A DNA stretch of 57,880 nucleotides, taken from the IMG/VR virus record IMGVR_UViG_3300028043_000002, positions 1-57,880 of that record; one strand, written 5' to 3'. A program made the position numbers and the translations under genes. Every line of letters starts with the position of its first letter. The first letter of the stretch is position 1. Shown in pieces: positions 1-57,880 of the stretch. Under the pieces are notes generated by a model that saw nothing but the letters and a program-made list of their open reading frames with translations, ran no database searches and had not been told where the DNA came from. This DNA is from a virus.

Positions 1-635
1 GGGGCGCTGGGGTCGGGAGCGGATTAGGGGGAGGAGGGGGAGGAGGGCTTGGAGGAGGGTTTGGCATCTTTGGGATTATACGATCCATATTTAGTATCAT
101 AATGATGCTCATAGGAATGTTTGGGAGAGGCAAGAAAAAAGAGCCCGAAAAGACTTCTTATCTAGTCTATCAATGGCAACCTGGAACTCCTTATTTAGGC
201 CCACGTGCAGGTCCAGGTGAAGAGAAGTACTTGAAAAGTCAAGCCGGCGGCACGGTGCCAGGATCTGGAAGTGGCGACATCATTCCTGCGATGCTAGAAC
301 CCGGAGAATTTGTAGTGAACAGGGGGACTGTTGAGATGTTCGGACCTCGGTTCTTCTATGAGCTACAAGCTCTGGCTAAATATGGAGTAAGTGGCTTCGG
401 GGGGCTAGGCGGGGCTATGAACACCTTGAAAATGTATGGGGGGCGCTCTCATTTTCAAGGAGGAGGCTTTGTGCCTTCGGGTGGAGCAGACGAGATGAAA
501 ATCACTGTGGTAAATGTTGTGGACGAAAAATCATTGGAAGAGTTTCTGAATACTAAGAAATATGGCAATGTAATTGTAAATCGTGTTGGTCCTAGGATTA
601 TTCGTAGAAGGAGTTCCGGAGGTTTTTATGCTTAA
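1..635 (+). CDS. Tail tape-measure protein, C-terminal part (5' end outside window)
   Basis: The frame is open from the first bases with no start codon, so the gene begins upstream. The visible part has a Gly-rich run, then a hydrophobic segment (about bases 66-125), then a basic stretch and the motif DIIPAMLEPGEFVVN. That motif (sDxIPAmLspGEfVvn in the family) is typical of the C-terminal region of phage tape-measure proteins, which set tail length and leave the tail at DNA ejection. The genes that follow are tail-tip genes, as expected. The end overlaps the next gene by 8 nt. Confidence 0.8.
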   Translation, partial: GAGVGSGLGGGGGGGLGGGFGIFGIIRSIFSIIMMLIGMFGRGKKKEPEKTSYLVYQWQPGTPYLGPRAGPGEEKYLKSQAGGTVPGSGSGDIIPAMLEPGEFVVNRGTVEMFGPRFFYELQALAKYGVSGFGGLGGAMNTLKMYGGRSHFQGGGFVPSGGADEMKITVVNVVDEKSLEEFLNTKKYGNVIVNRVGPRIIRRRSSGGFYA

Positions 636-846
636 TCGCCGAGTTTTGTTTAGGGTTGTGGTTTTCGCTCCCTTCCTGATCGCGGGGTTCCAGTCAGTTG
701 CTTGGCTTATTGGTCAAGCAACTTTAGGTGAAGTTCTTTTGTCCACCCAAGTCGGTATCTTAACTCTCGAGCTCCGGCGCTACTTATGGTCAGAAAGGGA
801 TTTACACGATGCGGGGACTATGCTATTTAGGAATCGTAAGCCGTGA
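628..846 (+). CDS. Small membrane-associated tail-region protein
   Basis: 72 residues. The ATG at 628 is chosen because GGAGG lies just upstream inside the end of the tape-measure gene; an in-frame upstream extension lacks such a site. One hydrophobic segment covers about residues 8-28, followed by a charged tail. In related tail modules a small gene commonly lies between the tape measure and the DUF2163 gene, but the family is not recognised. It overlaps its neighbours on both sides, suggesting coupled translation. Confidence 0.65.
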   Translation: MLNRRVLFRVVVFAPFLIAGFQSVAWLIGQATLGEVLLSTQVGILTLELRRYLWSERDLHDAGTMLFRNRKP

Positions 847-1682
847 AAGTCTATCTTTACCGCTTCACTTCAACTATTAATAACTACTATGTCACCAACG
901 ACAACTACTCTCATCTTGTTGGTGGAATAACGTATGTGGCCACTGCAATTGACAGCAAGGAGATTGTTTTTGATTTAAAAGAGATTGTTGGGGAGGTTAA
1001 TCTTTCTATTCCCTGGACCCAAGCGGGATTTTTAAAGGACCACCTCCAAACTCCTTTCGACGCTCCAGTTCAGCTAGAAATATGGACTTACAATGTAAAC
1101 GCAGGTACTACTTTACCAACGTTTACAGGCTTTGTCAACTCCTGTAAAGTTAATCAAAATACTTTGGAGTTAGGGGTTCTTTCCTTTATTGAGCAAGCAA
1201 GGGATAATTTTCCACGCGCCATCGTCACTCGATGTTGTAATCGACGCCTTTATCATTTGGCGTGCACCGTAAACATCAACTCCTTTACTGACGCAGTAAC
1301 CTTACTCGATTGGGGAAATGAACGAACGAGACTCTACGTCAGTGGGGCCACCCAAGAAAAAAACTGGTATCGATTCGGCTACGTTGTTGCAGGCTACACT
1401 CAGCGACACATTGTCTGGGACGAAAATTTTCAATATGTTGTTAATGGCACTACAATCGATGCCCACCTCGTTGATATTCTCCATCCCTTCCCCGTTGAGT
1501 GGACCGTGAATATGTCTTTGAATCTAGTTGCGGGATGTGATAAGACCATGAGAACGTGCCACAACAAGTTTGGTGCTTTCCCTTGGAGTTATTTAGGGTT
1601 TCCCCACGCACCGTATGAAGCGATTCGGCTCACAGGGCTACGTTCAACTGAGGTTGAGGTTGAAGGAGGTGGTAAAAAGTGA
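843..1682 (+). CDS. DUF2163 / phage BR0599-family tail hub protein
   Basis: 279 residues, GTG start overlapping the previous stop. The C-terminal part carries the diagnostic GCDKTMRTCHNKFG followed by LGFPHAPYEAIRL, the conserved end of the DUF2163/BR0599 family. In gene transfer agents the member of this family is a tail hub or baseplate component encoded just before an NlpC/P60 peptidase and a large tip protein, exactly the order seen here. The Cys pair at TRCCNRR is also where the family has a conserved Cys. Family assignment is firm; the structural role is taken from relatives. Confidence 0.85.
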   Translation: MKVYLYRFTSTINNYYVTNDNYSHLVGGITYVATAIDSKEIVFDLKEIVGEVNLSIPWTQAGFLKDHLQTPFDAPVQLEIWTYNVNAGTTLPTFTGFVNSCKVNQNTLELGVLSFIEQARDNFPRAIVTRCCNRRLYHLACTVNINSFTDAVTLLDWGNERTRLYVSGATQEKNWYRFGYVVAGYTQRHIVWDENFQYVVNGTTIDAHLVDILHPFPVEWTVNMSLNLVAGCDKTMRTCHNKFGAFPWSYLGFPHAPYEAIRLTGLRSTEVEVEGGGKK

Positions 1683-2110
1683 CGATAAAAGAACAATTTA
1701 TCACTGAAGCTCGGACATGGATTGGAACTCCCTACATGCGAGACGCGGGAGTCAAAAGGGGCGGTACGAATTGCAGCCGTTTTGTCCTAGCAGTCATTGA
1801 ACAGGTTTTAAAAGTAGATGGAAGTTTTTTGAGGGCGAAGCCTCACCCCCGCCTTTTCCAAGATAGTCCTGAAGCCGTCACTAGATTCCTTAGTTCTTTC
1901 TGTGTCCTTGTAGAAAAGGAGGATTTGCAAACGGGTGACATTGTGGTTGTTACTCTACGGGGGATTCCTTGCCAAACAGCCATTTATACGGGAGGGGAAA
2001 ATTTTATTTTTGTTACCCGTTTTTCGCATGTGATTGAGGCCCCCCTTCCACCAAATCTTTGGAAACGCGTGTCTCATGTGTTTCGTGCTAGAGTATTTGA
2101 GGAGGAGTAG
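1679..2110 (+). CDS. NlpC/P60-like tail protein, catalytic triad incomplete
   Basis: 143 residues, GTG start overlapping the previous gene by 4 nt. The N-terminal AxxWIGTPYM and GGTNCSRFV match the NlpC/P60 fold, with Cys32 where the nucleophile sits. The expected His at the start of the next strand (HxAIY) is Gln99 (CQTAIYTGG), and the usual Asp before the Cys is Asn31. Working tail-tip peptidases cut peptidoglycan during DNA entry; this one may be a structural plug or have altered chemistry. Position between hub and tip gene fits the GTA-like order. Confidence 0.75.
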   Translation: MTIKEQFITEARTWIGTPYMRDAGVKRGGTNCSRFVLAVIEQVLKVDGSFLRAKPHPRLFQDSPEAVTRFLSSFCVLVEKEDLQTGDIVVVTLRGIPCQTAIYTGGENFIFVTRFSHVIEAPLPPNLWKRVSHVFRARVFEEE

Positions 2111-2112
2111 GT

Positions 2113-2388
2113 ATGACAATTCTAGGTATTATTTCGTTGGTGCTGTTTGTCGCTCAAGTTGCGATCTACACAGTTGCAGCATTGATGTATAAGCCCCCGA
2201 GAGGGCAAAAACAAGACCCCACTTTTGTGGAATTTCGTTTGTCAGCTACAAAAATCGGAATGGGAATTCCTGCAACTTTTGGGCAAGTCCGTCTAGGTGG
2301 GAACCTTGTTGAGTGGGGAGATTGGCAGGTATGGCGACAATCGGAACATGCCCCAGGAGGTGGAGGAGGAGGCAAGGGGCTAAGCTAA
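2113..2388 (+). CDS. Detached N-terminal segment of tail-tip protein
   Basis: 91 residues with a hydrophobic N-terminal helix (about 4-26), then GMGIPATFGQVRLGG, which resembles the IPxxYGxxRVGG strand near the N-terminus of large phage tip proteins. It ends in a Gly run (GGGGGGKGLS). The next gene begins with a near-copy of that linker (MGGGKGG) and continues with the tip sequence. I read the pair as one tip protein split into two genes. A sequencing frameshift is less likely because the downstream gene has its own TTGGAGG site. Confidence 0.6.
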   Translation: MTILGIISLVLFVAQVAIYTVAALMYKPPRGQKQDPTFVEFRLSATKIGMGIPATFGQVRLGGNLVEWGDWQVWRQSEHAPGGGGGGKGLS

Positions 2389-2415
2389 TATCCAAAAAGA
2401 GTTTGGAGGTTGTAG

Positions 2416-5400
2416 ATGGGGGGAGGTAAAGGAGGCGCTCCCGATGTTCATATTATAACGTATACTTATAACGTACGTTCAGCTATCGTTTTTGCTTGGG
2501 GTCCCATCGATGTTTTCCTGAGACTTGATCTTAACAGCGATTTTACAATACATAATAAGTATCGTGCCTCGGCCGCAGGGCTTGTACACGAAATGCTCAA
2601 TGATGGAGTATGGACCCTTCCTACAGGGTCGGCTTATGCGCCCATTCCTATCGCGAGCGACTATTTTAGCCTCAGCACAGGAGGACCTATATGGGCTGGA
2701 AATATTTATTTTGGCACCAGTACTCAACCTGTAGACAATGGATTAAACACTTACATGGGGCACTCAGAATGGACCCCCGCATATCGAGATACTGCTTATC
2801 TTGCCGCGCAATGGAACTTAGGCTCTAATCCCTCAGTTCCGGCAGTTTCTTTTACTTTCGCGAGATACTATGCACCCTGTAACCTAATCTTGAGAAACGT
2901 CATCGATGACCCCGACGGGGGGCGCGGAATCAATCCTGCGCAGGCTCTTTACGATATACTCACCAACCAAAATTACGGTTTTGGTTTAGACGTTGAATTG
3001 TTGGCTGTTGAGTCGTTTGTCGAGGTCGGCGAGACTCTGTATCTTGAGGGTCTCGGGTTGGGTCACGCTATTGTAGGTGGTGAAATTTTTAATTCTGTAA
3101 GGACAATGCTTGATTGGATCGACGGTGAACTTGTGTACGTGAGAGGCAAAATTTTCCTTAAGTTGCGCCGCTTCGATTACATCATTGCGAATTTGCCGCT
3201 GATTACTGACGTTGATATTAAAGCTCGTTCTTTCGTCTTTACTCGTCCGTCATGGTATGCCACGAAAAACGTAGTTTATGTAAATTTTAACGACATTCAT
3301 CGCGAGCACGACCAAAACACTGTTTATGCTGAGAACCTCGCAAACCAGAATCTATCTGGCACGGTACGCGTACAGGAGTTTAACTTTGACGTGCACACTA
3401 ACGTGGTAACCGCCCAGAAAGTTTGTAACCGGCTTCTCCATCGCCAGTCTTATCCATGGACAGTTGTTGAATTTGAGTGCTTCACAGCTGGCGATGTCTT
3501 AGAAGTTTATGAGTGTTTTCGGCTCAAACATGATTATTACAATTTATCAGGCGTTTTTCGAGTCGTTGAAAAGGTCAAGCAGGGGCCTAATGTGTGGAAG
3601 ATCCAAGCCATTGAAGACCTTCACGCCCCTGAAACTGCTTTTGTGGGGTTTGAATTTGAAGTTGATCACCCACAATATTGGGATCCAGGTAACGTTGAAT
3701 GGGACGTCAGATTTTATGAGAGCTATTATAGAGGTTTGCTAGCTCTTCCCTACTCACTAACGCCCATTACTTTTCGTGCAGGTGCATCTTTTAACTGGAA
3801 CTTGATCAATAATAAACCTGGCATGGAGTGGTATGAAGTGCCCCCTCTTGACGCCGTTTTGTATCAAATAGATCTTGATGGAGACGGTGTTTATGACTGG
3901 GCTGATGAAACCCTATATGCCTGTATTGGCACAGTTTCACCCCTTAATGGGCCCGCGATTTCCGGGATGGATTTTATAATGGAGCCTGATTTCCATTATC
4001 GATGGGATGTTACTGCAGTTAAAACAATTCTTGTGGGCGATGAAATGATGAAGGTTGCCAGCATTGAACCTTATGAGGAAGACACTACTAAGTGGCTTGT
4101 TACAATTGAAGAGCGTTATATTGAGTCATCACCAAAGGCTTACTGGACATTTCTCGATCCCCCTGCGTCACCGCCTGCAAATTCCCGAGTTTTTAACCCC
4201 GACTGTCGAGCCCTAAACACCGAGATTCCACGACTTTACACTGGGACCTATGATTTCCATATGACTCCTCACTACCTTTTACCTAGACCCCACTACGATA
4301 GTGACGGCATAAAAATAAAGCGGCAGTCGTTTTTCGAGTTAATTAAACGGCCAATGGATGTCTATCGCGGGGGTCTTGTTTGGAATCCTAATGTTTGGGA
4401 AACGACTCACACTCATTACATTTACTACGCGTCACGAGAGCAACCAATTCCAATACCATGTGCTCCGCTATCCAAATATCCTCAAGCAGATATTAAATTT
4501 TGTCCTTACGCATCTATGACTCCTTATTCAGCTAGTTGTAACTATGATCAAGACTGGATTGATCAAGCTCATACCGACAAGCGAACTGGAACAAAAGGCT
4601 ATTTTTGGGCTTGGGATGGATATTACGAACGTGATGGTGAACCGTTTATTTGTGACGCACATATTAGTGAACCTTATGACCCCTTTGGAGTATGGTCAAA
4701 CGACGCCTGGGCTTTTGAATCAAACACGGCAAACGTTGCGTACTGCCAGACATGTGGTAGCGAAACCGAAAATTACTTAAGTGGGCGGGGGGTAAGCATC
4801 GGCTCACTCTCCTCGTTTGAGGGCGGCGTTACAGAAGTTAAGGCTAGAATCTACGGCGTTAGCTCGCAGTCTGGAATTACATATAGCAGCATAGCAGCAA
4901 AGGTTACGTCGGCGGGTGGCGTTTCGGTTTTAGGCACCCTCAATTGGTCCGTTAATTCCCTTTTCGATTTTGACAATGTGCCCTATAGCGATGCCTCAAA
5001 TGAGGGATTCGGGCCTTACACTACGTTGGCCGTACCGCTTGGGGGGTGGACTTTATCAAATATTCAAAACCTTGGTGTTAAGGCTTGGATTCAGGGTTCA
5101 GAGGGGCAAACAGTTGGGGTCGAAGCCGGAATTGGCCAAATTGAAGTTTTTGTGTGCAATGATTGGTATCGTAATCCCCACCTCGGAATTGTGGGTGATG
5201 CAATTTGGGTGGTGGATTTGGATGTTGAACAAGGTGACAACGTGTGGGCTTGGACAACTTCAGACTTAACCACCCGTGGTATGACATTTGGCTATAGGTA
5301 TGTATGGTCACCCCAGGGCGCAGTTGATGGGCTGCCAGGGATTTGGACTGATTTAAAATCGGGAGCTACCTACTTACAGGACAACTACGTTTGGTATGAT

Positions 5401-5502
5401 GCAGGGTGGCACATCTTACAATATACTCATATCGATACTTGGCCACACGGATTCTCATACGATTACAAAGCCGTATACGCAAAAGATACGCCTGGGGGTT
5501 AA
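2416..5502 (+). CDS. Large tail-tip / receptor-binding protein
   Basis: 1028 residues. The start has TTGGAGG 6 nt upstream. The N-terminal Gly-rich KGG linker and YTYNVRSAIVFAWGPIDVF correspond to the start of the main domain of GTA gp15/J-like tip proteins. Around residue 485 there is DLDGDGVYDWADE, an EF-hand-like calcium loop. The C-terminal half is rich in Trp, Tyr and Gly and looks like stacked beta domains for surface binding. It sits at the end of the hub-peptidase-tip order. Role by position and motif; no enzymatic signature seen. Confidence 0.75.
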   Translation: MGGGKGGAPDVHIITYTYNVRSAIVFAWGPIDVFLRLDLNSDFTIHNKYRASAAGLVHEMLNDGVWTLPTGSAYAPIPIASDYFSLSTGGPIWAGNIYFGTSTQPVDNGLNTYMGHSEWTPAYRDTAYLAAQWNLGSNPSVPAVSFTFARYYAPCNLILRNVIDDPDGGRGINPAQALYDILTNQNYGFGLDVELLAVESFVEVGETLYLEGLGLGHAIVGGEIFNSVRTMLDWIDGELVYVRGKIFLKLRRFDYIIANLPLITDVDIKARSFVFTRPSWYATKNVVYVNFNDIHREHDQNTVYAENLANQNLSGTVRVQEFNFDVHTNVVTAQKVCNRLLHRQSYPWTVVEFECFTAGDVLEVYECFRLKHDYYNLSGVFRVVEKVKQGPNVWKIQAIEDLHAPETAFVGFEFEVDHPQYWDPGNVEWDVRFYESYYRGLLALPYSLTPITFRAGASFNWNLINNKPGMEWYEVPPLDAVLYQIDLDGDGVYDWADETLYACIGTVSPLNGPAISGMDFIMEPDFHYRWDVTAVKTILVGDEMMKVASIEPYEEDTTKWLVTIEERYIESSPKAYWTFLDPPASPPANSRVFNPDCRALNTEIPRLYTGTYDFHMTPHYLLPRPHYDSDGIKIKRQSFFELIKRPMDVYRGGLVWNPNVWETTHTHYIYYASREQPIPIPCAPLSKYPQADIKFCPYASMTPYSASCNYDQDWIDQAHTDKRTGTKGYFWAWDGYYERDGEPFICDAHISEPYDPFGVWSNDAWAFESNTANVAYCQTCGSETENYLSGRGVSIGSLSSFEGGVTEVKARIYGVSSQSGITYSSIAAKVTSAGGVSVLGTLNWSVNSLFDFDNVPYSDASNEGFGPYTTLAVPLGGWTLSNIQNLGVKAWIQGSEGQTVGVEAGIGQIEVFVCNDWYRNPHLGIVGDAIWVVDLDVEQGDNVWAWTTSDLTTRGMTFGYRYVWSPQGAVDGLPGIWTDLKSGATYLQDNYVWYDAGWHILQYTHIDTWPHGFSYDYKAVYAKDTPGG

Positions 5503-5505
5503 CTG

Positions 5506-6045
5506 ATGCCTTACAATTTACCCAATTTTGACGTCCAACGAATTTCTATAGGTCCGGCGATAATTTATGTTGGTGCCGCTGGGCAAACGCCAACCATCGA
5601 CCTCGGTGCAGTTTATGAGGCTGATTTGAAGATCACTGCAGAGGATGCTAAATTTTTTGCAGGATCCCCTGCAGGCTTACAGTGGCGACAAACTAAGAAA
5701 GTTGAGGCTACTTTAACAGTAAAGGGTCTCGAGTGGAATCTTTCAACTTGGCAAAAAACTTTAGGAGGTTATTTTGGAGAGGAGGGTAACGTTGAAACGC
5801 TTTATGCTACAGGTGACATTGTCGACTCAATGTCGTTACGAGCAGTCCACCAAACTCCGTCTGGTGGTACAATTATAATTGACTTTTTTAAGGCCCTACC
5901 TTCAAGTGCCCCTGAAGTTACTTTTGGGTTCTCTCCCCACCAAATTCCTTTCACTTTTTCGGCGGTAGTTGCTAAGTACGATTTTGCTGGCAACGCCCTT
6001 CCTGCTAATACAATGTTCAAGATTGTCTTCCAGAAACCTGCCTAA
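5506..6045 (+). CDS. Tail-tube-like structural protein
   Basis: 179 residues, starting 3 nt after the tip gene. The beta-rich pattern (IGPAIIYVGAAG, VEATLTVKGLEW, FKIVFQKPA) resembles phage tail-tube or major-tail-like proteins that begin by describing a base value and end in a compact beta sheet. It lacks signal peptide and Cys. Its place after the tip gene is unusual for a tube protein, so it could be a tip-complex or decoration protein instead. Confidence 0.45.
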   Translation: MPYNLPNFDVQRISIGPAIIYVGAAGQTPTIDLGAVYEADLKITAEDAKFFAGSPAGLQWRQTKKVEATLTVKGLEWNLSTWQKTLGGYFGEEGNVETLYATGDIVDSMSLRAVHQTPSGGTIIIDFFKALPSSAPEVTFGFSPHQIPFTFSAVVAKYDFAGNALPANTMFKIVFQKPA

Positions 6046-6118
6046 CCCTGTCTTTCCCGTAAGTAAGGCGTGCACCGGAGACAAATTTTCAATAGATGTG
6101 AAATTTGGACTCCAATAA

Positions 6119-9100
6119 ATGGGTGATTCTTTAAAGTATTGGTCTCGAGGCAAACCTCTTCTCAAGCCATCTCTTAACACTTCAGGGCTGCTCTATTGGA
6201 ATAGGGGCACCCCTTTCACGGTCTTGCCTATGTCCTCGGGAGGGGTCGAGGTTTCTCTTGAGACTATCAGTGCCTCTCTCTCCGCTCAAGAACCAACAAT
6301 ACTGGCGTATGCAGGTGCAGTAGTCTCTATTGATGCTGCACTTCAAGTTTCCTGCAGCTTAGAAAGTCCTAACGTCTTTTTCGGTCAAGTCTTTGCGGTT
6401 GAAGGGCTCACAATTTCAGGCACTTTACAAGCGCCCACCGTCGGAGTGTTCGCTTCCTGCCTCCCAGAATCGTTAACAGTAAATATGAGCTTGTTAGGAG
6501 CTGCGGTTCAAGGCGGTGCAACTGCAACTGCAAGTGGCCTTACTATATCGTGCTCACTACTTAATCCTGCTCTCGAATATGACTTCATGGTCAGCATGCC
6601 ACCGGGATTGACAATTAGTGCAAACCAACCCTCACTTAACATTAACCTAGACTTACAGTTTGAAGTTTGGGGACTTAATCTTAGCGCTTCGCAGCCTGCC
6701 CCCGAGATTCACCCTGGCATGAGCATCACTCAAGTTGGACCTGTTACAGGTGTCTTCTCCCTTCCTACACCCTCAGTTGCTGGTGAACTCGAAACAATTT
6801 TTACAACTGTCGGCGTAACCGTCAGTTCAAATATGGTGGGCAATGCCTTGTATCGCGTTTGGGAGGATGGCACAACTCCCCAAGCTAGTGGCTGGGTCTT
6901 CCAAGATCCCCGACTTGTTGACCCCTCACGTTACAATAATCTTCTTGATCAGTGGGCTAACTGCGATTTAGTTACTGATTACCCTCCAGATACAACGATG
7001 CTTTTAATCCAAGTTACTAACACTGCGAGCAATAAGGACTACACTTTTGGTTTAAGGGCAGATGCCTGTTCTGAAACGAGAACGGCAACCGTTTACCGTA
7101 ACACCTCAGAGTGGCTTCTTGTGCCGGTGGAATTTTACAACGGAACGTTAATTTTTGAGGTTTATGTTGACCATGCAAGTTTAAGTTTTTATGTGGTTGG
7201 ACGTTGTCGTTATACGAATTGGCCTGGCCCTGATGGTTCAACCTACAGCGCAGATAAATCACTTTCAACGACGGGCAGTTATCAGCCTATCAATCTTTCT
7301 TGGCGCAACGATGCTCAACCAAACTATAAGTGGCTAATTTCGAACCCCTCTGCTAAAGCTGCATTACTTGCGGTGAATAACACTGGCAACTCCAGTTATC
7401 AGTATGCTGTAAGGAGACCAGATTTTAGCTACGATTACTATTACGATATTTACCAAAACACCTGTCAACTTGCAGTGGTTGGTTTGTCAACCAACCACAG
7501 TTTTGACATGAAAATTGAAAACGCCAATGTTGACTGCTACTATATTGGGCAAGGAGGTTCCGACTTTCGAATTTTAAGTTCAGGTCCTCAATTGTTGCCC
7601 GCCACGATTACCTATAGTGCCTGGGTTGATTTTGATATTTCTACCTATATCGAATCTGGGTCGCCCCCTGTTGTCGGCGCAATTCTACAAGTGTACAACA
7701 GTTCGGGAAGCTCTGTAAAATACAACGCCAGGAAGAACAGTTCCACAACCGCAATAACAAGTCCCATTGACTTTTATGCTGGCTGCCAAAAGTTCATAAT
7801 GGTGGGAGTAGATAGCAACAAAATCTTTGAAATTTATCAATCAGCTACCGGCATAAATGCATATCTCGTTGGCTACATCACCGCACCAGTTTTCGCGCCA
7901 GGATATTTTTTGCTTGAGTGTACTCAGGGGGTTCCCTCCCCTCAGCCCGTACCTCCAGGAACTGGGTGGGTGTTCCCAAAGACCCCAATTCCTAACGCAG
8001 GCTTAGCTCGGACACAGCGGTTTTGTTCATATACCGAAAGACGGGACCTCTCTGGCTGGCAGGATGGCTATAACTGGTTTGAGTACAGACCGGTTCGTGC
8101 ACAAAAGGTTTCCCGAAATTGTAAGAGCTTGATTACCAAGTGGTCGGGGCCTGATGAGGAAGGAACCCAACAAGCGGGCCACCGCCCTATAGATGGATCT
8201 GACGATTTTGTAAGCGGCGGTTTAAATTGTGCAAACGTTCAGTACACCCCGCTAAACGCAGATGGAAAGTGTGAGTACTCTGATGCAGAAACTTGGGGAC
8301 CACAGATTCATCCGGGACATTGGATTCTTTGCTATCAGCAAAACAATGATTATGGATTGCAAACATATGTAGAAAAATCTAACACTGCGACGGGGTGGCA
8401 AACAAAGACAGCTTCCGAGGTGGCGGATGGAGCTGACACAGCTTTTCTCATGTTCCGTAATATCGCGCCCGCAACGACCTGGTGTGCGTATTTTGCGGAA
8501 CATGCTGACTGCACCGAATACTTGGGACCTTTCTATGGAGTCCAAAGCTGCGCGTGGATGTGGGTAACAGGCATTAACCCTTCCAAGCAGTACGATCAAT
8601 TTGTCAGCGACCTAATGATGGATACCTACCTACAGGGGTATGGTAAAGGAGATGTGCACGCCTTTGCGGGAACTGCGACAGATCCCCGATACGAGCTGGC
8701 GATCACCACAGTAAACATTGACACATGGAAAACTTACTCTGCAGATGGAATAGTTCCTGATGGTGCAAGTGGGCTTCTCTTATATGCAAGATATGATGAT
8801 GACTACTACGGACGTTTTAGGGTTCGGATTGATGAAGAAGACGTGAGTCCTCCCAAGTATGGATGTTATGGTGGGATAGGACATCAGCTGGCTGTAGGCT
8901 TAGATTATAACATGGAATTTCAGGTGTTCATAGATTCTGCGTTTTATATCACAGGTGAAATTTATGTTATGGGTTATTTTATGGGGAGCAAAAGAGCAAC
9001 CCTCTGGACAAATCCACAACCTTTGCAGTTAGGCGTCTTCCCACCTTCTCCTATTGAGGTCCAACAAAGTGAAACCCTGTCGTGGGATGGCTGGGTGTTT

Positions 9101-12100
9101 CCTACAAACCCCATTAACATTACTGCCGGATTGACGATTACGAATGTTTGGGCAACGTTTGACTTAGGAACAAACAATTTTGTTCCTGTGAATACAACTG
9201 CAATTATTTTTTACATGGATCACTTGACAACCCACGAAGAAATTAGGGTCGTACGTCCTACCGGATCAACTTACAACACCCTTTGCAAAACTGACTACGT
9301 GGACTTTTTCCCAAATTTGGTGAAACTGGATTCAAATAGATGCTTTCAAGCCTACGTGGAAAACCTTTCACACCAAAATTTCTACGTCGTTGCCTACACA
9401 AATCGTCCTGTCAATACGGTTGACCCGTGGCAAACCGAGTATATCGCTTACAACCCTGGGAGGGTTTTGGAGGTCGATACATCATCGTACACATCTAGTA
9501 GTGCAAAGTTTCTCGTTCTTGACGTCATGGTCATGACAGCAGGGACTATTTTTGGATCTTGCCTCCCCAACGAGGTTATATCGTGGAGCTCCGCTTTTAC
9601 AAACTATCCGGGGTGGCAAGGCACCTTTGGAGGAGTTACGGGCCAATCGTATCATGCCAATGTTTTCGCCCCCTCTGAAGGAGGTAAATTTGAGGCTTAC
9701 ATTGGACTGGGAGCAGGGACGACTTTTAACGTTTTATATTGGCTCGACAACGAAAAATTTTATGCGTTTAGGACCCCCCCTGCGATTACAGCACCCAAAT
9801 TTAATGGTTGGCAAGATGTTGACGTGAGCCAGTGGCTACCTGGAGATGCTACTGGAGTACTTTTGGAAAGCTCCTACTTTGGGCCAAATGCCGAATTCAG
9901 AAAAAACGGCGCAACCGCAAGTTACTTTGACTACAACTCCTCGCCTCAAGTTGTGGTAGGTGTTGATCGGTATGGAATTTTTGAATATAACAACAAGAAT
10001 TCTGCTAATGTTCCTCATTTTTACCTTTTAGGGTATTTTCGTGGTTATACAGCTGGTGGGGTTGATGCCTTCGCAGATTATCTTACCCTCCAAGCGAGCC
10101 TCCCTGCACTAACGATCAACACTGTCACAAAAGTGTATGCCGAGTGGCCTGGGGTGCAAATCTCAATTCCAAGTGCAAGTGTTAGGTATGGAGTGTCGCA
10201 CGACCCCAATATTGTAACTGCACACCTCCAAAACCTTGAGCCCGATATTATATTAGAAACTCTTCTTGAACCGGCGGCTTTTACCCTCAATATTTCGTTG
10301 TACGATCCCCTAATTTTTGAGGGGATGGTCACACAAGATCTTGCCTTGGCCGTTCTTGATCCTTTAGTTGAGGAGGGGGTGGGAGTTGATGTTGCAGCCC
10401 TTACTTTGAACTTAAGCATGTTGGACGCAACCATCTTCCAGGCTATTCCAGTTGATTTGCAGTTAGCGACCCTTTTAATCCAAGAGCCCCTCATAGTAAT
10501 TCCCAAACTTTACGAGATTCCTGACGCCCTTCAGGTGACTTCTTCACTAGAAACGCCCAATGTTTATGGTAAAGCGGTTGAGACTCCTAGCGTTCTAGAT
10601 TTTACGCTTACATTACCTCAACCGTATTTGCCCGATCAAATAATCGGGTTATCTTGCTTTGAGAACTCTCTAAATTTACAGGCTCCTGACATTATGGCAG
10701 ATGCAATTTTTGAAGTTGTTGGGTTAACAGTTAATTCGACCCTTTACACACCCAATGTTGCCATTATTTTCCCTATGTCGTCAGCTCTTACAGTAAGTTC
10801 AAGTTTGCAGTCCCCTACAACTTACACTGAAGCATCGTCGTGGGTCTTCCCAACAACGTGGACTCCTTTGATAGGTTCATGGAGCTGGACAGAGTGGAAC
10901 GACGTGCAACTGGGTTCATCCTTCGAAAACGTTAAAGGGGTTATTCTGCACGCAAGAAACTCATCCTCATTGGAGCATACGCTCACTTTCAGGCGCACCT
11001 TTTCTTCTGCGGCGCGCCAAGCAACTTCACAAATTCAACCTGGAACTCACCTCTGGTATTTCGTACCAGTTGACTCCAATCGAAAGTTTGACATGTATTG
11101 TTCAAGTCAAGATATTGGGCCCAATGAGGACATTGACATTCGAATTGTTGGATACTGTTTTTCTAATATTTTTCTTGCCGACGACATTGACAAGTCAGTC
11201 TCTACTGCAGGGACTTATCAAACCGTCACTTTCGACGACTCCGGCATTTTAGCTGACGCAACTGGAGTGTTTCTCGAACTGCACAATTCTGGGACTTCTG
11301 GAGTCAATCAGTGGGCAATTCGTAAATTCGGAACTACATATGACAGCTATTACCGCGGCCAGGGGCATAACGCTCAAATGATTGTTGCACCTGTCGACTC
11401 ACAACGACGTAGTGAGATGAAAGTTTCAAGCACCGACATTGACATCTGGGCTTGGGGTAGTCTTGCCACCGACTGCAGTTTTTTCAGTAGTCCCATTGCG
11501 TTAAACTTGTCAAACACCTCAACTTGGACTGATGTAGATGTTAGCTCCTATGTACCCTCGGATACCATTGCGGTGCTACTTGAACTGATTAATTCCTCAA
11601 CTGATAGCGTAACCATGCACGTAAGGAAAAAAGGTAGTGCTGATTTTTCTTCAGACACTAGCGCTTTACAAATTCCACCCTCTAATCACATTCACGCGTT
11701 TGTGGGTTTAAATAGTTCGAAAGTTTTCCAAATTATTAGGCCGTCAACTGCGTATACCATTTATCTTCTAGGCTACGTCTTAGGGGGCTCCAGACAGTAC
11801 TTACCCATGCCTCTTGAATTGGGCTTTTCGCAGCCAGTGCTTAGTTTCGTGGGCCCGCCAAGCTTGACTGTGATGGTTGATACTAACTACGTTTCCTTCT
11901 ACGGAGCTGGAGTTACTTCAGGGATTTCACGCACGTTAGACGCTGCCTACCCTCCAGTAGATCCCACAATTTATGTAGAGTACATCGGTGCAGATACCGC
12001 GGTGCTTCATTCATTCGGTGCAGGATCAGACTTTTCGGAGGGGGGCGATACTTTTGCCTGCGAGATTACCTATAGCTTTTCCAGTGATGTAGCCGTCACC

Positions 12101-13174
12101 GATATAGGGATTGAGCACCGTTTTAGCGCTTTTTCACACCCAAAAAGGGAAGTTTCGGTTTCTTTGGGGGTTGTTGATAGTGCTGCATACAACGAGCTGC
12201 AGCGAACCCTTATTCTGGGCTCCTCCCTTTCTGCGGTGCCGCTATGGGCCTTTAGTACTCCCCTTACAAGTGGCGCAACTGTGGGGGCCTCTCAAGTTTC
12301 TGTGGCAGACGTGTCAGAGTTCAGTGTTGATGACATTATTTTAATTGTTAGAGACTTGGATATTAACGCCTTTGACAACGCTGTTGTCACATCAATTTCT
12401 GGGACGACAAGTGGTACCTTATTTTTGAATGTCGAGCTAGAAAATGAATACCACGCACCTTCAGTGACAGATTTCATATATGACTCCTTAAGCACTCATG
12501 TGGCCCCCTGTGTTGTGGGTTCTGTAGAATTGGAAGAAGAAGATTTGTACGGCAACGCCTCCCTATTTTTAGTTAAAGCGCGGGTTGATGGCGGGGCGTG
12601 GCGGGGCGCAGTAATTCCAACCTCAATCTCAGACTTTTTGGAAAAACCTGCTGAACCGAAATATGCCAGCCCCAAAATTGAAAGGGACTTATTAGGTGAC
12701 ACTACTGGGGTCTTAGCACTACGTGCTTATGAAAGTTCATCAAGACTAAGTTTTACCCTAGATTGGCACTTTATTGATGATACGTGGAAAACGTTGCGGG
12801 ATGTTTTCTTTTATTCTCGAGGACGTTCAGCCACTTTCCGGATGCCCACTTGGAAATCTGAACTAAGAGTCAGAGCACAATCAGCTCAAGGCTCCTCTAC
12901 AATTACAGTAGACCCAGGCTTCGACAGGATTTGGCAAAGATTCAACACCCTTATGGTTGTACCTCGTTATGGTGATCCATTTATTGTTACCCTTGTTAGC
13001 TATACGGGCAACGAAACTTTTACCTTGAATGCCAGTCTACCAGTAACTATATACCCCGGAGATCAAGTCAGCATATGCCCCACAGTAAGGTTTTCAGAGG
13101 ACAACTTGGAGTTTGCCTTTAAAGGCAAAGATAAATGCACGGTTAGTGCAACCTTTTTAGAGGTGAGAAATTAA
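6119..13174 (+). CDS. Giant repeat-rich tail fibre / tip-associated protein
   Basis: 2351 residues. Two repeat types are visible. Short repeats (about 25-30 residues) of the form GLTIS-SL--P-V fill about residues 45-250 and 1325-1580. A longer module of about 85-100 residues recurs about ten times, each with W-DVD-S at the start, GVLLE-N-S, a VRK strand and an ending like VGLDSN-FEIY...YLLGY. The last 200 residues (RFSEDNLEFAFKGK, ATFLEV) look like the conserved end of phage minor tail proteins. No hydrolase motif is seen. The start at 6119 has no good Shine-Dalgarno site. Likely a long fibre or collar protein, by position and repeat architecture. Confidence 0.7.
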   Translation: MGDSLKYWSRGKPLLKPSLNTSGLLYWNRGTPFTVLPMSSGGVEVSLETISASLSAQEPTILAYAGAVVSIDAALQVSCSLESPNVFFGQVFAVEGLTISGTLQAPTVGVFASCLPESLTVNMSLLGAAVQGGATATASGLTISCSLLNPALEYDFMVSMPPGLTISANQPSLNINLDLQFEVWGLNLSASQPAPEIHPGMSITQVGPVTGVFSLPTPSVAGELETIFTTVGVTVSSNMVGNALYRVWEDGTTPQASGWVFQDPRLVDPSRYNNLLDQWANCDLVTDYPPDTTMLLIQVTNTASNKDYTFGLRADACSETRTATVYRNTSEWLLVPVEFYNGTLIFEVYVDHASLSFYVVGRCRYTNWPGPDGSTYSADKSLSTTGSYQPINLSWRNDAQPNYKWLISNPSAKAALLAVNNTGNSSYQYAVRRPDFSYDYYYDIYQNTCQLAVVGLSTNHSFDMKIENANVDCYYIGQGGSDFRILSSGPQLLPATITYSAWVDFDISTYIESGSPPVVGAILQVYNSSGSSVKYNARKNSSTTAITSPIDFYAGCQKFIMVGVDSNKIFEIYQSATGINAYLVGYITAPVFAPGYFLLECTQGVPSPQPVPPGTGWVFPKTPIPNAGLARTQRFCSYTERRDLSGWQDGYNWFEYRPVRAQKVSRNCKSLITKWSGPDEEGTQQAGHRPIDGSDDFVSGGLNCANVQYTPLNADGKCEYSDAETWGPQIHPGHWILCYQQNNDYGLQTYVEKSNTATGWQTKTASEVADGADTAFLMFRNIAPATTWCAYFAEHADCTEYLGPFYGVQSCAWMWVTGINPSKQYDQFVSDLMMDTYLQGYGKGDVHAFAGTATDPRYELAITTVNIDTWKTYSADGIVPDGASGLLLYARYDDDYYGRFRVRIDEEDVSPPKYGCYGGIGHQLAVGLDYNMEFQVFIDSAFYITGEIYVMGYFMGSKRATLWTNPQPLQLGVFPPSPIEVQQSETLSWDGWVFPTNPINITAGLTITNVWATFDLGTNNFVPVNTTAIIFYMDHLTTHEEIRVVRPTGSTYNTLCKTDYVDFFPNLVKLDSNRCFQAYVENLSHQNFYVVAYTNRPVNTVDPWQTEYIAYNPGRVLEVDTSSYTSSSAKFLVLDVMVMTAGTIFGSCLPNEVISWSSAFTNYPGWQGTFGGVTGQSYHANVFAPSEGGKFEAYIGLGAGTTFNVLYWLDNEKFYAFRTPPAITAPKFNGWQDVDVSQWLPGDATGVLLESSYFGPNAEFRKNGATASYFDYNSSPQVVVGVDRYGIFEYNNKNSANVPHFYLLGYFRGYTAGGVDAFADYLTLQASLPALTINTVTKVYAEWPGVQISIPSASVRYGVSHDPNIVTAHLQNLEPDIILETLLEPAAFTLNISLYDPLIFEGMVTQDLALAVLDPLVEEGVGVDVAALTLNLSMLDATIFQAIPVDLQLATLLIQEPLIVIPKLYEIPDALQVTSSLETPNVYGKAVETPSVLDFTLTLPQPYLPDQIIGLSCFENSLNLQAPDIMADAIFEVVGLTVNSTLYTPNVAIIFPMSSALTVSSSLQSPTTYTEASSWVFPTTWTPLIGSWSWTEWNDVQLGSSFENVKGVILHARNSSSLEHTLTFRRTFSSAARQATSQIQPGTHLWYFVPVDSNRKFDMYCSSQDIGPNEDIDIRIVGYCFSNIFLADDIDKSVSTAGTYQTVTFDDSGILADATGVFLELHNSGTSGVNQWAIRKFGTTYDSYYRGQGHNAQMIVAPVDSQRRSEMKVSSTDIDIWAWGSLATDCSFFSSPIALNLSNTSTWTDVDVSSYVPSDTIAVLLELINSSTDSVTMHVRKKGSADFSSDTSALQIPPSNHIHAFVGLNSSKVFQIIRPSTAYTIYLLGYVLGGSRQYLPMPLELGFSQPVLSFVGPPSLTVMVDTNYVSFYGAGVTSGISRTLDAAYPPVDPTIYVEYIGADTAVLHSFGAGSDFSEGGDTFACEITYSFSSDVAVTDIGIEHRFSAFSHPKREVSVSLGVVDSAAYNELQRTLILGSSLSAVPLWAFSTPLTSGATVGASQVSVADVSEFSVDDIILIVRDLDINAFDNAVVTSISGTTSGTLFLNVELENEYHAPSVTDFIYDSLSTHVAPCVVGSVELEEEDLYGNASLFLVKARVDGGAWRGAVIPTSISDFLEKPAEPKYASPKIERDLLGDTTGVLALRAYESSSRLSFTLDWHFIDDTWKTLRDVFFYSRGRSATFRMPTWKSELRVRAQSAQGSSTITVDPGFDRIWQRFNTLMVVPRYGDPFIVTLVSYTGNETFTLNASLPVTIYPGDQVSICPTVRFSEDNLEFAFKGKDKCTVSATFLEVRN

Positions 13175-13321
13175 ATGGAAAAAATGGTTCGCCGCAGAGG
13201 AGACAAATGGGTTGTTCTTGATTCAACCGGCAAACGAGTTCTCGGAACACATAACACCAAACAAGATGCTTTGCGTCAATTAAGGGCGATTGAGGCGCAC
13301 AAGCACGGAAAGAAGAGGTAA
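13175..13321 (+). CDS. Small basic protein (RQLRAIEAHKHG motif)
   Basis: 48 residues, starting directly after the stop of the giant protein. Basic, with a beta hairpin-like start (KWVVLDSTGKRVLG) and the ending ALRQLRAIEAHKHGKK. Many phages encode a tiny protein with a similar Q-L-x-AI-E ending among virion genes; its function is unknown. AGAGG inside its last codons serves the following gene. Confidence 0.65.
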   Translation: MEKMVRRRGDKWVVLDSTGKRVLGTHNTKQDALRQLRAIEAHKHGKKR

Positions 13322-13324
13322 ATT

Positions 13325-13786
13325 ATGCCCCGGAAAAATGATTCTATCCAGCAAAGTGCGTTTGGTATTTTTGAACCCTTTATCATCACATCTTCAGACA
13401 AAACTCCAGTTCATGAGGAGGTCTTTACCCCCCTAGAACCTGAAGTAATCGTTTCTTCGGAGGATGAATCTTCCAAAGAATTTCTTGATAAGGAGTTTGT
13501 GAGCATTCATGACCGCATCACTGAGCTTTTCTATAAGCGCAAGACGATGACGACAGAGGAGTTTGAATCCTTACACTCTGCGTGTTGGCTTTATCACCAA
13601 AAAGCTTTGATTGAGCATGGCCACGAAAAAGACTATTCGGTGCAGGAGGAACTTTGGCACCCACCGAAAACCCGCTTGGATGAAATAAATGAAATGCTCG
13701 GCAACTTGAAGCTGCGCAAGGAGGATTGGCATAAACACGGATGCCATGATCCTAATAAATTCTTACCTCAAAAAGGCAAACCTTAA
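13325..13786 (+). CDS. Hypothetical acidic protein
   Basis: 153 residues; not recognised. The first 60 residues are acidic and low in complexity (PLEPEVIVSSEDESSKE). The rest is predicted helical, with HDRITELFYKRK and a conserved-looking HSACWLYHQKALIEHG. No membrane segment. It is the last gene before a strong hairpin, so it probably closes the transcript that starts in the tail genes. Confidence 0.6.
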   Translation: MPRKNDSIQQSAFGIFEPFIITSSDKTPVHEEVFTPLEPEVIVSSEDESSKEFLDKEFVSIHDRITELFYKRKTMTTEEFESLHSACWLYHQKALIEHGHEKDYSVQEELWHPPKTRLDEINEMLGNLKLRKEDWHKHGCHDPNKFLPQKGKP

Positions 13787-13811
13787 CATATCCCACCTCT
13801 TCAAAGAAAAA

Positions 13812-13834
13812 GGGGAGAGGTACTTCCTCTCCCC
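13812..13834 (+). terminator. Strong GC hairpin, probable terminator
   Basis: A perfect 9-bp stem (GGGGAGAGG / CCTCTCCCC) with a 5-nt loop lies 25 nt after the preceding stop. The downstream side is pyrimidine-rich but not a clean T run; on the other strand a run of T follows. It may be a terminator or a processing hairpin. Confidence 0.55.
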
Positions 13835-13954
13835 TCCTACCCTTCTCAACTGCAGAAACCTTACAAATTACTAAAGAACCTCCCCTTGAAATGGGCAAAA
13901 TGGAAAGAGACTCATCAAAGTAAAAATAGATTATAAAATCTAGGAGGCCTTCTC
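13835..13954 (+). promoter_or_regulatory. Intergenic region with candidate promoter and AGATT palindrome
   Basis: 120 nt without a gene. It is A-rich and contains the small palindrome AGATTATAAAATCT (13928-13941), whose centre could act as a -10 box, followed at once by the TAGGAGG ribosome site of the next gene. A matching -35 is not obvious. Fits a new transcription start after the terminator. Confidence 0.3.
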
Positions 13955-14380
13955 ATGGCAAGTGTTGTTTACAACATCTTCAAGCAAAAAGTTATGACGG
14001 GTGAGGTCGACCTCGATACCAACTCACTAAAGTGTATGTTAGTCACCTCTTCGTATTCCCCTAACATTGACACTCACACTAGCTATCGTGATGTGACCAA
14101 CCAAGTTACTGGAACGGGGTATACTGAGGGGGGTGCGTCGTTAGCGGGAGTTACTGTTACTAGGGATCTCACGAACGATTTGGGCAAGTTCGATGCTAAT
14201 GATGTTACCTGGACCAACAGCACACTGACGGCGAGAGGAGCAATTCTCTACAGGTCAGACCCGTCGGATGAAACCACTCGGTGGTTGATTTGTTACTTTG
14301 ACTTCACGACTGATAAGTCAAGCTCGAATGGCGACTTCACTATTCAGTGGAATGCTAACGGCATCTTGAACTTGTCTTAA
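13955..14380 (+). CDS. Conserved phage virion-associated beta protein
   Basis: 141 residues with TAGGAGG upstream. The pattern NIFKQKVMTGEVDLDTNSLK, TGTGYTEGGASLAGV, FDANDVTWTNSTLTARGAIL and a final FTIQWNANGILNLS matches a small family found in many phage genomes near head and tail genes. Members are thought to be virion decoration or adaptor proteins; the exact role is unknown. Placement beside the lysis genes is consistent with late expression. Confidence 0.7.
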   Translation: MASVVYNIFKQKVMTGEVDLDTNSLKCMLVTSSYSPNIDTHTSYRDVTNQVTGTGYTEGGASLAGVTVTRDLTNDLGKFDANDVTWTNSTLTARGAILYRSDPSDETTRWLICYFDFTTDKSSSNGDFTIQWNANGILNLS

Positions 14381-14427
14381 AGTGAAGAGGAAGTACTATA
14401 ACTTTATGAACGCGGACAAGCGAGGTA

Positions 14428-14607
14428 ATGGGCTGGTTTTTACTCAAGAAGAAAGTGAGCCCAGAAACCCCCGAGCTTTACGAAGAGCGCTTGAGAAAAT
14501 TGGAGTTGGCTGTTTCGCTTTTGAGGGCCAAAACCAAGGAGCAAGAAGCTCTTATTCAAGCGCTGCTAAATCGGGCAATTGCGTCAGAGGCAGCCTGGGG
14601 GGTTTGA
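14428..14607 (+). CDS. Small coiled-coil protein
   Basis: 59 residues, ATG with GCGAGG 5 nt upstream. MGWFLLKKK is followed by a long heptad-like helix (ELYEERLRKLELAVSLL and onwards to about residue 52). A longer open frame from 14382 in another phase encodes a low-complexity protein without a ribosome site and is judged a shadow. The gene precedes holin-like genes, so it could be a lysis or membrane-associated accessory protein. Confidence 0.6.
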   Translation: MGWFLLKKKVSPETPELYEERLRKLELAVSLLRAKTKEQEALIQALLNRAIASEAAWGV

Positions 14608-14672
14608 AGAGGCACTATGAGGGCACCGAAAAAGAGGTGCAAGGTGTGAAGTCTCGCTAGAGGGAGATGATC

Positions 14673-14897
14673 ATGGAATCGAAGGAGTGGTACGAGTCAA
14701 AAGAGTTGTGGACTTTTGTGGTTTCATTCATTGCTGGAGCTCTACAAAAGTATTTTAATTACGAAGTAATTGATCCGGTGCTACAAGCCCAACTTACTGG
14801 ACTGATTATTGTACTGCTGCGGCTGTTTTTCACTGATTCACCAACGTCGCTCAATTTGAAGTTGCGTTACGGACCTGAGAATCGCGATGACTCTTGA
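14673..14897 (+). CDS. Holin-like small membrane protein
   Basis: 74 residues from the ATG that follows GAGGGAG. The start KEWYESKELWTFVVSFIAGAL and the second hydrophobic stretch LTGLIIVLLRLFFT match a common small phage membrane protein (W-x-SK-x-W pattern) found in lysis cassettes. Two membrane segments (about 12-28 and 43-58) and a polar C-terminus. Probable holin or holin accessory, by pattern and position. Confidence 0.6.
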   Translation: MESKEWYESKELWTFVVSFIAGALQKYFNYEVIDPVLQAQLTGLIIVLLRLFFTDSPTSLNLKLRYGPENRDDS

Positions 14898-15120
14898 AGG
14901 TGCGAAGCAGCACTTTTACTTGAGGGCGACATTTGGGTGTAAGGTGTGCGGAGTCCAATCTGCGAAGGTTTTCGCAGGTAGCGACTACTGCCTTTTGGTG
15001 GAGCAAATTGCAAAGTGCACTTGTGAAGTTTGCAAACGCCTTAAGGGGGGCGAGCTTGACGTTTTAAGTGTCGTTGAGCTACCAATTCAACATCTAGAGG
15101 AGTTTATGGTCTGGGCGTGA
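14887..15120 (+). CDS. Cys-rich small protein, probable zinc ribbon
   Basis: 77 residues, start overlapping the previous gene. CKVC at about residues 18-21 and CTCEVC at about 44-49 form a plausible zinc-binding pair. Not recognised as a named family. It lies between two membrane-protein genes and overlaps both by a few bases, so it is translated with them. Confidence 0.55.
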   Translation: MTLEGAKQHFYLRATFGCKVCGVQSAKVFAGSDYCLLVEQIAKCTCEVCKRLKGGELDVLSVVELPIQHLEEFMVWA

Positions 15121-15482
15121 CTAAACTGCAAAGGCGTGCGTTTCGGGGTCTTTCGGGGCTCCTTTTTCTCTCTGTTGTCCAACTAGTTTTGAACCTAGTG
15201 GTTTGGGCAGCAGAAGTGAAGCCCGTGATCTCTCCCTCCCCCACTGAAACTTTCAGTGTTCTTAACATCGTCCCTCTCGCAAACATGGGAATCGGCGCAA
15301 TTATTGCGATTTTATTGATCTGGTCTATTTATCCAGTTATCACCCGTAACACAGAAACTCTGCGTGAGATTGCAACGACTTTAAATGTGATGTCTAGCAA
15401 CAATTTATTGCTCGCCCAAAAGTTGTTAGACGTCATTGAAAGGCAATCATTTCTCATCCGGGGACAAGGAGGTGACCGATGA
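15117..15482 (+). CDS. Two-helix membrane protein, possible holin or spanin-like
   Basis: 121 residues, GTG start overlapping the previous stop. A hydrophobic N-terminal segment (about 12-31) ends in AWAAE-like sequence that could be a signal anchor. A second helix (about 58-75) is followed by a long amphipathic region ending QSFLIRGQGG. Topology resembles small lysis or membrane-remodelling proteins. No lysin gene is nearby in the window. Confidence 0.5.
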   Translation: MTKLQRRAFRGLSGLLFLSVVQLVLNLVVWAAEVKPVISPSPTETFSVLNIVPLANMGIGAIIAILLIWSIYPVITRNTETLREIATTLNVMSSNNLLLAQKLLDVIERQSFLIRGQGGDR

Positions 15483-15889
15483 AAGTCGTTAACCTACACT
15501 ACCCACATAAGGACCTTGTACCGTCAATAGTACGCCAACGATGTATTGTGGAAGCTGCTGGCTGCAAACAGGACATTGATGACATGAATTCTATCCATCA
15601 CTTTTTGGAGCACTTGTGCTTAGTTTTGAATATGGTCCCCATGTCAGCGCCCATGGTCCTGAGAGTGCCTATCTTACGGCAGCATGGTAATAATCCTGAT
15701 GACTACGGAGTTTCTGCTGTCCAGATTTGGATGGAAAGCGGTGTTACTATGCACACATGGCCCGAGCTCGGCTTCATCGATATTAATGTTGAAACTTGCA
15801 AACCTTTCAATCCTGCAAAAATTGGTGAATTGGTTAACGCTTTTTTTGATGCTACTGACGTACAAATTACTAACATCCAAACGTCTTAG
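15479..15889 (+). CDS. speD: S-adenosylmethionine decarboxylase (SpeD) homologue
   Basis: 136 residues. SpeD makes decarboxylated SAM for spermidine synthesis and cleaves itself at an internal Ser to form a pyruvoyl group. Here YGVSAVQIWMES-GVTMHTWPE-LGF aligns with the family core [21 protein letters not shown]. Ser87 (the cleavage Ser), His92 and Cys107 are all in place. The residue after the Ser is Gly instead of His, which may affect self-processing. The gene sits between lysis-like and fibre genes, overlapping the upstream gene by 4 nt. Homology is clear; activity is inferred. Confidence 0.8.
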   Translation: MKVVNLHYPHKDLVPSIVRQRCIVEAAGCKQDIDDMNSIHHFLEHLCLVLNMVPMSAPMVLRVPILRQHGNNPDDYGVSAVQIWMESGVTMHTWPELGFIDINVETCKPFNPAKIGELVNAFFDATDVQITNIQTS

Positions 15890-15900
15890 AGGGACGTGAC

Positions 15901-17700
15901 GTGGCAAACAGATTTGATGATGATTCTTCATGTAAGGCACTGTGGCGGTTCGAATCCGCAGAGGCTCTGTTGGTTGACTCGAAAAGCACCAATACTTTAA
16001 CCGCAGTTGCAGGGGCTACAGTAAACACTAGTGACTACAGAGAGGGAGTTGGGGCAGCGGATTTAACTCGAGCTAGCAACCAATACTTCAATATTACTGA
16101 TGCTAACCTGGCCAGCGGCTTCCCATTCAAGTCATCCGAAAGTAATCGGGTAGCTACCTTCTGTTGCTGGGCAAAATGGGACTCGTTAGGTGTAGTGAAC
16201 CAAGGTATAATGGGGAAGTTGCAGGTGGCAAACTCTTGTGGCGCTTATATGTACAACAGCAAGATTTACTTAGATTGGAATGCGAGTTGGCAAGACACAG
16301 GAATCACCCTTTCTACCGGTATCTGGTACCATATTGCTTGCAGGATGGATGGGCCTAACGGTGACTCAGATGTGCGTATTTACCGCGCTAGTGATGGGCA
16401 GATCTTTACTTATGCCAAGACGAACTGGGCTGTTCTAGGTTCTTGCACTGCGGACTTTCGGGTAGGCACATTCAACACTGCCACAAATAACTGCTTCGAC
16501 GGCATCATTGATGAAGCTGTAGTCTTCAATCGTTTACTTACTGATGGTGAAATTGACTTGATCAGGCTGGGTGAGTTTGGGTGGCCCACTACGATTAACG
16601 CTTCGTTAATAAATGCAACAGCCTCCCTACCCTTCCAAAATTACGTAGGGCCTCATACACCCTCAATCTTGTTTATGTGTGGTTGGGAGCTAGGAGAACC
16701 CTGGTCTGGGTGGGACTCATATTCTCTGTCATCCACAGATATTTGTTCGTCAGCTCTATTTCGTAGTGGGCGGTTTTGTTTGTTGATGACCAACTCCACC
16801 TCTTATTTACGTAAATCAATTCATTGGCAGTCGGAATTGTACATTCAAGTTGCCCTCTTCTGGTCAGGAGCTACTCCTGCATCAGGTAAATATCTACGAT
16901 GGATGAAAGGTGCAACCGTTTTAGGGACCTTGAATGTTGATGCCAATGCAAAACTGTGTGTATACACGGGTGATGGTGCATCTTTGAAAGCTACTGGTAA
17001 TACCGTGTTACTGCGGGATATGTGGTATGTTGTGGAGTTGCACCTCACTATTTCGGATTCCGGAGTTTTTGAGGTACGCTTAGATGGGGTATCTGAAATT
17101 TCTTGGTCGGGAGATACTCAACCTGGTAGTGATACTGATATCGACACCGTCGAGTTGAATTGTCCTACAAATAATGACGTTTACTATGATGACTTTTTTA
17201 TAATCACTCCAAGTGGCTATACCGACCTCACATGGGCCGATAGAGCGCGGATTGCTTATTTGCCGCCAACTGGGGATGATACCACGAATTGGAGTAGTTC
17301 ATATGCTTTACCAAGTACGAAACATTTTTGGGGTATGCAAGATTTGATGGCCATGGACAGACGTTCATACTTATACACTACAACTGCCGATGTGGTGGAG
17401 AAGTTCAATTTGGCCAACTGTCCCGTAGGGGCTAATCAAAAAATTTTAGCAGTGCAGGCCAGCGCTCATTTCGTCAGCCCCTCTTCTACTCCAGGAGCAT
17501 CTGCACAGCTGTTTTTGATCAGTGGGGCTACCACACACACTGCGGACGCTAAATACGTCACCCCAGGAATTACTCCAGGAGTTTCAGAAGACTCGTCGAC
17601 CGTGCATTTATATACTTGGGAAGTTAATCCAGCGAGTAGCTCCGATTGGACGGCGGCAGAAATTGACGGCCTAGTTTTGGGGTTTAAGAAAGTTGGCTAA
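15901..17700 (+). CDS. LamG-domain tail fibre / adhesin 1
   Basis: 599 residues, GTG start. Residues about 1-225 are a LamG/concanavalin-like jelly roll: ALWRFES, GVGAADL, WYHIACRMDG, and the closing FDGIIDEAVVFNRLLTDGEID. A second beta-sandwich of different type covers about 240-430 (FEVRLDGVSEISWSG). The C-terminal part is beta-rich. LamG domains bind glycans and often sit in phage fibres. Its first 225 residues are clearly paralogous to both LamG domains of the next gene. Confidence 0.75.
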   Translation: MANRFDDDSSCKALWRFESAEALLVDSKSTNTLTAVAGATVNTSDYREGVGAADLTRASNQYFNITDANLASGFPFKSSESNRVATFCCWAKWDSLGVVNQGIMGKLQVANSCGAYMYNSKIYLDWNASWQDTGITLSTGIWYHIACRMDGPNGDSDVRIYRASDGQIFTYAKTNWAVLGSCTADFRVGTFNTATNNCFDGIIDEAVVFNRLLTDGEIDLIRLGEFGWPTTINASLINATASLPFQNYVGPHTPSILFMCGWELGEPWSGWDSYSLSSTDICSSALFRSGRFCLLMTNSTSYLRKSIHWQSELYIQVALFWSGATPASGKYLRWMKGATVLGTLNVDANAKLCVYTGDGASLKATGNTVLLRDMWYVVELHLTISDSGVFEVRLDGVSEISWSGDTQPGSDTDIDTVELNCPTNNDVYYDDFFIITPSGYTDLTWADRARIAYLPPTGDDTTNWSSSYALPSTKHFWGMQDLMAMDRRSYLYTTTADVVEKFNLANCPVGANQKILAVQASAHFVSPSSTPGASAQLFLISGATTHTADAKYVTPGITPGVSEDSSTVHLYTWEVNPASSSDWTAAEIDGLVLGFKKVG

Positions 17701-20700
17701 CGATTTTTCTGGCGACAGCAACATTTATGCTCATTGGCGGTTCGAACCTGGTGGCTTAACCACCGACTCCAAAAGCACCAATCACTTAACTGCCTACAAC
17801 TCTCCCGCCGCAGAAACTAGTGATTACATGGAAGGCACAGGCTGTGCTCGGCTTAATATGCGCCAAACGCAATATTTTGGTATCACTGACGCCAACCTGG
17901 TTTCTGGCTTTCCCTTAAAATCTAACGACACCACAAAAACCATGTCACTATCTGCGTGGTTCAAATTTGAAAGTTTTCAAAACCAATCCTACCAAGACAT
18001 TATCAGTAAATGGTCTTCTACTCAATCACGCCAATGCTTTTTGCTGCGGATGTATTCCTTTGTCAGTTTGCAGCGTCTTTATTTTTACTGGAAATACAAC
18101 AATACGACAGGTAATTACGCCCTTGACACTGGAGCAACGGTTGACGTCGGTAAGTGGTATTGGGTAGGAATTCGTATCGATGGAGTTAATAGGTGGCTAC
18201 GGATTTATCTTTTTGACCGCGAAACCAAAACAATGACCTATTATAATACGCAACCTGGAACTGCACTATACATGGGAGCTGCAGATCTTTGTTTTGGGGC
18301 TCAAGAAGATAGTACAACATATGCTTTTCATGGCTTAATTGATGAGGTTGTGGTTTCTAATTACTATACCAACAGCTTTGACAAATTGCAGCTCATGCGC
18401 GAACAGCGTTATTCAGGTACAGGCACTGGCTTGATTGTCACCAATGACTACTCCGGAGATAGCCGCGTGAAGGCTCACTGGCGATTCGAGCCCGCGGGTT
18501 TGACCACGGATTCAATAAGCACTAACCACTTGACTGCAAGTGCAAGTAGCCCCACTGCAGCTAGTAGCTACCATGAAGGTTCAGGTGCCGCGGATTTTGA
18601 GGATAGTAATTCTCAGTGCTTCTATCGTTTGGATAGTGACCTTGCCGCTGGGTTTCCCCTTAAATCGGGTGACACTAAAAAACAATTTTCCGTGTGTTTC
18701 TGGATGAACCTCGAAACCCTTCCAGGATCTGGTAACTGGGATTGTATAATTTCAAAATATGATTCTACTGCAGGCAAGCGATCTTTTTGGGCGGGCATGT
18801 ACTACAACCGTTTTACAGTTCTGTGGGGCTACTCAAGCGGTGCTAGTCAATACCAGTATGACTACTTATACGGTGCTGCCTACTGGGGGGTTGGTCAGTG
18901 GTATCATGTAGGCATTACAATTGATGGAGTTGCAAAAATACTGTACGTGAAAATCTGGGATGAGGTTTTGCAAAAGGTCGTAGCTAATACGCTTAGTAAG
19001 CCTGCAAGTGAGTTATACATTAATGATGTGCCCTTAATGATTGGTGCGAGTTCGAATGTGTGGCCAACCGTTACCAATTACTTCGACGGCATTATCGATG
19101 ATGTGGTAGTTTTTGATCGAGTTTTAACTTCTGGTGAAATTGATGCCATCAGGGAAGGGCGCTTCGCTTCAACTCACCAAGCTCTCCAAGTGCAGAGAGT
19201 GGGAGCACAGGTTGCCTACAGATCAGCAAACCATCGCAACATTTTTTGTGTCCGACCGGAAAGAGGCTGCAACACCAATACCGGAGCTAGTTGGGATCAG
19301 GCCCTCACGTCCTGGAAAGTTCCTTTCAGTACCGATGATATTGTGCTATATGAAAAATGTGAAGAATCTAGTCAGTCAGGTACGGCAACAGCCACCAACA
19401 ATAGTCGTACAGTTAACACAACCGCGGACTTGACCAGCGCTTGTCCTCAACATACTGTCATCAGATTTGATGCAGATGATGACATACATTTAGTCAGGTC
19501 TGTAACTTCCAACACTATCTCCTTGTACAGACCTTATAGGGGAACGACTGGGTCCGGAAAAACTGTGAAAAAGCTGGCACGTTATAGGGCTACTGCTGAG
19601 ACGGCGATGACTCCAGGTTGGGGAAGTGCTAGACCTGGCCAGACAGTCGAGATAAGGGGGGGAGCAAATGTCAGTACCAGCCAAATTGATGGCTTTACAG
19701 TTTTCGACCTTTATACGGGCTCGGCGGGCTTAGATTCCCCATTCACCTTTTCAAACCTTAGTAACTTTAAGTTGTCACGGATGGGTATGTATGGGGGCCA
19801 ATACCCCTTCAATTTTTCTTCTTGTCGCAACGTTCATCTCGAGCGGTGTTATAACTTTCGAGGATACTTTATATATAGCCAATTTAATTTTTCTTCCGGT
19901 TGCACTGACTTCGTGCTTGACAGAGTTTTTGCGGAGGCCTTGACACATTCAAGCGACTATTCACACTTCACCTTCAGTGCTTGTGGCCGTTTTACTTTTT
20001 TTGATTGTGAGTCGTGGCATGGTGAAACCGGAAATTACTCTCTTAATTTTTCTGGTTTTTCAGCCGACTTTACTTTTACCCGTTTTCGGCAAGGGCATGC
20101 CCTTGCCGGCATAAAACCTGACTATATTCGCAACATCACGTTCATTGACAGTGAGTTCGGCGCTGATACAGGTAATTCCACCGGCGATATTTATTTTGTC
20201 GTGAACCCGTGCTCATACGTGGATCTCGCTTTTATAAACTCGAAGTTTTACTCTACTAACCTTTTCAACACCTCCTCTACCTACTTTAGCTATGGGACAG
20301 TTGCTTTTGAGAAATTCAACCAAGTTGACACTGATCACCGAGTTTATCACCTATCGGGCATCTATATACCACAGCGAGTAGCTACTGCCGATCATAGAGC
20401 TCTGGTAAGCGCGGACTACTCTACTTATAGGACGGCAGCCCCCGCCTCAAAAATTGCCTTCACTGCAGGCTGCCGATTCCCTATCCCACAGACTTTCCAG
20501 GTGCCCTGCGACGCTAACACTTATAGGACAATTTCGGTTTACATGCGAAAAAACAGTGCCTATGGTAGCCTTGCCGCACCCGGCAATTACTTACCGTTCA
20601 TGAAGTTGAGGTACCCCACACTGATTGCAGGGGTGACGACTTTCACCGAGACAACCGCAACTATGCCCGACACTATTGACACCTGGTCTCTTGTGTCGGC

Positions 20701-20803
20701 AGGTATCACGCCATGCTCAACGGGAGCTATTGAAGTGGAGATGTCGTTTTGGACCGTTAATCCAGGGGCGATTGTGTGGTATGACGACTTTAGCGTCGCG
20801 TAG
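17693..20803 (+). CDS. Tail fibre with two LamG domains and a probable beta-helix
   Basis: 1036 residues, TTG start overlapping the previous gene by 8 nt. Two LamG-type domains (about 1-235 and 245-485) each open with YSGDS/FSGDS-x-AHWRFEP and close with a GIIDDVVVFD or LIDEVVVSN strand. Residues about 640-900 show repeated short turns (FTFSNLSNFKLSRMGMYGG, FNFSSCRNVHLERCYN) typical of a right-handed beta-helix, like the glycan-binding or glycan-cutting shafts of phage tailspikes. The C-terminal domain resembles a carbohydrate-binding jelly roll. Probable host-surface recognition. Confidence 0.75.
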   Translation: MANDFSGDSNIYAHWRFEPGGLTTDSKSTNHLTAYNSPAAETSDYMEGTGCARLNMRQTQYFGITDANLVSGFPLKSNDTTKTMSLSAWFKFESFQNQSYQDIISKWSSTQSRQCFLLRMYSFVSLQRLYFYWKYNNTTGNYALDTGATVDVGKWYWVGIRIDGVNRWLRIYLFDRETKTMTYYNTQPGTALYMGAADLCFGAQEDSTTYAFHGLIDEVVVSNYYTNSFDKLQLMREQRYSGTGTGLIVTNDYSGDSRVKAHWRFEPAGLTTDSISTNHLTASASSPTAASSYHEGSGAADFEDSNSQCFYRLDSDLAAGFPLKSGDTKKQFSVCFWMNLETLPGSGNWDCIISKYDSTAGKRSFWAGMYYNRFTVLWGYSSGASQYQYDYLYGAAYWGVGQWYHVGITIDGVAKILYVKIWDEVLQKVVANTLSKPASELYINDVPLMIGASSNVWPTVTNYFDGIIDDVVVFDRVLTSGEIDAIREGRFASTHQALQVQRVGAQVAYRSANHRNIFCVRPERGCNTNTGASWDQALTSWKVPFSTDDIVLYEKCEESSQSGTATATNNSRTVNTTADLTSACPQHTVIRFDADDDIHLVRSVTSNTISLYRPYRGTTGSGKTVKKLARYRATAETAMTPGWGSARPGQTVEIRGGANVSTSQIDGFTVFDLYTGSAGLDSPFTFSNLSNFKLSRMGMYGGQYPFNFSSCRNVHLERCYNFRGYFIYSQFNFSSGCTDFVLDRVFAEALTHSSDYSHFTFSACGRFTFFDCESWHGETGNYSLNFSGFSADFTFTRFRQGHALAGIKPDYIRNITFIDSEFGADTGNSTGDIYFVVNPCSYVDLAFINSKFYSTNLFNTSSTYFSYGTVAFEKFNQVDTDHRVYHLSGIYIPQRVATADHRALVSADYSTYRTAAPASKIAFTAGCRFPIPQTFQVPCDANTYRTISVYMRKNSAYGSLAAPGNYLPFMKLRYPTLIAGVTTFTETTATMPDTIDTWSLVSAGITPCSTGAIEVEMSFWTVNPGAIVWYDDFSVA

Positions 20804-20941
20804 TTTATTGACTCTTTTTTCACCCCTTTTTTATCTTTTGGGTCATAACTTAAGGGCGAAAAAAGCCTTGAAAAGCCTGGATATAACCCCCCGAAATTGT
20901 GACAAATGCGAGCCGTTTTTACCCAGGGTGAAGGTGAATTG
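20804..20941. other. Convergent intergenic region
   Basis: 138 nt between the last plus-strand fibre gene and the stop of the minus-strand reductase gene. It holds T-rich stretches and an imperfect short hairpin (AAGGGC / GCCTT) but no convincing terminator or gene. Confidence 0.4.
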
Positions 20942-23089
20942 CTATGAACACCGTGAAAACCCACAATCGAGGCATTCTGCACACCCTTCTTTGTGAATTA
21001 GGCGGCCATGTTTGCAGTGTGGACAATCATCATAAACGGCCTCTAGGGTATCCCTTTCCGGATTCAAGTACTGCTCCCAGAGAACTTTTGCTAGGGCATC
21101 ATAGATAGAGAACACCTGCTTACCTTCTGACCAGACAATATCCCGTCCAGCGATGCCAATCAGCTGCTCATAAACATGCTGCGAAGTACCCCCAAATTGC
21201 CAAATGCTACTCACCATGCGTCCCAAAGCTTCCGCATCAGCCTTTTTGTTACCCCCGCTTTTGCCAATCTCTACGAAGCACTCCATGGGTATATTGTTGT
21301 CTTCGTTGATCGTCACATACATGTTGCCCTGCCCCGTCTTCACTCTTTCAGTGAAGCCAGTTAAACGCTTGGGCCGCAACCAACGTCGTGCTTCAGCAGT
21401 TACCCCCCCAAACTTGATAGGTTGGTTAGTTTTGCTGCCGTCGCGGTAAACAGTGACTCCCTTCAATCCTTGTTCGTATGCAGTTTTGTAAATCTCCAAA
21501 ATAGTTTCAACTGTAGTGGTGTGGGGCAAATTGACCGTCGAACTAATCGAATTGGTAACCTGCTTTTGCAGCTCGGCTTGCATCATTATACGATCTAGCC
21601 AATGGATATCATGAGCAGTCTTCCATAAACGTTTCACGGGCTCCGGTACCCCATTAACTTTTTGTAGCGAACCACCTTGGCGTTTGATCTCGTTGATGAT
21701 GTCGGGCGTGAACCACTTTTCGTTGCGATATCTACGCTCAAACTCTGGATGAATGAAGGTCATAATATCGCCAGTATCCGAAATCTGCTTTTCATAGATG
21801 ATGGCGTATAAGGGTTCCATACCGCTGCTGCAGTCAGCCGATATGGACGTCGTACCCGTGGGCGCGATGGTTGTGGTTTGGGAGTTCCTAGTAGCACCTT
21901 CTACACCCCACAACTCCGTCAACTTCTCTGCACACTTACCATAGAGCGGGAATGGCCCAACTTCGGTGGCTATTAGTTGAGACTCGCGCCACGCTACTGT
22001 AGTAATCTTTTCCATGACACGACCACTAAGTTCTCGAGCTTCCGCCGAGTCATAAGGCAGATTTAACACCAACAAAGCATCTGCAAGGCCCATCAAGCCA
22101 ATACCGATGTTGCGAGTTTGTTGCGACACCTTAGCGAAATCGGCGGTAGGAAATGCTGAGGCGTCCAACATACCATCCAACATGCGCGTAGCAACCTTTA
22201 CCGTTTTTTCTAGCTCTAGCCAATCAATGGTATTCCCCTCAACGTGTGCACCAATGTTGATGCTGCCCAAATTGCAACTCCCATGTCCATGAAGGCCTTG
22301 TTCCCCGCATGGATTGCTAGCACGTATTGGCCCTAGTGAGGGAGAGGTATCAAACTTATTAAACCGATCTAGAAAAATTACCCCGGGATCGCCACAGGCA
22401 TGACTACATTCGGCAATCTGCTGTAGAATTTGCCTAGCTTTAACCTTGGTTTTCACCTTACCATCACAAACACCCTTCAATTCCCACATCTCATCATCCT
22501 GCACCGTTTGCATAAAAGCATCAGTAAGGTTAATCGAGATGTTGACGTTACTTAAATCCTCCCTAGTCTTTAAGCTAATAACCTCCAAGACATCAGGATG
22601 TCCTACATCAAAAACAATCATACAAGCTGCCCTTCTAGTCCTACCTCCCGACTTAATGGTGCCCCCCAAACTATTCAAGTGCCGAATAAAAGCGATAGGC
22701 CCCGAAGAAGTGCCACCACTCGAAAGGGCAGCGTCCTTCTCCCGCAACTCCGAAAAATTACCACCGATACCCGCACCTGCCAAGAAGATTTCGGTAGCTT
22801 CATCATAAAACTTTTTAATGGCGTTCATACTATCAGCAATAGGCGACACATAACACGCCGATGAAATTGGCCGCCTACGAGTACCCAAATTCATATAAGC
22901 CGGGGTGTTCACCCTAACTTTACGCTCGTGCTGCACCCGCACCATTTCTTCTTGCCAAGACTCTAAGTCAGGCCTCGCTTGCACGATAGCTTGTGCCACC
23001 CGCCGAAACACTTGGATGGGTTTGGTTTCGCCATCGTCGTAGTACAGTTTAGTGAAGACATAGTGAGCATTAGCACTTAACTTGGACAT
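20942..23089 (-). CDS. nrdJ: Adenosylcobalamin-dependent (class II) ribonucleotide reductase
   Basis: 715 residues; converts ribonucleotides to deoxynucleotides using coenzyme B12, supplying DNA synthesis without oxygen dependence. Diagnostic parts: ISSACYV with Cys79, the active-site loop SNPCGEQ (Asn259, Cys261, Glu263), SCNLGSIN with Cys272, and a C-terminal Cys-rich zinc or redox tail (CPHC ... GCAECLDCGFSRC). ATG preceded by GAGGTG. It is the last gene of the minus-strand group. Full length is expected for the class. Confidence 0.95.
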   Translation of the reverse strand: MSKLSANAHYVFTKLYYDDGETKPIQVFRRVAQAIVQARPDLESWQEEMVRVQHERKVRVNTPAYMNLGTRRRPISSACYVSPIADSMNAIKKFYDEATEIFLAGAGIGGNFSELREKDAALSSGGTSSGPIAFIRHLNSLGGTIKSGGRTRRAACMIVFDVGHPDVLEVISLKTREDLSNVNISINLTDAFMQTVQDDEMWELKGVCDGKVKTKVKARQILQQIAECSHACGDPGVIFLDRFNKFDTSPSLGPIRASNPCGEQGLHGHGSCNLGSINIGAHVEGNTIDWLELEKTVKVATRMLDGMLDASAFPTADFAKVSQQTRNIGIGLMGLADALLVLNLPYDSAEARELSGRVMEKITTVAWRESQLIATEVGPFPLYGKCAEKLTELWGVEGATRNSQTTTIAPTGTTSISADCSSGMEPLYAIIYEKQISDTGDIMTFIHPEFERRYRNEKWFTPDIINEIKRQGGSLQKVNGVPEPVKRLWKTAHDIHWLDRIMMQAELQKQVTNSISSTVNLPHTTTVETILEIYKTAYEQGLKGVTVYRDGSKTNQPIKFGGVTAEARRWLRPKRLTGFTERVKTGQGNMYVTINEDNNIPMECFVEIGKSGGNKKADAEALGRMVSSIWQFGGTSQHVYEQLIGIAGRDIVWSEGKQVFSIYDALAKVLWEQYLNPERDTLEAVYDDCPHCKHGRLIHKEGCAECLDCGFSRCS

Positions 23090-23121
23090 CGTTACACCTC
23101 TAAGGAAGATTGGGGGAACTT

Positions 23122-23994
23122 CTAAGAAATTGGTTGAAACGCCTTAACCAAGTGGTGCCACTCCTTAAGAACGTTAAACCAACCTTGGGTAGCAGCATAA
23201 TTTCTAGCAGCCGCTACGTCGAATAATTTGATCGGCTGCTGCAACAAGTTTTCGGCAGCCTCTAAATCTGCGGTATTTACCAACTCTCCTAAACGCAGCA
23301 GCTGCCAATTCCGCTGCAAAACCGCTTTATCGGCGATCACTTGCTGCATCCAACGATCTTCGGTATCCATCCCGACAGGGGACCGATCACGCACCAAAAA
23401 AATTAAGTCGGCAGCAAACTTTGCCCACAACTCTTTAGCCCTAACTTCACCAACACCCACCACACCAGGCACTCCATCACTTTTATCACCCACCAAACAC
23501 TTTTGTATCACCATTGCAATCACACCACCAAACTGCTTATCTACCTCTCGCTGCGTGGTACATTTATTATGTCTAGGGGACCACGCCGCGATACCTTCCC
23601 TATCCAAACATTGCCACAGATCATGATCACCACTAACCAGCAAACCATAACGTCTCTGCTGCCAACACCACAACAAGTCATCAGCTTCCAAACCCGGCAC
23701 CTCACCTTGCACCAAAGGCAAATAAACTAATGACTCCCGTAGTCGTTGCCGCAGTTGTGGCTTCTCTTGCCGCCACTCAGGGGGCACCAAACGATTTCTT
23801 TTGTAAGGGTCCCAAAGTTGCCTTCTTCTATTTTTATCACTATCCCAAGCAACAGCCACTCTATCACTACCAAACTCGACCACCAAAGCAGCCAACTGCA
23901 ACCAAAACTGCTGCACCACTTCAGCACCCCGAAACCACAAATAGGTTAATAGATAGTCACCATCTACCCACAACCACTTAGAGTAGGCCGACAT
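23122..23994 (-). CDS. 5'-3' exonuclease (FEN/PIN superfamily)
   Basis: 290 residues from the ATG at 23994 (AAGGA upstream); an upstream in-frame extension covers another gene and is less likely. Metal-binding acidic residues occur where expected: VDGD (Asp11, Asp13), AWDSDKNRRR (Asp51, Asp53), EADD (Glu103, Asp105, Asp106), SGDHD (Asp123, Asp125) and GDKSDGVPGVVGVG (Asp170, Asp173, helix-hairpin-helix loop). Phages use such enzymes to remove RNA primers or degrade DNA ends. Trp, Val and Gly content is high and coding-strand C is low. Confidence 0.9.
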   Translation of the reverse strand: MSAYSKWLWVDGDYLLTYLWFRGAEVVQQFWLQLAALVVEFGSDRVAVAWDSDKNRRRQLWDPYKRNRLVPPEWRQEKPQLRQRLRESLVYLPLVQGEVPGLEADDLLWCWQQRRYGLLVSGDHDLWQCLDREGIAAWSPRHNKCTTQREVDKQFGGVIAMVIQKCLVGDKSDGVPGVVGVGEVRAKELWAKFAADLIFLVRDRSPVGMDTEDRWMQQVIADKAVLQRNWQLLRLGELVNTADLEAAENLLQQPIKLFDVAAARNYAATQGWFNVLKEWHHLVKAFQPIS

Positions 23995-24151
23995 CCTGAA
24001 AAATCCTTTTAAAGCGGTTAAAATTTTCAGGCGTAGAAGGTGACTGCTGCCACAACCCCCAGATTTCAGTTGCTCGAATAGCAATTATAGCATCACTAAT
24101 TGCCCGGGCATTCTGCACATCCTCATCAGTAAGGGGAACCAACTTTTTCAT
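23978..24151 (-). CDS. Small hypothetical protein overlapping the exonuclease
   Basis: 57 residues, starting KKLVPLTDEDVQNARAISDA and ending RIFQDVGLL. Its ATG overlaps the previous stop as ATGA, and its end overlaps the exonuclease start by 17 nt; the AAGGA site of the exonuclease lies inside it. The tight coupling and sensible sequence support a real gene. Function unknown. Confidence 0.6.
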   Translation of the reverse strand: MKKLVPLTDEDVQNARAISDAIIAIRATEIWGLWQQSPSTPENFNRFKRIFQDVGLL

Positions 24152-24384
24152 GGATGATACTCCTTCATCTTGCGTTCTAACTCCTGAGCTTGTTCTTGGG
24201 TTTGCTTAACCAGGGTAGATAATTGTTGCATACTTTGACGCCACTGGGTATCACTACGCTTAGTAAGGACCGCCATAGCGACCACTACACCCACCAAAAT
24301 TGCCAAAAGAATAATCTGCATCAATTCGATAGTATCATGACACCACTTTACGTGCCACAACCATTTAGACCAGGAGTTTATCAT
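24148..24384 (-). CDS. Membrane-anchored coiled-coil protein A
   Basis: 78 residues. One membrane segment (about 22-41: MQIILLAILVGVVVAMAVL) is followed by a polar heptad-rich helix (WRQSMQQLSTLVKQTQEQAQ). It overlaps the gene on each side. The layout matches the next gene upstream, suggesting a pair of N-anchored coiled-coil partners. Function unknown; such proteins can be envelope scaffolds or superinfection factors. Confidence 0.55.
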   Translation of the reverse strand: MINSWSKWLWHVKWCHDTIELMQIILLAILVGVVVAMAVLTKRSDTQWRQSMQQLSTLVKQTQEQAQELERKMKEYHP

Positions 24385-24622
24385 CTAAGCGGCGATTAAC
24401 GTCTTTAGCGAGTCTAGCAGCTTCTTCTACCAAAGCCGCCAACTTTTGATGCTTATGGTGGGCGTCCTTATTCATTCTCCGCATTTTAAAATACAACCAA
24501 GTCACCAACCCTAAAGTCACCAACCCTAAAATAGCATCTACACCTACCCACATCAACCGCAAATCTCTAAAATGATCTAACCAATAGAGAAGGGGGTGCT
24601 TAGTGGGATATAGAGGCTCCAT
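24365..24622 (-). CDS. Membrane-anchored coiled-coil protein B
   Basis: 85 residues from the ATG at 24622, which overlaps the upstream stop (TGATG). One membrane segment (about 27-46: GVDAILGLVTLGLVTWLYF) then a basic helical tail (KLAALVEEAARLAKDVNRRL). Same architecture as the following gene, with which it overlaps by 20 nt, so a heteromeric pair is plausible. No homology recognised. Confidence 0.55.
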   Translation of the reverse strand: MEPLYPTKHPLLYWLDHFRDLRLMWVGVDAILGLVTLGLVTWLYFKMRRMNKDAHHKHQKLAALVEEAARLAKDVNRRLDDKLLV

Positions 24623-24888
24623 CAATCATCCTCAGTAGTCATCTCACCGATTTCCAACAAAGGTTGGGATTGCACGATATGAGCTTGAGCTAAAGAAAGC
24701 ATTTGGTAGATTTTAGCGGGATGGCCCCAGAAGAAATATTCTTCTTCCTCTTCCCCCCGATGCACCACCAAACACACATGTTTAACGTCAGGAGCCTTTA
24801 TGGCATTCACGGTTTCCAGGAAAGCCCGCCGTGAACTATCTAACATAATAACTTTAGCTTTAGTCATACTCTTAATTTGTCTCTTCAT
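24622..24888 (-). CDS. Hypothetical protein at head of minus-strand operon
   Basis: 88 residues. Contains VIMLDSSRRAFLETVNAIKAP and an acidic run (GEEEEEYFF) followed by FWGHPAKIYQMLSLAQ. Two starts are possible (24888 or 24867); neither has a perfect ribosome site. It is the first gene of the minus-strand operon that ends with nrdJ. Not recognised. Confidence 0.5.
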   Translation of the reverse strand: MKRQIKSMTKAKVIMLDSSRRAFLETVNAIKAPDVKHVCLVVHRGEEEEEYFFWGHPAKIYQMLSLAQAHIVQSQPLLEIGEMTTEDD

Positions 24889-25081
24889 TCACCAAATCCT
24901 TCAGTAAATCCTTCGCCTAAAAGTCTTCGATGAGTGGGCTAGTGTTTTCTTAAAAAGGTCTTTGGGACCGTTTAAAATGATTTACGGAGGGTCCAGAACA
25001 GTAAGGTCCTATTATCTATTTATTTGTGTAGTAATTTAATATATCTGTGATTTAAGTAACCATTATAAGGGGGTAATAACC
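24889..25081. promoter_or_regulatory. Divergent intergenic region, probable promoters
   Basis: 193 nt between divergent genes. AT-rich, with a stem made from GGACC near 24965 and GGTCC near 24990 flanking CCGT / ACGG. TTGTGT near 25023 with TA-rich sequence downstream could serve the plus gene. AAGGGGG just before 25082 is the ribosome site. Precise promoters cannot be assigned by eye. Confidence 0.35.
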
Positions 25082-25858
25082 ATGAAAAACGCGTATTTTG
25101 ACTATCTTAATATCCCGGTTATTTCCCTTGAAAACCTTGATGTTTCCTGGGTTGATACCCTTAGAAACCATGGTATTACCCCCCATAAAGAGGCCCGTAT
25201 TTGGTTGAATTCCATTGGTATGACCCCCAACGATAATCTCGAACTGTTCATAGAAAGGACTATTATAGGGTGTGCCCAACAGTTTAACTTCTGGCAGGAT
25301 AATCCTGGTATGAGGTCTGAAACTGTATGGGAATGGCTCCGTAGTGATTATAGATATATACCTGATAATTGGAATCTTTATAGTATTAGAACTATTATAC
25401 ATAACGAAGTTGGAAAGTTCATCCATGAGAATAGGCCCCTGTATAAGGCTATTAATAGGGCCGAATTCTGGCATGATATGAATAAAGTGTTTAATCCTAT
25501 ACCGGGTTTCTGGGATCCGGTATATAAGAAGGTCTTCTTGGTTCAATACATTCTTACCGACCTCGGTATATGTTTCCGGGGTTGGAAGAACACCGGTTAT
25601 GGTTGTATAGATTATAACCTCCTGATAGTGTTTAAGTATTTTGGCATCCTTGATTTCCCCGATCTTGAGTGGCATAACAAGATCGACCTGGATGCCTATA
25701 GACTGAAAGCTTATTCTATTTGTTATCATACTTGTAAGGTCCTTAATATGACCCCTTCGGAATTGGATGGTTATGCCTTCCTGGGTGGTAGGTACCTTAG
25801 GAAGAAGACCGAGTACCAGGTTAACATTCCTAAGGTTTATAATGAAACCAACTATTAA
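25082..25858 (+). CDS. Hypothetical protein, possible helix-hairpin-helix glycosylase-like fold
   Basis: 258 residues, Trp-rich and mostly helical. The segment IDYNLLIVFKYFGILD and the later LDGYAFLGGRYL faintly recall the ID-N--RV-K-FG and LD-xLW--G features of HhH-GPD DNA glycosylases, but catalytic residues cannot be placed, so this is only a hint. The gene uses no TTA, CTA or TCA codon in its 258, which leaves the antisense strand open over its whole length and sets it apart from its neighbours. That codon use suggests recent acquisition. Confidence 0.6.
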   Translation: MKNAYFDYLNIPVISLENLDVSWVDTLRNHGITPHKEARIWLNSIGMTPNDNLELFIERTIIGCAQQFNFWQDNPGMRSETVWEWLRSDYRYIPDNWNLYSIRTIIHNEVGKFIHENRPLYKAINRAEFWHDMNKVFNPIPGFWDPVYKKVFLVQYILTDLGICFRGWKNTGYGCIDYNLLIVFKYFGILDFPDLEWHNKIDLDAYRLKAYSICYHTCKVLNMTPSELDGYAFLGGRYLRKKTEYQVNIPKVYNETNY

Positions 25859-25872
25859 CAAGGAGGTGTGTT

Positions 25873-26175
25873 ATGGAAGCTTTCATGGAACTGGTGCGGT
25901 TCTTGGCTAAGGCTAAGCCGTGGGATCCGTTCGTTCCCGGCTATGTTCCGTCCATGGACAAGGAGAGGATTGCTGTCTTGGATCTTCTCTTAAATCAGAT
26001 CCATGAGTGGAATTGGGACGGCAGGATCAGCGGCATGGTGGCCGGAAAAGCCGCCATTGGTTTATTGCGTCTGTTCGAAGCAGACTTTCTGACCCCGCTT
26101 CAGAAGCGGGAGTTGGTGGAGTGGTTTGATGGAATTAAGTTGGGCGAAGCCTACCTGAAAAGGTTGGTTGAATAA
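25873..26175 (+). CDS. Hypothetical helical protein
   Basis: 100 residues with AAGGAGGTGTGTT upstream. Helical, with MDKERIAVLDLLLNQIHEWNWDG and AIGLLRLFEADFLTP. No Cys and no membrane segment. GC-rich compared with the genes on both sides. Not recognised. Confidence 0.6.
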   Translation: MEAFMELVRFLAKAKPWDPFVPGYVPSMDKERIAVLDLLLNQIHEWNWDGRISGMVAGKAAIGLLRLFEADFLTPLQKRELVEWFDGIKLGEAYLKRLVE

Positions 26176-26186
26176 GGAGGTGTTTT

Positions 26187-26441
26187 ATGAAAGGAAAGGT
26201 TTGTGGCCTTTGGTGTGGTGGGGAATTAGTTGTGGAGTTGAATTATGGTTTGGGGGTAGTGTTGTTTGTAAGCGGGGGGTTTGTGGAGAAGTATTATGAG
26301 GAGCTAATAGATATGATGTTTAGTGATGTAGAGTTTGAAGTATTGAAAAAGGGGGAGAGTTTGTGGGTAGTGGAGTTATTTGGTATTAAGTTGATTGGCA
26401 GGGTTTATTTTGAAAGTTTGTTTGGAGGCTTGATTGAGTAA
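26187..26441 (+). CDS. Cytosine-starved small protein 1
   Basis: 84 residues, AAGGAGGTG upstream. The coding strand contains about six C in 255 nt and is filled with G and T. The protein is rich in Val, Leu, Gly and Glu and has no His, Pro, Gln or Thr. Short beta-like runs (ELVVELNYGLGVVLFVSGG) suggest a small beta protein. Function unknown. A second gene at 30579 has the same extreme composition. Confidence 0.55.
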   Translation: MKGKVCGLWCGGELVVELNYGLGVVLFVSGGFVEKYYEELIDMMFSDVEFEVLKKGESLWVVELFGIKLIGRVYFESLFGGLIE

Positions 26442-26467
26442 TTAAAAAAACTAAGGAGGTGATGGCC

Positions 26468-27808
26468 ATGAACAGGAAAGCCCTTCGGCGGCAAGTCCTG
26501 GACTCCCTCCTCTTACCTCAGGAGTTCGGATTTCCTGGGCTGCGCTTTCCAGTTTTAGGTGGGCATCCCAACTCCTGGGAGGTGTTAACTCCGAAGCGTA
26601 GCTTCGATGGGAGGGAGGGCTCTTACCGAGCGTGGCATGGCCATGCGAGCCTCGAACTCCTCCCTGGCTACGATTCTTGTGACGAAGAAGACGAGGACTT
26701 TGACGTACCATTTGAAAATCGGGCGATGGCAGCTATGGCGTTGCTTCTTAGAGTAGAATACAGCGACGTCCTGCAATTCGTTAATGAAGCCATCGCCATA
26801 TTCCTAAAGAGGCTCGACCCGGAGGCTTTGCGGGTTGCTCGGTTGTTCAGTATTAGACGCCGCCTATTTGTCCTTCAGACGATTTATGAGAAGGGTAAAA
26901 GGTGTGCACAACTGTTTGAGTCCTTCCCAGTACTAGCCGCAACCATTTACAACGCGTCTGGTGACACGGGGTATCAAGAACTACATACCTTCGTGGAAGA
27001 GGGTTTGAAGGCTTCGGATATTGCCCATGTAATTGATTTACCGAAGTCTTATAAGAAGGTCCCTCACTCAGTAGCTTTCGTGGTAGGAAGACATTTCAAC
27101 ATTTTTAAAGACGTGGTTGAGTTCATGCCCACTCATCCACATGAAGCGGTTTTCTTTGTTAGGGGAGTTACCCACTTCCTTGGAGGGTTTAGTCGCTCCC
27201 CGGCTAAAAGGTGGCTTGCCCAGAACTGGACTAGAATCAGGGATGAAAGGTTTCTCTTTCAATTAGAATTAGAACACCCTCGGAGGATTAACATAGACAT
27301 GTGGGTAGAGGAGTTTTTTGACTTTGTACGTGCAGAAGAATTATACGGGGTTAGGCCATTCAACCCTGACATGTCGGTTACCACAGTGATGCGCCTAGTG
27401 GCAGAGTGGCATGATAGGGTAGCACATGCACGAAGGCTTGAGGAAGAGGAAAACTTTGACAAGGTACTTCGGTTGCCAAGGATGCCCACCTCCACTATGG
27501 AGGGGTTCACCTTTAAGCCTCTTACTACGAGGCGCGAGCTGGACGCAGAGGGTCGTGCCATGCACAATTGCGTCTATTCGTATGCCGAGAGAGTACGGGA
27601 TGGTGACTGTGACATCGTGTCCGTACGTAAGGGTGCTGACCACGTGGCTACTATGGAAGTAGTCCTTGGTGAAGGAGAGCTGCTCGAGGTTGCTCAATTA
27701 CGTGGTAAGCGCAACACAGAGGTGCCTGGCGATGTTCGGCGTGCGTGTAAATCCTGGCTCGACCTTTTAAATCTTAATAGGGAAGGAAAGGAGGATGGTG
27801 ATGGCTAG
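26468..27808 (+). CDS. PcfJ-like protein
   Basis: 446 residues from the ATG 8 nt after AGGAGG; two earlier in-frame starts sit too close to it. The C-terminal region has AMHNCVYSYAERVRDGDCDI followed by ATMEVVLGEGELLEVAQLRG and a conserved N, the hallmark of PcfJ-like proteins (PF14284), known from plasmid and phage accessory regions without a settled biochemical role. The N-terminal half is helical. The middle (RRLFVLQTIYEKGKRC) has no recognisable motif. Family call is good, function open. Confidence 0.75.
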   Translation: MNRKALRRQVLDSLLLPQEFGFPGLRFPVLGGHPNSWEVLTPKRSFDGREGSYRAWHGHASLELLPGYDSCDEEDEDFDVPFENRAMAAMALLLRVEYSDVLQFVNEAIAIFLKRLDPEALRVARLFSIRRRLFVLQTIYEKGKRCAQLFESFPVLAATIYNASGDTGYQELHTFVEEGLKASDIAHVIDLPKSYKKVPHSVAFVVGRHFNIFKDVVEFMPTHPHEAVFFVRGVTHFLGGFSRSPAKRWLAQNWTRIRDERFLFQLELEHPRRINIDMWVEEFFDFVRAEELYGVRPFNPDMSVTTVMRLVAEWHDRVAHARRLEEEENFDKVLRLPRMPTSTMEGFTFKPLTTRRELDAEGRAMHNCVYSYAERVRDGDCDIVSVRKGADHVATMEVVLGEGELLEVAQLRGKRNTEVPGDVRRACKSWLDLLNLNREGKEDGDG

Positions 27809-27992
27809 GAAGATTATCGCCCACAAGGTTTCCTCCCGCTTAGATCGAAAGATCAAAGCTCAAGGGTTTTGGTGGGGTTATGTTTTACTCCGACACCTGG
27901 GGAGGTCATGTAACAACTGCGTTGATATGAAAAGAAGAAGTTTTGGTGACCCTTGGAAGCGGTGCGATGATCATGATGGTGGAAACGTTTAA
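27801..27992 (+). CDS. Small basic Cys-containing protein
   Basis: 63 residues; the ATG at 27801 is 7 nt after AAAGGAGG and overlaps the end of the previous gene. Basic N-terminus (ARKIIAHKVSSRLDRKIKAQ). C-terminal SCNNC followed by DPWKRCDDHD, which recalls the ending NLWNRCDD of the gene at 29796. Possible metal-binding ending; function unknown. Confidence 0.5.
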   Translation: MARKIIAHKVSSRLDRKIKAQGFWWGYVLLRHLGRSCNNCVDMKRRSFGDPWKRCDDHDGGNV

Positions 27993-28011
27993 GTAGAAAG
28001 GAGGTGATGAA

Positions 28012-28329
28012 ATGAACCCCCTTCAATCCTTCACCTTAGGGGCTTTGTTCAATGGCAAACTGGAAGTAATAGAAGTTGGGGGCTTACGCTATCTCCGTCT
28101 TGGAAAAGGCATTGACGTGATTGAGGTAGGAGATGTCGATGCTTTGTTAATGAATGGCGTACAAGAGTCTAACCACTTTGGCTTGAAGTTAGACGATGTA
28201 GCTATTTATGACAACGGCCCCGAGATGGAGTTTCTGGGCTTCAATAAGTCTGTTGATGTTTGCTTAGGGGAGCCTCGTGACCTTGATAGCGCCGACCATG
28301 TTATCTATAAGGGAGTAATCCTAAAGTAG
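28012..28329 (+). CDS. Hypothetical protein
   Basis: 105 residues, AAAGGAGGTGATGAA upstream. Beta-rich (LEVIEVGGLRYLRLGKGIDV), acidic, with an ending resembling a small sandwich fold. Not recognised. It belongs to the run of small genes sharing AGGAGGTG ribosome sites. Confidence 0.55.
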   Translation: MNPLQSFTLGALFNGKLEVIEVGGLRYLRLGKGIDVIEVGDVDALLMNGVQESNHFGLKLDDVAIYDNGPEMEFLGFNKSVDVCLGEPRDLDSADHVIYKGVILK

Positions 28330-28341
28330 GGAGGGAAGGAT

Positions 28342-28503
28342 ATGACTAGGCTAAGAAAGATTTACGTGGATGGGGTAAAGGGGCACGAAGAGGTTCCTGG
28401 TGAGGTGGAGGAAAAGTTTGTAAAAGACTATAGCTTCGGGATGCGAGACCTTCGCTACGTCCCGGAAGTCAAACCTGAAGAGGAGGGGAAAGATGGTTTA
28501 TAA
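28342..28503 (+). CDS. Small acidic hypothetical protein
   Basis: 53 residues, GGGAGGGA 8 nt upstream. Starts TRLRKIYVDGVKGHEEVPGE and ends in PEEEGKDGL. Codons look normal for the region. Function unknown; the next 45 nt are A-rich and lead into a leader element. Confidence 0.5.
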   Translation: MTRLRKIYVDGVKGHEEVPGEVEEKFVKDYSFGMRDLRYVPEVKPEEEGKDGL

Positions 28504-28548
28504 GATCATCTAGGGCTTGCGTCAACAGCCACAATTAAATTTAAATAA

Positions 28549-28599
28549 CCCCGGTGGGAGGCTAATAACCGGAAAGGTGAAATAATACCACCAACGGGG
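28549..28599 (+). promoter_or_regulatory. Leader element A, copy 1 (structured 5' UTR)
   Basis: Core GGTGGGAGGCTAATAACCGG, then GGAAAGGT and CCACC. Stem CCCC/GGGG plus GGTGG/CCACC encloses the conserved loop. Two other copies lie at 29241 and 31374, each just before a ribosome site and start. The inner pair changes as GG/CC here and GC/GC in the others, which is base-pair-preserving. Probably a structured RNA. Confidence 0.55.
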
Positions 28600-28613
28600 A
28601 AAGGTGATCTGTT

Positions 28614-29054
28614 ATGGGGCATCCGAAGCAGGGAGATGTCTACATTGTCAAGCCTGGAGTGACAGTTGTCCTCCTTAGGCAACACATGGTGGACTTCTTC
28701 CTGTGTGCTCGGATCAACCCGTTCTTCGAGGGAATCAAACCCTTCGATCTCCTACTCGAAGGAGATGAGTGGAGCTTTCGGTTCCAGGCTCTGTTAGAGG
28801 CATGGAACGTAGTCTCGATTCATCGAGAGGATCTCGAGGTATCGGGTCTGAGCAAGCGGATCGGCCAGGTTAGCCCACAAGTGGTTATCTGGGGAAACGA
28901 GCTGGAGAGAGCTTCTAGGCTCTTCGACGAAGTCCCAGAGCACTTGAAGGAGCACACCGGTTCTCCTTATGAGAAGGTCGATCCGAGGTTGGACGAGATG
29001 TTCGAATCTGATGCTGTCATATGTCAGGTTCGACGTTTGTTCCACGAGCTCTAG
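28614..29054 (+). CDS. Hypothetical protein after leader element A
   Basis: 146 residues. AAAGGTGAT ribosome site follows leader element A copy 1. Sequence mixes beta (GDVYIVKPGVTVVLL) and helix (LERASRLFDEVPEHLKEH). Gene is GC-richer with many GAG and CTC codons. Not recognised. Confidence 0.6.
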   Translation: MGHPKQGDVYIVKPGVTVVLLRQHMVDFFLCARINPFFEGIKPFDLLLEGDEWSFRFQALLEAWNVVSIHREDLEVSGLSKRIGQVSPQVVIWGNELERASRLFDEVPEHLKEHTGSPYEKVDPRLDEMFESDAVICQVRRLFHEL

Positions 29055-29071
29055 ATCCGGGGGCCAAACCT

Positions 29072-29132
29072 GACATCTTCGGGATGTCCGAGTCTAACCC
29101 AGCTTGGGAACAGAAATGGGTTTTTTGTTTTT
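29072..29132 (+). terminator. UUCG hairpin and rho-independent terminator
   Basis: GACATC-TTCGG-GATGTC (29072-29088) forms a small stable hairpin. It is followed by AACCCA (29096-29101) ... TGGGTT (29117-29122) and TTTTGTTTTT, a classic terminator. The next gene starts 27 nt later, so this is the end of one unit. Confidence 0.7.
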
Positions 29133-29159
29133 AGGAAATCGAAGAGGGGGGGTATTGAT

Positions 29160-29237
29160 ATGTCAAGATGGCTCGCATACTTAGTTGCGGTGAGCCTTGG
29201 ATTGTGGGTTGCGTATTGGGTAGTCAAGGCATTTTAA
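29160..29237 (+). CDS. 25-residue single-pass membrane microprotein
   Basis: MSRWLAYLVAVSLGLWVAYW and a short VVKAF end make one hydrophobic helix. A run of G (GAGGGGGGG) 7 nt upstream is a good ribosome site. It ends just before leader element A copy 2. Such small membrane proteins are hard to call from sequence alone, but the start, length and hydrophobicity agree. Confidence 0.5.
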   Translation: MSRWLAYLVAVSLGLWVAYWVVKAF

Positions 29238-29240
29238 TAA

Positions 29241-29287
29241 CCCAGGTGGGAGCCTAATAAGCGGAAAGGTTAAAATACCACCAAGGG
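29241..29287 (+). promoter_or_regulatory. Leader element A, copy 2
   Basis: GGTGGGAGCCTAATAAGCGG, GGAAAGGTT, then CCACC. CCC (29241) pairs with GGG after the right arm. It precedes the AAAGAGGTG ribosome site of the 29304 gene by a few bases. Same order as copies 1 and 3. Confidence 0.55.
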
Positions 29288-29303
29288 GGAAAGAGGTGAG
29301 CTT

Positions 29304-29456
29304 ATGAAGCCCATCTGGCAGGTTTGCCCCAGCTGTCCAAAGTGGATGGCTGATGGGCATCTGTTCCTGATGAACCTTTATTGGTACATAAAGGATCGTC
29401 AGGTTCGCCGCTTCCTCTGGATCTACTTCGGTCGCCGTTTTGGTGGCCGTCCCTAG
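29304..29456 (+). CDS. 50-residue basic protein after leader element A
   Basis: AAAGAGGTGAGCTT upstream. VCPSCPKWMADGHLFLMNLY is followed by a basic, aromatic tail (YIKDRQVRRFLWIYFGRRFG). One CxxC. Basic C-terminus suggests nucleic-acid or membrane contact. Not recognised. Confidence 0.5.
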   Translation: MKPIWQVCPSCPKWMADGHLFLMNLYWYIKDRQVRRFLWIYFGRRFGGRP

Positions 29457-29487
29457 TTCAAGGAAGCTCTTGGTGATTAACCCTTAA

Positions 29488-29541
29488 GCCTTGTAGGTGG
29501 GTTGGTTAAACCTTCATTTGGTCTTTAGAAAGGAGGTGATA
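29488..29541 (+). promoter_or_regulatory. Leader element B, copy 1
   Basis: GCCTTGTAGGTGGGTTGGTT then AAACC, TTTAG and the AAAGGAGGTGAT ribosome site. The part GGTT-GGTTA-AACC forms a small stem. Four more copies occur at 31893, 32174, 32565 and 33026, always directly upstream of a start codon. Confidence 0.55.
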
Positions 29542-29544
29542 TTT

Positions 29545-29739
29545 ATGGCGATAGAGGTTCTCGTGTCCCGTGAAGAGCAAGTTCCCGAGGGCTTCTGGTC
29601 TGAGGTGACTGAGGCTGGAATCATGGTCTTGGTCAAGACGTTAGAAGACCTAATGTTCCTCCTCATGCACAACCAGAAGTTGTTAGGGAAGCTGGAAGTG
29701 GTTCACCTAACTTCCACCCTCTTAGCAATCAACACCTAA
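29545..29739 (+). CDS. Small protein, paralogue of the 31963 gene
   Basis: 64 residues; ATG at 29545 follows AAAGGAGGTGATATTT. The core VLVKTLEDLMFLL and the ending LGKLEVVHLTSTLLAIN align with VFVQVDTLEELILLYNAL and RGKLVPLTGSLIAFN of the 31963 gene, so the two are paralogues and both carry leader element B. Function unknown; a compact alpha/beta fold is likely. Confidence 0.6.
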   Translation: MAIEVLVSREEQVPEGFWSEVTEAGIMVLVKTLEDLMFLLMHNQKLLGKLEVVHLTSTLLAINT

Positions 29740-29795
29740 CCTGAACATGAACTAAATAAACGCGGTGATGTCGACACCGTAAGGAGGTGATTAAA

Positions 29796-30194
29796 ATGAC
29801 TTGTCGAACCCTTCGCATCCACGTCAACGAAGAGTATGGCTATCGCGATTGGATTATCTTCATGACCGAGAAAGAACTTCTTCACTTGGTCAATAATGGC
29901 GGTACGATTCCTGCCGCTCCAATCGATGGTACAACGCTCTTCTTCCTTAGGGATAACCACTACCTCGATGGTGTCCTTTACACGGAGCTTGGGAATGAAG
30001 ATCACGACAATCTTCTAGTCCTTGGCGACCCCCATAAGGACTCCCGACATAAGGTACGTCGTATCCCTTCACCGCCGTTGGTAGGCATTCATTGCTATCA
30101 ACCCCCTATTAAGGGGCGCAATCTTTGGAATCGCTGCGACGATACCCCCGACCGTTGGCAGTGGCATTGTTGCGACGAATTCCCTTGGGCATAA
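29796..30194 (+). CDS. Hypothetical protein with C-terminal Cys/Trp motif
   Basis: 132 residues from the ATG after AAGGAGGTGATTAAA. Starts CRTLRIHVNEEYGYRDWIIF and ends NLWNRCDDTPDRWQWHCCDE. The ending resembles DPWKRCDDHD of the 27801 gene. A hairpin (CGGTG-ATGTCGA-CACCG) lies just upstream of the ribosome site. Not recognised. Confidence 0.55.
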   Translation: MTCRTLRIHVNEEYGYRDWIIFMTEKELLHLVNNGGTIPAAPIDGTTLFFLRDNHYLDGVLYTELGNEDHDNLLVLGDPHKDSRHKVRRIPSPPLVGIHCYQPPIKGRNLWNRCDDTPDRWQWHCCDEFPWA

Positions 30195-30221
30195 CCCTCC
30201 TATCTTAAAAGGGGGTGTGAA

Positions 30222-30368
30222 GTGTTGTGGGAACATTCGCACCAAGTTAGTCCTTTAAGTTTGAAGGGGTGCCCCTGGTTCCTTTCTATTCCCAAACCCC
30301 TATATCAAGATCCAACTACCTTATTAGTATTTCCCTGGCCTCTTTGGCGGCCCTCAATTTTTGCTTAG
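30222..30368 (+). CDS. Possible 48-residue protein (GTG start)
   Basis: GTG start with GGGGGTG 5-8 nt upstream. Sequence MLWEHSHQVSPLSLKGCPWF continues into a Pro/Trp-rich end. Weak: codon use is acceptable but the protein has no clear fold. Confidence 0.35.
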   Translation: MLWEHSHQVSPLSLKGCPWFLSIPKPLYQDPTTLLVFPWPLWRPSIFA

Positions 30369-30400
30369 CCTATTGTTGATCACTATTAGCAGGAGGAGAT

Positions 30401-30565
30401 ATGAACTTCTTGTTAAGCAACATGATTTTGGCAGTTGGGCTTAGCTGGTACTTTAATACCAGCTACCTTCAAGCTTTTACCGTTGCGGTGGTCATTGGTG
30501 GAATCATGGCCACTCTAAACGTTGTCCTGTCTCGTTTTAGCAAGGTGTTCAGATATCCTTGGTAA
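30401..30565 (+). CDS. Small two-helix membrane protein
   Basis: 54 residues, AGGAGGAGAT just before the ATG. Hydrophobic segments MNFLLSNMILAVGLSWYF and AFTVAVVIGGIMATLNVVL flank a short loop; the end is basic (SRFSKVFRYPW). Likely inner-membrane; role unknown. Confidence 0.6.
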   Translation: MNFLLSNMILAVGLSWYFNTSYLQAFTVAVVIGGIMATLNVVLSRFSKVFRYPW

Positions 30566-30578
30566 AGGGGGGTCCACA

Positions 30579-30863
30579 ATGGATTGGATGTTAATGGTTA
30601 TGGATTGGATAATTGAAGAGGGGTTTAATTGGTTTGTGGAGGTGGATAATGTTTGGTTAAGAATTGAAAAGGGGGATGTGAAAAAGGAGGAGGTGGAGTT
30701 GTGGAAGAGGTTTAGGATTACAAGGAATAAATGGAGTGAAAGGTGGGGGAATGAGTTTGAGGATGGGGAGGTGGTATTTGTTGTAAGGAATGGGTTGGGG
30801 AGAATGAAGTATGTGAAAATGGAAAAGAAGGAGTTAATGAAGGTTTTGAAGTATGGAGTTTAG
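30579..30863 (+). CDS. Cytosine-free small protein 2
   Basis: 94 residues, GGGGGG before the ATG. The 285-nt coding strand contains a single C (position 30721). Residues needing C are almost absent: no Ala, Gln, His or Pro, and one Thr. Rich in Glu, Lys, Val, Trp and Met (MDWMLMVMDWIIEEGFNWF). Charged helical protein of unknown function. Same composition extreme as the 26187 gene. Confidence 0.6.
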   Translation: MDWMLMVMDWIIEEGFNWFVEVDNVWLRIEKGDVKKEEVELWKRFRITRNKWSERWGNEFEDGEVVFVVRNGLGRMKYVKMEKKELMKVLKYGV

Positions 30864-30891
30864 TTGGTTTAAATAAAGGAGGGAGGTCGTG

Positions 30892-31113
30892 ATGGTAGCA
30901 TTAGTTCGAATGTACAAAGGTCAAATCCGGATTTCTTACATTAGGGAACCCAAGCTCCAAACCTCCCAAGAAGAAATTGATCTGAGGGATCGGGCGCGTA
31001 GGAAGAGGTTACTGAAAATTGAGTTCAACAACTTCAAGGCCACTCGTAGCTGGAAGTTTTGGTTTCGGGGCCGCTACCAGTGGCAAAAGAATTTGAGAAA
31101 GGAGGTGATATAG
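30892..31113 (+). CDS. Small basic protein
   Basis: 73 residues; ATG preceded by GGAGGGAGGTC. Very basic (RARRKRLLKIEFNNFKATRS, FRGRYQWQKNLRK). Could bind nucleic acid. Ends in the ribosome site of the next gene. Not recognised. Confidence 0.5.
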   Translation: MVALVRMYKGQIRISYIREPKLQTSQEEIDLRDRARRKRLLKIEFNNFKATRSWKFWFRGRYQWQKNLRKEVI

Positions 31114-31299
31114 TTGACCAAGGCAGAAGCTTCGAAGGTCTTTGGCTTCAAGAAGGGCAAGCTTTTGGTTGCCCGTGAAGCCGGTAGGGACCACATGAAG
31201 GAAGCGTATGCCCTCCAAAGCATGTTGAAGGAGGAGGGCATCGATTCCAAGCTGGACATGAATGCCAGCCCCTTAGGCCCTACTATTATTTTAGTCTAA
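31114..31299 (+). CDS. Hypothetical small protein (TTG start)
   Basis: 61 residues. TTG follows AAAGGAGGTGATATAG. Helical EASKVFGFKKGKLLVAREAG then a strand-like end (SPLGPTIILV). Translated with the preceding gene. Function unknown. Confidence 0.5.
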   Translation: MTKAEASKVFGFKKGKLLVAREAGRDHMKEAYALQSMLKEEGIDSKLDMNASPLGPTIILV

Positions 31300-31300
31300 A

Positions 31301-31345
31301 CCTTCTGAGAACGTGCGGCCATAAAGTCCGTACGTTCAATTGAAG
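31301..31345 (+). ncRNA. Long hairpin in leader, possible RNA element
   Basis: GAACGTGCGG (31309) pairs with CCGTACGTTC (31328-31337) over 10 bp with one G-U pair, loop CCATAAAGT. Outer arms CCTTC (31301) and GAAGG (31341) extend it. No T run follows, so a terminator is less likely. It precedes leader element A copy 3 by about 30 nt. Could be a terminator variant, a processing site or a separate RNA. Confidence 0.4.
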
Positions 31346-31373
31346 GCTTAGTCAAGTGTGAGTTAAATCTAAT

Positions 31374-31426
31374 GGGGTGGGAGCCTAATAAGCGGAAAGG
31401 TAAAAAATACCACCCTGGGTCCCAGG
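31374..31426 (+). promoter_or_regulatory. Leader element A, copy 3, with competing hairpin
   Basis: GGGGTGGGAGCCTAATAAGC then GGAAAGGT, ACCACCCT (31409-31416). Beside it, CCTGGG-T-CCCAGG (31414-31426) can form only if CCACCCT is not paired, and it overlaps the ribosome-site region of the 31434 gene. This looks like a switchable leader. Confidence 0.55.
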
Positions 31427-31433
31427 TAGGGTC

Positions 31434-31886
31434 ATGAACAAGCTCTACGTTGTGAAGGCCTATAATGGGGAAACGTACGAGGACTACGACGTACGTCCCA
31501 TTATGGCATTCTCAACCGCGAAAGCTGCTTGGCAACTTAAGCGGGAGATGAATGCTAGGCTTAATAACGCGCGGCGCGTTCGCGATGCTTTCAGGGCTGA
31601 GTTTCGTGAGGTCAAGAAGATGATTGCTTCAGTCATCGGTCCTTGTCCTCGTCCGAATCGAAGCCCTTGGAGAGACGATCCAAGGCGTGAATGGTTGAAT
31701 CGCCTTGAGAGTCTCGCTTGGCGGAAAATGCCAAAAAGCTTCCATGGTCCGTCTTTATGTGGGTACGCCTCGGATGAATTTCCTGAGATTGACTTCTTCC
31801 ACTTCAGTGATGAAGGGGAATTTCAGGGGGGCATTCCCACACCCCGGGCGGTCTTCTTTATCACTACGCTTCCGTTTGGGGGCTAA
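31434..31886 (+). CDS. Hypothetical basic protein after leader element A
   Basis: 150 residues. KLYVVKAYNGETYEDYDVRP then a long basic helix (AAWQLKREMNARLNNARRVRD) and a beta-rich end. Not recognised. CAGGTAGGG is its ribosome site and may be sheltered by the leader hairpin. Confidence 0.55.
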   Translation: MNKLYVVKAYNGETYEDYDVRPIMAFSTAKAAWQLKREMNARLNNARRVRDAFRAEFREVKKMIASVIGPCPRPNRSPWRDDPRREWLNRLESLAWRKMPKSFHGPSLCGYASDEFPEIDFFHFSDEGEFQGGIPTPRAVFFITTLPFGG

Positions 31887-31892
31887 TTAAGG

Positions 31893-31960
31893 GCCTTGTG
31901 GGTGGGTTGGTTAAACCCTCTCTTAGTCAAATAAAGCCTGTATGGGAAAGGAGGTGATGA
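31893..31960 (+). promoter_or_regulatory. Leader element B, copy 2
   Basis: GCCTTGTGGGTGGGTTGGTT then AAACCC, TCTTAGTCAAATAAA and GGAAAGGAGGTGAT. The GGGTT/AACCC stem is complete here. The insert between stem and ribosome site matches copy 4, whereas copies 1 and 3 share a shorter one. Confidence 0.55.
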
Positions 31961-31962
31961 AG

Positions 31963-32160
31963 ATGGGTGAGGCTTTAATTCCTAACGGTTATGCGCGTGA
32001 GGCCCTGTCAACAGGGTTACCACAAACCCAAGTTGATGTTGGAGTTTTTGTACAGGTCGATACTCTTGAGGAGCTTATCCTCCTGTACAATGCTCTCTCC
32101 GAAGCCGGGTATCGAGGGAAGCTTGTGCCCTTGACCGGGAGCTTGATTGCCTTTAACTAA
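31963..32160 (+). CDS. Small protein, paralogue of the 29545 gene
   Basis: 65 residues; the ATG at 31963 is 8 nt after AGGAGGTG, the better of two in-frame starts. VGVFVQVDTLEELILLYNAL and KLVPLTGSLIAFN match the paralogue at 29545. N-terminus differs. Function unknown. Confidence 0.55.
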   Translation: MGEALIPNGYAREALSTGLPQTQVDVGVFVQVDTLEELILLYNALSEAGYRGKLVPLTGSLIAFN

Positions 32161-32173
32161 GAATTAATTAAGG

Positions 32174-32225
32174 GCCTTGTGGGTGGGTTGGTTAAACCCT
32201 CATTTGGTCTTTAGAAAGGAGGTGA
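32174..32225 (+). promoter_or_regulatory. Leader element B, copy 3
   Basis: GCCTTGTGGGTGGGTTGGTT, AAACCC, then CATTTGGTCTTTAGAAAGGA and GGTG. The tail is nearly identical to copy 1, so these two are the closest pair. Confidence 0.55.
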
Positions 32226-32231
32226 AACAGA

Positions 32232-32456
32232 ATGCCTATCACGCGGGAAGAATATGCCGAGATGTACACACCTGGTCATTGGGCCATCAAGGAGGAAGTT
32301 TTGTCGGCCCTTGAAAGCGGGGCCTGGCTTATCGACTACGGAGCCTACGACGAGCTGAACCATCAGTACCGTCTGTGCTTCGTCGACGGCGAATGCCTCG
32401 TCACCGTCCCCAACGAGGAGAAGGACTTCCTAGACTCGTTCTTGCAAAAGGAATAG
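32232..32456 (+). CDS. Hypothetical protein after leader element B
   Basis: 74 residues. HWAIKEEVLSALESGAWLI then beta strands (HQYRLCFVDGECLVTVP) and a short helix. Acidic and GC-rich. Not recognised. Confidence 0.55.
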   Translation: MPITREEYAEMYTPGHWAIKEEVLSALESGAWLIDYGAYDELNHQYRLCFVDGECLVTVPNEEKDFLDSFLQKE

Positions 32457-32498
32457 GGTCTAGGTAGTTCCTCCTGGAAAAGAAAGGAGGTGAGATTG

Positions 32499-32522
32499 AT
32501 GAGGATACGTAGGTATTGGTAA
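32499..32522 (+). CDS. Possible 7-codon minigene
   Basis: MRIRRYW with AAAGGAGGTGAGATTG directly upstream, a full ribosome site for so short a frame. It may be a leftover of a lost gene, a leader peptide, or an expressed minigene. No more can be said from sequence. Confidence 0.3.
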   Translation: MRIRRYW

Positions 32523-32564
32523 TGAATGGTTTGTAAGTTGCTGATCAAGGAAGTTAACCCCTAA

Positions 32565-32628
32565 GCCTTGTGGGTGGGTTGGTTAAACCCTCTCTTAGTC
32601 AAATAAAGCCGGTATGGGAAAGGAGGTG
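32565..32628 (+). promoter_or_regulatory. Leader element B, copy 4
   Basis: GCCTTGTGGGTGGGTTGGTT, AAACCC, TCTTAGTCAAATAAA, GGAAAGGAGGTG. Almost identical to copy 2 over its whole length; upstream flank TTAACCCCTAA resembles copy 1. Confidence 0.55.
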
Positions 32629-32635
32629 AAACAGA

Positions 32636-33016
32636 ATGTCTAAGAAGGCAATGTCCAAGCGGGCCCGGGTCCTGCAGGCTATTGGGATCTCTATGGATCC
32701 CAACAAGCCTCTCCGTCAACAAGCTGGAGGGGTGAAGCCGAAGAAAGCCGGGATTAGCATGGAGGGGCCTTATCGGACTTCCTCGTACGACATTGATCCC
32801 TGCAAATCCTGCAACTGCTTTAACTGCGGGAGTCGAGCGAAAGACGCCAAAGGGAACTTTGTCGTGTGTGTGGAATGTCCGCAAGGCAACCACCGCATCA
32901 AAGGGCGGCCCGTTGGCTGTACTGGATGCCCGAAGCGTGTTGAGCGCGTGTACGAAGCTCCGCACGCAAGGACTAACCTTGGCGACCTCATCATGGCCGC
33001 TCTCAGTAAAAAGTAA
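32636..33016 (+). CDS. Cys-rich zinc-binding protein
   Basis: 126 residues after leader element B. Basic N-terminus, then DPCKSCNCFNCG, CVECPQGNHR and VGCTGCPKRV: about nine Cys, in four CxxC-like groups. Likely binds two zinc ions and could touch nucleic acid. Family not recognised. Confidence 0.6.
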   Translation: MSKKAMSKRARVLQAIGISMDPNKPLRQQAGGVKPKKAGISMEGPYRTSSYDIDPCKSCNCFNCGSRAKDAKGNFVVCVECPQGNHRIKGRPVGCTGCPKRVERVYEAPHARTNLGDLIMAALSKK

Positions 33017-33025
33017 ACCCTTCTG

Positions 33026-33060
33026 GCCTTGTAGGTAGGTGGTTAAACCTTCAAAAGGAG
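33026..33060 (+). promoter_or_regulatory. Leader element B, copy 5 (short)
   Basis: GCCTTGTAGGTAGGTGGTTA, AACCTTC, then AAAAGGAG. Diverged and shortened, but it keeps the core and the place just before a start. Confidence 0.4.
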
Positions 33061-33067
33061 AACTGCT

Positions 33068-33343
33068 ATGAAGAAAGAACGTAACCGCGGCGATTTATTG
33101 TCTCAACTACGAATCCACCTTGAAAGGTTTGCCCGTGAGGCTGAAAAGCTTTCTCACGAACTTGGTGAGACGGGCAGACCATTAACGCGGCCAGAGAGGA
33201 GGGTTGTCTATCAAACCATCGATGGACTCCTCAGGGATTGTATGGACGAAGCCACCCTCTTTGTCCTCAACGACTCCCCCGAAGACCTTGACTCTGCCAT
33301 AGATCACATCAAGGTCTGGATGCAGTTTAAGAGGGAATTCTAA
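33068..33343 (+). CDS. Helical hypothetical protein
   Basis: 91 residues. LLSQLRIHLERFAREAEKLS and a later RRVVYQTIDGLLRDCMDEAT are amphipathic helices. No metal site. Probably a helical bundle; function unknown. Confidence 0.55.
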   Translation: MKKERNRGDLLSQLRIHLERFAREAEKLSHELGETGRPLTRPERRVVYQTIDGLLRDCMDEATLFVLNDSPEDLDSAIDHIKVWMQFKREF

Positions 33344-33362
33344 ATCTAAAAAGGAGGTTCGG

Positions 33363-33653
33363 ATGAAGGCATTACTAATCTCAATCCCCGCTGAGCCTGC
33401 TCCTCAACGGTTTTGGACGAATCTCGGCCCCAAGACCATCGAGGAGATTTTGGCTGAACTCAACAAGAAGGGGTCGCGGCTCAACTACGGCATGCTGTGC
33501 CACGAGGCAAAGGATGCTGTTGAAGATGCCCTTATGGAACGAGACTCGGTAAAAGAAACCCGTGCTCGTCAGGCGAAGAAGGCCCGCGACAAGAAGAAGT
33601 GGGATGACAACAAAAGGGCAGCTGCCCAGCGGCAAGATCGGCGCCGCCGCTAA
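33363..33653 (+). CDS. Hypothetical protein with basic tail
   Basis: 96 residues. AKDAVEDALMERDSVKETRA followed by QAKKARDKKKWDDNKRAAAQ, a strongly basic tail that could bind nucleic acid. AAAAGGAGG upstream. Not recognised. Confidence 0.5.
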   Translation: MKALLISIPAEPAPQRFWTNLGPKTIEEILAELNKKGSRLNYGMLCHEAKDAVEDALMERDSVKETRARQAKKARDKKKWDDNKRAAAQRQDRRRR

Positions 33654-33668
33654 ACAAGGGGTGAGACA

Positions 33669-33887
33669 ATGTACAAGTGCGCTTCATGTGGCAAGCAAGT
33701 TGGTCCTCGAGTTCCCCAAAGAAAGAAGGTTCTCGAGACGAGGATGGTCGATCACATAGACCCCGCTCCCAAGGGCTATCAAGGCTCGACGGAGTGGGAT
33801 GGCAAAAGCAAGGTGATCATCACCAAAGGTAAAACCCAAATCGTTCGAGAGGTTGGCGTGTGTCTCGCCTGCGCCGGCGTTGACTAA
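33669..33887 (+). CDS. Small zinc-ribbon protein
   Basis: 72 residues. CASCGKQVG at the start and CLACAGVD at the end give two CxxC knuckles separated by a basic loop, the common layout of phage zinc ribbons. HIDPAPKG in the middle is a possible extra ligand. Confidence 0.6.
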   Translation: MYKCASCGKQVGPRVPQRKKVLETRMVDHIDPAPKGYQGSTEWDGKSKVIITKGKTQIVREVGVCLACAGVD

Positions 33888-33913
33888 CCCTATTTCCAAA
33901 AGGAGGCAAAGTC

Positions 33914-34087
33914 ATGGAATTGAAAACTTTTCAAGACCTTTTGCACCTCCAGTCACCACCGAAGGTGCAAGAGGAGGCTAGGAAGCAGGTCCGTGAGTTC
34001 CATCGCATTTCTATCCGCCTATGGAAGGCATTCACCCGCAAGATGGAAAGGGAGGGTAGAAGGCAATGGATGGCTACTGCATCCTAG
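33914..34087 (+). CDS. Small helical basic protein
   Basis: 57 residues, AAAAGGAGGCAAAGTC before the ATG. LKTFQDLLHLQSPPKVQEEA then a basic helix KAFTRKMEREGRRQW. Overlaps the next gene by 22 nt. Not recognised. Confidence 0.5.
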   Translation: MELKTFQDLLHLQSPPKVQEEARKQVREFHRISIRLWKAFTRKMEREGRRQWMATAS

Positions 34088-34290
34088 TATTCCCGTGTTA
34101 TAAGTGCGGCGTTCTGTTCTCTTTTCACCCCCGCTACGTACCCAGCGTTCGCGATGGGCAAAACGTTAAGCAGCCCATTTGCCAGCCTTGCATTGAGACC
34201 GCGAATGGCATCAGGGCTAACAAAGGGCTACCTAAGCTTGAGGTTCACCCCCGAGCTTACGAGCCCTACTTCCCAGAAGGAGAACTTTAA
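34066..34290 (+). CDS. Small zinc-ribbon protein
   Basis: 74 residues. CYKCGVLF at about 11-18 and CQPCIETANG at about 39-48, a two-knuckle zinc ribbon. GGAGGGTAGAAGGCA upstream. Phages often carry this kind of protein; target unknown. Confidence 0.55.
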   Translation: MDGYCILVFPCYKCGVLFSFHPRYVPSVRDGQNVKQPICQPCIETANGIRANKGLPKLEVHPRAYEPYFPEGEL

Positions 34291-34302
34291 TGGGGGTTAG
34301 CA

Positions 34303-34476
34303 ATGGAAAGGAGGGCGGTAATTCGTGAACTGATTAGAAGTCAGGAGTCCACTTATTTCTCAGTGGGCCTTCGTCAACGCCTTAATATTATTAAACAAAT
34401 CCCAACCGGAACGTCCTTTCGGGGGACTATTGTCAAACTCCGTGGACTCTTTTGGATCAAGTCTGGGAGACATTAG
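34303..34476 (+). CDS. Small basic protein
   Basis: 57 residues, starting MERRAVIRELIRSQEST. Ends KLRGLFWIKSGRH. GGGGGTTAG upstream is a modest ribosome site. Basic helix then short strands; function unknown. Confidence 0.45.
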   Translation: MERRAVIRELIRSQESTYFSVGLRQRLNIIKQIPTGTSFRGTIVKLRGLFWIKSGRH

Positions 34477-34488
34477 GGAGGGTAAGCC

Positions 34489-34917
34489 ATGAAGGGATTG
34501 ACTGAGATTCTCGAGAAGATGGCAGCGAAGGAGGCTCAGTATGCAACTGTTGTCGAAGTTAGGGCAGCATACGACGCCCTCAACCAGGTTCACGCTTTTA
34601 AGCCTGGTGATCTCGTTATGTGGAAAGAAGGCCTGCGCAACAAATTAAGTCCCCTTAGGGGAGAGCCGGCGATCGTTTTGGAGGTCCTCGAGTCTCCTCT
34701 CTATGACGTTAACGCCCCAGCCGATAGCTCCGCCTTTCTGGAGCCCCTAGATATCTCCCTTGGTGTGATTAAGTATGAGGGTGATACTGGTTCACTTATA
34801 GTCTTTCACTTCGACTCCCGGAGGTTTCAACCGTATGACGGAAACCTCGCGCGGCAAATCCGGGAGGAGGACAAGGCGCGGAGAGAGTTGGAACAAAATT
34901 CCCAAATGGTTTCTTAG
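34489..34917 (+). CDS. Hypothetical beta-barrel-like protein
   Basis: 142 residues. The N-terminal helix is followed by HAFKPGDLVMWKEGLRNK, PAIVLEVLESP and SLIVFHFDSRRFQPY, a layout like a small SH3-type barrel with a helical tail. Not recognised as a named family. Confidence 0.5.
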   Translation: MKGLTEILEKMAAKEAQYATVVEVRAAYDALNQVHAFKPGDLVMWKEGLRNKLSPLRGEPAIVLEVLESPLYDVNAPADSSAFLEPLDISLGVIKYEGDTGSLIVFHFDSRRFQPYDGNLARQIREEDKARRELEQNSQMVS

Positions 34918-34947
34918 GAAGCCACAATCTAAAGGGAGGGAAGGCAG

Positions 34948-35235
34948 ATGGGACTTGTAGTGAGGAGTACCGCTGAGGGGGGAGCCCTTGCGTGTGACCC
35001 TGCGACAGTGGGAGATGTCATAAGGTTTCTTCAGGAGTTTCCACCTGAGATGGTCATCTTCTGGGACATCGAATGTGTTGTTGACCCTGAGGATGAAATT
35101 TTGCTGCTGCGAGACTCCAACACCAGCCACTTGCTATCTGTCATCAAACAGTGCCCCCAGTGTAGCCATGCTGTGACTGAGCGGGAAGCAACAAGGCCCG
35201 CTAGCATGCCCAAGTCAACGGACCACAAACACTAA
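34948..35235 (+). CDS. Hypothetical protein with one CxxC
   Basis: 95 residues. VGDVIRFLQEFPPEMVIFWD and an acidic VDPEDEILLLRDSN segment, then CPQCSHAV. The first part is the common phage pattern of a small domain after a low-complexity start. GAGGGAAGGCAG upstream. Confidence 0.5.
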   Translation: MGLVVRSTAEGGALACDPATVGDVIRFLQEFPPEMVIFWDIECVVDPEDEILLLRDSNTSHLLSVIKQCPQCSHAVTEREATRPASMPKSTDHKH

Positions 35236-35250
35236 AAAGGAGGAGGACAC

Positions 35251-36366
35251 ATGATAAGGTTCCCTGTATCAATGGATGCCTGGACCAGGGCCTACCCGGA
35301 GTTCGCCGTCAAGGCTTCACACTTCCAGGAGCTTGAGGAGGTGGGCAAGAGCGTTACTCTAAGTGTTACTGGGAGGATGCGTTCGTCCCTATCACCCCCC
35401 TTGTTTGACAAAGTGACCCAGCTACTTCATCAGCAGTGGGGAGGCAAACTAATCGGTGGCTGGCACCAAAATGAACTGGTGCTCTTCACTAAGGGCCTTG
35501 TTGTGGTTATGGGGGTTTCACCTCCCCTCGTCGCCTATTCTATCTTCGCCAACTCCATTAATGAGTGTCGAACGTATGAGCAGGACCTGCTGCGCCTGTT
35601 AGATGGGACCTTTCAGCTGCGGGAGCCTGCCATTCGCGCACCCATCGACGTAGTGTGGTACACTAAAGTCGTGGATGGGGGAATCCTCCAATACCGCTTC
35701 TCTGAAATGATGGATGAAATGGTCTTTCCAGAATCCTACCCCTACATCGTTGATTTACACAAGTACATCCGGAGCTTTATCGAGGGTTCGGAGGCCGTTC
35801 TCGTATTATCAGGCCCCCCAGGAACAGGAAAGACGCGACTCATCCGTAGAATCTTGAGAGTGTTGGGAGATTTGCACGCAGAGGAGATGGAAAGGGAGTG
35901 GAAGAAGGGGAGACTCGTCGATGACATCGATGCTGATAATAATATCTTTTATCCCCCGGGGCTGAACGTGGGGTATACTACCCAAGCTGAAGTCCTGCAA
36001 GCGAGTGAAATCTATCTTGCCTTACTGTCAGGCCATATAGGGGCCCTAGTGCTTGAGGATATCGACTTCCACCTGAAGGCCAGGAAGGAAGGCAACGTGG
36101 CGATGTATCAACTACTCGCCGCGTCAGATGGCTTGGTGACGGGGTTGGGGGGTAAGAAGGTTATTGTGTCCACCAACCTTGAGGAGATAACCCACATTGA
36201 TGCGGCCCTCATTCGACCGGGTCGTTGCTTTGATACTCTGCATACCAGGCTCTTAAGCCCTGAAGAGGGTGAAGTGTTGTTGCAGAAGTTGGGGCATACG
36301 GTGCGAGTGTGTGAGAGCCTCTCGCTTGCCGACCTTTACAAGTACCACAACACCAAACAAACCTAA
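35251..36366 (+). CDS. AAA+ ATPase (BCS1/AAA type)
   Basis: 371 residues. Walker A GPPGTGKT (188-195), Walker B region ALVLEDID (265-272), sensor Asn309 in VSTNLEE and an arginine-finger region LIRPGRCFD (321-328). The N-terminal 170 residues are a non-AAA domain that probably selects the substrate. AAA+ proteins remodel or unfold partners using ATP. It begins a run of AAA+/VWA genes ending at 40095, so it may act with them. Confidence 0.8.
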   Translation: MIRFPVSMDAWTRAYPEFAVKASHFQELEEVGKSVTLSVTGRMRSSLSPPLFDKVTQLLHQQWGGKLIGGWHQNELVLFTKGLVVVMGVSPPLVAYSIFANSINECRTYEQDLLRLLDGTFQLREPAIRAPIDVVWYTKVVDGGILQYRFSEMMDEMVFPESYPYIVDLHKYIRSFIEGSEAVLVLSGPPGTGKTRLIRRILRVLGDLHAEEMEREWKKGRLVDDIDADNNIFYPPGLNVGYTTQAEVLQASEIYLALLSGHIGALVLEDIDFHLKARKEGNVAMYQLLAASDGLVTGLGGKKVIVSTNLEEITHIDAALIRPGRCFDTLHTRLLSPEEGEVLLQKLGHTVRVCESLSLADLYKYHNTKQT

Positions 36367-36380
36367 AGGAGGAGCAAGAA

Positions 36381-36644
36381 ATGAAGAAAGGGAAAAAGAA
36401 GGACGTGGCCATGAAGTGCATCAGGATTCATCACTACTATTCTGATGCAAAGGTTGAGGAGAAGGGTCAACTGGTTTCAGGCATTCCACTGCATCGCGCT
36501 GAAGCAGTAGTTAGTGAACAGCGTCGAGGTATTGTGGAAATCATCGCTGGTGAGATTACCGTTGTGCTTCGGGACATCTATCAGCGATTCACCAACCAGT
36601 CCTTCAGCCTATTTAAGGCAGAGGACATAGCAGAGGGCTTATAA
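36381..36644 (+). CDS. Hypothetical protein
   Basis: 87 residues. MKKGKKKDVAMKCIRIHHYY, then AVVSEQRRGIVEIIAGEITV and a helical end. AAAGGAGGAGCAAG upstream, the ribosome-site variant that starts here and is used for the next 10 kb. Not recognised. Confidence 0.5.
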   Translation: MKKGKKKDVAMKCIRIHHYYSDAKVEEKGQLVSGIPLHRAEAVVSEQRRGIVEIIAGEITVVLRDIYQRFTNQSFSLFKAEDIAEGL

Positions 36645-36658
36645 GGAGGATTAAAGAC

Positions 36659-37039
36659 ATGTCAGAGGCAACAACCTTAAAGAGGCACTTGGAGAAGAGC
36701 GATTACTTCAAGTACCTCAAAAACCAGGAAGACCTGAGGCGGCTCATTGATGAAGAAATTCCATCACTTATGGTCGTCGATGGGTTAGTCGGCAATGGAG
36801 AGTACGCGGTTCTTCCATTGTATGACGTTATTGACTACTGGAACTCCAAGGGGCAAGGGTATGGTCTCAGCTGGGAGCGTATGTACGAGCTGGAAGACAA
36901 GTTCATGGTCGCTTGGCGCATCCGGCACCACTCCGCCCTTGGTATCCGCCAAATGAAGTATGGTGACAAGATACAGCCATGTATCTATGTCAAGACACCA
37001 AGACGCCGAAAGGAGAAGATGGACCGTGCGAACTCGTAG
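36659..37039 (+). CDS. Hypothetical helical protein
   Basis: 126 residues. LEKSDYFKYLKNQEDLRRL, YALPLYDVIDYW-like middle and a basic end (KTPRRRKEKMDR). AAGGAGG upstream. Not recognised. Confidence 0.5.
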   Translation: MSEATTLKRHLEKSDYFKYLKNQEDLRRLIDEEIPSLMVVDGLVGNGEYAVLPLYDVIDYWNSKGQGYGLSWERMYELEDKFMVAWRIRHHSALGIRQMKYGDKIQPCIYVKTPRRRKEKMDRANS

Positions 37040-37043
37040 AGCC

Positions 37044-37319
37044 ATGAAAGAGAGGCCAAGAGTTTACACTACCACGTTCTTAGTGTTTCTCGACCGAATT
37101 ATGACATCGGCCGAGTCCCTTGATAACACCACCTCCGAGCGCATGGATTGGATGCGGAAACAAATCTGGATTCTCCAACTCATCTCCCCTTTCTTTGGGT
37201 TAATGATGGATAGGGCTGCTCAAGGAAAGGTTATGACAGGACATGAAAGTTTCATCTTCCACTCTTTTCCTAAGAGGGCAAAGGACTGGTCATCGTGGGA
37301 CGAAAAATTAAGGGGGTGA
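37044..37319 (+). CDS. Hypothetical helical protein
   Basis: 91 residues from the ATG at 37044, 4 nt after the previous stop. RVYTTTFLVFLDRIMTSAES, QIWILQLISPFFGLMMDRAA and a charged end. Last gene before a terminator-like inverted repeat that overlaps its 3' end. Confidence 0.5.
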   Translation: MKERPRVYTTTFLVFLDRIMTSAESLDNTTSERMDWMRKQIWILQLISPFFGLMMDRAAQGKVMTGHESFIFHSFPKRAKDWSSWDEKLRG

Positions 37320-37344
37320 GCTTCTAAAATCACCCCTTAATTTT
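37304..37344 (+). terminator. Inverted-repeat terminator overlapping the gene end
   Basis: AAAATTAAGGGGGTGA (37304) and TCACCCCTTAATTTT (37330) form a long stem with a short loop. The A and T ends make it look bidirectional. The next gene starts 74 nt later in AT-rich sequence. Confidence 0.6.
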
Positions 37345-37417
37345 AGCCATTGATTTCGCCTAAATAATCCAATAAAATAAAACAAGAAAAATGTAGCAAG
37401 AAAAAAGGAGGAGCAAG

Positions 37418-37702
37418 ATGAACACACTGGATTTAAGAATGGTTCCGAAGTCGATGTTGGATGCACTTCATGTTGAACTGGACAACGCCCTGGCCAACAT
37501 TTGTCGCAAGCTTGACGCTGCCGCAGGGCAAATTCCCGCAAGCATTGAACTGGAACTCGTGTACCCACGTTCGTTGAAGGAGGGAGACCTCAGCGTAATT
37601 GTTCACTACTTCTATGTTGCTGAGGTTAGCCAAAGCGGAAGGGTTGACAGTTCGTGTGACGGGCAGACTTTATACATCAACGGCGAAAAGTTTGACATTT
37701 AA
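37418..37702 (+). CDS. Hypothetical small protein
   Basis: 94 residues. MVPKSMLDALHVELDNALAN then beta strands (ELELVYPRSLKEG, LSVIVHYFYVAEVSQSG) and GQTLYINGEKFDI. AAAGGAGGAGCAAG upstream. Directly before the MoxR-like gene. Confidence 0.5.
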   Translation: MNTLDLRMVPKSMLDALHVELDNALANICRKLDAAAGQIPASIELELVYPRSLKEGDLSVIVHYFYVAEVSQSGRVDSSCDGQTLYINGEKFDI

Positions 37703-37711
37703 GGAGGAGCT

Positions 37712-38854
37712 ATGGTAGACAAGATGTATGTGTCCATTCCTGACATGAAGAAGTTGTTCCCCATTATCTGGTCGGAAGGCCCCAGGAGAGTCACTATAAG
37801 ACTCGTAGGAGAAAGTGGCATTGGCAAAACCCAAGGCACGATCCAGTGTGCTGAGGAGTTGGGTTGCCCTTACATCCTCGTGAACGTCCCAGCTGAGATT
37901 CCGGAGCCTGCAGACCTTCAAGGTCAATGCCAAATTTACGAGGGAAAAACTGTTTACGTTCCCCCTTTCTGGGTGGTTGATGCCAACAACCTCGCAGAGA
38001 GCACGGACAGGCAGTATGTCATTCTCATTATCGACGAGCCTTCACGGGCACCGTTGCAGATCTTACAAGCTTTGATGCCTATGGCATTGGAGTACCGTGT
38101 AGGGTCTGCTCCTTTACATCCCAAGATAAGGCAGGTGTGGCTTGATAACCCCACAGAGAGTGCGCAATACAACGTGCGCTCTCTTGACTTCGCTCAAGAG
38201 GAGAGGGTGCAAACGTTCCATCTTCAGTACGACGAAGATGCATTCTTTGCACACGCCCTCGACACAATCAAGTTCCACCCGGAGCTCTTCACCTTCTTGA
38301 AGCAGTTTCCTGAGATGTTGTGGAACTTTGACAAGAAAATACAAGGCCCCCTTTCCCCCAGGACCGCAGAGTACGGCAGCCAAGCTTGCTATGCTCTCGA
38401 CAAGGCGAAGGTGTCTTTCGACAGTCACCTCGGGATCCTGAGGCTCAGTGCACGTCTGGGTATTGAGGTTACCCACACATTCGTTGCCAACCTGCGGGTG
38501 CAGAAGCATTGTATCCCGCCTCACGAGATCCTGGAGCGTACTTTCAGGAGGGAGAAGTTGAATGAAATTCTCGCTCCAGGCAACCACGATCTGTGTTGGA
38601 TGACACTGTGGAGGCTCGCAGCTGACATCTCGAGGAGGGAGAAACTGACGCGGACTCAGGTTGCTAACGTCAGGCTCTTCATCGAAGATAACCCCTCCGA
38701 TGAGATCAACTACGTGTTCCTTAAGACGATGCCAGCCAAGCACGGACACGAAATTTTGGACCCGAAGCTTCTCGCGCGCATCACGGACCGCATTAAAGAT
38801 CTGCCGCGCGACCACTACCTTACCAAGGCCAAAGAATTGAAGGAGGGAAAATGA
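37712..38854 (+). CDS. MoxR-like AAA+ ATPase
   Basis: 380 residues. GESGIGKT (33-40), VILIIDEP (103-110) and NPTESAQYNVRSLDFAQEER match MoxR-family ATPases, which pair with VWA proteins to assemble or activate other proteins. The start uses GGAGGAGC. The stop overlaps the next gene start by 4 nt, so the pair is co-translated. Function in a phage is unknown but the pairing is typical. Confidence 0.8.
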   Translation: MVDKMYVSIPDMKKLFPIIWSEGPRRVTIRLVGESGIGKTQGTIQCAEELGCPYILVNVPAEIPEPADLQGQCQIYEGKTVYVPPFWVVDANNLAESTDRQYVILIIDEPSRAPLQILQALMPMALEYRVGSAPLHPKIRQVWLDNPTESAQYNVRSLDFAQEERVQTFHLQYDEDAFFAHALDTIKFHPELFTFLKQFPEMLWNFDKKIQGPLSPRTAEYGSQACYALDKAKVSFDSHLGILRLSARLGIEVTHTFVANLRVQKHCIPPHEILERTFRREKLNEILAPGNHDLCWMTLWRLAADISRREKLTRTQVANVRLFIEDNPSDEINYVFLKTMPAKHGHEILDPKLLARITDRIKDLPRDHYLTKAKELKEGK

Positions 38855-40095
38855 GCGACGTGTTTGGGGCTCTCCGACGATTGATTCTGAAACTTCTCGG
38901 TGAAAGTCCCTTCTATGGCCACGTCTTGGCGTGTACCATAAAAGAGGTCAGCACAGAAATTCCATTTGCTGCGGGGATGAGGGTCACTAAAGATAAATTG
39001 GTGATCATAGTTAATCCTCAACCCTTCTTCGAGTACAGTGCAACGGAGCAGCTGTGGGTATTACTCCACGAGCTACTCCACTTCCTTTTCAAACACCCCT
39101 GGCGGGGAAGTGCTATGTCCTCAAAGTTACCCGAAAACCCCACAGAGTGGACTACAATGCACCTTCGGCTGTTTGTGGAGAATGTTGGGTTTGATCTCGC
39201 GATTAATTCGTTCGCGAAGACCCACGTCCAATACTCTTCACCCAAGGGAGCACTTTCCCCTGACATGTTCGGATTTCCAGAACACAAGACAGCTGAATGG
39301 TATATTCACCACCTCACCAAAGCAGGGAAATGTCCCAAACATGGTATTTCCTTACTTGGTGGTGGAAAAGGGCAAGGAGAGTGTGGATGCGAGCACCCTA
39401 AAGCAGGAAAAGCTCTTAAGGACTTGGTGGGTTCCTACTTTGGGCATGAATGGACTATTGAGTGTGAACCGTCCCAGGCAAACGCTCTTGCAGCTAGGAT
39501 TTTTGCCAACGCGGTTAAAATTGTTGGTACGGAGCCTGCAGGAGCTTTGAGGGACGTTTACAAGGTTGAGGCTGTCGCCGACTTCCGCAACGTGCTCATG
39601 AGGCTTGCGCAGTCGTCAGAGCTGACCGACGAGCAGTACTTCCACAAACGCAGAATCTCTAGACGCTTCCATCGTCCTCCAGGTTCAAGGTATGAACCTG
39701 CCGGAGAGCTCCACGTCTTACAAGATACCTCTGGCTCAATGGGTCCCGAAGACATTGGTGCGTGTTACAGCGTCATAAACAAACTTTACAGGATGGGCTT
39801 CTCAATTTGGGTGTACGAGTTCGATGCTGCCTTCCAAGGACCTGAATACCTCTACCGTGGGACTCCCCCACAAGTTAAGGGAGGTGGAGGTACTAAGATG
39901 ATGTCCACCCTTGAGCACGTGCACAAAACTAGGCCCAACATAAAACAAGTTGTGGTCTTTACCGACGCTGGTATCTTCGACATCCCTGAAGAAATTCCCT
40001 TCGGATTCAAGAGTGTCGTCTTCTGCATCCCTGATTGGGTAGACGACGCTCTTCCTGATTGGATAACGGTGGTGAAGTACAAATCAGCTAGGTAG
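38851..40095 (+). CDS. VWA / putative metallopeptidase partner of MoxR ATPase
   Basis: 414 residues. The N-terminal part has LLHELLHFLFKH, a zinc-peptidase HExxH (73-77), and a Cys-rich insert (CPKHG ... GECGCEH) that probably binds zinc. The C-terminal part is a VWA domain with DTSGSMG near residue 292 (MIDAS) and the paired strand VVVFTDAGIFD. This matches DUF2201-type proteins encoded beside MoxR ATPases. The peptidase part may be active or structural. Confidence 0.85.
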   Translation: MSDVFGALRRLILKLLGESPFYGHVLACTIKEVSTEIPFAAGMRVTKDKLVIIVNPQPFFEYSATEQLWVLLHELLHFLFKHPWRGSAMSSKLPENPTEWTTMHLRLFVENVGFDLAINSFAKTHVQYSSPKGALSPDMFGFPEHKTAEWYIHHLTKAGKCPKHGISLLGGGKGQGECGCEHPKAGKALKDLVGSYFGHEWTIECEPSQANALAARIFANAVKIVGTEPAGALRDVYKVEAVADFRNVLMRLAQSSELTDEQYFHKRRISRRFHRPPGSRYEPAGELHVLQDTSGSMGPEDIGACYSVINKLYRMGFSIWVYEFDAAFQGPEYLYRGTPPQVKGGGGTKMMSTLEHVHKTRPNIKQVVVFTDAGIFDIPEEIPFGFKSVVFCIPDWVDDALPDWITVVKYKSAR

Positions 40096-40109
40096 ATTGG
40101 AGGAGCAAA

Positions 40110-40532
40110 ATGACTCAAAGGGTCAAGTCTGAAACTAAGTTAACGTTCCGCTTCTATGTCCCAGCCTATGTGGAAATTGTTATGGCTGGTGAAGATCGTG
40201 TCTCTGCTGCTAAGAACCTCGCCTCAGATCTCGAGAGTGGCGCAGGTGTTCTTTATGTCCGGAAGATTTCCGACTTTACATTCCTCACTACCAACTCCGC
40301 AGATTGGCGTGCCGACTTGCAGTGGCGTTGCCCAGATTGTGGACTGCTCCAATGGTTTGGGTTAAATCAAAGGGACTGCTTTGGTTATTGTCCTTCGTGC
40401 AACCAGTCCTACGTCGTGGTTGAAGGTGTTGCTTTTCGCAACTACTCCAAAGGCTGTGGAATCTGTCCTAAGAAGTTAGAGTGCATGCTGATACCCCGCA
40501 TCGGACATACCGAGGTGGAATGTGAGCCATGA
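40110..40532 (+). CDS. Zinc-ribbon protein with C-terminal Cys module
   Basis: 140 residues. A zinc ribbon at C74, C77, C94, C97 and then the recurring module CGICPKKLECML (C116, C119, C125) at the C-terminus, with C138 as a possible fourth ligand. The N-terminal 70 residues form a beta-rich domain. Overlaps the next gene by 4 nt. First member of the module family in the operon. Confidence 0.6.
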   Translation: MTQRVKSETKLTFRFYVPAYVEIVMAGEDRVSAAKNLASDLESGAGVLYVRKISDFTFLTTNSADWRADLQWRCPDCGLLQWFGLNQRDCFGYCPSCNQSYVVVEGVAFRNYSKGCGICPKKLECMLIPRIGHTEVECEP

Positions 40533-40873
40533 AACCTGGCAAGCCTTGTGACAAGTGTTACTTTAGGGTCGAGTGCCTTATTTATCCGCTCAATCAATGC
40601 TACCTTGAGTTAGGTAGCATTTCTCGTGTTGAGATTGTTAGGCGGATGGCAATCCTCATCTACGAGGAGTGGGTTGAGCGTGAACCAAATGAGCCTCTTC
40701 CCTTGATGCGTGTGGTAGGGTATATCCGCAGGTTCTTTGACAACTTCCGCAGCTTTCCCAGCCTATACTTTTTGGACTTCGCGATCGCTCACCGTTTTGT
40801 GGTGGCGTGTTTGCCTAAATTGTTCATCTTCACTAAAGTCAAAGGAGTGACCTATATTAGCAAAATCGCTTAA
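40529..40873 (+). CDS. Helical protein with N-terminal Cys module
   Basis: 114 residues. Module CDKCYFRVECLI with C7, C10, C16 and C24, then helices (IVRRMAILIYEEWVERE, VVGYIRRFFDNFRSF). The remaining 90 residues show no relation to other module carriers. Same operon. Confidence 0.6.
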   Translation: MKPGKPCDKCYFRVECLIYPLNQCYLELGSISRVEIVRRMAILIYEEWVEREPNEPLPLMRVVGYIRRFFDNFRSFPSLYFLDFAIAHRFVVACLPKLFIFTKVKGVTYISKIA

Positions 40874-40884
40874 AGGAGGAGCCC

Positions 40885-41463
40885 ATGACAACCGTTTGTG
40901 TGGAGTGCGACAAGGAAGTCTCTAGTAACTTAGACCTTTGTCCACGGTGTGAAAGCACCCTCTTGTTAACCGAGAAACTGTGCGACGACTTTTTCGCAAC
41001 ACTTAACCTTTCTTTCACGCAACCTTCTTCAGTCCCCAGATATCCCATCACCAAAATTTCCTCGTCGGAAATAAAGATCCCGATATGGCCTGAAGAGTTG
41101 CGCCGCATCTTGGGTCTTGACCGACAATGGAACCACGCCCCTTTGAACAGGAGTGAGTACATTTCGACAGTTCATGCGATATGCATTGACAAAAAGGTTG
41201 GCTTGTGGAATGCTTTGTGCATTGTCGTTTACCTTTATAAGAAGGAGTGGAGTGCCCATAGATATTGGGATGATGGGGATGCTGAGAGTGGGCGTTCTCG
41301 GGGTTGGAAGTTGGATATCTTTAATCCCATTGACTACATGGAGGTTGCCATGGTAGGCTTTAAGGTGTGGGTGAACACCATGAAGGGGAGAGGACTAACC
41401 CGTAAAAACTTAGTAACCCAAGCTGAAGGCATGGTCAATGAAACTCTAAAGACACTTTCATAA
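40885..41463 (+). CDS. Zinc-knuckle protein, DUF5664-like
   Basis: 192 residues. CVECDKEVSSNLDLCPRC at the N-terminus (C5, C8, C19, C22) is a zinc ribbon. The rest (YWDDGDAESGRSRGWKLDIF, AMVGFKVWVNTM) resembles the dATP/dGTP-hydrolase-like phage family in its W-DDG-GHSRGWxxxNP-like pattern, but this is only a resemblance. AAAGGAGGAGCC upstream. Confidence 0.45.
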   Translation: MTTVCVECDKEVSSNLDLCPRCESTLLLTEKLCDDFFATLNLSFTQPSSVPRYPITKISSSEIKIPIWPEELRRILGLDRQWNHAPLNRSEYISTVHAICIDKKVGLWNALCIVVYLYKKEWSAHRYWDDGDAESGRSRGWKLDIFNPIDYMEVAMVGFKVWVNTMKGRGLTRKNLVTQAEGMVNETLKTLS

Positions 41464-41471
41464 GGTGGAAC

Positions 41472-41744
41472 ATGAATGAAGTCTACGAGGCCCTCGAACA
41501 CGCGGGTGTTTTCTGGATCACTGTAAGATGTCCTAACTGTAAAAATTTTCAGGCCACCCCCGATAAAACGATTTCCCCAAAGGGTGAACGTTGCTATGGC
41601 AGCTGGTGCTTGGTATGCGATACTTTCTACGTGTATCCCGAAGGAGGTGTGTGTGGGTCTTGCTGCAGTCGGGTTGACTGTTTACTCTTTGTAAGAGCAA
41701 ACGAAGCTAGACCTTTACGAAGACCCTCGAAAGGAGAATCATGA
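41472..41744 (+). CDS. Zinc ribbon plus C-terminal Cys module
   Basis: 90 residues. Ribbon C20, C23, C46, C49 and the module CGSCCSRVDCLL (C61, C64, C70) followed by a basic end. The gene overlaps the next by 4 nt. Similar domain order to the 40110 gene, on a smaller scale. Confidence 0.6.
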   Translation: MNEVYEALEHAGVFWITVRCPNCKNFQATPDKTISPKGERCYGSWCLVCDTFYVYPEGGVCGSCCSRVDCLLFVRANEARPLRRPSKGES

Positions 41745-42208
41745 CCCCTAAACAAATGTCCAAGTTGTGTGATGATTGTGGGAAGCGGATTGACTGCATC
41801 GTTTCCCGAAAGTGCCTTTTACCGTGGCAAAGGACTTGGGTGTGGAGGTATCTAGAGAGTGGCAGGTTCTCCATTTTAGAGGAGTCCCTTGCCCATCAAA
41901 CCCTCGAACATCTTAGTCAAGGTAAAGCTCAGTGGGGAGATATTGTAGGAGGCCGCCCATCCGCAATGTACGTGGCACAACTTTTGGTAACGGGCCTAAT
42001 TGAGAAGAGGCCCCCGGTTGTGCGGGAGTGGGGTTTTTACTTTATAACGAAGCTTGGTAGGGAGGCGTTGGCAAGGCTTGGACCACTTAAACCTCCCGAA
42101 TTTTTCATAGATCTTTGTCCCCCCTGCAAGTTCCGCCGCAAGCGAGTTAAGGTTAATGTGTGCACCTCACGGTATTGGGCAGATCACTTTAAACGCGTTT
42201 ACTGGTGA
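41741..42208 (+). CDS. Winged-helix-like protein with N-terminal Cys module
   Basis: 155 residues. Module CDDCGKRIDCIVSRKC (C10, C13, C19, C25), the cleanest example of CX2CX5CX5C. The middle (GRPSAMYVAQLLVTGLIEKR, FITKLGREALARL) has the pattern of a small winged-helix domain. A looser second Cys set, CPPC ... VNVC, is at the C-terminus. Could bind DNA. Confidence 0.55.
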   Translation: MTPKQMSKLCDDCGKRIDCIVSRKCLLPWQRTWVWRYLESGRFSILEESLAHQTLEHLSQGKAQWGDIVGGRPSAMYVAQLLVTGLIEKRPPVVREWGFYFITKLGREALARLGPLKPPEFFIDLCPPCKFRRKRVKVNVCTSRYWADHFKRVYW

Positions 42209-42219
42209 GGAGGAATAAA

Positions 42220-42462
42220 ATGAAGATTCATTGGCCATGGAAAAACCCTGGATGTTGGGGATTGACGTTTAAGCAGGGGCTTTACATTGACTTCTTTCGG
42301 CGCCCTTACTGGGGCATCTTCATCTTCAACCCTAACAGAAGGGCAGGAGCTTGGTCATGTAGGTGGTGCAAAGACAGAGTTACCTGCTTAGTAAAAGAGC
42401 GATGTCGATATCAGAGAACCTGGATTATAATCTCTAAACTAAAGGTGGTTGTAAAATGTTAA
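42220..42462 (+). CDS. Aromatic protein with Cys module
   Basis: 80 residues from the ATG after AGGAGGAATAAA. Aromatic N-terminus (KQGLYIDFFRRPYWGIFIF) and the module CRWCKDRVTCLVKERC (C47, C50, C56, C62). The final residues are basic. Overlaps the next gene. Not related in sequence to the other carriers outside the module. Confidence 0.6.
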   Translation: MKIHWPWKNPGCWGLTFKQGLYIDFFRRPYWGIFIFNPNRRAGAWSCRWCKDRVTCLVKERCRYQRTWIIISKLKVVVKC

Positions 42463-42770
42463 AGTCGCTGCCTAACCTAACTTATTGTGAAAAGTGTTTA
42501 CGGCGTGTTGACTGCACAATTTCCCCTGAATGTGTTATTGTGAGGGAGTTATTGGAGTTTACGATTGAAAATCTCAGCTACTCAATTGAAAATGCTTGGG
42601 AGCTAACCCACGATGAGTGGAAAGACTCGGTAAGTGATTATGAGGGGGATTACCTTGCCTTACAAATTCTCTTTGACCAGTTTGGCGTTTCTTCCCTGGG
42701 TAAGGAAATCGAGGAGTTCCGAGGGCATCTAGATTGGCTCAAACAAAGAGATTCTGATGATGGAGGGTAG
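42456..42770 (+). CDS. Helical protein with N-terminal Cys module
   Basis: 104 residues. Module CEKCLRRVDCTISPEC (C11, C14, C20, C26) followed by acidic helices (VRELLEFTIENLSYSIENA, DYLALQILFDQF-like). Same CX2CX5CX5C spacing as the 41741 and 42220 genes. Confidence 0.6.
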   Translation: MLKSLPNLTYCEKCLRRVDCTISPECVIVRELLEFTIENLSYSIENAWELTHDEWKDSVSDYEGDYLALQILFDQFGVSSLGKEIEEFRGHLDWLKQRDSDDGG

Positions 42771-42779
42771 GAGGGAGTG

Positions 42780-43016
42780 ATGAAAAAAGCTTGCAAGAAA
42801 TGTGAACAACGAATTGACTGTATTGTTGCTACTGACGTTCAGGTTTTGACGGTTCTCGTGGATGTATTTCATGATCTTGATCAAATCGACCACGCAGACT
42901 TCCGTTTCAGAAGTTGTGTTGGTGAGGTGGACAAGGTGTTAGACGGGATGTGGAGAACTCTCATTTCTTACTTTACTAAGGTCAACGAAAAATATGAGAG
43001 GAGGACTGACCTATGA
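42780..43016 (+). CDS. Small protein with N-terminal Cys module
   Basis: 78 residues; the ATG at 42780 follows GGAGGGAGTG. Module CKKCEQRIDCIVA (C5, C8, C14), then one helical domain (VQVLTVLVDVFHDLDQIDHA). A fourth Cys is not in the usual place. Overlaps the next gene by 4 nt. Confidence 0.6.
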   Translation: MKKACKKCEQRIDCIVATDVQVLTVLVDVFHDLDQIDHADFRFRSCVGEVDKVLDGMWRTLISYFTKVNEKYERRTDL

Positions 43017-43393
43017 CCAAGAAGAAGAAAGTTTCACCCCCCACCGAAGTTACCTTGCTTGACAAGGTTGTTGGCTACAAAAGCCAACGCGGTAGAAAAC
43101 CCTCAGACCCATCCTCTGTGATGGCTAGGTTTCGGCAAAAGCTCCAAGAGATTCTCGTTGATGCCGTCTCGCGGCAGGTATATGAAGTTCCAGTAAAGGC
43201 AATTGCTGGAATTTTAAGCCGCGAAGGCTTCTTTGATGGCGTTGCACCAGAGAAACGGTATCGTCGGAGTTACAACTACGTTGATCAATCTTATGACCAC
43301 CTTCCTCAAGGGTGGGAGGTAAAGAGAACTGGCATGGGGATTAAACTGGTATACACTGACCCGAATTTTGAGAACTTGCAGACCGAAGAATAA
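43013..43393 (+). CDS. RSYxY-family protein 1
   Basis: 126 residues, paralogue of the genes at 48296 and 50951. Shared order: a short basic linker (RGRKPSDPSSVM), a helix, a second helix, then YRRSYNYVDQSYDHLP. The three share the motif RSY-Y but otherwise differ. The layout (basic N-terminus, two helices, a final motif) suggests a small DNA-binding protein; that is inference. Confidence 0.6.
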   Translation: MTKKKKVSPPTEVTLLDKVVGYKSQRGRKPSDPSSVMARFRQKLQEILVDAVSRQVYEVPVKAIAGILSREGFFDGVAPEKRYRRSYNYVDQSYDHLPQGWEVKRTGMGIKLVYTDPNFENLQTEE

Positions 43394-43408
43394 TAAAGGA
43401 GGTTCAAG

Positions 43409-43705
43409 ATGAGTAAACTAATGGATCAAATGGTTGTTAAGGAATGGTTTCAGGGAGCTTTTCATGGAGACTGTGAGCTACCCGTGACGGTCGAGATGGG
43501 TGTAGGGGAAGATGATCCATTCCTCTACTTGACAATAACGATTGACGAAGTTTCCAACCTTGAACTCTGCCTTGAAATTGGTGTTAGTCCCACCCGGGTT
43601 GGGGTTGAAGATGAAACTTATGACTCCTTCGTTCAACGCTTACAAAAGATCGTTGACGCCGTAAAACAAAACGCAATTAACTTTGTTAAGCAAAGAGGGT
43701 ATTAA
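43409..43705 (+). CDS. Hypothetical protein
   Basis: 98 residues. Beta-rich first half (LPVTVEMGVGEDDPFLYLTI) and a helical end (VQRLQKIVDAVKQNAINFVK). AAAGGAGG upstream. A small inverted repeat, GGGTA-TTAAG-TACCC, spans its stop region but lacks a T run. Confidence 0.5.
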   Translation: MSKLMDQMVVKEWFQGAFHGDCELPVTVEMGVGEDDPFLYLTITIDEVSNLELCLEIGVSPTRVGVEDETYDSFVQRLQKIVDAVKQNAINFVKQRGY

Positions 43706-43737
43706 GTACCCCCTTTGATTAAAGGAGGAACCAAAAA

Positions 43738-44028
43738 ATGCCTATGTGGATCCATGAGTATGTGGTAGAGGGGAAATACAACTTTCCGATCGACATGTTG
43801 AGGTACGATGGTTCTTATCCTGCTGACCAAGAGTCGGTCAGTCAAATTGGTCTGGCTGGTGACTTTAGGTATGCCAAGGTCTATGAGGAGGAACACGGTG
43901 CTAGCCCAGTCTTCAAAGTCCGCCTGAAACACATTACCGACTCTAAGCAGTGGGCCCCTACAGAAGGCAGGTGGAACTCGTTCGGCTGGAAGATCAAAGT
44001 AGGTAGTCTCGCCGCCAGAAAATATTAA
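43738..44028 (+). CDS. Hypothetical protein
   Basis: 96 residues. MWIHEYVVEGKYNFPIDMLR and GRWNSFGWKIKVGSLAARKY. AAAGGAGG upstream. No Cys and no known motif. Confidence 0.5.
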   Translation: MPMWIHEYVVEGKYNFPIDMLRYDGSYPADQESVSQIGLAGDFRYAKVYEEEHGASPVFKVRLKHITDSKQWAPTEGRWNSFGWKIKVGSLAARKY

Positions 44029-44056
44029 AAGTCCCATCCAAAAAAGGAGGAGCCAC

Positions 44057-44269
44057 ATGTCACTACTTTGCGTGGAGTGTACTGCGAGGGAGGCCCATCT
44101 GATGGAGCATGTTTCAAAGAGGAGGTTGTGTTGGAGCTGTTTTCGAACAGCTGGAAAACCTCCAGCAACTATCATCCGCATCCCCCAGGTTTTCTCCGAC
44201 ATGGAAGAACCATCGTTCGTGGTGTCCGTCATTCCAGAGGGGATTAACATCAGGTTTGAACCGAAGTAA
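44057..44269 (+). CDS. Small zinc-ribbon protein
   Basis: 70 residues. CVECTAREAHLMEHVSKRRL ending in CWSC: two CxxC pairs separated by a basic helix, then beta strands. AAAAAAGGAGGAGCC upstream. Confidence 0.55.
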   Translation: MSLLCVECTAREAHLMEHVSKRRLCWSCFRTAGKPPATIIRIPQVFSDMEEPSFVVSVIPEGINIRFEPK

Positions 44270-44280
44270 GGAGGCAGCAA

Positions 44281-44592
44281 ATGGCTGGCGTGGCAATTGT
44301 CCTTTTCTTTGATCGGGTGAGGTTTGAAAATCCCCGGGGGCGCGCTCCAAGGGAGATCAAAGATTTCATGGAGGCCTTTGTTAAGACCGTTGTAGAGCCC
44401 GCATTTAAGGAGGAGTTCGGTGAGGCCTTTGACTATGCGATGGTGGATGCCAGATACGATAGCGACCCTTGGGACGTTGACCTTCCCAACGAATGTGATA
44501 AGTTGAGGGAGATCTATGCCGAAGAGTACGTCAAGTGCGAAAACTGCATCCACCGGATCGATTGCATTGTCAGCCCCCACCGGTCTAAATGA
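44281..44592 (+). CDS. Protein with C-terminal Cys module
   Basis: 103 residues. Globular N-terminus (VAIVLFFDRVRFE, EFGEAFDYAMVDARYD) and at the very end CENCIHRIDCIVSPH (C86, C89, C95). No fourth Cys; the gene ends 8 residues later. Confidence 0.6.
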   Translation: MAGVAIVLFFDRVRFENPRGRAPREIKDFMEAFVKTVVEPAFKEEFGEAFDYAMVDARYDSDPWDVDLPNECDKLREIYAEEYVKCENCIHRIDCIVSPHRSK

Positions 44593-44613
44593 AAAAGGAA
44601 GGAGGTAGTTGGG

Positions 44614-44913
44614 GTGGAAATTCTAACTTGTCGAACCTGTGGAAAGGAGTTTGATCTGGATGCTAAACGAAAAATCATTAAAGCCGGTTATCGCGACCAA
44701 TGTGCATCTTGTTCTACAGCTTCTGGTGATCACCGACAGAAGTACCTTGGACGCCCTGGAGCAACTAATAAGGGCTCCAACATATCAATTTTCCGGACCT
44801 CACTCGACTTCGTCCGCCATGTACTACGTCTCGAGAACCGTCGCGGACGTACGGCTAATCTCGATTTCAAAAGCGTAGTTAAAGCTTCCGAGAAGGAGGA
44901 TGAACTGAAATGA
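44614..44913 (+). CDS. Cys-rich small protein (GTG start)
   Basis: 99 residues. CRTCGKEFDLDAKRKIIKAG and CASCSTASGD form a likely zinc knuckle pair. The rest is basic and polar. GGAGGTAGTTG upstream. Ends inside the ribosome site of the next gene. Confidence 0.5.
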   Translation: MEILTCRTCGKEFDLDAKRKIIKAGYRDQCASCSTASGDHRQKYLGRPGATNKGSNISIFRTSLDFVRHVLRLENRRGRTANLDFKSVVKASEKEDELK

Positions 44914-45116
44914 TGAACCTAGTGGAAGTCCTCGCAAAGCAGCGTGTCAAGGAAGGACTGTGCGTCATTTGTGGCAAAGAGCCTTTCAAGGTGACAGCTA
45001 AGTGTGAAGAGGACACTTTTACCTTTTGCTTTACGTGCTGGGAGCTCCTCCGCGAGGAGCTTCGCAGACGTGGGGTGAGTGACGACGATTTTAAAGATAT
45101 TAAATTGTTGCAATAA
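44910..45116 (+). CDS. Small zinc-ribbon protein
   Basis: 68 residues. CVICGKEPFKVTAKCEED then CFTCWELLREELRRRG. A double CxxC ribbon with an acidic end. Its ribosome site AAGGAGGATGAACTGAA is repeated almost exactly before 45142 and 47049. Confidence 0.6.
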   Translation: MMNLVEVLAKQRVKEGLCVICGKEPFKVTAKCEEDTFTFCFTCWELLREELRRRGVSDDDFKDIKLLQ

Positions 45117-45141
45117 AAGAGGAAAAGGAGGATGAGCTGAA

Positions 45142-45579
45142 ATGAAAAGACTTGCGTTCGAAGTACAGGTGTCCCGCACCTTTACAATCAAAGGTGGTGA
45201 CTACTGCGAGAATTGGGAGGCGTTTAAGAGGGAGCTCGGTCTCCTACATGACAATGGAAGGTGGGAAATACCCTCAAAGTTTGATAGGGGCCGCACTCCA
45301 GAGGGCCTCTTTGCCGACGAAGCTATCTCTGAACACGTCGAGCTTCGAGAGTTTACCCGACACCTTGGATGGGAGATCTATGCTGCTCATGAAGAGTGCC
45401 CCAATTGTTTTTGTGATGATACTTTTTATTTCTCTCTTACCCAAGATGGAACAGGGAATCTTGATCCCCTGGCGAAGTGTGGTAATTGTGGCCTCGAGAA
45501 ACTTTTTTGCAATTTAACCCCAGGCTCGTCGGCTAGGTGTGTCGCGTGCCTACACCGAGTTCGATGCATAGTGAAATAA
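45142..45579 (+). CDS. Zinc-ribbon protein with C-terminal Cys module
   Basis: 145 residues. Ribbon at C86, C89, C113, C116, then the module CVACLHRVRCIVK (C133, C136, C142) at the very end. N-terminal half is beta/alpha. Similar order to the 40110 gene. The module Asp is Arg here. Confidence 0.6.
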   Translation: MKRLAFEVQVSRTFTIKGGDYCENWEAFKRELGLLHDNGRWEIPSKFDRGRTPEGLFADEAISEHVELREFTRHLGWEIYAAHEECPNCFCDDTFYFSLTQDGTGNLDPLAKCGNCGLEKLFCNLTPGSSARCVACLHRVRCIVK

Positions 45580-45591
45580 AGAGGAGGATGA

Positions 45592-46077
45592 ATGACTAAA
45601 ACCCTTGATGTAGGTTGTGGTTGGGAGGATGAGCTTTGGTTTCCAGGAGCTGATCTTTGTGATGGAGTCTTTTCGGAGCTTATCGAACCTATCGACACTA
45701 AAGGCCGGACTGTCTATCCCCAATATATTGACCACAGGAATCCGAGACTTCCCGTCGAGGATGGGACATACGATCTCATTTGGTGTGGATCAATGTGGGA
45801 GGGGATAGTTGATGAAGGTGATAAGGTAATTCTCGAAAAGGAGTTCTATCGCCTTCTCAAGCTCGGGGGACGCCTACTTCTTCGTGATACATTTTTCATC
45901 GAAGCTGGAACTCCTGAATGGGATCTTGATGTAAAAAGGGGGATCGTGCAAAGGGAAATGTCACACTTCCCCGAAGAGAGATGGCATGGAATGTCATACT
46001 TTGATGTTGATGTTGAAGTAGATGGAGCTGGTAAATGCGTCTACTTTTTCTTACACCTTGAGAAACGAGGAGGATGA
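45592..46077 (+). CDS. Class I SAM methyltransferase-like protein
   Basis: 161 residues, AGGAGG 6 nt upstream. LDVGCGWEDELWF near the start is motif I (SAM binding), PVEDGTYDLIWCGSMWEG resembles the motif around the catalytic strand, and EFYRLLKLGGRLLLRDTFF matches the following helix and strand. Short for the family, so perhaps a minimal fold. Substrate unknown. Overlaps the next gene, also methyltransferase-like. Confidence 0.7.
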   Translation: MTKTLDVGCGWEDELWFPGADLCDGVFSELIEPIDTKGRTVYPQYIDHRNPRLPVEDGTYDLIWCGSMWEGIVDEGDKVILEKEFYRLLKLGGRLLLRDTFFIEAGTPEWDLDVKRGIVQREMSHFPEERWHGMSYFDVDVEVDGAGKCVYFFLHLEKRGG

Positions 46078-46079
46078 AA

Positions 46080-47033
46080 ATGATTTTGGAGGTGGGGTGT
46101 GGTTTCGACTGCGGGGTTCAAAGCGATGTTTCGGTCGACAATGGAAGAGATTGGGACGGCAACTTTGATTTAATGATTCAGCAATTGAGGGAGGTAGAAT
46201 GTGACCTTTCAAAGCTTGTGATAGCTGATGTCAATAAACTTCCTTTCAAAGACCGGGTTTTTGATAAGGTTACCTCAAGTCGCTTTATTGGTCGAAACCC
46301 CAGAGCCGGAGCCTGGAAAGAGTTAAACAGGGTTCTTAAAGAGGGGGCGACGATCGAAGTGTTCTCGGCTCATAATGATGTGATCTTTCATCCTAATCGA
46401 CTAATCGGAATGTTAAAATACTTTCCTACGTTTCACTCCGAAGTCATCTATTTGCCTTCTAAGCAAGACTACAAACAGGGGGATCTAATTATGTTCGATT
46501 TGGTTTTATATAAAGAAAAGAAGTGGATCGATCCCCACATCGAAAATCCCGAAGCAATTAGAACTGCAATTCCTTATCAAGGAATTGTTGACATCCCTGA
46601 AGGTTTGTTGGATACAACCATTATTACTACGCCTCTATCTGAAGAGGGTTCCCATTTAACCTTTTATGGGGGGGTTTCACCTGCAACCATTGAAGCCGCT
46701 ATCGGTTCAAACCTTACGTGGGCCTGGATGGGAATTGCTCATGAAATTGGACATTTAATGCTTGAACAGATTGGGATCCAACCTCCTCCCCACGAACCTT
46801 TAATTCAAGTTTCAGAGTTGACCTGGATTGAGCCTCACCTCGATAAAGCGCGGGCAAGGCAGCTCCAAATTAATGAAGCTCTTGCTTGGGCTGTTGCAGC
46901 TAAGATTTATAAGGCAGCAGATTGGGACTGGAGGCGTGCCCAGGAGATGATAAAAACATATCACTGTGAAGATCCTGATGAGTATTACAGGGTGGCATTA
47001 AGAAGCTTGCTCCCTGAGGCCTTTAATAAATAA
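46080..47033 (+). CDS. Methyltransferase-like and HExxH metallopeptidase-like fusion
   Basis: 317 residues; the ATG at 46080 is preferred because AGGAGG abuts the earlier ATG. The N-terminus LEVGCGFDCGVQSDVSVDNG has a SAM-binding look, and KELNRVLKEGATIEVFS matches the class I methyltransferase core. The C-terminal part has AHEIGHLMLEQIG (HExxH, about residues 220-224) with later Glu/Asp that could complete a zinc site. The join of the two activities is unusual. Either domain may be inactive. Confidence 0.65.
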   Translation: MILEVGCGFDCGVQSDVSVDNGRDWDGNFDLMIQQLREVECDLSKLVIADVNKLPFKDRVFDKVTSSRFIGRNPRAGAWKELNRVLKEGATIEVFSAHNDVIFHPNRLIGMLKYFPTFHSEVIYLPSKQDYKQGDLIMFDLVLYKEKKWIDPHIENPEAIRTAIPYQGIVDIPEGLLDTTIITTPLSEEGSHLTFYGGVSPATIEAAIGSNLTWAWMGIAHEIGHLMLEQIGIQPPPHEPLIQVSELTWIEPHLDKARARQLQINEALAWAVAAKIYKAADWDWRRAQEMIKTYHCEDPDEYYRVALRSLLPEAFNK

Positions 47034-47048
47034 GGAGGATGAACTGAA

Positions 47049-47327
47049 ATGGAAGAAATAGGGACTGAGTACTGTGAAATTTGTAGGAAGTTTGGAGAGG
47101 AAATTGATAACCCCATCACCATGGAAGTCCAGCACCTCGGAGATGGGAACATCCAGATCTATCTTGGGGGGTTACACATTCATGTAGGAAATCAAAAAGT
47201 AATGCTCGACCCATGTTGTGTGTGGGTAAACAATGTTAAACCATTTTATGAAGCTTTCAAGAGTTTCTTACCAGTCCAAGAGCTGAATGATTATGAGCAG
47301 CGCTTGGCTCAACTAACATCGCAGTAG
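47049..47327 (+). CDS. Small protein with one CxxC
   Basis: 92 residues. EYCEICRKFGEEIDNPITME at the start and later LDPCCVWVNNVKPFY give Cys that could bind one metal. Same ribosome-site cassette as 44910 and 45142. Not recognised. Confidence 0.5.
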   Translation: MEEIGTEYCEICRKFGEEIDNPITMEVQHLGDGNIQIYLGGLHIHVGNQKVMLDPCCVWVNNVKPFYEAFKSFLPVQELNDYEQRLAQLTSQ

Positions 47328-47335
47328 GAGGGAAA

Positions 47336-47554
47336 GTGACAATTCATGATGCTTTACGTGCAGTGGTGGCTGAAGCCCCAACCCACAAGGGCTTCATAGG
47401 TTATGCTAAGGCTTATGCATTACGGGCGTTGACTGACCGTATGGAGGGCGAAGCCTTAGAAAGAAACATTTTGTACATCCTTGGCAACTTGGCAGCGTGG
47501 CGCGGTGGGCGAGCCAGAGAAGTGAAGAAAGTTTTAAAATCTTTCAAACCTTAA
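47336..47554 (+). CDS. Helical hypothetical protein (GTG start)
   Basis: 72 residues, AGGAGGGAAA upstream. Helical: LRAVVAEAPTHKGFIGYAKA and GEALERNILYILGNLAAWRG. Basic end. Not recognised. Confidence 0.5.
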   Translation: MTIHDALRAVVAEAPTHKGFIGYAKAYALRALTDRMEGEALERNILYILGNLAAWRGGRAREVKKVLKSFKP

Positions 47555-47563
47555 GGAGGTGTC

Positions 47564-47788
47564 ATGGAAGACCTTGAAATTCATCCAATGGGAATTTGCT
47601 TCACAGAAACTGGTCCTATCATTACCGTTGCTCTCACCGAATTTATCTCCATCACCGACAGGTTTCCCAAATTCAAAATCCGGAAAAATCCCAATATTGC
47701 AAACCCAACCTGGAATCCCTTGGGATGGGAAGCTCATTGGGAGGATGGTGAAACCACAATCATGCTTGTGATTTACCAGGAACCCTAA
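47564..47788 (+). CDS. Hypothetical protein
   Basis: 74 residues, AAGGAGGTGTC upstream. LEIHPMGICFTETGPIITVA, ending in beta strands (WEDGETTIMLVIYQEP). The overlapping frame at 47559 has no ribosome site. Not recognised. Confidence 0.5.
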   Translation: MEDLEIHPMGICFTETGPIITVALTEFISITDRFPKFKIRKNPNIANPTWNPLGWEAHWEDGETTIMLVIYQEP

Positions 47789-47797
47789 GGAGGTGCT

Positions 47798-48025
47798 ATG
47801 AAAACCGAATTAATATTGGCAGCGCGGTACATTTTCGAAATGAGGCAGTATGGTATGGACGAGGAGGCCGCCTTGGAAGCCCTTGAGGGAGAGTTTCGTG
47901 TGCCTACCGGCGAGTTAAAGGAGATTGCTGATAAGTACCGCGTAATGGCAAAAGAGTGGTACGAGATTGGGGATGCCAAGGTCTGCGCACTTATCGCTTC
48001 CTGGCTCCTAGAGGAACACCTTTAA
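47798..48025 (+). CDS. Small helical protein
   Basis: 75 residues, AAGGAGGTGCT upstream. All-helical pattern (ARYIFEMRQYGMDEEAALEA, GELKEIADKYRVMAKEWYEI). Could be a small domain that binds a partner; not recognised. Confidence 0.5.
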   Translation: MKTELILAARYIFEMRQYGMDEEAALEALEGEFRVPTGELKEIADKYRVMAKEWYEIGDAKVCALIASWLLEEHL

Positions 48026-48057
48026 ACCGGTATAAATGTAAAAAGGAGGAGACACAA

Positions 48058-48267
48058 ATGAAAGAGTTGCTCGAAGTTACGTTTCATGACGGTACAGGTG
48101 GCAGGAAGAGTATTCAATTGGATACGACGCGTGAAGCATTTGCTAAGTTACTGGGTTACGCGTCGTATGAAGAGTTGCTCGAAGTCCACGGCTCTTGGGA
48201 TCAAGCTCTCGACTACTGGAAGTCACAGTGGGAAGGCATGGGTCTCGAGGTCAAGTTGAATCGCTAA
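48058..48267 (+). CDS. Small protein with internal ELLEV repeat
   Basis: 69 residues from the ATG after AAAAGGAGGAGACACAA. MKELLEVTFHDGTGG and YEELLEVHGSWDQALDYW share the coding block GAGTTGCTCGAAGT, a small internal duplication. Function unknown. Confidence 0.5.
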   Translation: MKELLEVTFHDGTGGRKSIQLDTTREAFAKLLGYASYEELLEVHGSWDQALDYWKSQWEGMGLEVKLNR

Positions 48268-48295
48268 CCTTTAACCATAAAAAGGAGGAGCCACA

Positions 48296-48670
48296 ATGGA
48301 ACAGAAGCAGTTCGTGGATGTGGATTTTGACAATCTCTTAAGTGGAGTGAAGGACTACGAAAAAGGGATTGGCAAAGGTGGACGCGCTCGCGCGAGCGTG
48401 ATGTCCGCATATCGGGAAACCCTGATTCAGCTGTTCAAGCATGCTGAATCGGTGGGCGTCACCGAGATGGAAGCTTCTGCTATCGTGCGGAAGCTGGCGG
48501 ATGTCTTTCTCGGCGGCGATTACCGTCGTTCGTACAACTACCTCAACGATTGCGCCAAGAAGGGCCACATTCCGCCCCATTGGAAATCCGAGGGGAAGGA
48601 AGAAGGAAAGAAACTGAAGACCTTCATCTACGTGGGCGAGCAGCCCCCTGAAGATGAAGTTGAGGAGTAA
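48296..48670 (+). CDS. RSYxY-family protein 2
   Basis: 124 residues, paralogue of 43013 and 50951. GKGGRARASVMSAYRETLIQ (basic linker, helix), METEASAIVRKLADV-like helix, then YRRSYNYLNDCAKKGHIPPH. Codons are GC-rich and look well expressed. A perfect TTCG hairpin follows at 48681. Probable small nucleic-acid-binding protein. Confidence 0.6.
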   Translation: MEQKQFVDVDFDNLLSGVKDYEKGIGKGGRARASVMSAYRETLIQLFKHAESVGVTEMEASAIVRKLADVFLGGDYRRSYNYLNDCAKKGHIPPHWKSEGKEEGKKLKTFIYVGEQPPEDEVEE

Positions 48671-48680
48671 ACCTTTAACT

Positions 48681-48700
48681 GGGGGAGCTTCGGCTCCCCC
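48681..48700 (+). terminator. Perfect UUCG hairpin terminator
   Basis: GGGGGAGC-TTCG-GCTCCCCC, an 8-bp stem with a UUCG tetraloop, followed by AAACTTTTCT. Lies 10 nt after the stop of the 48296 gene. The next gene starts 13 nt further with no clear ribosome site. Confidence 0.7.
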
Positions 48701-48713
48701 AAACTTTTCTCAC

Positions 48714-48977
48714 ATGACAACCACAACCTTCTCCTATAAATGTGTGGACTGTGGAACCGTCTTCTTCAAACCCCAACCACCTGACTGTGAGTTTTGTAAT
48801 CAACGCATTGAGTGCCTGATCTCCTTTGAAGAGGGACCACCATGTGAAGAGGCGCTGTGCTTTACTTGCAAAGAGTCTCTTGACCATTTGTGGGCTTTCC
48901 CCTGTAACCGTTGTGGCAAGCTCTGTCCTTCGGGTCAAGAGCTTTGTGATGACTGTTTAGCTGTGACATCTTTTTAA
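48714..48977 (+). CDS. Multi-Cys protein with internal Cys module
   Basis: 87 residues with about 12 Cys. A ribbon half CVDCG (C10, C13), then the module CEFCNQRIECLIS (C25, C28, C34, C44), then CFTC, CNRCGKLC and CDDC. Start is unclear: a continuous frame runs back through the terminator to 48654, and neither start has a good ribosome site. Probably multiple zinc sites. Confidence 0.55.
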   Translation: MTTTTFSYKCVDCGTVFFKPQPPDCEFCNQRIECLISFEEGPPCEEALCFTCKESLDHLWAFPCNRCGKLCPSGQELCDDCLAVTSF

Positions 48978-48989
48978 GAGGAGGAAAAA

Positions 48990-49325
48990 ATGGGAACTCC
49001 TGAAGAGGATTTTTTCAAGCGCCTGGAAAGGGGACCCGCTGAGGGTTCTGAAATCGAAGTTTCAATCCAAGGAGGTCCTTACGGTGTAATTGAGTGGGGC
49101 CACGATAGAAAGGAGTGGGATAATCGGGGCCTAGACGAAACCTGGATTCATCTTTACAACTTCGATGAGACAGAAGTTAAAACCGTGGTCATTGGAATTG
49201 CTGAGGCAATCAATATCGTCGAGAATGCATTTGAAAACTCCTTCCCTGAAGACTCTTACGAACTCTTCCGGGTACAGGAGATGTGTAATGACCTTCGCAA
49301 GTACCTTAAAGGAGAACGCCCATGA
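48990..49325 (+). CDS. Hypothetical protein
   Basis: 111 residues, AGAGGAGG upstream. SEIEVSIQGGPYGVIEWGHD, ETWIHLYNFDETEVKTVVIG and a helical end. Acidic. Overlaps the next gene by 4 nt. Not recognised. Confidence 0.5.
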   Translation: MGTPEEDFFKRLERGPAEGSEIEVSIQGGPYGVIEWGHDRKEWDNRGLDETWIHLYNFDETEVKTVVIGIAEAINIVENAFENSFPEDSYELFRVQEMCNDLRKYLKGERP

Positions 49326-49600
49326 GTAAAACTATTGAAGAGCTTTTGCGGCAAGAACTCGAAATCTTAATGTCAACTATGATGACACACCTCAAAGACA
49401 GGGGACTGCCAGTTGACCTTAAGTTGGTCTTAACCGACTCCGTGAACGGCGACTTGCTGTTTTACACCTTCAGTACTGAGCTGCTCGCTGCTGCGGATGG
49501 TGAGTACTTTGTTGAAGAAAGGCGGTGTGTCTACCGAAAGTTTGATTTCAATAGTGTGCTCCTTGAGGAAAAGGAGTGGGACTTGGGAAGTAGGCCGTAG
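49322..49600 (+). CDS. Hypothetical protein
   Basis: 92 residues. IEELLRQELEILMSTMMTHL, then beta strands (LKLVLTDSVNGDLLFYTFST). Overlaps the previous gene by 4 nt and reads as a small alpha/beta domain. Confidence 0.5.
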   Translation: MSKTIEELLRQELEILMSTMMTHLKDRGLPVDLKLVLTDSVNGDLLFYTFSTELLAAADGEYFVEERRCVYRKFDFNSVLLEEKEWDLGSRP

Positions 49601-49629
49601 GCAACCTTAAACTTTAAAAGGAGAAGAGC

Positions 49630-49827
49630 ATGACCAAGAAAGCTGAAGTAATCATGGTACTGGACAAGAACGACAAAGATGGTGGTGAGAAGAGGGGATC
49701 GGCTCGCTATATTGCTGCAGCTGGGCAAGACTTCCCCGCGATGACAAATGCGTACATCATGAGATCCTTTATCGGACCTGCGCCCTCACCTGAGAAGGTC
49801 AGGATAACCTTGGAAACCATCGAATAA
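49630..49827 (+). CDS. Small protein before the gene-free block
   Basis: 65 residues, AAAAGGAGAAGAGC upstream. AEVIMVLDKNDKDGGEKRGS and later YIMRSFIGPAPSPEKVRITL. Acidic-basic mix, Gly-rich. Last gene of the plus-strand operon before 1.1 kb without a gene. Confidence 0.5.
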   Translation: MTKKAEVIMVLDKNDKDGGEKRGSARYIAAAGQDFPAMTNAYIMRSFIGPAPSPEKVRITLETIE

Positions 49828-50181
49828 CTTTTTTCCCCAAACTGTTTTAATTTCTCCTCGATGAAGGGGTTTCTCTAGATCGCTTTTGAGCCCCTAGATA
49901 CCAATTCACCGGTAATCTAATTCATCCATCTTCAACTTTCACCACCTTAACCCTTACTCTTTTTACTCTACTCTGCTTACTAGCAGGTCTAAATTTTTCC
50001 TGTACGTCTGCCATCACCCATTCCTCTTAAGTTCGCGCCGGGCGGGGGTGGTACTCGCCAGATATAGTTGGAGCCAAGTCTATAACTTTTACTGAGCATA
50101 AGGTGGTCATTTAAAAGATTTCTACCTAGGCGGTGCAGGTGTGAGCCATACAGGTACCCCCTCAAAATTTATTCTCATAAT
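49828..50181. other. Gene-free region left of the iteron array
   Basis: No convincing gene. Contains T-rich and C-rich stretches and a GC-rich block (GCGCCGGGCGGGGG near 50035). A possible 30-residue basic frame on the minus strand (49922-50014) has a weak ribosome site and is not supported further. A hairpin GGGG ... CCCC near 49866-49896 is loose. No tRNA-like fold was found. Confidence 0.4.
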
Positions 50182-50688
50182 GAAACTTCTAAACGAAAAG
50201 ATTATGGGGAGGACACATCGAAACTTCTAAACGAAAGGACTTATAGGGAGGCCTCAGAGAAACTTCTAAACGGAGAAATGAAAGGGCATGCCTTTCGAAA
50301 CTTCTAAACGAAAAGATTATGGGGAGGCCGCAGAGAAACTTCTAAACGGGGGAGGCGAGTCCGAAACTTCTAAACGAAGAATTTTAAAGGGGTGTCTCAC
50401 AACGAAACTTCTAAACGGAGAAATGAAAGGGATGACTACAATGAAGCTTCTAAACGAAAAATAGAGGGGCGGCCTTTTCGAAACTTCTAAACGAAAAGAT
50501 ATATGGGTTGTGGATGCAGCGAAACTTCTAAACGGAGAATTTTAATTGTGGTGTCTACAATGAAACTTCTAAACGAAGTTTTAGCCCGTTTAGAAGTTTA
50601 TTTTGAATTAGTCCGTTTAGAAGTTTATTTTTTTGAGATGCGGTTTCCCGAAACTTCTAAACGAAATTAAAGTCCGTTTCGAAGTTTC
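50182..50688. repeat. Iteron array, 14-bp repeat GAAACTTCTAAACG
   Basis: Direct copies start at 50182, 50220, 50259, 50297, 50335, 50363, 50404, 50443 (one mismatch), 50480, 50521, 50562 and 50650. Inverted copies lie at 50587 and 50614 (each one mismatch), with a degenerate inverted one at 50675. Most spacings are 37-41 bp. The DNA between copies is itself related (AAAAGATTATGGGGAGG and GAGAAATGAAAGGG recur). Not a CRISPR: the repeat is too short and the spacers are similar. Consistent with a replication origin or a partition-protein site. Confidence 0.75.
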
Positions 50689-50714
50689 TCTTCTGGGGGC
50701 TCCATTTCGAAGTT

Positions 50715-50800
50715 TAGAAAATTTAAATTATTTTTTCATAAAAAAACGCCTTGAAAAATACCTTATCGCGCAAATAAAATTAAATAAAAAAAGATGTCAC
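50715..50800. other. AT-rich stretch beside iterons, candidate DNA-unwinding element
   Basis: About 85 bp of mostly A and T with runs of T and A directly after the last iteron copies. Iterons followed by an AT-rich unwinding region is a known origin layout. No initiator gene is recognised near it, so this is inference. An overlapping 69-residue frame (50633) covers repeats and is not believed. Confidence 0.4.
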
Positions 50801-50856
50801 GTTTTTACCGGAGCGGAGCGGACCTGCACTAAAAAATTTTAGCCATAGAAAAGACG

Positions 50857-50919
50857 TTGCTTTCAGCCAATTTGGGACATTAAAATATTTTTATAAAGTT
50901 GGAACTAAAAAGTTCTAAC
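50857..50919 (+). promoter_or_regulatory. Candidate promoter and hairpin before the 50951 gene
   Basis: TTGCTT (50857) and TAAAAT (50881), 18 bp apart, resemble -35 and -10 boxes. Downstream GTTGGAACT-AAAA-AGTTCTAAC (50898-50919) is a 9-bp stem with one G-U pair, in the 5' UTR or at the start of the transcript. It may be an operator or an RNA stabiliser. The ribosome site AGGAGGAGC follows. Confidence 0.5.
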
Positions 50920-50950
50920 TTAACCCAACCCTTCACAGGAGGAGCACAAC

Positions 50951-51457
50951 ATGGAACAGGCAGTCAAACAGATTACATTGGATGAGGTGATGTCGAGTGG
51001 TGGACAACGTGGGGGCACTGGCGCGATGAGTGCCTTCAAAGCCAACCTGATTCACATCCTGAAGCAGGTTGCTGACCCGGCCAACAAGGGCAAAGTTCGT
51101 CAGCTGAAAATTGACGGAAAGGATTGCCCCGCGGTGCCGGTGGGGAAAGTGGTCAACTCTCTCAAGCAGCTGTTCGTTGGTGGCACGATGGACACCTGGA
51201 AAGACGGGCAGCGGTACAACCGCAGCTACCGTTACCTCAAGGGGTTCGCTGATCAGGGTACCCTCACGAAGTTGGGTGTGGTGATCCTGAGCAAGGACAA
51301 CCACGACCTGCCCGACAATGTCAACCACATCGTTATCGTGGATTCCAGCAAGCTTCTGGGCAAAACGGAGATCACCACCAAATCGGCTCCCAAGGCCGAG
51401 CCTCCCAAGGCTGAGACCCCCAAGGCGGCGCCGGAAAAGGCTTCTGATCTCGCCTAA
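50951..51457 (+). CDS. RSYxY-family protein 3, beside the iteron array
   Basis: 168 residues, third paralogue of the RSYxY family. GGQRGGTGAMSAFKANLIHI, later YNRSYRYLKGFADQGTLTKL, then a Pro/Ala/Lys tail (PKAEPPKAETPKAAPEKA) like that of basic bacterial DNA-binding proteins. GC-rich codons, own promoter and terminator. The neighbourhood makes it a candidate binder of the iterons, but nothing in the sequence proves DNA binding. Confidence 0.6.
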   Translation: MEQAVKQITLDEVMSSGGQRGGTGAMSAFKANLIHILKQVADPANKGKVRQLKIDGKDCPAVPVGKVVNSLKQLFVGGTMDTWKDGQRYNRSYRYLKGFADQGTLTKLGVVILSKDNHDLPDNVNHIVIVDSSKLLGKTEITTKSAPKAEPPKAETPKAAPEKASDLA

Positions 51458-51469
51458 CCACTAACCAGA

Positions 51470-51498
51470 GGGGGGCACTTAGTGCCCCCCTTATTTTT
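51470..51498 (+). terminator. Rho-independent terminator
   Basis: GGGGGGCAC-TTA-GTGCCCCCC followed by TTATTTTT. Nine bp stem, 13 nt after the stop of the 51457 gene. Clean terminator; one of the best in the window. Confidence 0.85.
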
Positions 51499-51568
51499 GA
51501 CCTTATAATTGGGCCAAATTTTGGTCCTTCAAAAAATGGTAGGGAACCTTTAGAACTGGAGAGCAGTG

Positions 51569-51778
51569 ATGAGAACACTATCTGAGGAAGAAATTGAGGC
51601 ATATGTAGCCTCCCAGGGCAAAGAATGCCCCTGGTGTAAAAGCCGGAATATCGAAGAGACAGGCTTCTTGGACATGACCGACCAATGGACATCAAACGAA
51701 ATGAAGTGTCTGGAATGTAAAGCCCTTTGGCATGCCCTCTATGTTCTGATCCATGTCATCTACGAGCCAGATGAGTGA
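51569..51778 (+). CDS. Zinc-ribbon protein
   Basis: 69 residues. CPWCKSRNIEETGFLDMTDQ and later CLECKALWHALYVL: a treble CxxC ribbon of the kind common in phages. Its end overlaps the microprotein region, so it may be transcribed with it. Confidence 0.6.
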   Translation: MRTLSEEEIEAYVASQGKECPWCKSRNIEETGFLDMTDQWTSNEMKCLECKALWHALYVLIHVIYEPDE

Positions 51779-51803
51779 TCGTATTAGCACTGGAGTGGGA
51801 CAA

Positions 51804-51953
51804 ATGATATTTTTTATTCTAACCCGGACTATCCAAAACATAGCTTTCATGGGAACTCCACACCCAAGTGCACGTTACGTTGTGGGTTGTGGTTACGCAG
51901 TGAGACTCTATAAACATGAAGGCACCATGGGTGAAAGTTTTCTATATTATTAG
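51804..51953 (+). CDS. Microprotein, MIFFILT type
   Basis: 49 residues. The ATG at 51804 (GGAGTGGG upstream) gives MIFFILTRTIQNIAFMG, matching the start of several later microproteins (MIIFVLTS, MVTLFILTS, MVIILTK). A longer in-frame start exists at 51753 or 51771. First member of the array. Confidence 0.5.
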   Translation: MIFFILTRTIQNIAFMGTPHPSARYVVGCGYAVRLYKHEGTMGESFLYY

Positions 51954-52101
51954 CCAAGAGGGAACTACCTTCTACAAGGGAATCATACCAACCAATTCTT
52001 GGCAGAACTTTCGGGAATTCTTTGTCATGTCCCAGAATATAATACACCTTAAGCGGCTAGATTCGATGTTCTTCAGGAAGTGGTGTGATGTTCCTTATTA
52101 A
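51916..52101 (+). CDS. Microprotein, VKVFYIIS type
   Basis: 61 residues. VKVFYIISQEGTTFYKGIIP matches KTFYIRISEF and KVFYITAKVM of later members. Overlaps its neighbours by tens of bases. Ribosome site weak. Part of the array. Confidence 0.5.
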   Translation: MKAPWVKVFYIISQEGTTFYKGIIPTNSWQNFREFFVMSQNIIHLKRLDSMFFRKWCDVPY

Positions 52102-52318
52102 ATGCAGCCCTGACCTCTATGGTAGGGCCTTTAAGTATATTGCCAAGTCGGGAAACTACAAACGACTTGGCCATCACTTTATCTACATAGTTGGAAGAGA
52201 TCCACGGTCACTAAAGGGAGTAGCTGAGATGAAAGCGATTGGATCAGCACTTGGATGGAGTAAGCCACCCCCCGGAACTATATACAATCACGGAGCAGCA
52301 TGGCATGGACCGGGATAG
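52088..52318 (+). CDS. Microprotein, LYG type
   Basis: 76 residues from the ATG at 52088. FLIKCSPDLYGRAFKYIAKS has the same core as VIVVTKVESDLYGGIFRV of the 54078 gene. C-terminal half is basic and Gly-rich. Overlaps the previous and next frames. Confidence 0.5.
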   Translation: MFLIKCSPDLYGRAFKYIAKSGNYKRLGHHFIYIVGRDPRSLKGVAEMKAIGSALGWSKPPPGTIYNHGAAWHGPG

Positions 52319-52422
52319 TCACTAAAATATTTGACCACCAAAAATCAGGGGGTGAATTTGAAACGTTTGTTCACAAGAAACTTGGTAATCTTCATTTTAA
52401 CCAAACATCCGTGTACCGGTAA
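52300..52422 (+). CDS. Possible 40-residue microprotein
   Basis: WTGIVTKIFDHQKSGGEF then a His-rich end. It has the array's length but only part of its signature. Overlaps the next frame, which fits the array better. Confidence 0.3.
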   Translation: MAWTGIVTKIFDHQKSGGEFETFVHKKLGNLHFNQTSVYR

Positions 52423-52483
52423 CCGAGTATACTACATTAGTTGCAATTGCTACTTCGTATCGATACCGAGTCTACAATGGTAA
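52352..52483 (+). CDS. Microprotein, degenerate tandem copy
   Basis: 43 residues, GTG start with CAGGGGG upstream. LVIFILTKHPCTGNRVYYIS is a diverged copy of TLFILTSHPGTGNQVYYIT of the next gene; both continue with a Y-F strand. The DNA of the two is clearly alike over about 75 nt, a tandem duplication. Confidence 0.5.
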   Translation: MNLKRLFTRNLVIFILTKHPCTGNRVYYISCNCYFVSIPSLQW

Positions 52484-52632
52484 CTCTTTTTATTTTAACC
52501 AGCCATCCAGGCACCGGCAACCAAGTATATTATATTACCCAACAAGGCGTGGTTTGCAATCGTTACTTCGTATACTCGTCTGGCACCCTTAAAAAACTTG
52601 CGGGTCTTGGTCGTTTCTTTGTGACGCAATGA
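52477..52632 (+). CDS. Microprotein, LFILTS type
   Basis: 51 residues. VTLFILTSHPGTGNQVYYIT then NRYFVYSSGTLKKLAGLGRF. The ATG overlaps the previous stop (ATGGTAA). The cleanest member of the tandem pair. Confidence 0.5.
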   Translation: MVTLFILTSHPGTGNQVYYITQQGVVCNRYFVYSSGTLKKLAGLGRFFVTQ

Positions 52633-52769
52633 AAACCTTTTACATTAGGATTTCGGAGTTCGCTTCCCTTTATGCCGTCGCGGACGCGATCTACCTTTTT
52701 GCTCACCCAAAAGTCTATCGTGCGGAGGGGAATCGTTGGCGAGAAATTGGCAAACAACCTTCTTCGTAG
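52629..52769 (+). CDS. Microprotein, TFYIRIS type
   Basis: 46 residues, ATGA overlap with the previous stop. KTFYIRISEFASLYAVADAI then YRAEGNRWREIGKQ. Shares the FYI start and the LY-x3-I block of the family. Confidence 0.5.
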   Translation: MKTFYIRISEFASLYAVADAIYLFAHPKVYRAEGNRWREIGKQPSS

Positions 52770-52894
52770 TTTGTGGTGTAGAGTCTAATTTCTATGATGC
52801 CGTCTTTACTATAAAGGGTTACACTTGGAGGACACTCTCCGCCTTGAGTGCTTGGCACGACGCACTGTTGATCCTTTATGTGTCAAATGACTAA
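52736..52894 (+). CDS. Microprotein, FFVVCG type
   Basis: 52 residues, TTG start with GCGGAGGGG upstream, a strong site inside the previous gene. TTFFVVCGVESNFYDAVFTI is close to VTKVESDLYGGIFRV. Shows the family core E-S-x-x-Y-x-x-x-F. Confidence 0.55.
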   Translation: MARNWQTTFFVVCGVESNFYDAVFTIKGYTWRTLSALSAWHDALLILYVSND

Positions 52895-53048
52895 GGTCTT
52901 TTACATCACCGCCAAAGTTATGCATATCTTTCTAAAAGCGGATCAGGTGTACAGGTTTGTGAACCCAACCTCAGAAAACCGTTACTTGTTGTTGGTTTAT
53001 GGAGGAGGAGTGCCAACTATTAGAATGGTGAATAATTATGGCCACTGA
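52887..53048 (+). CDS. Microprotein, VFYITAK type
   Basis: 53 residues from the ATG at 52887; an earlier in-frame ATG is at 52878. TKVFYITAKVMHIFLKADQV. Ends past the start of the next gene (overlap 11 nt). Confidence 0.5.
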   Translation: MTKVFYITAKVMHIFLKADQVYRFVNPTSENRYLLLVYGGGVPTIRMVNNYGH

Positions 53049-53397
53049 TTTTAGTCGTATTTGGGGTGTAGATAAGGTGCAGCTACATGAAAAGCACTTA
53101 GTGGTGATTACTAAACCTATCTATATGCAGCGCAAATTTTGGGGATTTCGGGGGGTGAGGTTAAAGTTGACACTTAGAAGAGATGGTGTAGATTTCTGCT
53201 CCCTGAAAAGCAACAAGCAACTGGGTAGTCATGATCACCCCTCTTTGTGGTCCGATATGGTCTGTCTGGGAAATCTGACCGATGGCTATTTGAGGGCTAC
53301 GCGGGAAGGAGATTGGCAACTCGCAGTTATCTTGGTTATGAAAATGCTTGATTGGGGCAGCTGCAAGCCACGGGAGAGCAGCCATTGGTATTGGTGA
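53038..53397 (+). CDS. Larger member of the microprotein region
   Basis: 119 residues. HLVVITKPIYMQRKFWGFRG then a cysteine at about 54, ending WGSCKPRESSHWYW. Basic and aromatic. Overlaps both neighbours. Not clearly in the signature family; may be a two-unit fusion. Confidence 0.5.
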   Translation: MATDFSRIWGVDKVQLHEKHLVVITKPIYMQRKFWGFRGVRLKLTLRRDGVDFCSLKSNKQLGSHDHPSLWSDMVCLGNLTDGYLRATREGDWQLAVILVMKMLDWGSCKPRESSHWYW

Positions 53398-53399
53398 TC

Positions 53400-53546
53400 A
53401 TGCTCGTTAAGTGGGAAACTTTTGTTGAACTGTTTCCTGTTCGAAGTATTTTTTGGTGGTACCGTATGAATGAGGTGCCATTTGGGAGTTGTTGGGGTGT
53501 AGCACTTGTCAACAATTTTAACCGACTTGAGGAGGTAGAGACATGA
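53400..53546 (+). CDS. Microprotein, WETFVE type
   Basis: 48 residues; GTG at 53394 or ATG at 53400. LVKWETFVELFPVRSIFWWY. Aromatic, ends with EEVET overlapping the next start by 4 nt. Confidence 0.45.
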   Translation: MLVKWETFVELFPVRSIFWWYRMNEVPFGSCWGVALVNNFNRLEEVET

Positions 53547-54076
53547 AGTTGCGACAGTACATTCCGGAAGAACTTTGTGAGAAGTGTGAGAAGCGTATAG
53601 ACTGCATAACCGAGGTGGTTGACAGCATACCCACTCTGGTGAAAGTGGGCCCCGATACGTGCTGTGTCTTGGCTAAACCTTTGACGGTCTTTGTTCCTAG
53701 TGCTAACCTACCTTATGATATCCAGGTGCCTTCCGCAGTGGAGATTGGTTCACCAGGAACTCTAGAGTGTGCGGCCGCTTTGACCCAAGAGGAGCTCAAT
53801 GCTTTGATTGAGTGGGGCATTGAGAAGTATTTCGATATGGTCCTAGGTAGCCAAGACATTAAGATGCCCAAAACTGTTGCGGAGCTACGAACTGCAGGCG
53901 ACGGCACCAACCATATTGTGGGTATGATTGCTTTGATCGCGCGGGCGTTTATGGAGGGGAATTTCAAGATCTACCTGAAATTTCCGGAAACTCATTTGCA
54001 TCCTAAGGCGCAGCTGGGTTTGGTGGAGATGCTTCGTAGTTTGTTGGAGCCGCCACCAAAGAATGTGGCACTCTAA
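53543..54076 (+). CDS. Protein with Cys module and OLD-ATPase-like C-terminal motif
   Basis: 177 residues. Begins with the recurring module CEKCEKRIDCIT (C12, C15, C21). The C-terminal part has PETHLHPKAQ (148-157), the conserved block of OLD/AAA ATPases (EPExHLHPxxQ), within YLKFPETHLHPKAQLGLVEM. No Walker A or other ATPase core is seen, so this may be a fragment or a mimic. The first residue of the usual EPE is Lys-Phe. Odd mix of a module family and a defence-like motif. Confidence 0.55.
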   Translation: MKLRQYIPEELCEKCEKRIDCITEVVDSIPTLVKVGPDTCCVLAKPLTVFVPSANLPYDIQVPSAVEIGSPGTLECAAALTQEELNALIEWGIEKYFDMVLGSQDIKMPKTVAELRTAGDGTNHIVGMIALIARAFMEGNFKIYLKFPETHLHPKAQLGLVEMLRSLLEPPPKNVAL

Positions 54077-54077
54077 A

Positions 54078-54239
54078 ATGCATGTCATTGTCGTCACTAA
54101 GGTTGAATCCGACCTTTATGGGGGGATCTTCCGAGTTCAAGACATTGTCAGTGGCAAATTTTGTGAGGTCTATATAAGTCATGATCGTGAGGGCATACTG
54201 GTATACCACGTCTTTCAGCGGCAAATGTTTATGAGATAG
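54078..54239 (+). CDS. Microprotein, VIVVTK type
   Basis: 53 residues. HVIVVTKVESDLYGGIFRVQ is the clearest statement of the family core, close to 52088 and 52736. Rest: VYISHDREGILVYHVFQ. Starts right after the previous stop. Confidence 0.55.
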   Translation: MHVIVVTKVESDLYGGIFRVQDIVSGKFCEVYISHDREGILVYHVFQRQMFMR

Positions 54240-54277
54240 GGTAGTGAGATGGACAAAAAGAGTGGAGAGGGGCAAAC

Positions 54278-54499
54278 ATGAAACTGCGTTCAAGGTTTTT
54301 GGGTCAAGGGTTTTTTCTGGGGGTTTGGTTTGCGTGTCTGCTCTTGGCGACGATCCAGGATTGGCTGGGACTAGAAGGTTATATTTCACATATACGTGCT
54401 TATTGGATTCACGTGCCCTGGTGGTTTTGGCTGCCGATATGGGGCTTGTGGCTAGTTGTAATGTGTGGGGCAATTCGTTTGGCGAGAATGCCCGATTGA
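54278..54499 (+). CDS. Small membrane protein
   Basis: 73 residues, ATGA overlap with a short upstream frame (MDKKSGEGQT). Two hydrophobic segments (FFLGVWFACLLLATI and WWFWLPIWGLWLVVMCG). Not in the signature family but inside the array. The overlapping frame at 54244 is less likely. Confidence 0.5.
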   Translation: MKLRSRFLGQGFFLGVWFACLLLATIQDWLGLEGYISHIRAYWIHVPWWFWLPIWGLWLVVMCGAIRLARMPD

Positions 54500-54547
54500 G
54501 GCGGTGGACTCCATGAAAACAATTGTTAGTTTTCGGCTTTTAGAAGA

Positions 54548-54700
54548 ATGATAATATTCGTACTCACCAGCAAAGAGGTGTTCTTACGTTACAATGTTCG
54601 GTGGATGAGTGTTTTACCTTTTCATACCGCCGCGTTCCATGTTTCCTCAGACAAGGGAATTGTAGATTTGTTGTCAATTCTTCGGGAGGCTTGGAGGTAA
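54548..54700 (+). CDS. Microprotein, IIFVLTS type
   Basis: 50 residues, ATGA overlap with a 12-codon frame (MKTIVSFRLLEE). MIIFVLTSKEVFLRYNVRWM then VSSDKGIVDLLSILREAW. A good family member with a full-length second half. Confidence 0.55.
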   Translation: MIIFVLTSKEVFLRYNVRWMSVLPFHTAAFHVSSDKGIVDLLSILREAWR

Positions 54701-54701
54701 A

Positions 54702-55277
54702 ATGACCACCTTGCAGCAATTTTTGCAACATGACCCCTTGTTGGTGCGGCATTACTTGTCAGCACCAGAAACCAATCCTGATGACTACCCCTGGGAGGTG
54801 CACACAATTCAGCGGCAATACTCCCAAGGTCAACTGACTTTGTGTGTTGTCGCTGGCGTAGAATTTTCCCCACATCACGATGTGGAAGCCTTTGATGGTG
54901 AAACTTTAACTGTTATGGTGGGAGAACGTATCGTACAAATTCGCCGAAAGGGTGGGAGGGGAGCTAGAGGTTATGGCATTAGTGAAATTGCTAGGGAGCT
55001 TGGTGTGTCCAGGCAACGGGTACATCAGAAGGTTAAGAAGTGCCAAAATCCCTATGTGAAGTTAAAACGAGGCCCTCGAAGCCCCCACGGGAGTAAGACA
55101 CCGATAGTTAAAGTTAGTGAACAGCTAGTGCCTGTCAAGAGAATGTTGACTGTGACCGTGTTGCGGCTACGGTGGCAATGCCCACAATGTGGTCACCTCA
55201 ACGGAATCAGGAAAATGACTGATAATCAGCGGTTTTCTTGCCAAAAGTGCTTTAAGAGGGCTAGGTTAGTTAGATGA
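54702..55277 (+). CDS. Helix-turn-helix and zinc-ribbon regulator
   Basis: 191 residues. GISEIARELGVSRQRVHQKV (residues about 88-107) is a helix-turn-helix like those of MerR/sigma-type regulators. The C-terminus has CPQCGHLNGIRK and CQKCFKRARLV, a zinc ribbon. N-terminal part is a beta domain with PHHDVEAFDGETL. Probably regulates the array or nearby operons; the target is unknown. Overlaps the next microprotein by 4 nt. Confidence 0.65.
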   Translation: MTTLQQFLQHDPLLVRHYLSAPETNPDDYPWEVHTIQRQYSQGQLTLCVVAGVEFSPHHDVEAFDGETLTVMVGERIVQIRRKGGRGARGYGISEIARELGVSRQRVHQKVKKCQNPYVKLKRGPRSPHGSKTPIVKVSEQLVPVKRMLTVTVLRLRWQCPQCGHLNGIRKMTDNQRFSCQKCFKRARLVR

Positions 55278-55387
55278 CATTCATTGTGGTAACTGGAGCT
55301 CCATTGCTAGTGAGGTTGGCTCGGGGGTTTCGTCTCTTTGAATCAGGCGGTAAAACTTTGCTGGCATGGGCTTTTTGGACAGTATGA
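55274..55387 (+). CDS. Microprotein, FIVVTG type
   Basis: 37 residues, ATGA overlap. MTFIVVTGAPLLVRLARGF and a short end. Shares the FIVVT start of the family; truncated after the second block. Confidence 0.5.
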   Translation: MTFIVVTGAPLLVRLARGFRLFESGGKTLLAWAFWTV

Positions 55388-55515
55388 CCCCGATGATCAT
55401 CATACTCACTAAATCGGAGCGGATTTGGGCTCAACGTAACTTCGTTTTAGTCACTCATTTATGGGATGGACTCAGATTTTTGTTGTGCCCTCTTCAGGGT
55501 AGTGACATTTGGTAA
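55384..55515 (+). CDS. Microprotein, IIILTK type (repeat copy 1)
   Basis: 43 residues. PMIIILTKSERIWAQRNFVL. 91 bp (55392-55482) are repeated nearly exactly at 55815-55905, inside another microprotein. Start overlaps the previous stop. Confidence 0.55.
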   Translation: MTPMIIILTKSERIWAQRNFVLVTHLWDGLRFLLCPLQGSDIW

Positions 55516-55905
55516 GGGAGGGTTTTATAATGGCTCTAATAAGAGAAGATTGCCACGGTATCTATGTGAAGGCGGATGGTAGTATCTTTCGCCCACAGGT
55601 TAACCGCTATCATGGCCACTTAAAAAATGTGGCCTCTAAGTATCGTGCTGGAGAAAAGGTGAGAGCTCGGCATATCCCCCAAACGACAAGAGCCAAAGTA
55701 GGAGACGAATTTTGGTTTGGTCACGGCAGTTATGATTTTTGGGACCCCGCAGTAGGGAAATTCATTCCCATTCCTTCAGAGAAGGTGTGGGATACTATAG
55801 GAGCTGAATACTGTGATGGTCATCATACTTACTAAATCGGAGCGAATTTGGACTCAACGCAAATTCGTTTTAGTCACTCATTTATGGGATGGACTCAGAT
55901 TTTTG
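55392..55905 (+). repeat. 91-bp direct repeat, two copies
   Basis: Copies at 55392-55482 and 55815-55905 match at about 93 percent. Each codes for the first 30 residues of a microprotein. After it the copies diverge at once (LLCPLQGSD versus QLSPDWELF), giving a sharp breakpoint. The interval between the copies is unique sequence. Confidence 0.8.
55530..55835 (+). CDS. Hypothetical protein, donor of shuffled segments
   Basis: 101 residues from the ATG after AAGGGAGGG. LIREDCHGIYVKADGSIFRP, HLKNVASKYRAGEKVRARHI, and the end PSEKVWDTIGAEYC. Two parts of it (55627-55651 and 55778-55799) reappear fused at 55971-56018 in the next gap. Function unknown. Confidence 0.5.
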   Translation: MALIREDCHGIYVKADGSIFRPQVNRYHGHLKNVASKYRAGEKVRARHIPQTTRAKVGDEFWFGHGSYDFWDPAVGKFIPIPSEKVWDTIGAEYCDGHHTY

Positions 55906-55968
55906 CAGTTGAGCCCCGATTGGGAACTTTTTCCTGCGTGGTGTGAATTACCAGATTGGGAGGATTAA
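55816..55968 (+). CDS. Chimeric microprotein (repeat copy 2)
   Basis: 50 residues. The first 30 (VIILTKSERIWTQRKFVL ...) are the 55384 protein. From residue 31 the sequence LSPDWELFPAWCELPDWED is the C-terminus of the 56039 protein. The join is at 55906-55910 in the DNA. A clear fusion of two array genes. Confidence 0.65.
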   Translation: MVIILTKSERIWTQRKFVLVTHLWDGLRFLQLSPDWELFPAWCELPDWED

Positions 55969-56235
55969 AGATGTGGCTTCCAAGTATCGTGCTGGCAGAG
56001 AAGGTGTGGGATACTATATTGAACTACAGGAGGACAGAATGAAAACTAAGAAGGCTGCTTTGGGGCCTCCAGGGAATCAGGTGGTGTTTGAAGTAGTGAG
56101 TTGTGAATCTTGCCCATATGGGCCGCTCATCCCCGATCAACAGTATTGTTTAAAATCCGATATGAGGCCTCTGAGCCCAGATTGGGAACTTTATCCTGAG
56201 TGGTGCGAATTACCAGATTGGGAGGATTAAAGATG
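55910..56235 (+). repeat. 64-bp direct repeat, two copies
   Basis: Copies at 55910-55973 and 56172-56235, differing at a few bases. Each holds the end of a reading frame (LSPDWEL-P-WCELPDWED) and the next ribosome site GGGAGGATTAAAGATG. The first copy is fused to the 91-bp repeat. The DNA between (55971-56018) is a joined pair of fragments from the 55530 gene. Confidence 0.8.
56039..56230 (+). CDS. Small Cys protein with WCELPDWED end
   Basis: 63 residues from the ATG after AGGAGGACAG; the longer GTG start at 55943 covers rearranged sequence. FEVVSCESCPYGPLIPDQQY, C at 37, and the end LSPDWELYPEWCELPDWED, the source of the chimeric end at 55816. Cys spacing suggests a metal site. Confidence 0.55.
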   Translation: MKTKKAALGPPGNQVVFEVVSCESCPYGPLIPDQQYCLKSDMRPLSPDWELYPEWCELPDWED

Positions 56236-56706
56236 GATCCAGTTTGTGAAATTTGTCACCGAGAGTTTTTGTTAGACCAGCAGCTGCCCCAAGAGATCAA
56301 GAATGTTCTAGTTCTGGATCTTATAGGAGCTGCAGGTTTGGATTTCTACGACCATTGGGACAAAAGCTACCAACAAAATGGCGCTACTACTCTGGAGGTG
56401 GGCGAGGATGAGAAGTATGCCATAGCCAAAATTTCCCTCGACCTACTACCTAAGTTCGGTACTGTGTGTGGTGACGTCCCCAACAGCCCTTTCACTAAAG
56501 AGGTTATCGCTTTTCTGCGGCGGCGGGGCATTACTTTCGTGTTGGCCATTGTCTCCCAACTGCAGCCCGAAATTGCTTCATTGGCAGTCGCCATCGCTAA
56601 TGAGGATCATGGTATGAAGTTCGAAGACATGGTGAGTGGTAGGGGTGGCTCCCTTCGCTGGGATCCTAGCCGAGTGGTTGGCTGGGCGGTTTATGAAAGT
56701 GAATAG
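56233..56706 (+). CDS. Zinc-knuckle-start hypothetical protein
   Basis: 157 residues from the ATG after GGGAGGATTAAAG. CEICHREFLLDQQLPQEIKN, then KNVLVLDLIGAAGLDFYDHW and RRRGITFVLAIVSQLQPEIA. Fold not recognised. The ribosome site is inside the 64-bp repeat. Last complete medium-sized gene before ClpB. Confidence 0.55.
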   Translation: MDPVCEICHREFLLDQQLPQEIKNVLVLDLIGAAGLDFYDHWDKSYQQNGATTLEVGEDEKYAIAKISLDLLPKFGTVCGDVPNSPFTKEVIAFLRRRGITFVLAIVSQLQPEIASLAVAIANEDHGMKFEDMVSGRGGSLRWDPSRVVGWAVYESE

Positions 56707-56899
56707 CAAAGATACTAATTTTACATCACGGCTTGTAATAATCTTTTCGAACTCCTGCTCCCTATGGTGGCCTATTCGCTGTACTTCAAACCCCCATGTC
56801 TTATGGTGGTTTGTTGACGCCACCGTGCGACAGGAACGTAGTTTAGTTCTTTTCGTTGACGGCAGTGGAACGCTTTTACCCTTGGTAAAAAGGGATTAA
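56693..56899 (+). CDS. Microprotein-like gene before ClpB
   Basis: 68 residues overlapping the end of the previous gene. SRLVIIFSNSCSLWWPIRCT has the hydrophobic start of the family after an N-terminal extension; the rest (VLWWFVDATVRQERSLVLFV) is aromatic. Ends 18 nt before ClpB. Confidence 0.45.
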   Translation: MKVNSKDTNFTSRLVIIFSNSCSLWWPIRCTSNPHVLWWFVDATVRQERSLVLFVDGSGTLLPLVKRD

Positions 56900-56917
56900 A
56901 CAAACCGGAGGAATTGT

Positions 56918-57880
56918 ATGCGCTTTGACAATTTAACTCTGAAAGCCCAGGAAGCCTTACATGGAGCACAAGAGTTGGCCCGTCGTCTGAATAACCCTCA
57001 GATCGAGACGGCTCATCTGCTGCGCGAACTCTTGGCTCAGGAAAAGGGCCTCATCCGGCCCCTCCTGAAAAAACTCGAAGTTGATCCCCAGAGAATCATC
57101 CAGAAATTGGAAGATCGGCTTACCCGCCTTCCCAAAGTGAGCGGCGACGCCCAGGTCTATCTTTCCCCCAGTCTCAATAAAGTCCTGGATGAGGCCTTTA
57201 AGCAGGCTGGCGCTATGCGGGACGAGTACGTCTCCACTGAGCACCTCTTTTACGGGATGTCAGTGGATAAAAGGAGTGATACCGGCAAACTACTTGCAAA
57301 TGCTGGAATCACCTCCGAGACTATTCTTCAGGCTCTGGTAGAGCTTAGGGGCTCCACTCGTATCACTGACCAAGATCCTGAGGAAGAGGTTCGACCCTTA
57401 GAGGTGTTTGGCCGAGACCTTACGGAGGCAGCTCGAGATGACAAGCTCGATCCGGTCATTGGTCGAGATGGAGAAATTCGACGTATCATCCAGGTTCTCA
57501 GTCGGCGCACCAAGAACAATCCAGTCTTGATCGGTGAGGCGGGAGTAGGAAAAACTGCTATTGTGGAAGGATTAGCCCAGCGCATCGTCAACGGTGATGT
57601 GCCTGAGTCTCTGAAGGACAAGCGCTTAGTAGCCTTAGATCTGGGATCTTTGATAGCGGGTACCGCGTTTCGCGGGGAGTTCGAGGCCCGCTTGAAAGCA
57701 GTGCTGAAAGAAATCACCGAGTCAAAAGGTCAGATTATCATGTTCATCGACGAGCTCCACACCCTAGTAGGAGTGGGGGCTGCAGAAGGTTCTATGGATG
57801 GCAGCAACATGATCAAGCCCGCATTGGCACAAGGAGTACTCCGCTGCGTGGGGGCTACTACTTTAAATGAGTACCGCAAG
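56918..57880 (+). CDS. clpB: ClpB disaggregase, N-terminal part (cut by window end)
   Basis: 321 residues visible, no stop in the window. [20 protein letters not shown] is the Clp N-domain; ETAHLLREL follows. The first AAA+ domain has GEAGVGKT (Walker A, 206-213), [24 protein letters not shown] (Walker B, 275-285) and the start of the sensor region ([13 protein letters not shown]). Close to bacterial ClpB throughout, which with DnaK rescues aggregated protein. GGAGG upstream. It may be a recently captured host gene or the edge of host DNA. Confidence 0.95.

Follow-up and report, generated by a model that had tools for sequence, protein, structure and literature searches.

A putative hypervariable island of small, duplicated genes in a 57,880-base virus record

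We analysed a virus record of 57,880 bases (the window) and found that its right-hand part carries, on the + strand, an array of tiny genes that is a birth-and-death cluster. About 11-12 of the frames are homologous in their N-terminal core, several are visibly duplicated, and the duplicates are constrained at the protein level. The array is absent from the sister phages, one of which, G001, carries other genes at the equivalent site. We tentatively read the region as a hypervariable accessory island, one operon-like unit grown by birth-and-death, with host takeover or counter-defence as its likeliest role.

The shared N-terminal signature

The run of tiny + strand genes extends from after gene 50951-51457 and a strong terminator to before the ClpB start at 56918 (Table 1). 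An earlier note, made from the sequence alone, had described about fifteen microproteins here that open with hydrophobic residues followed by T or S, and all the peptides it quoted were found. We defined this signature as [VILFYM]4-7-[TS]-[KSRGAENQ] near the start codon. On the + strand of 51.5-56.9 kb, 11 frames carry it, against 0.47 +/- 0.67 (maximum 3) in 300 dinucleotide shuffles, and the minus strand of the same interval carries none. The array thus stands far above shuffled sequence, the comparison that the note had proposed. Seven signature matches in the window pass an SD filter. Other viral DNA totalling 1.6 Mb (about 110 fetched loci, some overlapping one another) gave a background of 13 matches, no locus contributing more than one. 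One set of loci, mostly of general MoxR-like ATPases, was used as background only.

Since the pattern had been seen before testing, we ran a left-out test with real phage ORFs. Each member and its near-duplicate were removed from the profile, and 678 SD-bearing ORFs from three sister phages served as controls. In this test for one paralogous family within the window, 10 of the 15 members scored above all 678 controls and 11 of 15 above at least 99.8% of them. The 6-residue core alone did not separate m3, m6 and m18 from the control ORFs, and on that core their membership appears weak. MAFFT alignments of the whole member set were unreliable, so the statistics are based on the ungapped core and on pairwise scores. 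The latter reached p<0.05 in 23 of 105 pairs, compared with 2-12 in 12 control sets, and four paralog pairs are firm: m15/m16, m4/m5, m6/m8 (shared stretch ADAIYLFAHP/ADQVYRFVNP) and m7/m11. Beyond these four, the putative paralogy rests on a short core first picked by eye.

Taken together, the shuffles, the left-out profile, the pairwise scores and the background density bear out homology rather than chance for the core of about 11-12 frames. Non-members are interspersed in the array (at 53543, 54278, 54702, 55530, 56039 and 56233), m9 and m10 are doubtful members, and m4 is probably decayed. Only m7 and m11 match a second proposed block, [ES]-S-x-[LF]-Y-x3-F, exactly, while m3 fits it loosely (SPDLYGRAF). 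Nucleotide identity in the core was 0.460, no more than the 0.453 +/- 0.012 given by random synonymous recoding. We therefore rejected a DNA or RNA signal; the shared constraint acts on the protein.

Table 1. Features of the array region. Control counts refer to the 678 sister-phage ORFs of the left-out test; GTG and TTG start codons are given in brackets.
Feature	Coordinates	Strand	Observations
Intrinsic terminator	51468..51492	+	Ends upstream gene 50951-51457; upstream boundary of island
Zinc-ribbon-like protein, 69 aa, non-member	51569..51778	+	Island's first gene; CxxC pairs in translation; Lar-like Pfam match E=0.0044, below cut-off
m1, MIFFILTR..., 49 aa	51804..51953	+	Above all 678 controls; GGAG upstream
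m2, (GTG) MKVFYIISQ..., 56 aa	51931..52101	+	1/678 controls as good; best start GTG 51931; AAGG upstream
m3, MFLIKCSPDLYGRAF..., 76 aa, weaker member	52088..52318	+	Core not significant (67/678); resembles m11 (p=0.027)
m4, ...VIFILTKHPCTGNRVYYIS, start uncertain	52358..52483	+	Probably decayed copy of m5; DNA repeat D3 with m5, 80%; codon score -0.246
m5, MVTLFILTSHPGTGNQVYYIT..., 51 aa	52477..52632	+	Paralog of m4 (p=1.7e-10)
m6, MKTFYIRISEFASLYAVADAIYLFAHP, 46 aa	52629..52769	+	Paralog of m8 (p=3e-4); 4-nt ATGA overlap with m5
m7, (TTG) ...TTFFVVCGVESNFYDAVF, 52 aa	52736..52894	+	Paralog of m11 (p=6e-4); 0/678 controls; GGAGGGG upstream
m8, MTKVFYITAKVMHIFLKADQVYRF, 53 aa	52887..53048	+	11/678 controls as good; paralog of m6
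m9, 119 aa, doubtful member	53038..53397	+	Other size; HPSLWSDMVCLG motif
m10, (GTG) MIMLVKWETFVELFP..., 50 aa, doubtful member	53394..53546	+	4-nt overlap at either side
Anchor gene, non-member	53543..54076	+	Cys tag CEKCEKRIDCI and PETHLHPKAQ-type motif as in AAA_15/OLD-like ATPases; AAA_15 match E=0.012, below cut-off
m11, MHVIVVTKVESDLYGGIF, 53 aa	54078..54239	+	0/678 controls; paralog of m7
Membrane protein, 73 aa, non-member	54278..54499	+	Long hydrophobic segments in translation; no family
12-codon frame MKTIVSFRLLEE, possible member relic	54513..54551	+	4-nt overlap with m13
m13, MIIFVLTSKEVFLRYNVRW, 50 aa	54548..54700	+	0/678 controls
HTH and C-terminal zinc-ribbon protein, 191 aa, putative regulator	54702..55277	+	Sub-cut-off matches
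m14, MTFIVVTGAPLLVRLARGF, 37 aa	55274..55387	+	0/678 controls; ATGA overlap at either side
m15, MTPMIIILTKSERIWAQRNFVLVTHLWDGLRFL, 43 aa	55384..55515	+	0/678 controls; best start ATG 55384
101-aa protein, non-member	55530..55835	+	Repeats D4, D6; fragments copied at 55967-56018
m16, MVIILTKSERIWTQRKFVLVTHLWDGLRFL and C-terminus SPDWELFPAWCELPDWED, 50 aa	55816..55968	+	0/678 controls
63-aa Cys protein	56039..56230	+	C-terminus common with m16; AGGAGG upstream
157-aa protein, non-member	56233..56706	+	Codon score 0.126; no family
m18, ...RLVIIFSNSCSLWWPIRC, 68 aa, weak member	56693..56899	+	55/678 controls as good; similar to m14 (p=0.009)

Gene packing, duplication and decay

Start-to-stop frames cover about 96% of 51,569-56,899 on the + strand. 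The note had described most frames as overlapping by 4-40 nt; in our measurement, neighbouring frames overlap by 4-34 nt in 14 of 24 junctions and by exactly 4 nt in six, several of these being of the type ATGA or GTGA. SD-like sites precede many array starts. The terminator bounding the island upstream has an 11-bp stem with 8 GC pairs and a T tail, and its folding energy is -22.4 kcal/mol (z -4.8). Promoter-like sites in the array were at chance level, with none standing out. We infer an operon, translational coupling and the time of expression, as well as the members' fold and function. GC content is 0.46 in the array and 0.525 in 56918-57880, where the contig ends in the start of a bacterial-type ClpB, which may be a phage auxiliary gene or a junction with host DNA.

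By codon score, the array frames mostly rank above non-coding frames but fall below ordinary genes. Three duplicated stretches contain 26 changes, of which 16 hit third codon positions in the proposed frames (p=0.003), and in each stretch the proposed frame is the one with the fewest residue changes. Between m4 and m5, 10 of the 16 DNA differences lie at third positions. In the recent duplicates, most variation is thus at third positions.

At the DNA level, repeats D1-D4 and D6 within the array record tandem duplication. D1 joins m15 and m16 at 93% DNA identity, and D2 joins m16 to 56172-56235 at 94%, in the same reading frame as 56039..56230; since m16 carries both, it is a mosaic. Copies range from 93% identical to barely recognisable within 5 kb, and the array offers a compact site for following the birth, diversification and loss of small phage proteins. 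Most pairs have near-zero similarity and no sister phage has the array, which agrees with the description of its genes as rapidly diverging.

Database searches, neighbouring genes and sister phages

The array members had no match in Pfam, NCBIfam, PHROGs or PDB, and eight of them had none in Pfam at E<=1. No relatives of the members were found in the viral contigs and phages searched, and the DNA of the array region had no match in phages. AlphaFold2 models (m11 with four others; m8 with m6) were poor, with pLDDT of 52 and 69 and pTM of 0.33-0.34. The core of m9, HLVVITKP, was equalled by 0 of 678 controls, but its position is internal. Its HDHPSLWSDMVCLGNL resembles the HP...CLG of E2-like proteins, a likeness without database support; neither m9 nor m10 had family matches.

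Proteins of DUF7336 (PF24024) start MKVFVVTSGEYSDYxIxxVFS, and the opening strand and S-D-Y turn of the members look much alike by eye. Membership in this family was rejected, as no match was found at E<=10 across the window (cut-off 25-bit). Elsewhere in the window, the protein at 31434-31886 starts MNKLYVVKAYNGETYEDYDVRPIMAFST and is DUF7336-like by eye, with no profile match.

The regulator that the note had placed at 54702 is plausible as an HTH and zinc-ribbon protein, with HTH matches around 88-115 and zinc-ribbon matches around 152-187, but every Pfam match lies below its cut-off. Among viral contigs and phages, only a 21-residue zinc-ribbon match was found for it. Loci L003-L005 were dropped as relatives, the match being a low-complexity tail only.

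Relatives of the window's phage were found via the VWA-domain protein at 38851: the phages G001 (88 kb), G002 (41 kb) and G003 (40 kb), and a MAG contig (L020). The MoxR/VWA pair and further genes are common to the window's phage and its three sisters, and ribonucleotide reductase is common to G002 as well. The search for similar arrays in related phages, recommended by the note, was run on these three sisters, and none has the array. In G001 the order is a 50951-type gene, a long hairpin with a T-run, other small genes, and a 53543-type gene. The last (L012:7296-7802, - strand) is 48% identical to the 53543 protein, and this pair carries the Cys tag and PETHLHPKAQ motif like the end of an AAA_15/OLD protein, the remainder of the ATPase being absent. 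Searches of G002 and G003, either of which may be a fragment, gave no 53543 homolog; the equivalent site is therefore established in a single sister, G001. Since G001 keeps the flanking genes and the terminator with different small genes between them, we view the region as an accessory island that is hypervariable and has grown through tandem duplication.

The genes at 43013-43393, 48296-48670 and 50951-51457 are three paralogs of one family that is present in multiple copies in the sisters too. A Cys tag, C-x2-[CH]-x2-R-x2-C-[LI], is often N- or C-terminal on otherwise dissimilar small proteins, with 9 carriers in the window (40529-48977 and 53543-54076), 34 in G001 (L009-L013), 12 in G002 (L014-L016) and 1 in G003, always on one strand. 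A Pfam scan of two carriers or near-carriers gave no match. The tag has the look of a zinc-binding element common to many accessory proteins, and this finding may matter as much as the array. In G003, a 796-aa protein (L022, about 6365-8755) that resembles phosphoenolpyruvate synthase by eye is surrounded by small genes.

Proposed role and alternative readings

In our tentative reading, the island of this little-known phage lineage would be read as one operon-like unit starting after the terminator, and would have arisen as copies of one small-protein gene were tandemly duplicated, fused and left to decay. The founder would have encoded a small soluble domain, about 45-50 residues long and best conserved in its N-terminal strand, VFIVT[KS]. 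Where stop and start codons overlap, translation is probably coupled, so that many divergent versions would be made simultaneously, each binding its own, or a rapidly changing, host protein. By analogy with SPO1 and archaeal viruses, we propose host takeover or counter-defence as the likeliest function because the island is hypervariable, consists of small duplicated genes and is dispensable in relatives. Should the members be effectors, the array would offer a ready panel for new host targets or counter-defence proteins on one scaffold. A bolder form of the idea, which we regard as unlikely, is a self-made library in which fast-diversifying coupled copies of one scaffold each bind another host target, a panel of binders encoded in the genome and renewed at one site through duplication, fusion and decay.

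The similar sizes, the common N-terminal strand and the tandem order with 4-nt overlaps would also suit subunits of one hetero-oligomer, such as small beta domains arranged in a ring or sheet, built from coupled frames. This seems improbable to us, as the very strong divergence, the decayed copies (m4 and the mini-frame) and the absence in sisters fit independent, dispensable genes better. The decayed copies could instead point to a region made mostly of evolutionary debris, in which duplicated, frame-shifted leftovers under weak selection surround few working genes. The rearranged copy at 55967-56018 and the 12-codon frame at 54513-54551, like m4, do look like leftovers, and the codon scores are intermediate; however, the frames are intact, have starts that often follow an SD-like site and cover 96% of the DNA, and protein is better conserved than DNA between duplicates, which leaves this reading little probability.

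Convergence of unrelated small proteins that open with a hydrophobic strand followed by T or S would restrict homology to the four clear pairs. Most pairs indeed have no significant similarity outside the core, and the core fails to separate m3, m6 and m18 from controls, but the signature almost never occurs among the 678 sister-phage ORFs or in the 1.6 Mb of other viral DNA, and we consider this explanation improbable. The hydrophobic starts and mostly basic character of the members might suggest small membrane-active or toxin-like peptides. Against this, the common hydrophobic run is only about 6 residues long, mean hydropathy is near zero in most members and no antitoxin-like partner pattern was seen, making such a function very improbable.

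Returning to host takeover or counter-defence, we compared the array with known clusters. Archaeal virus early anti-defence gene clusters include Acr paralogs and an Aca regulator (PMC11065993). Like them, the array is a cluster of small orphan genes that includes an HTH protein. It differs from them in that its promoter-like sites do not exceed chance, searches of Pfam, NCBIfam, PHROGs and PDB gave no Acr or Aca homolog, and no shared early regulatory sequence was found. Small-gene clusters with host-shutoff roles are known, as in the 26-gene host takeover module of the Bacillus phage SPO1 (PMC6873191). Both the SPO1 module and the array group small phage genes in one region, whereas the array members are mutual paralogs from tandem duplication, and the likeness is one of arrangement rather than of established sequence similarity. 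For a single transcription unit, which is putative in the array, tiling of the frames and a terminator boundary were observed.
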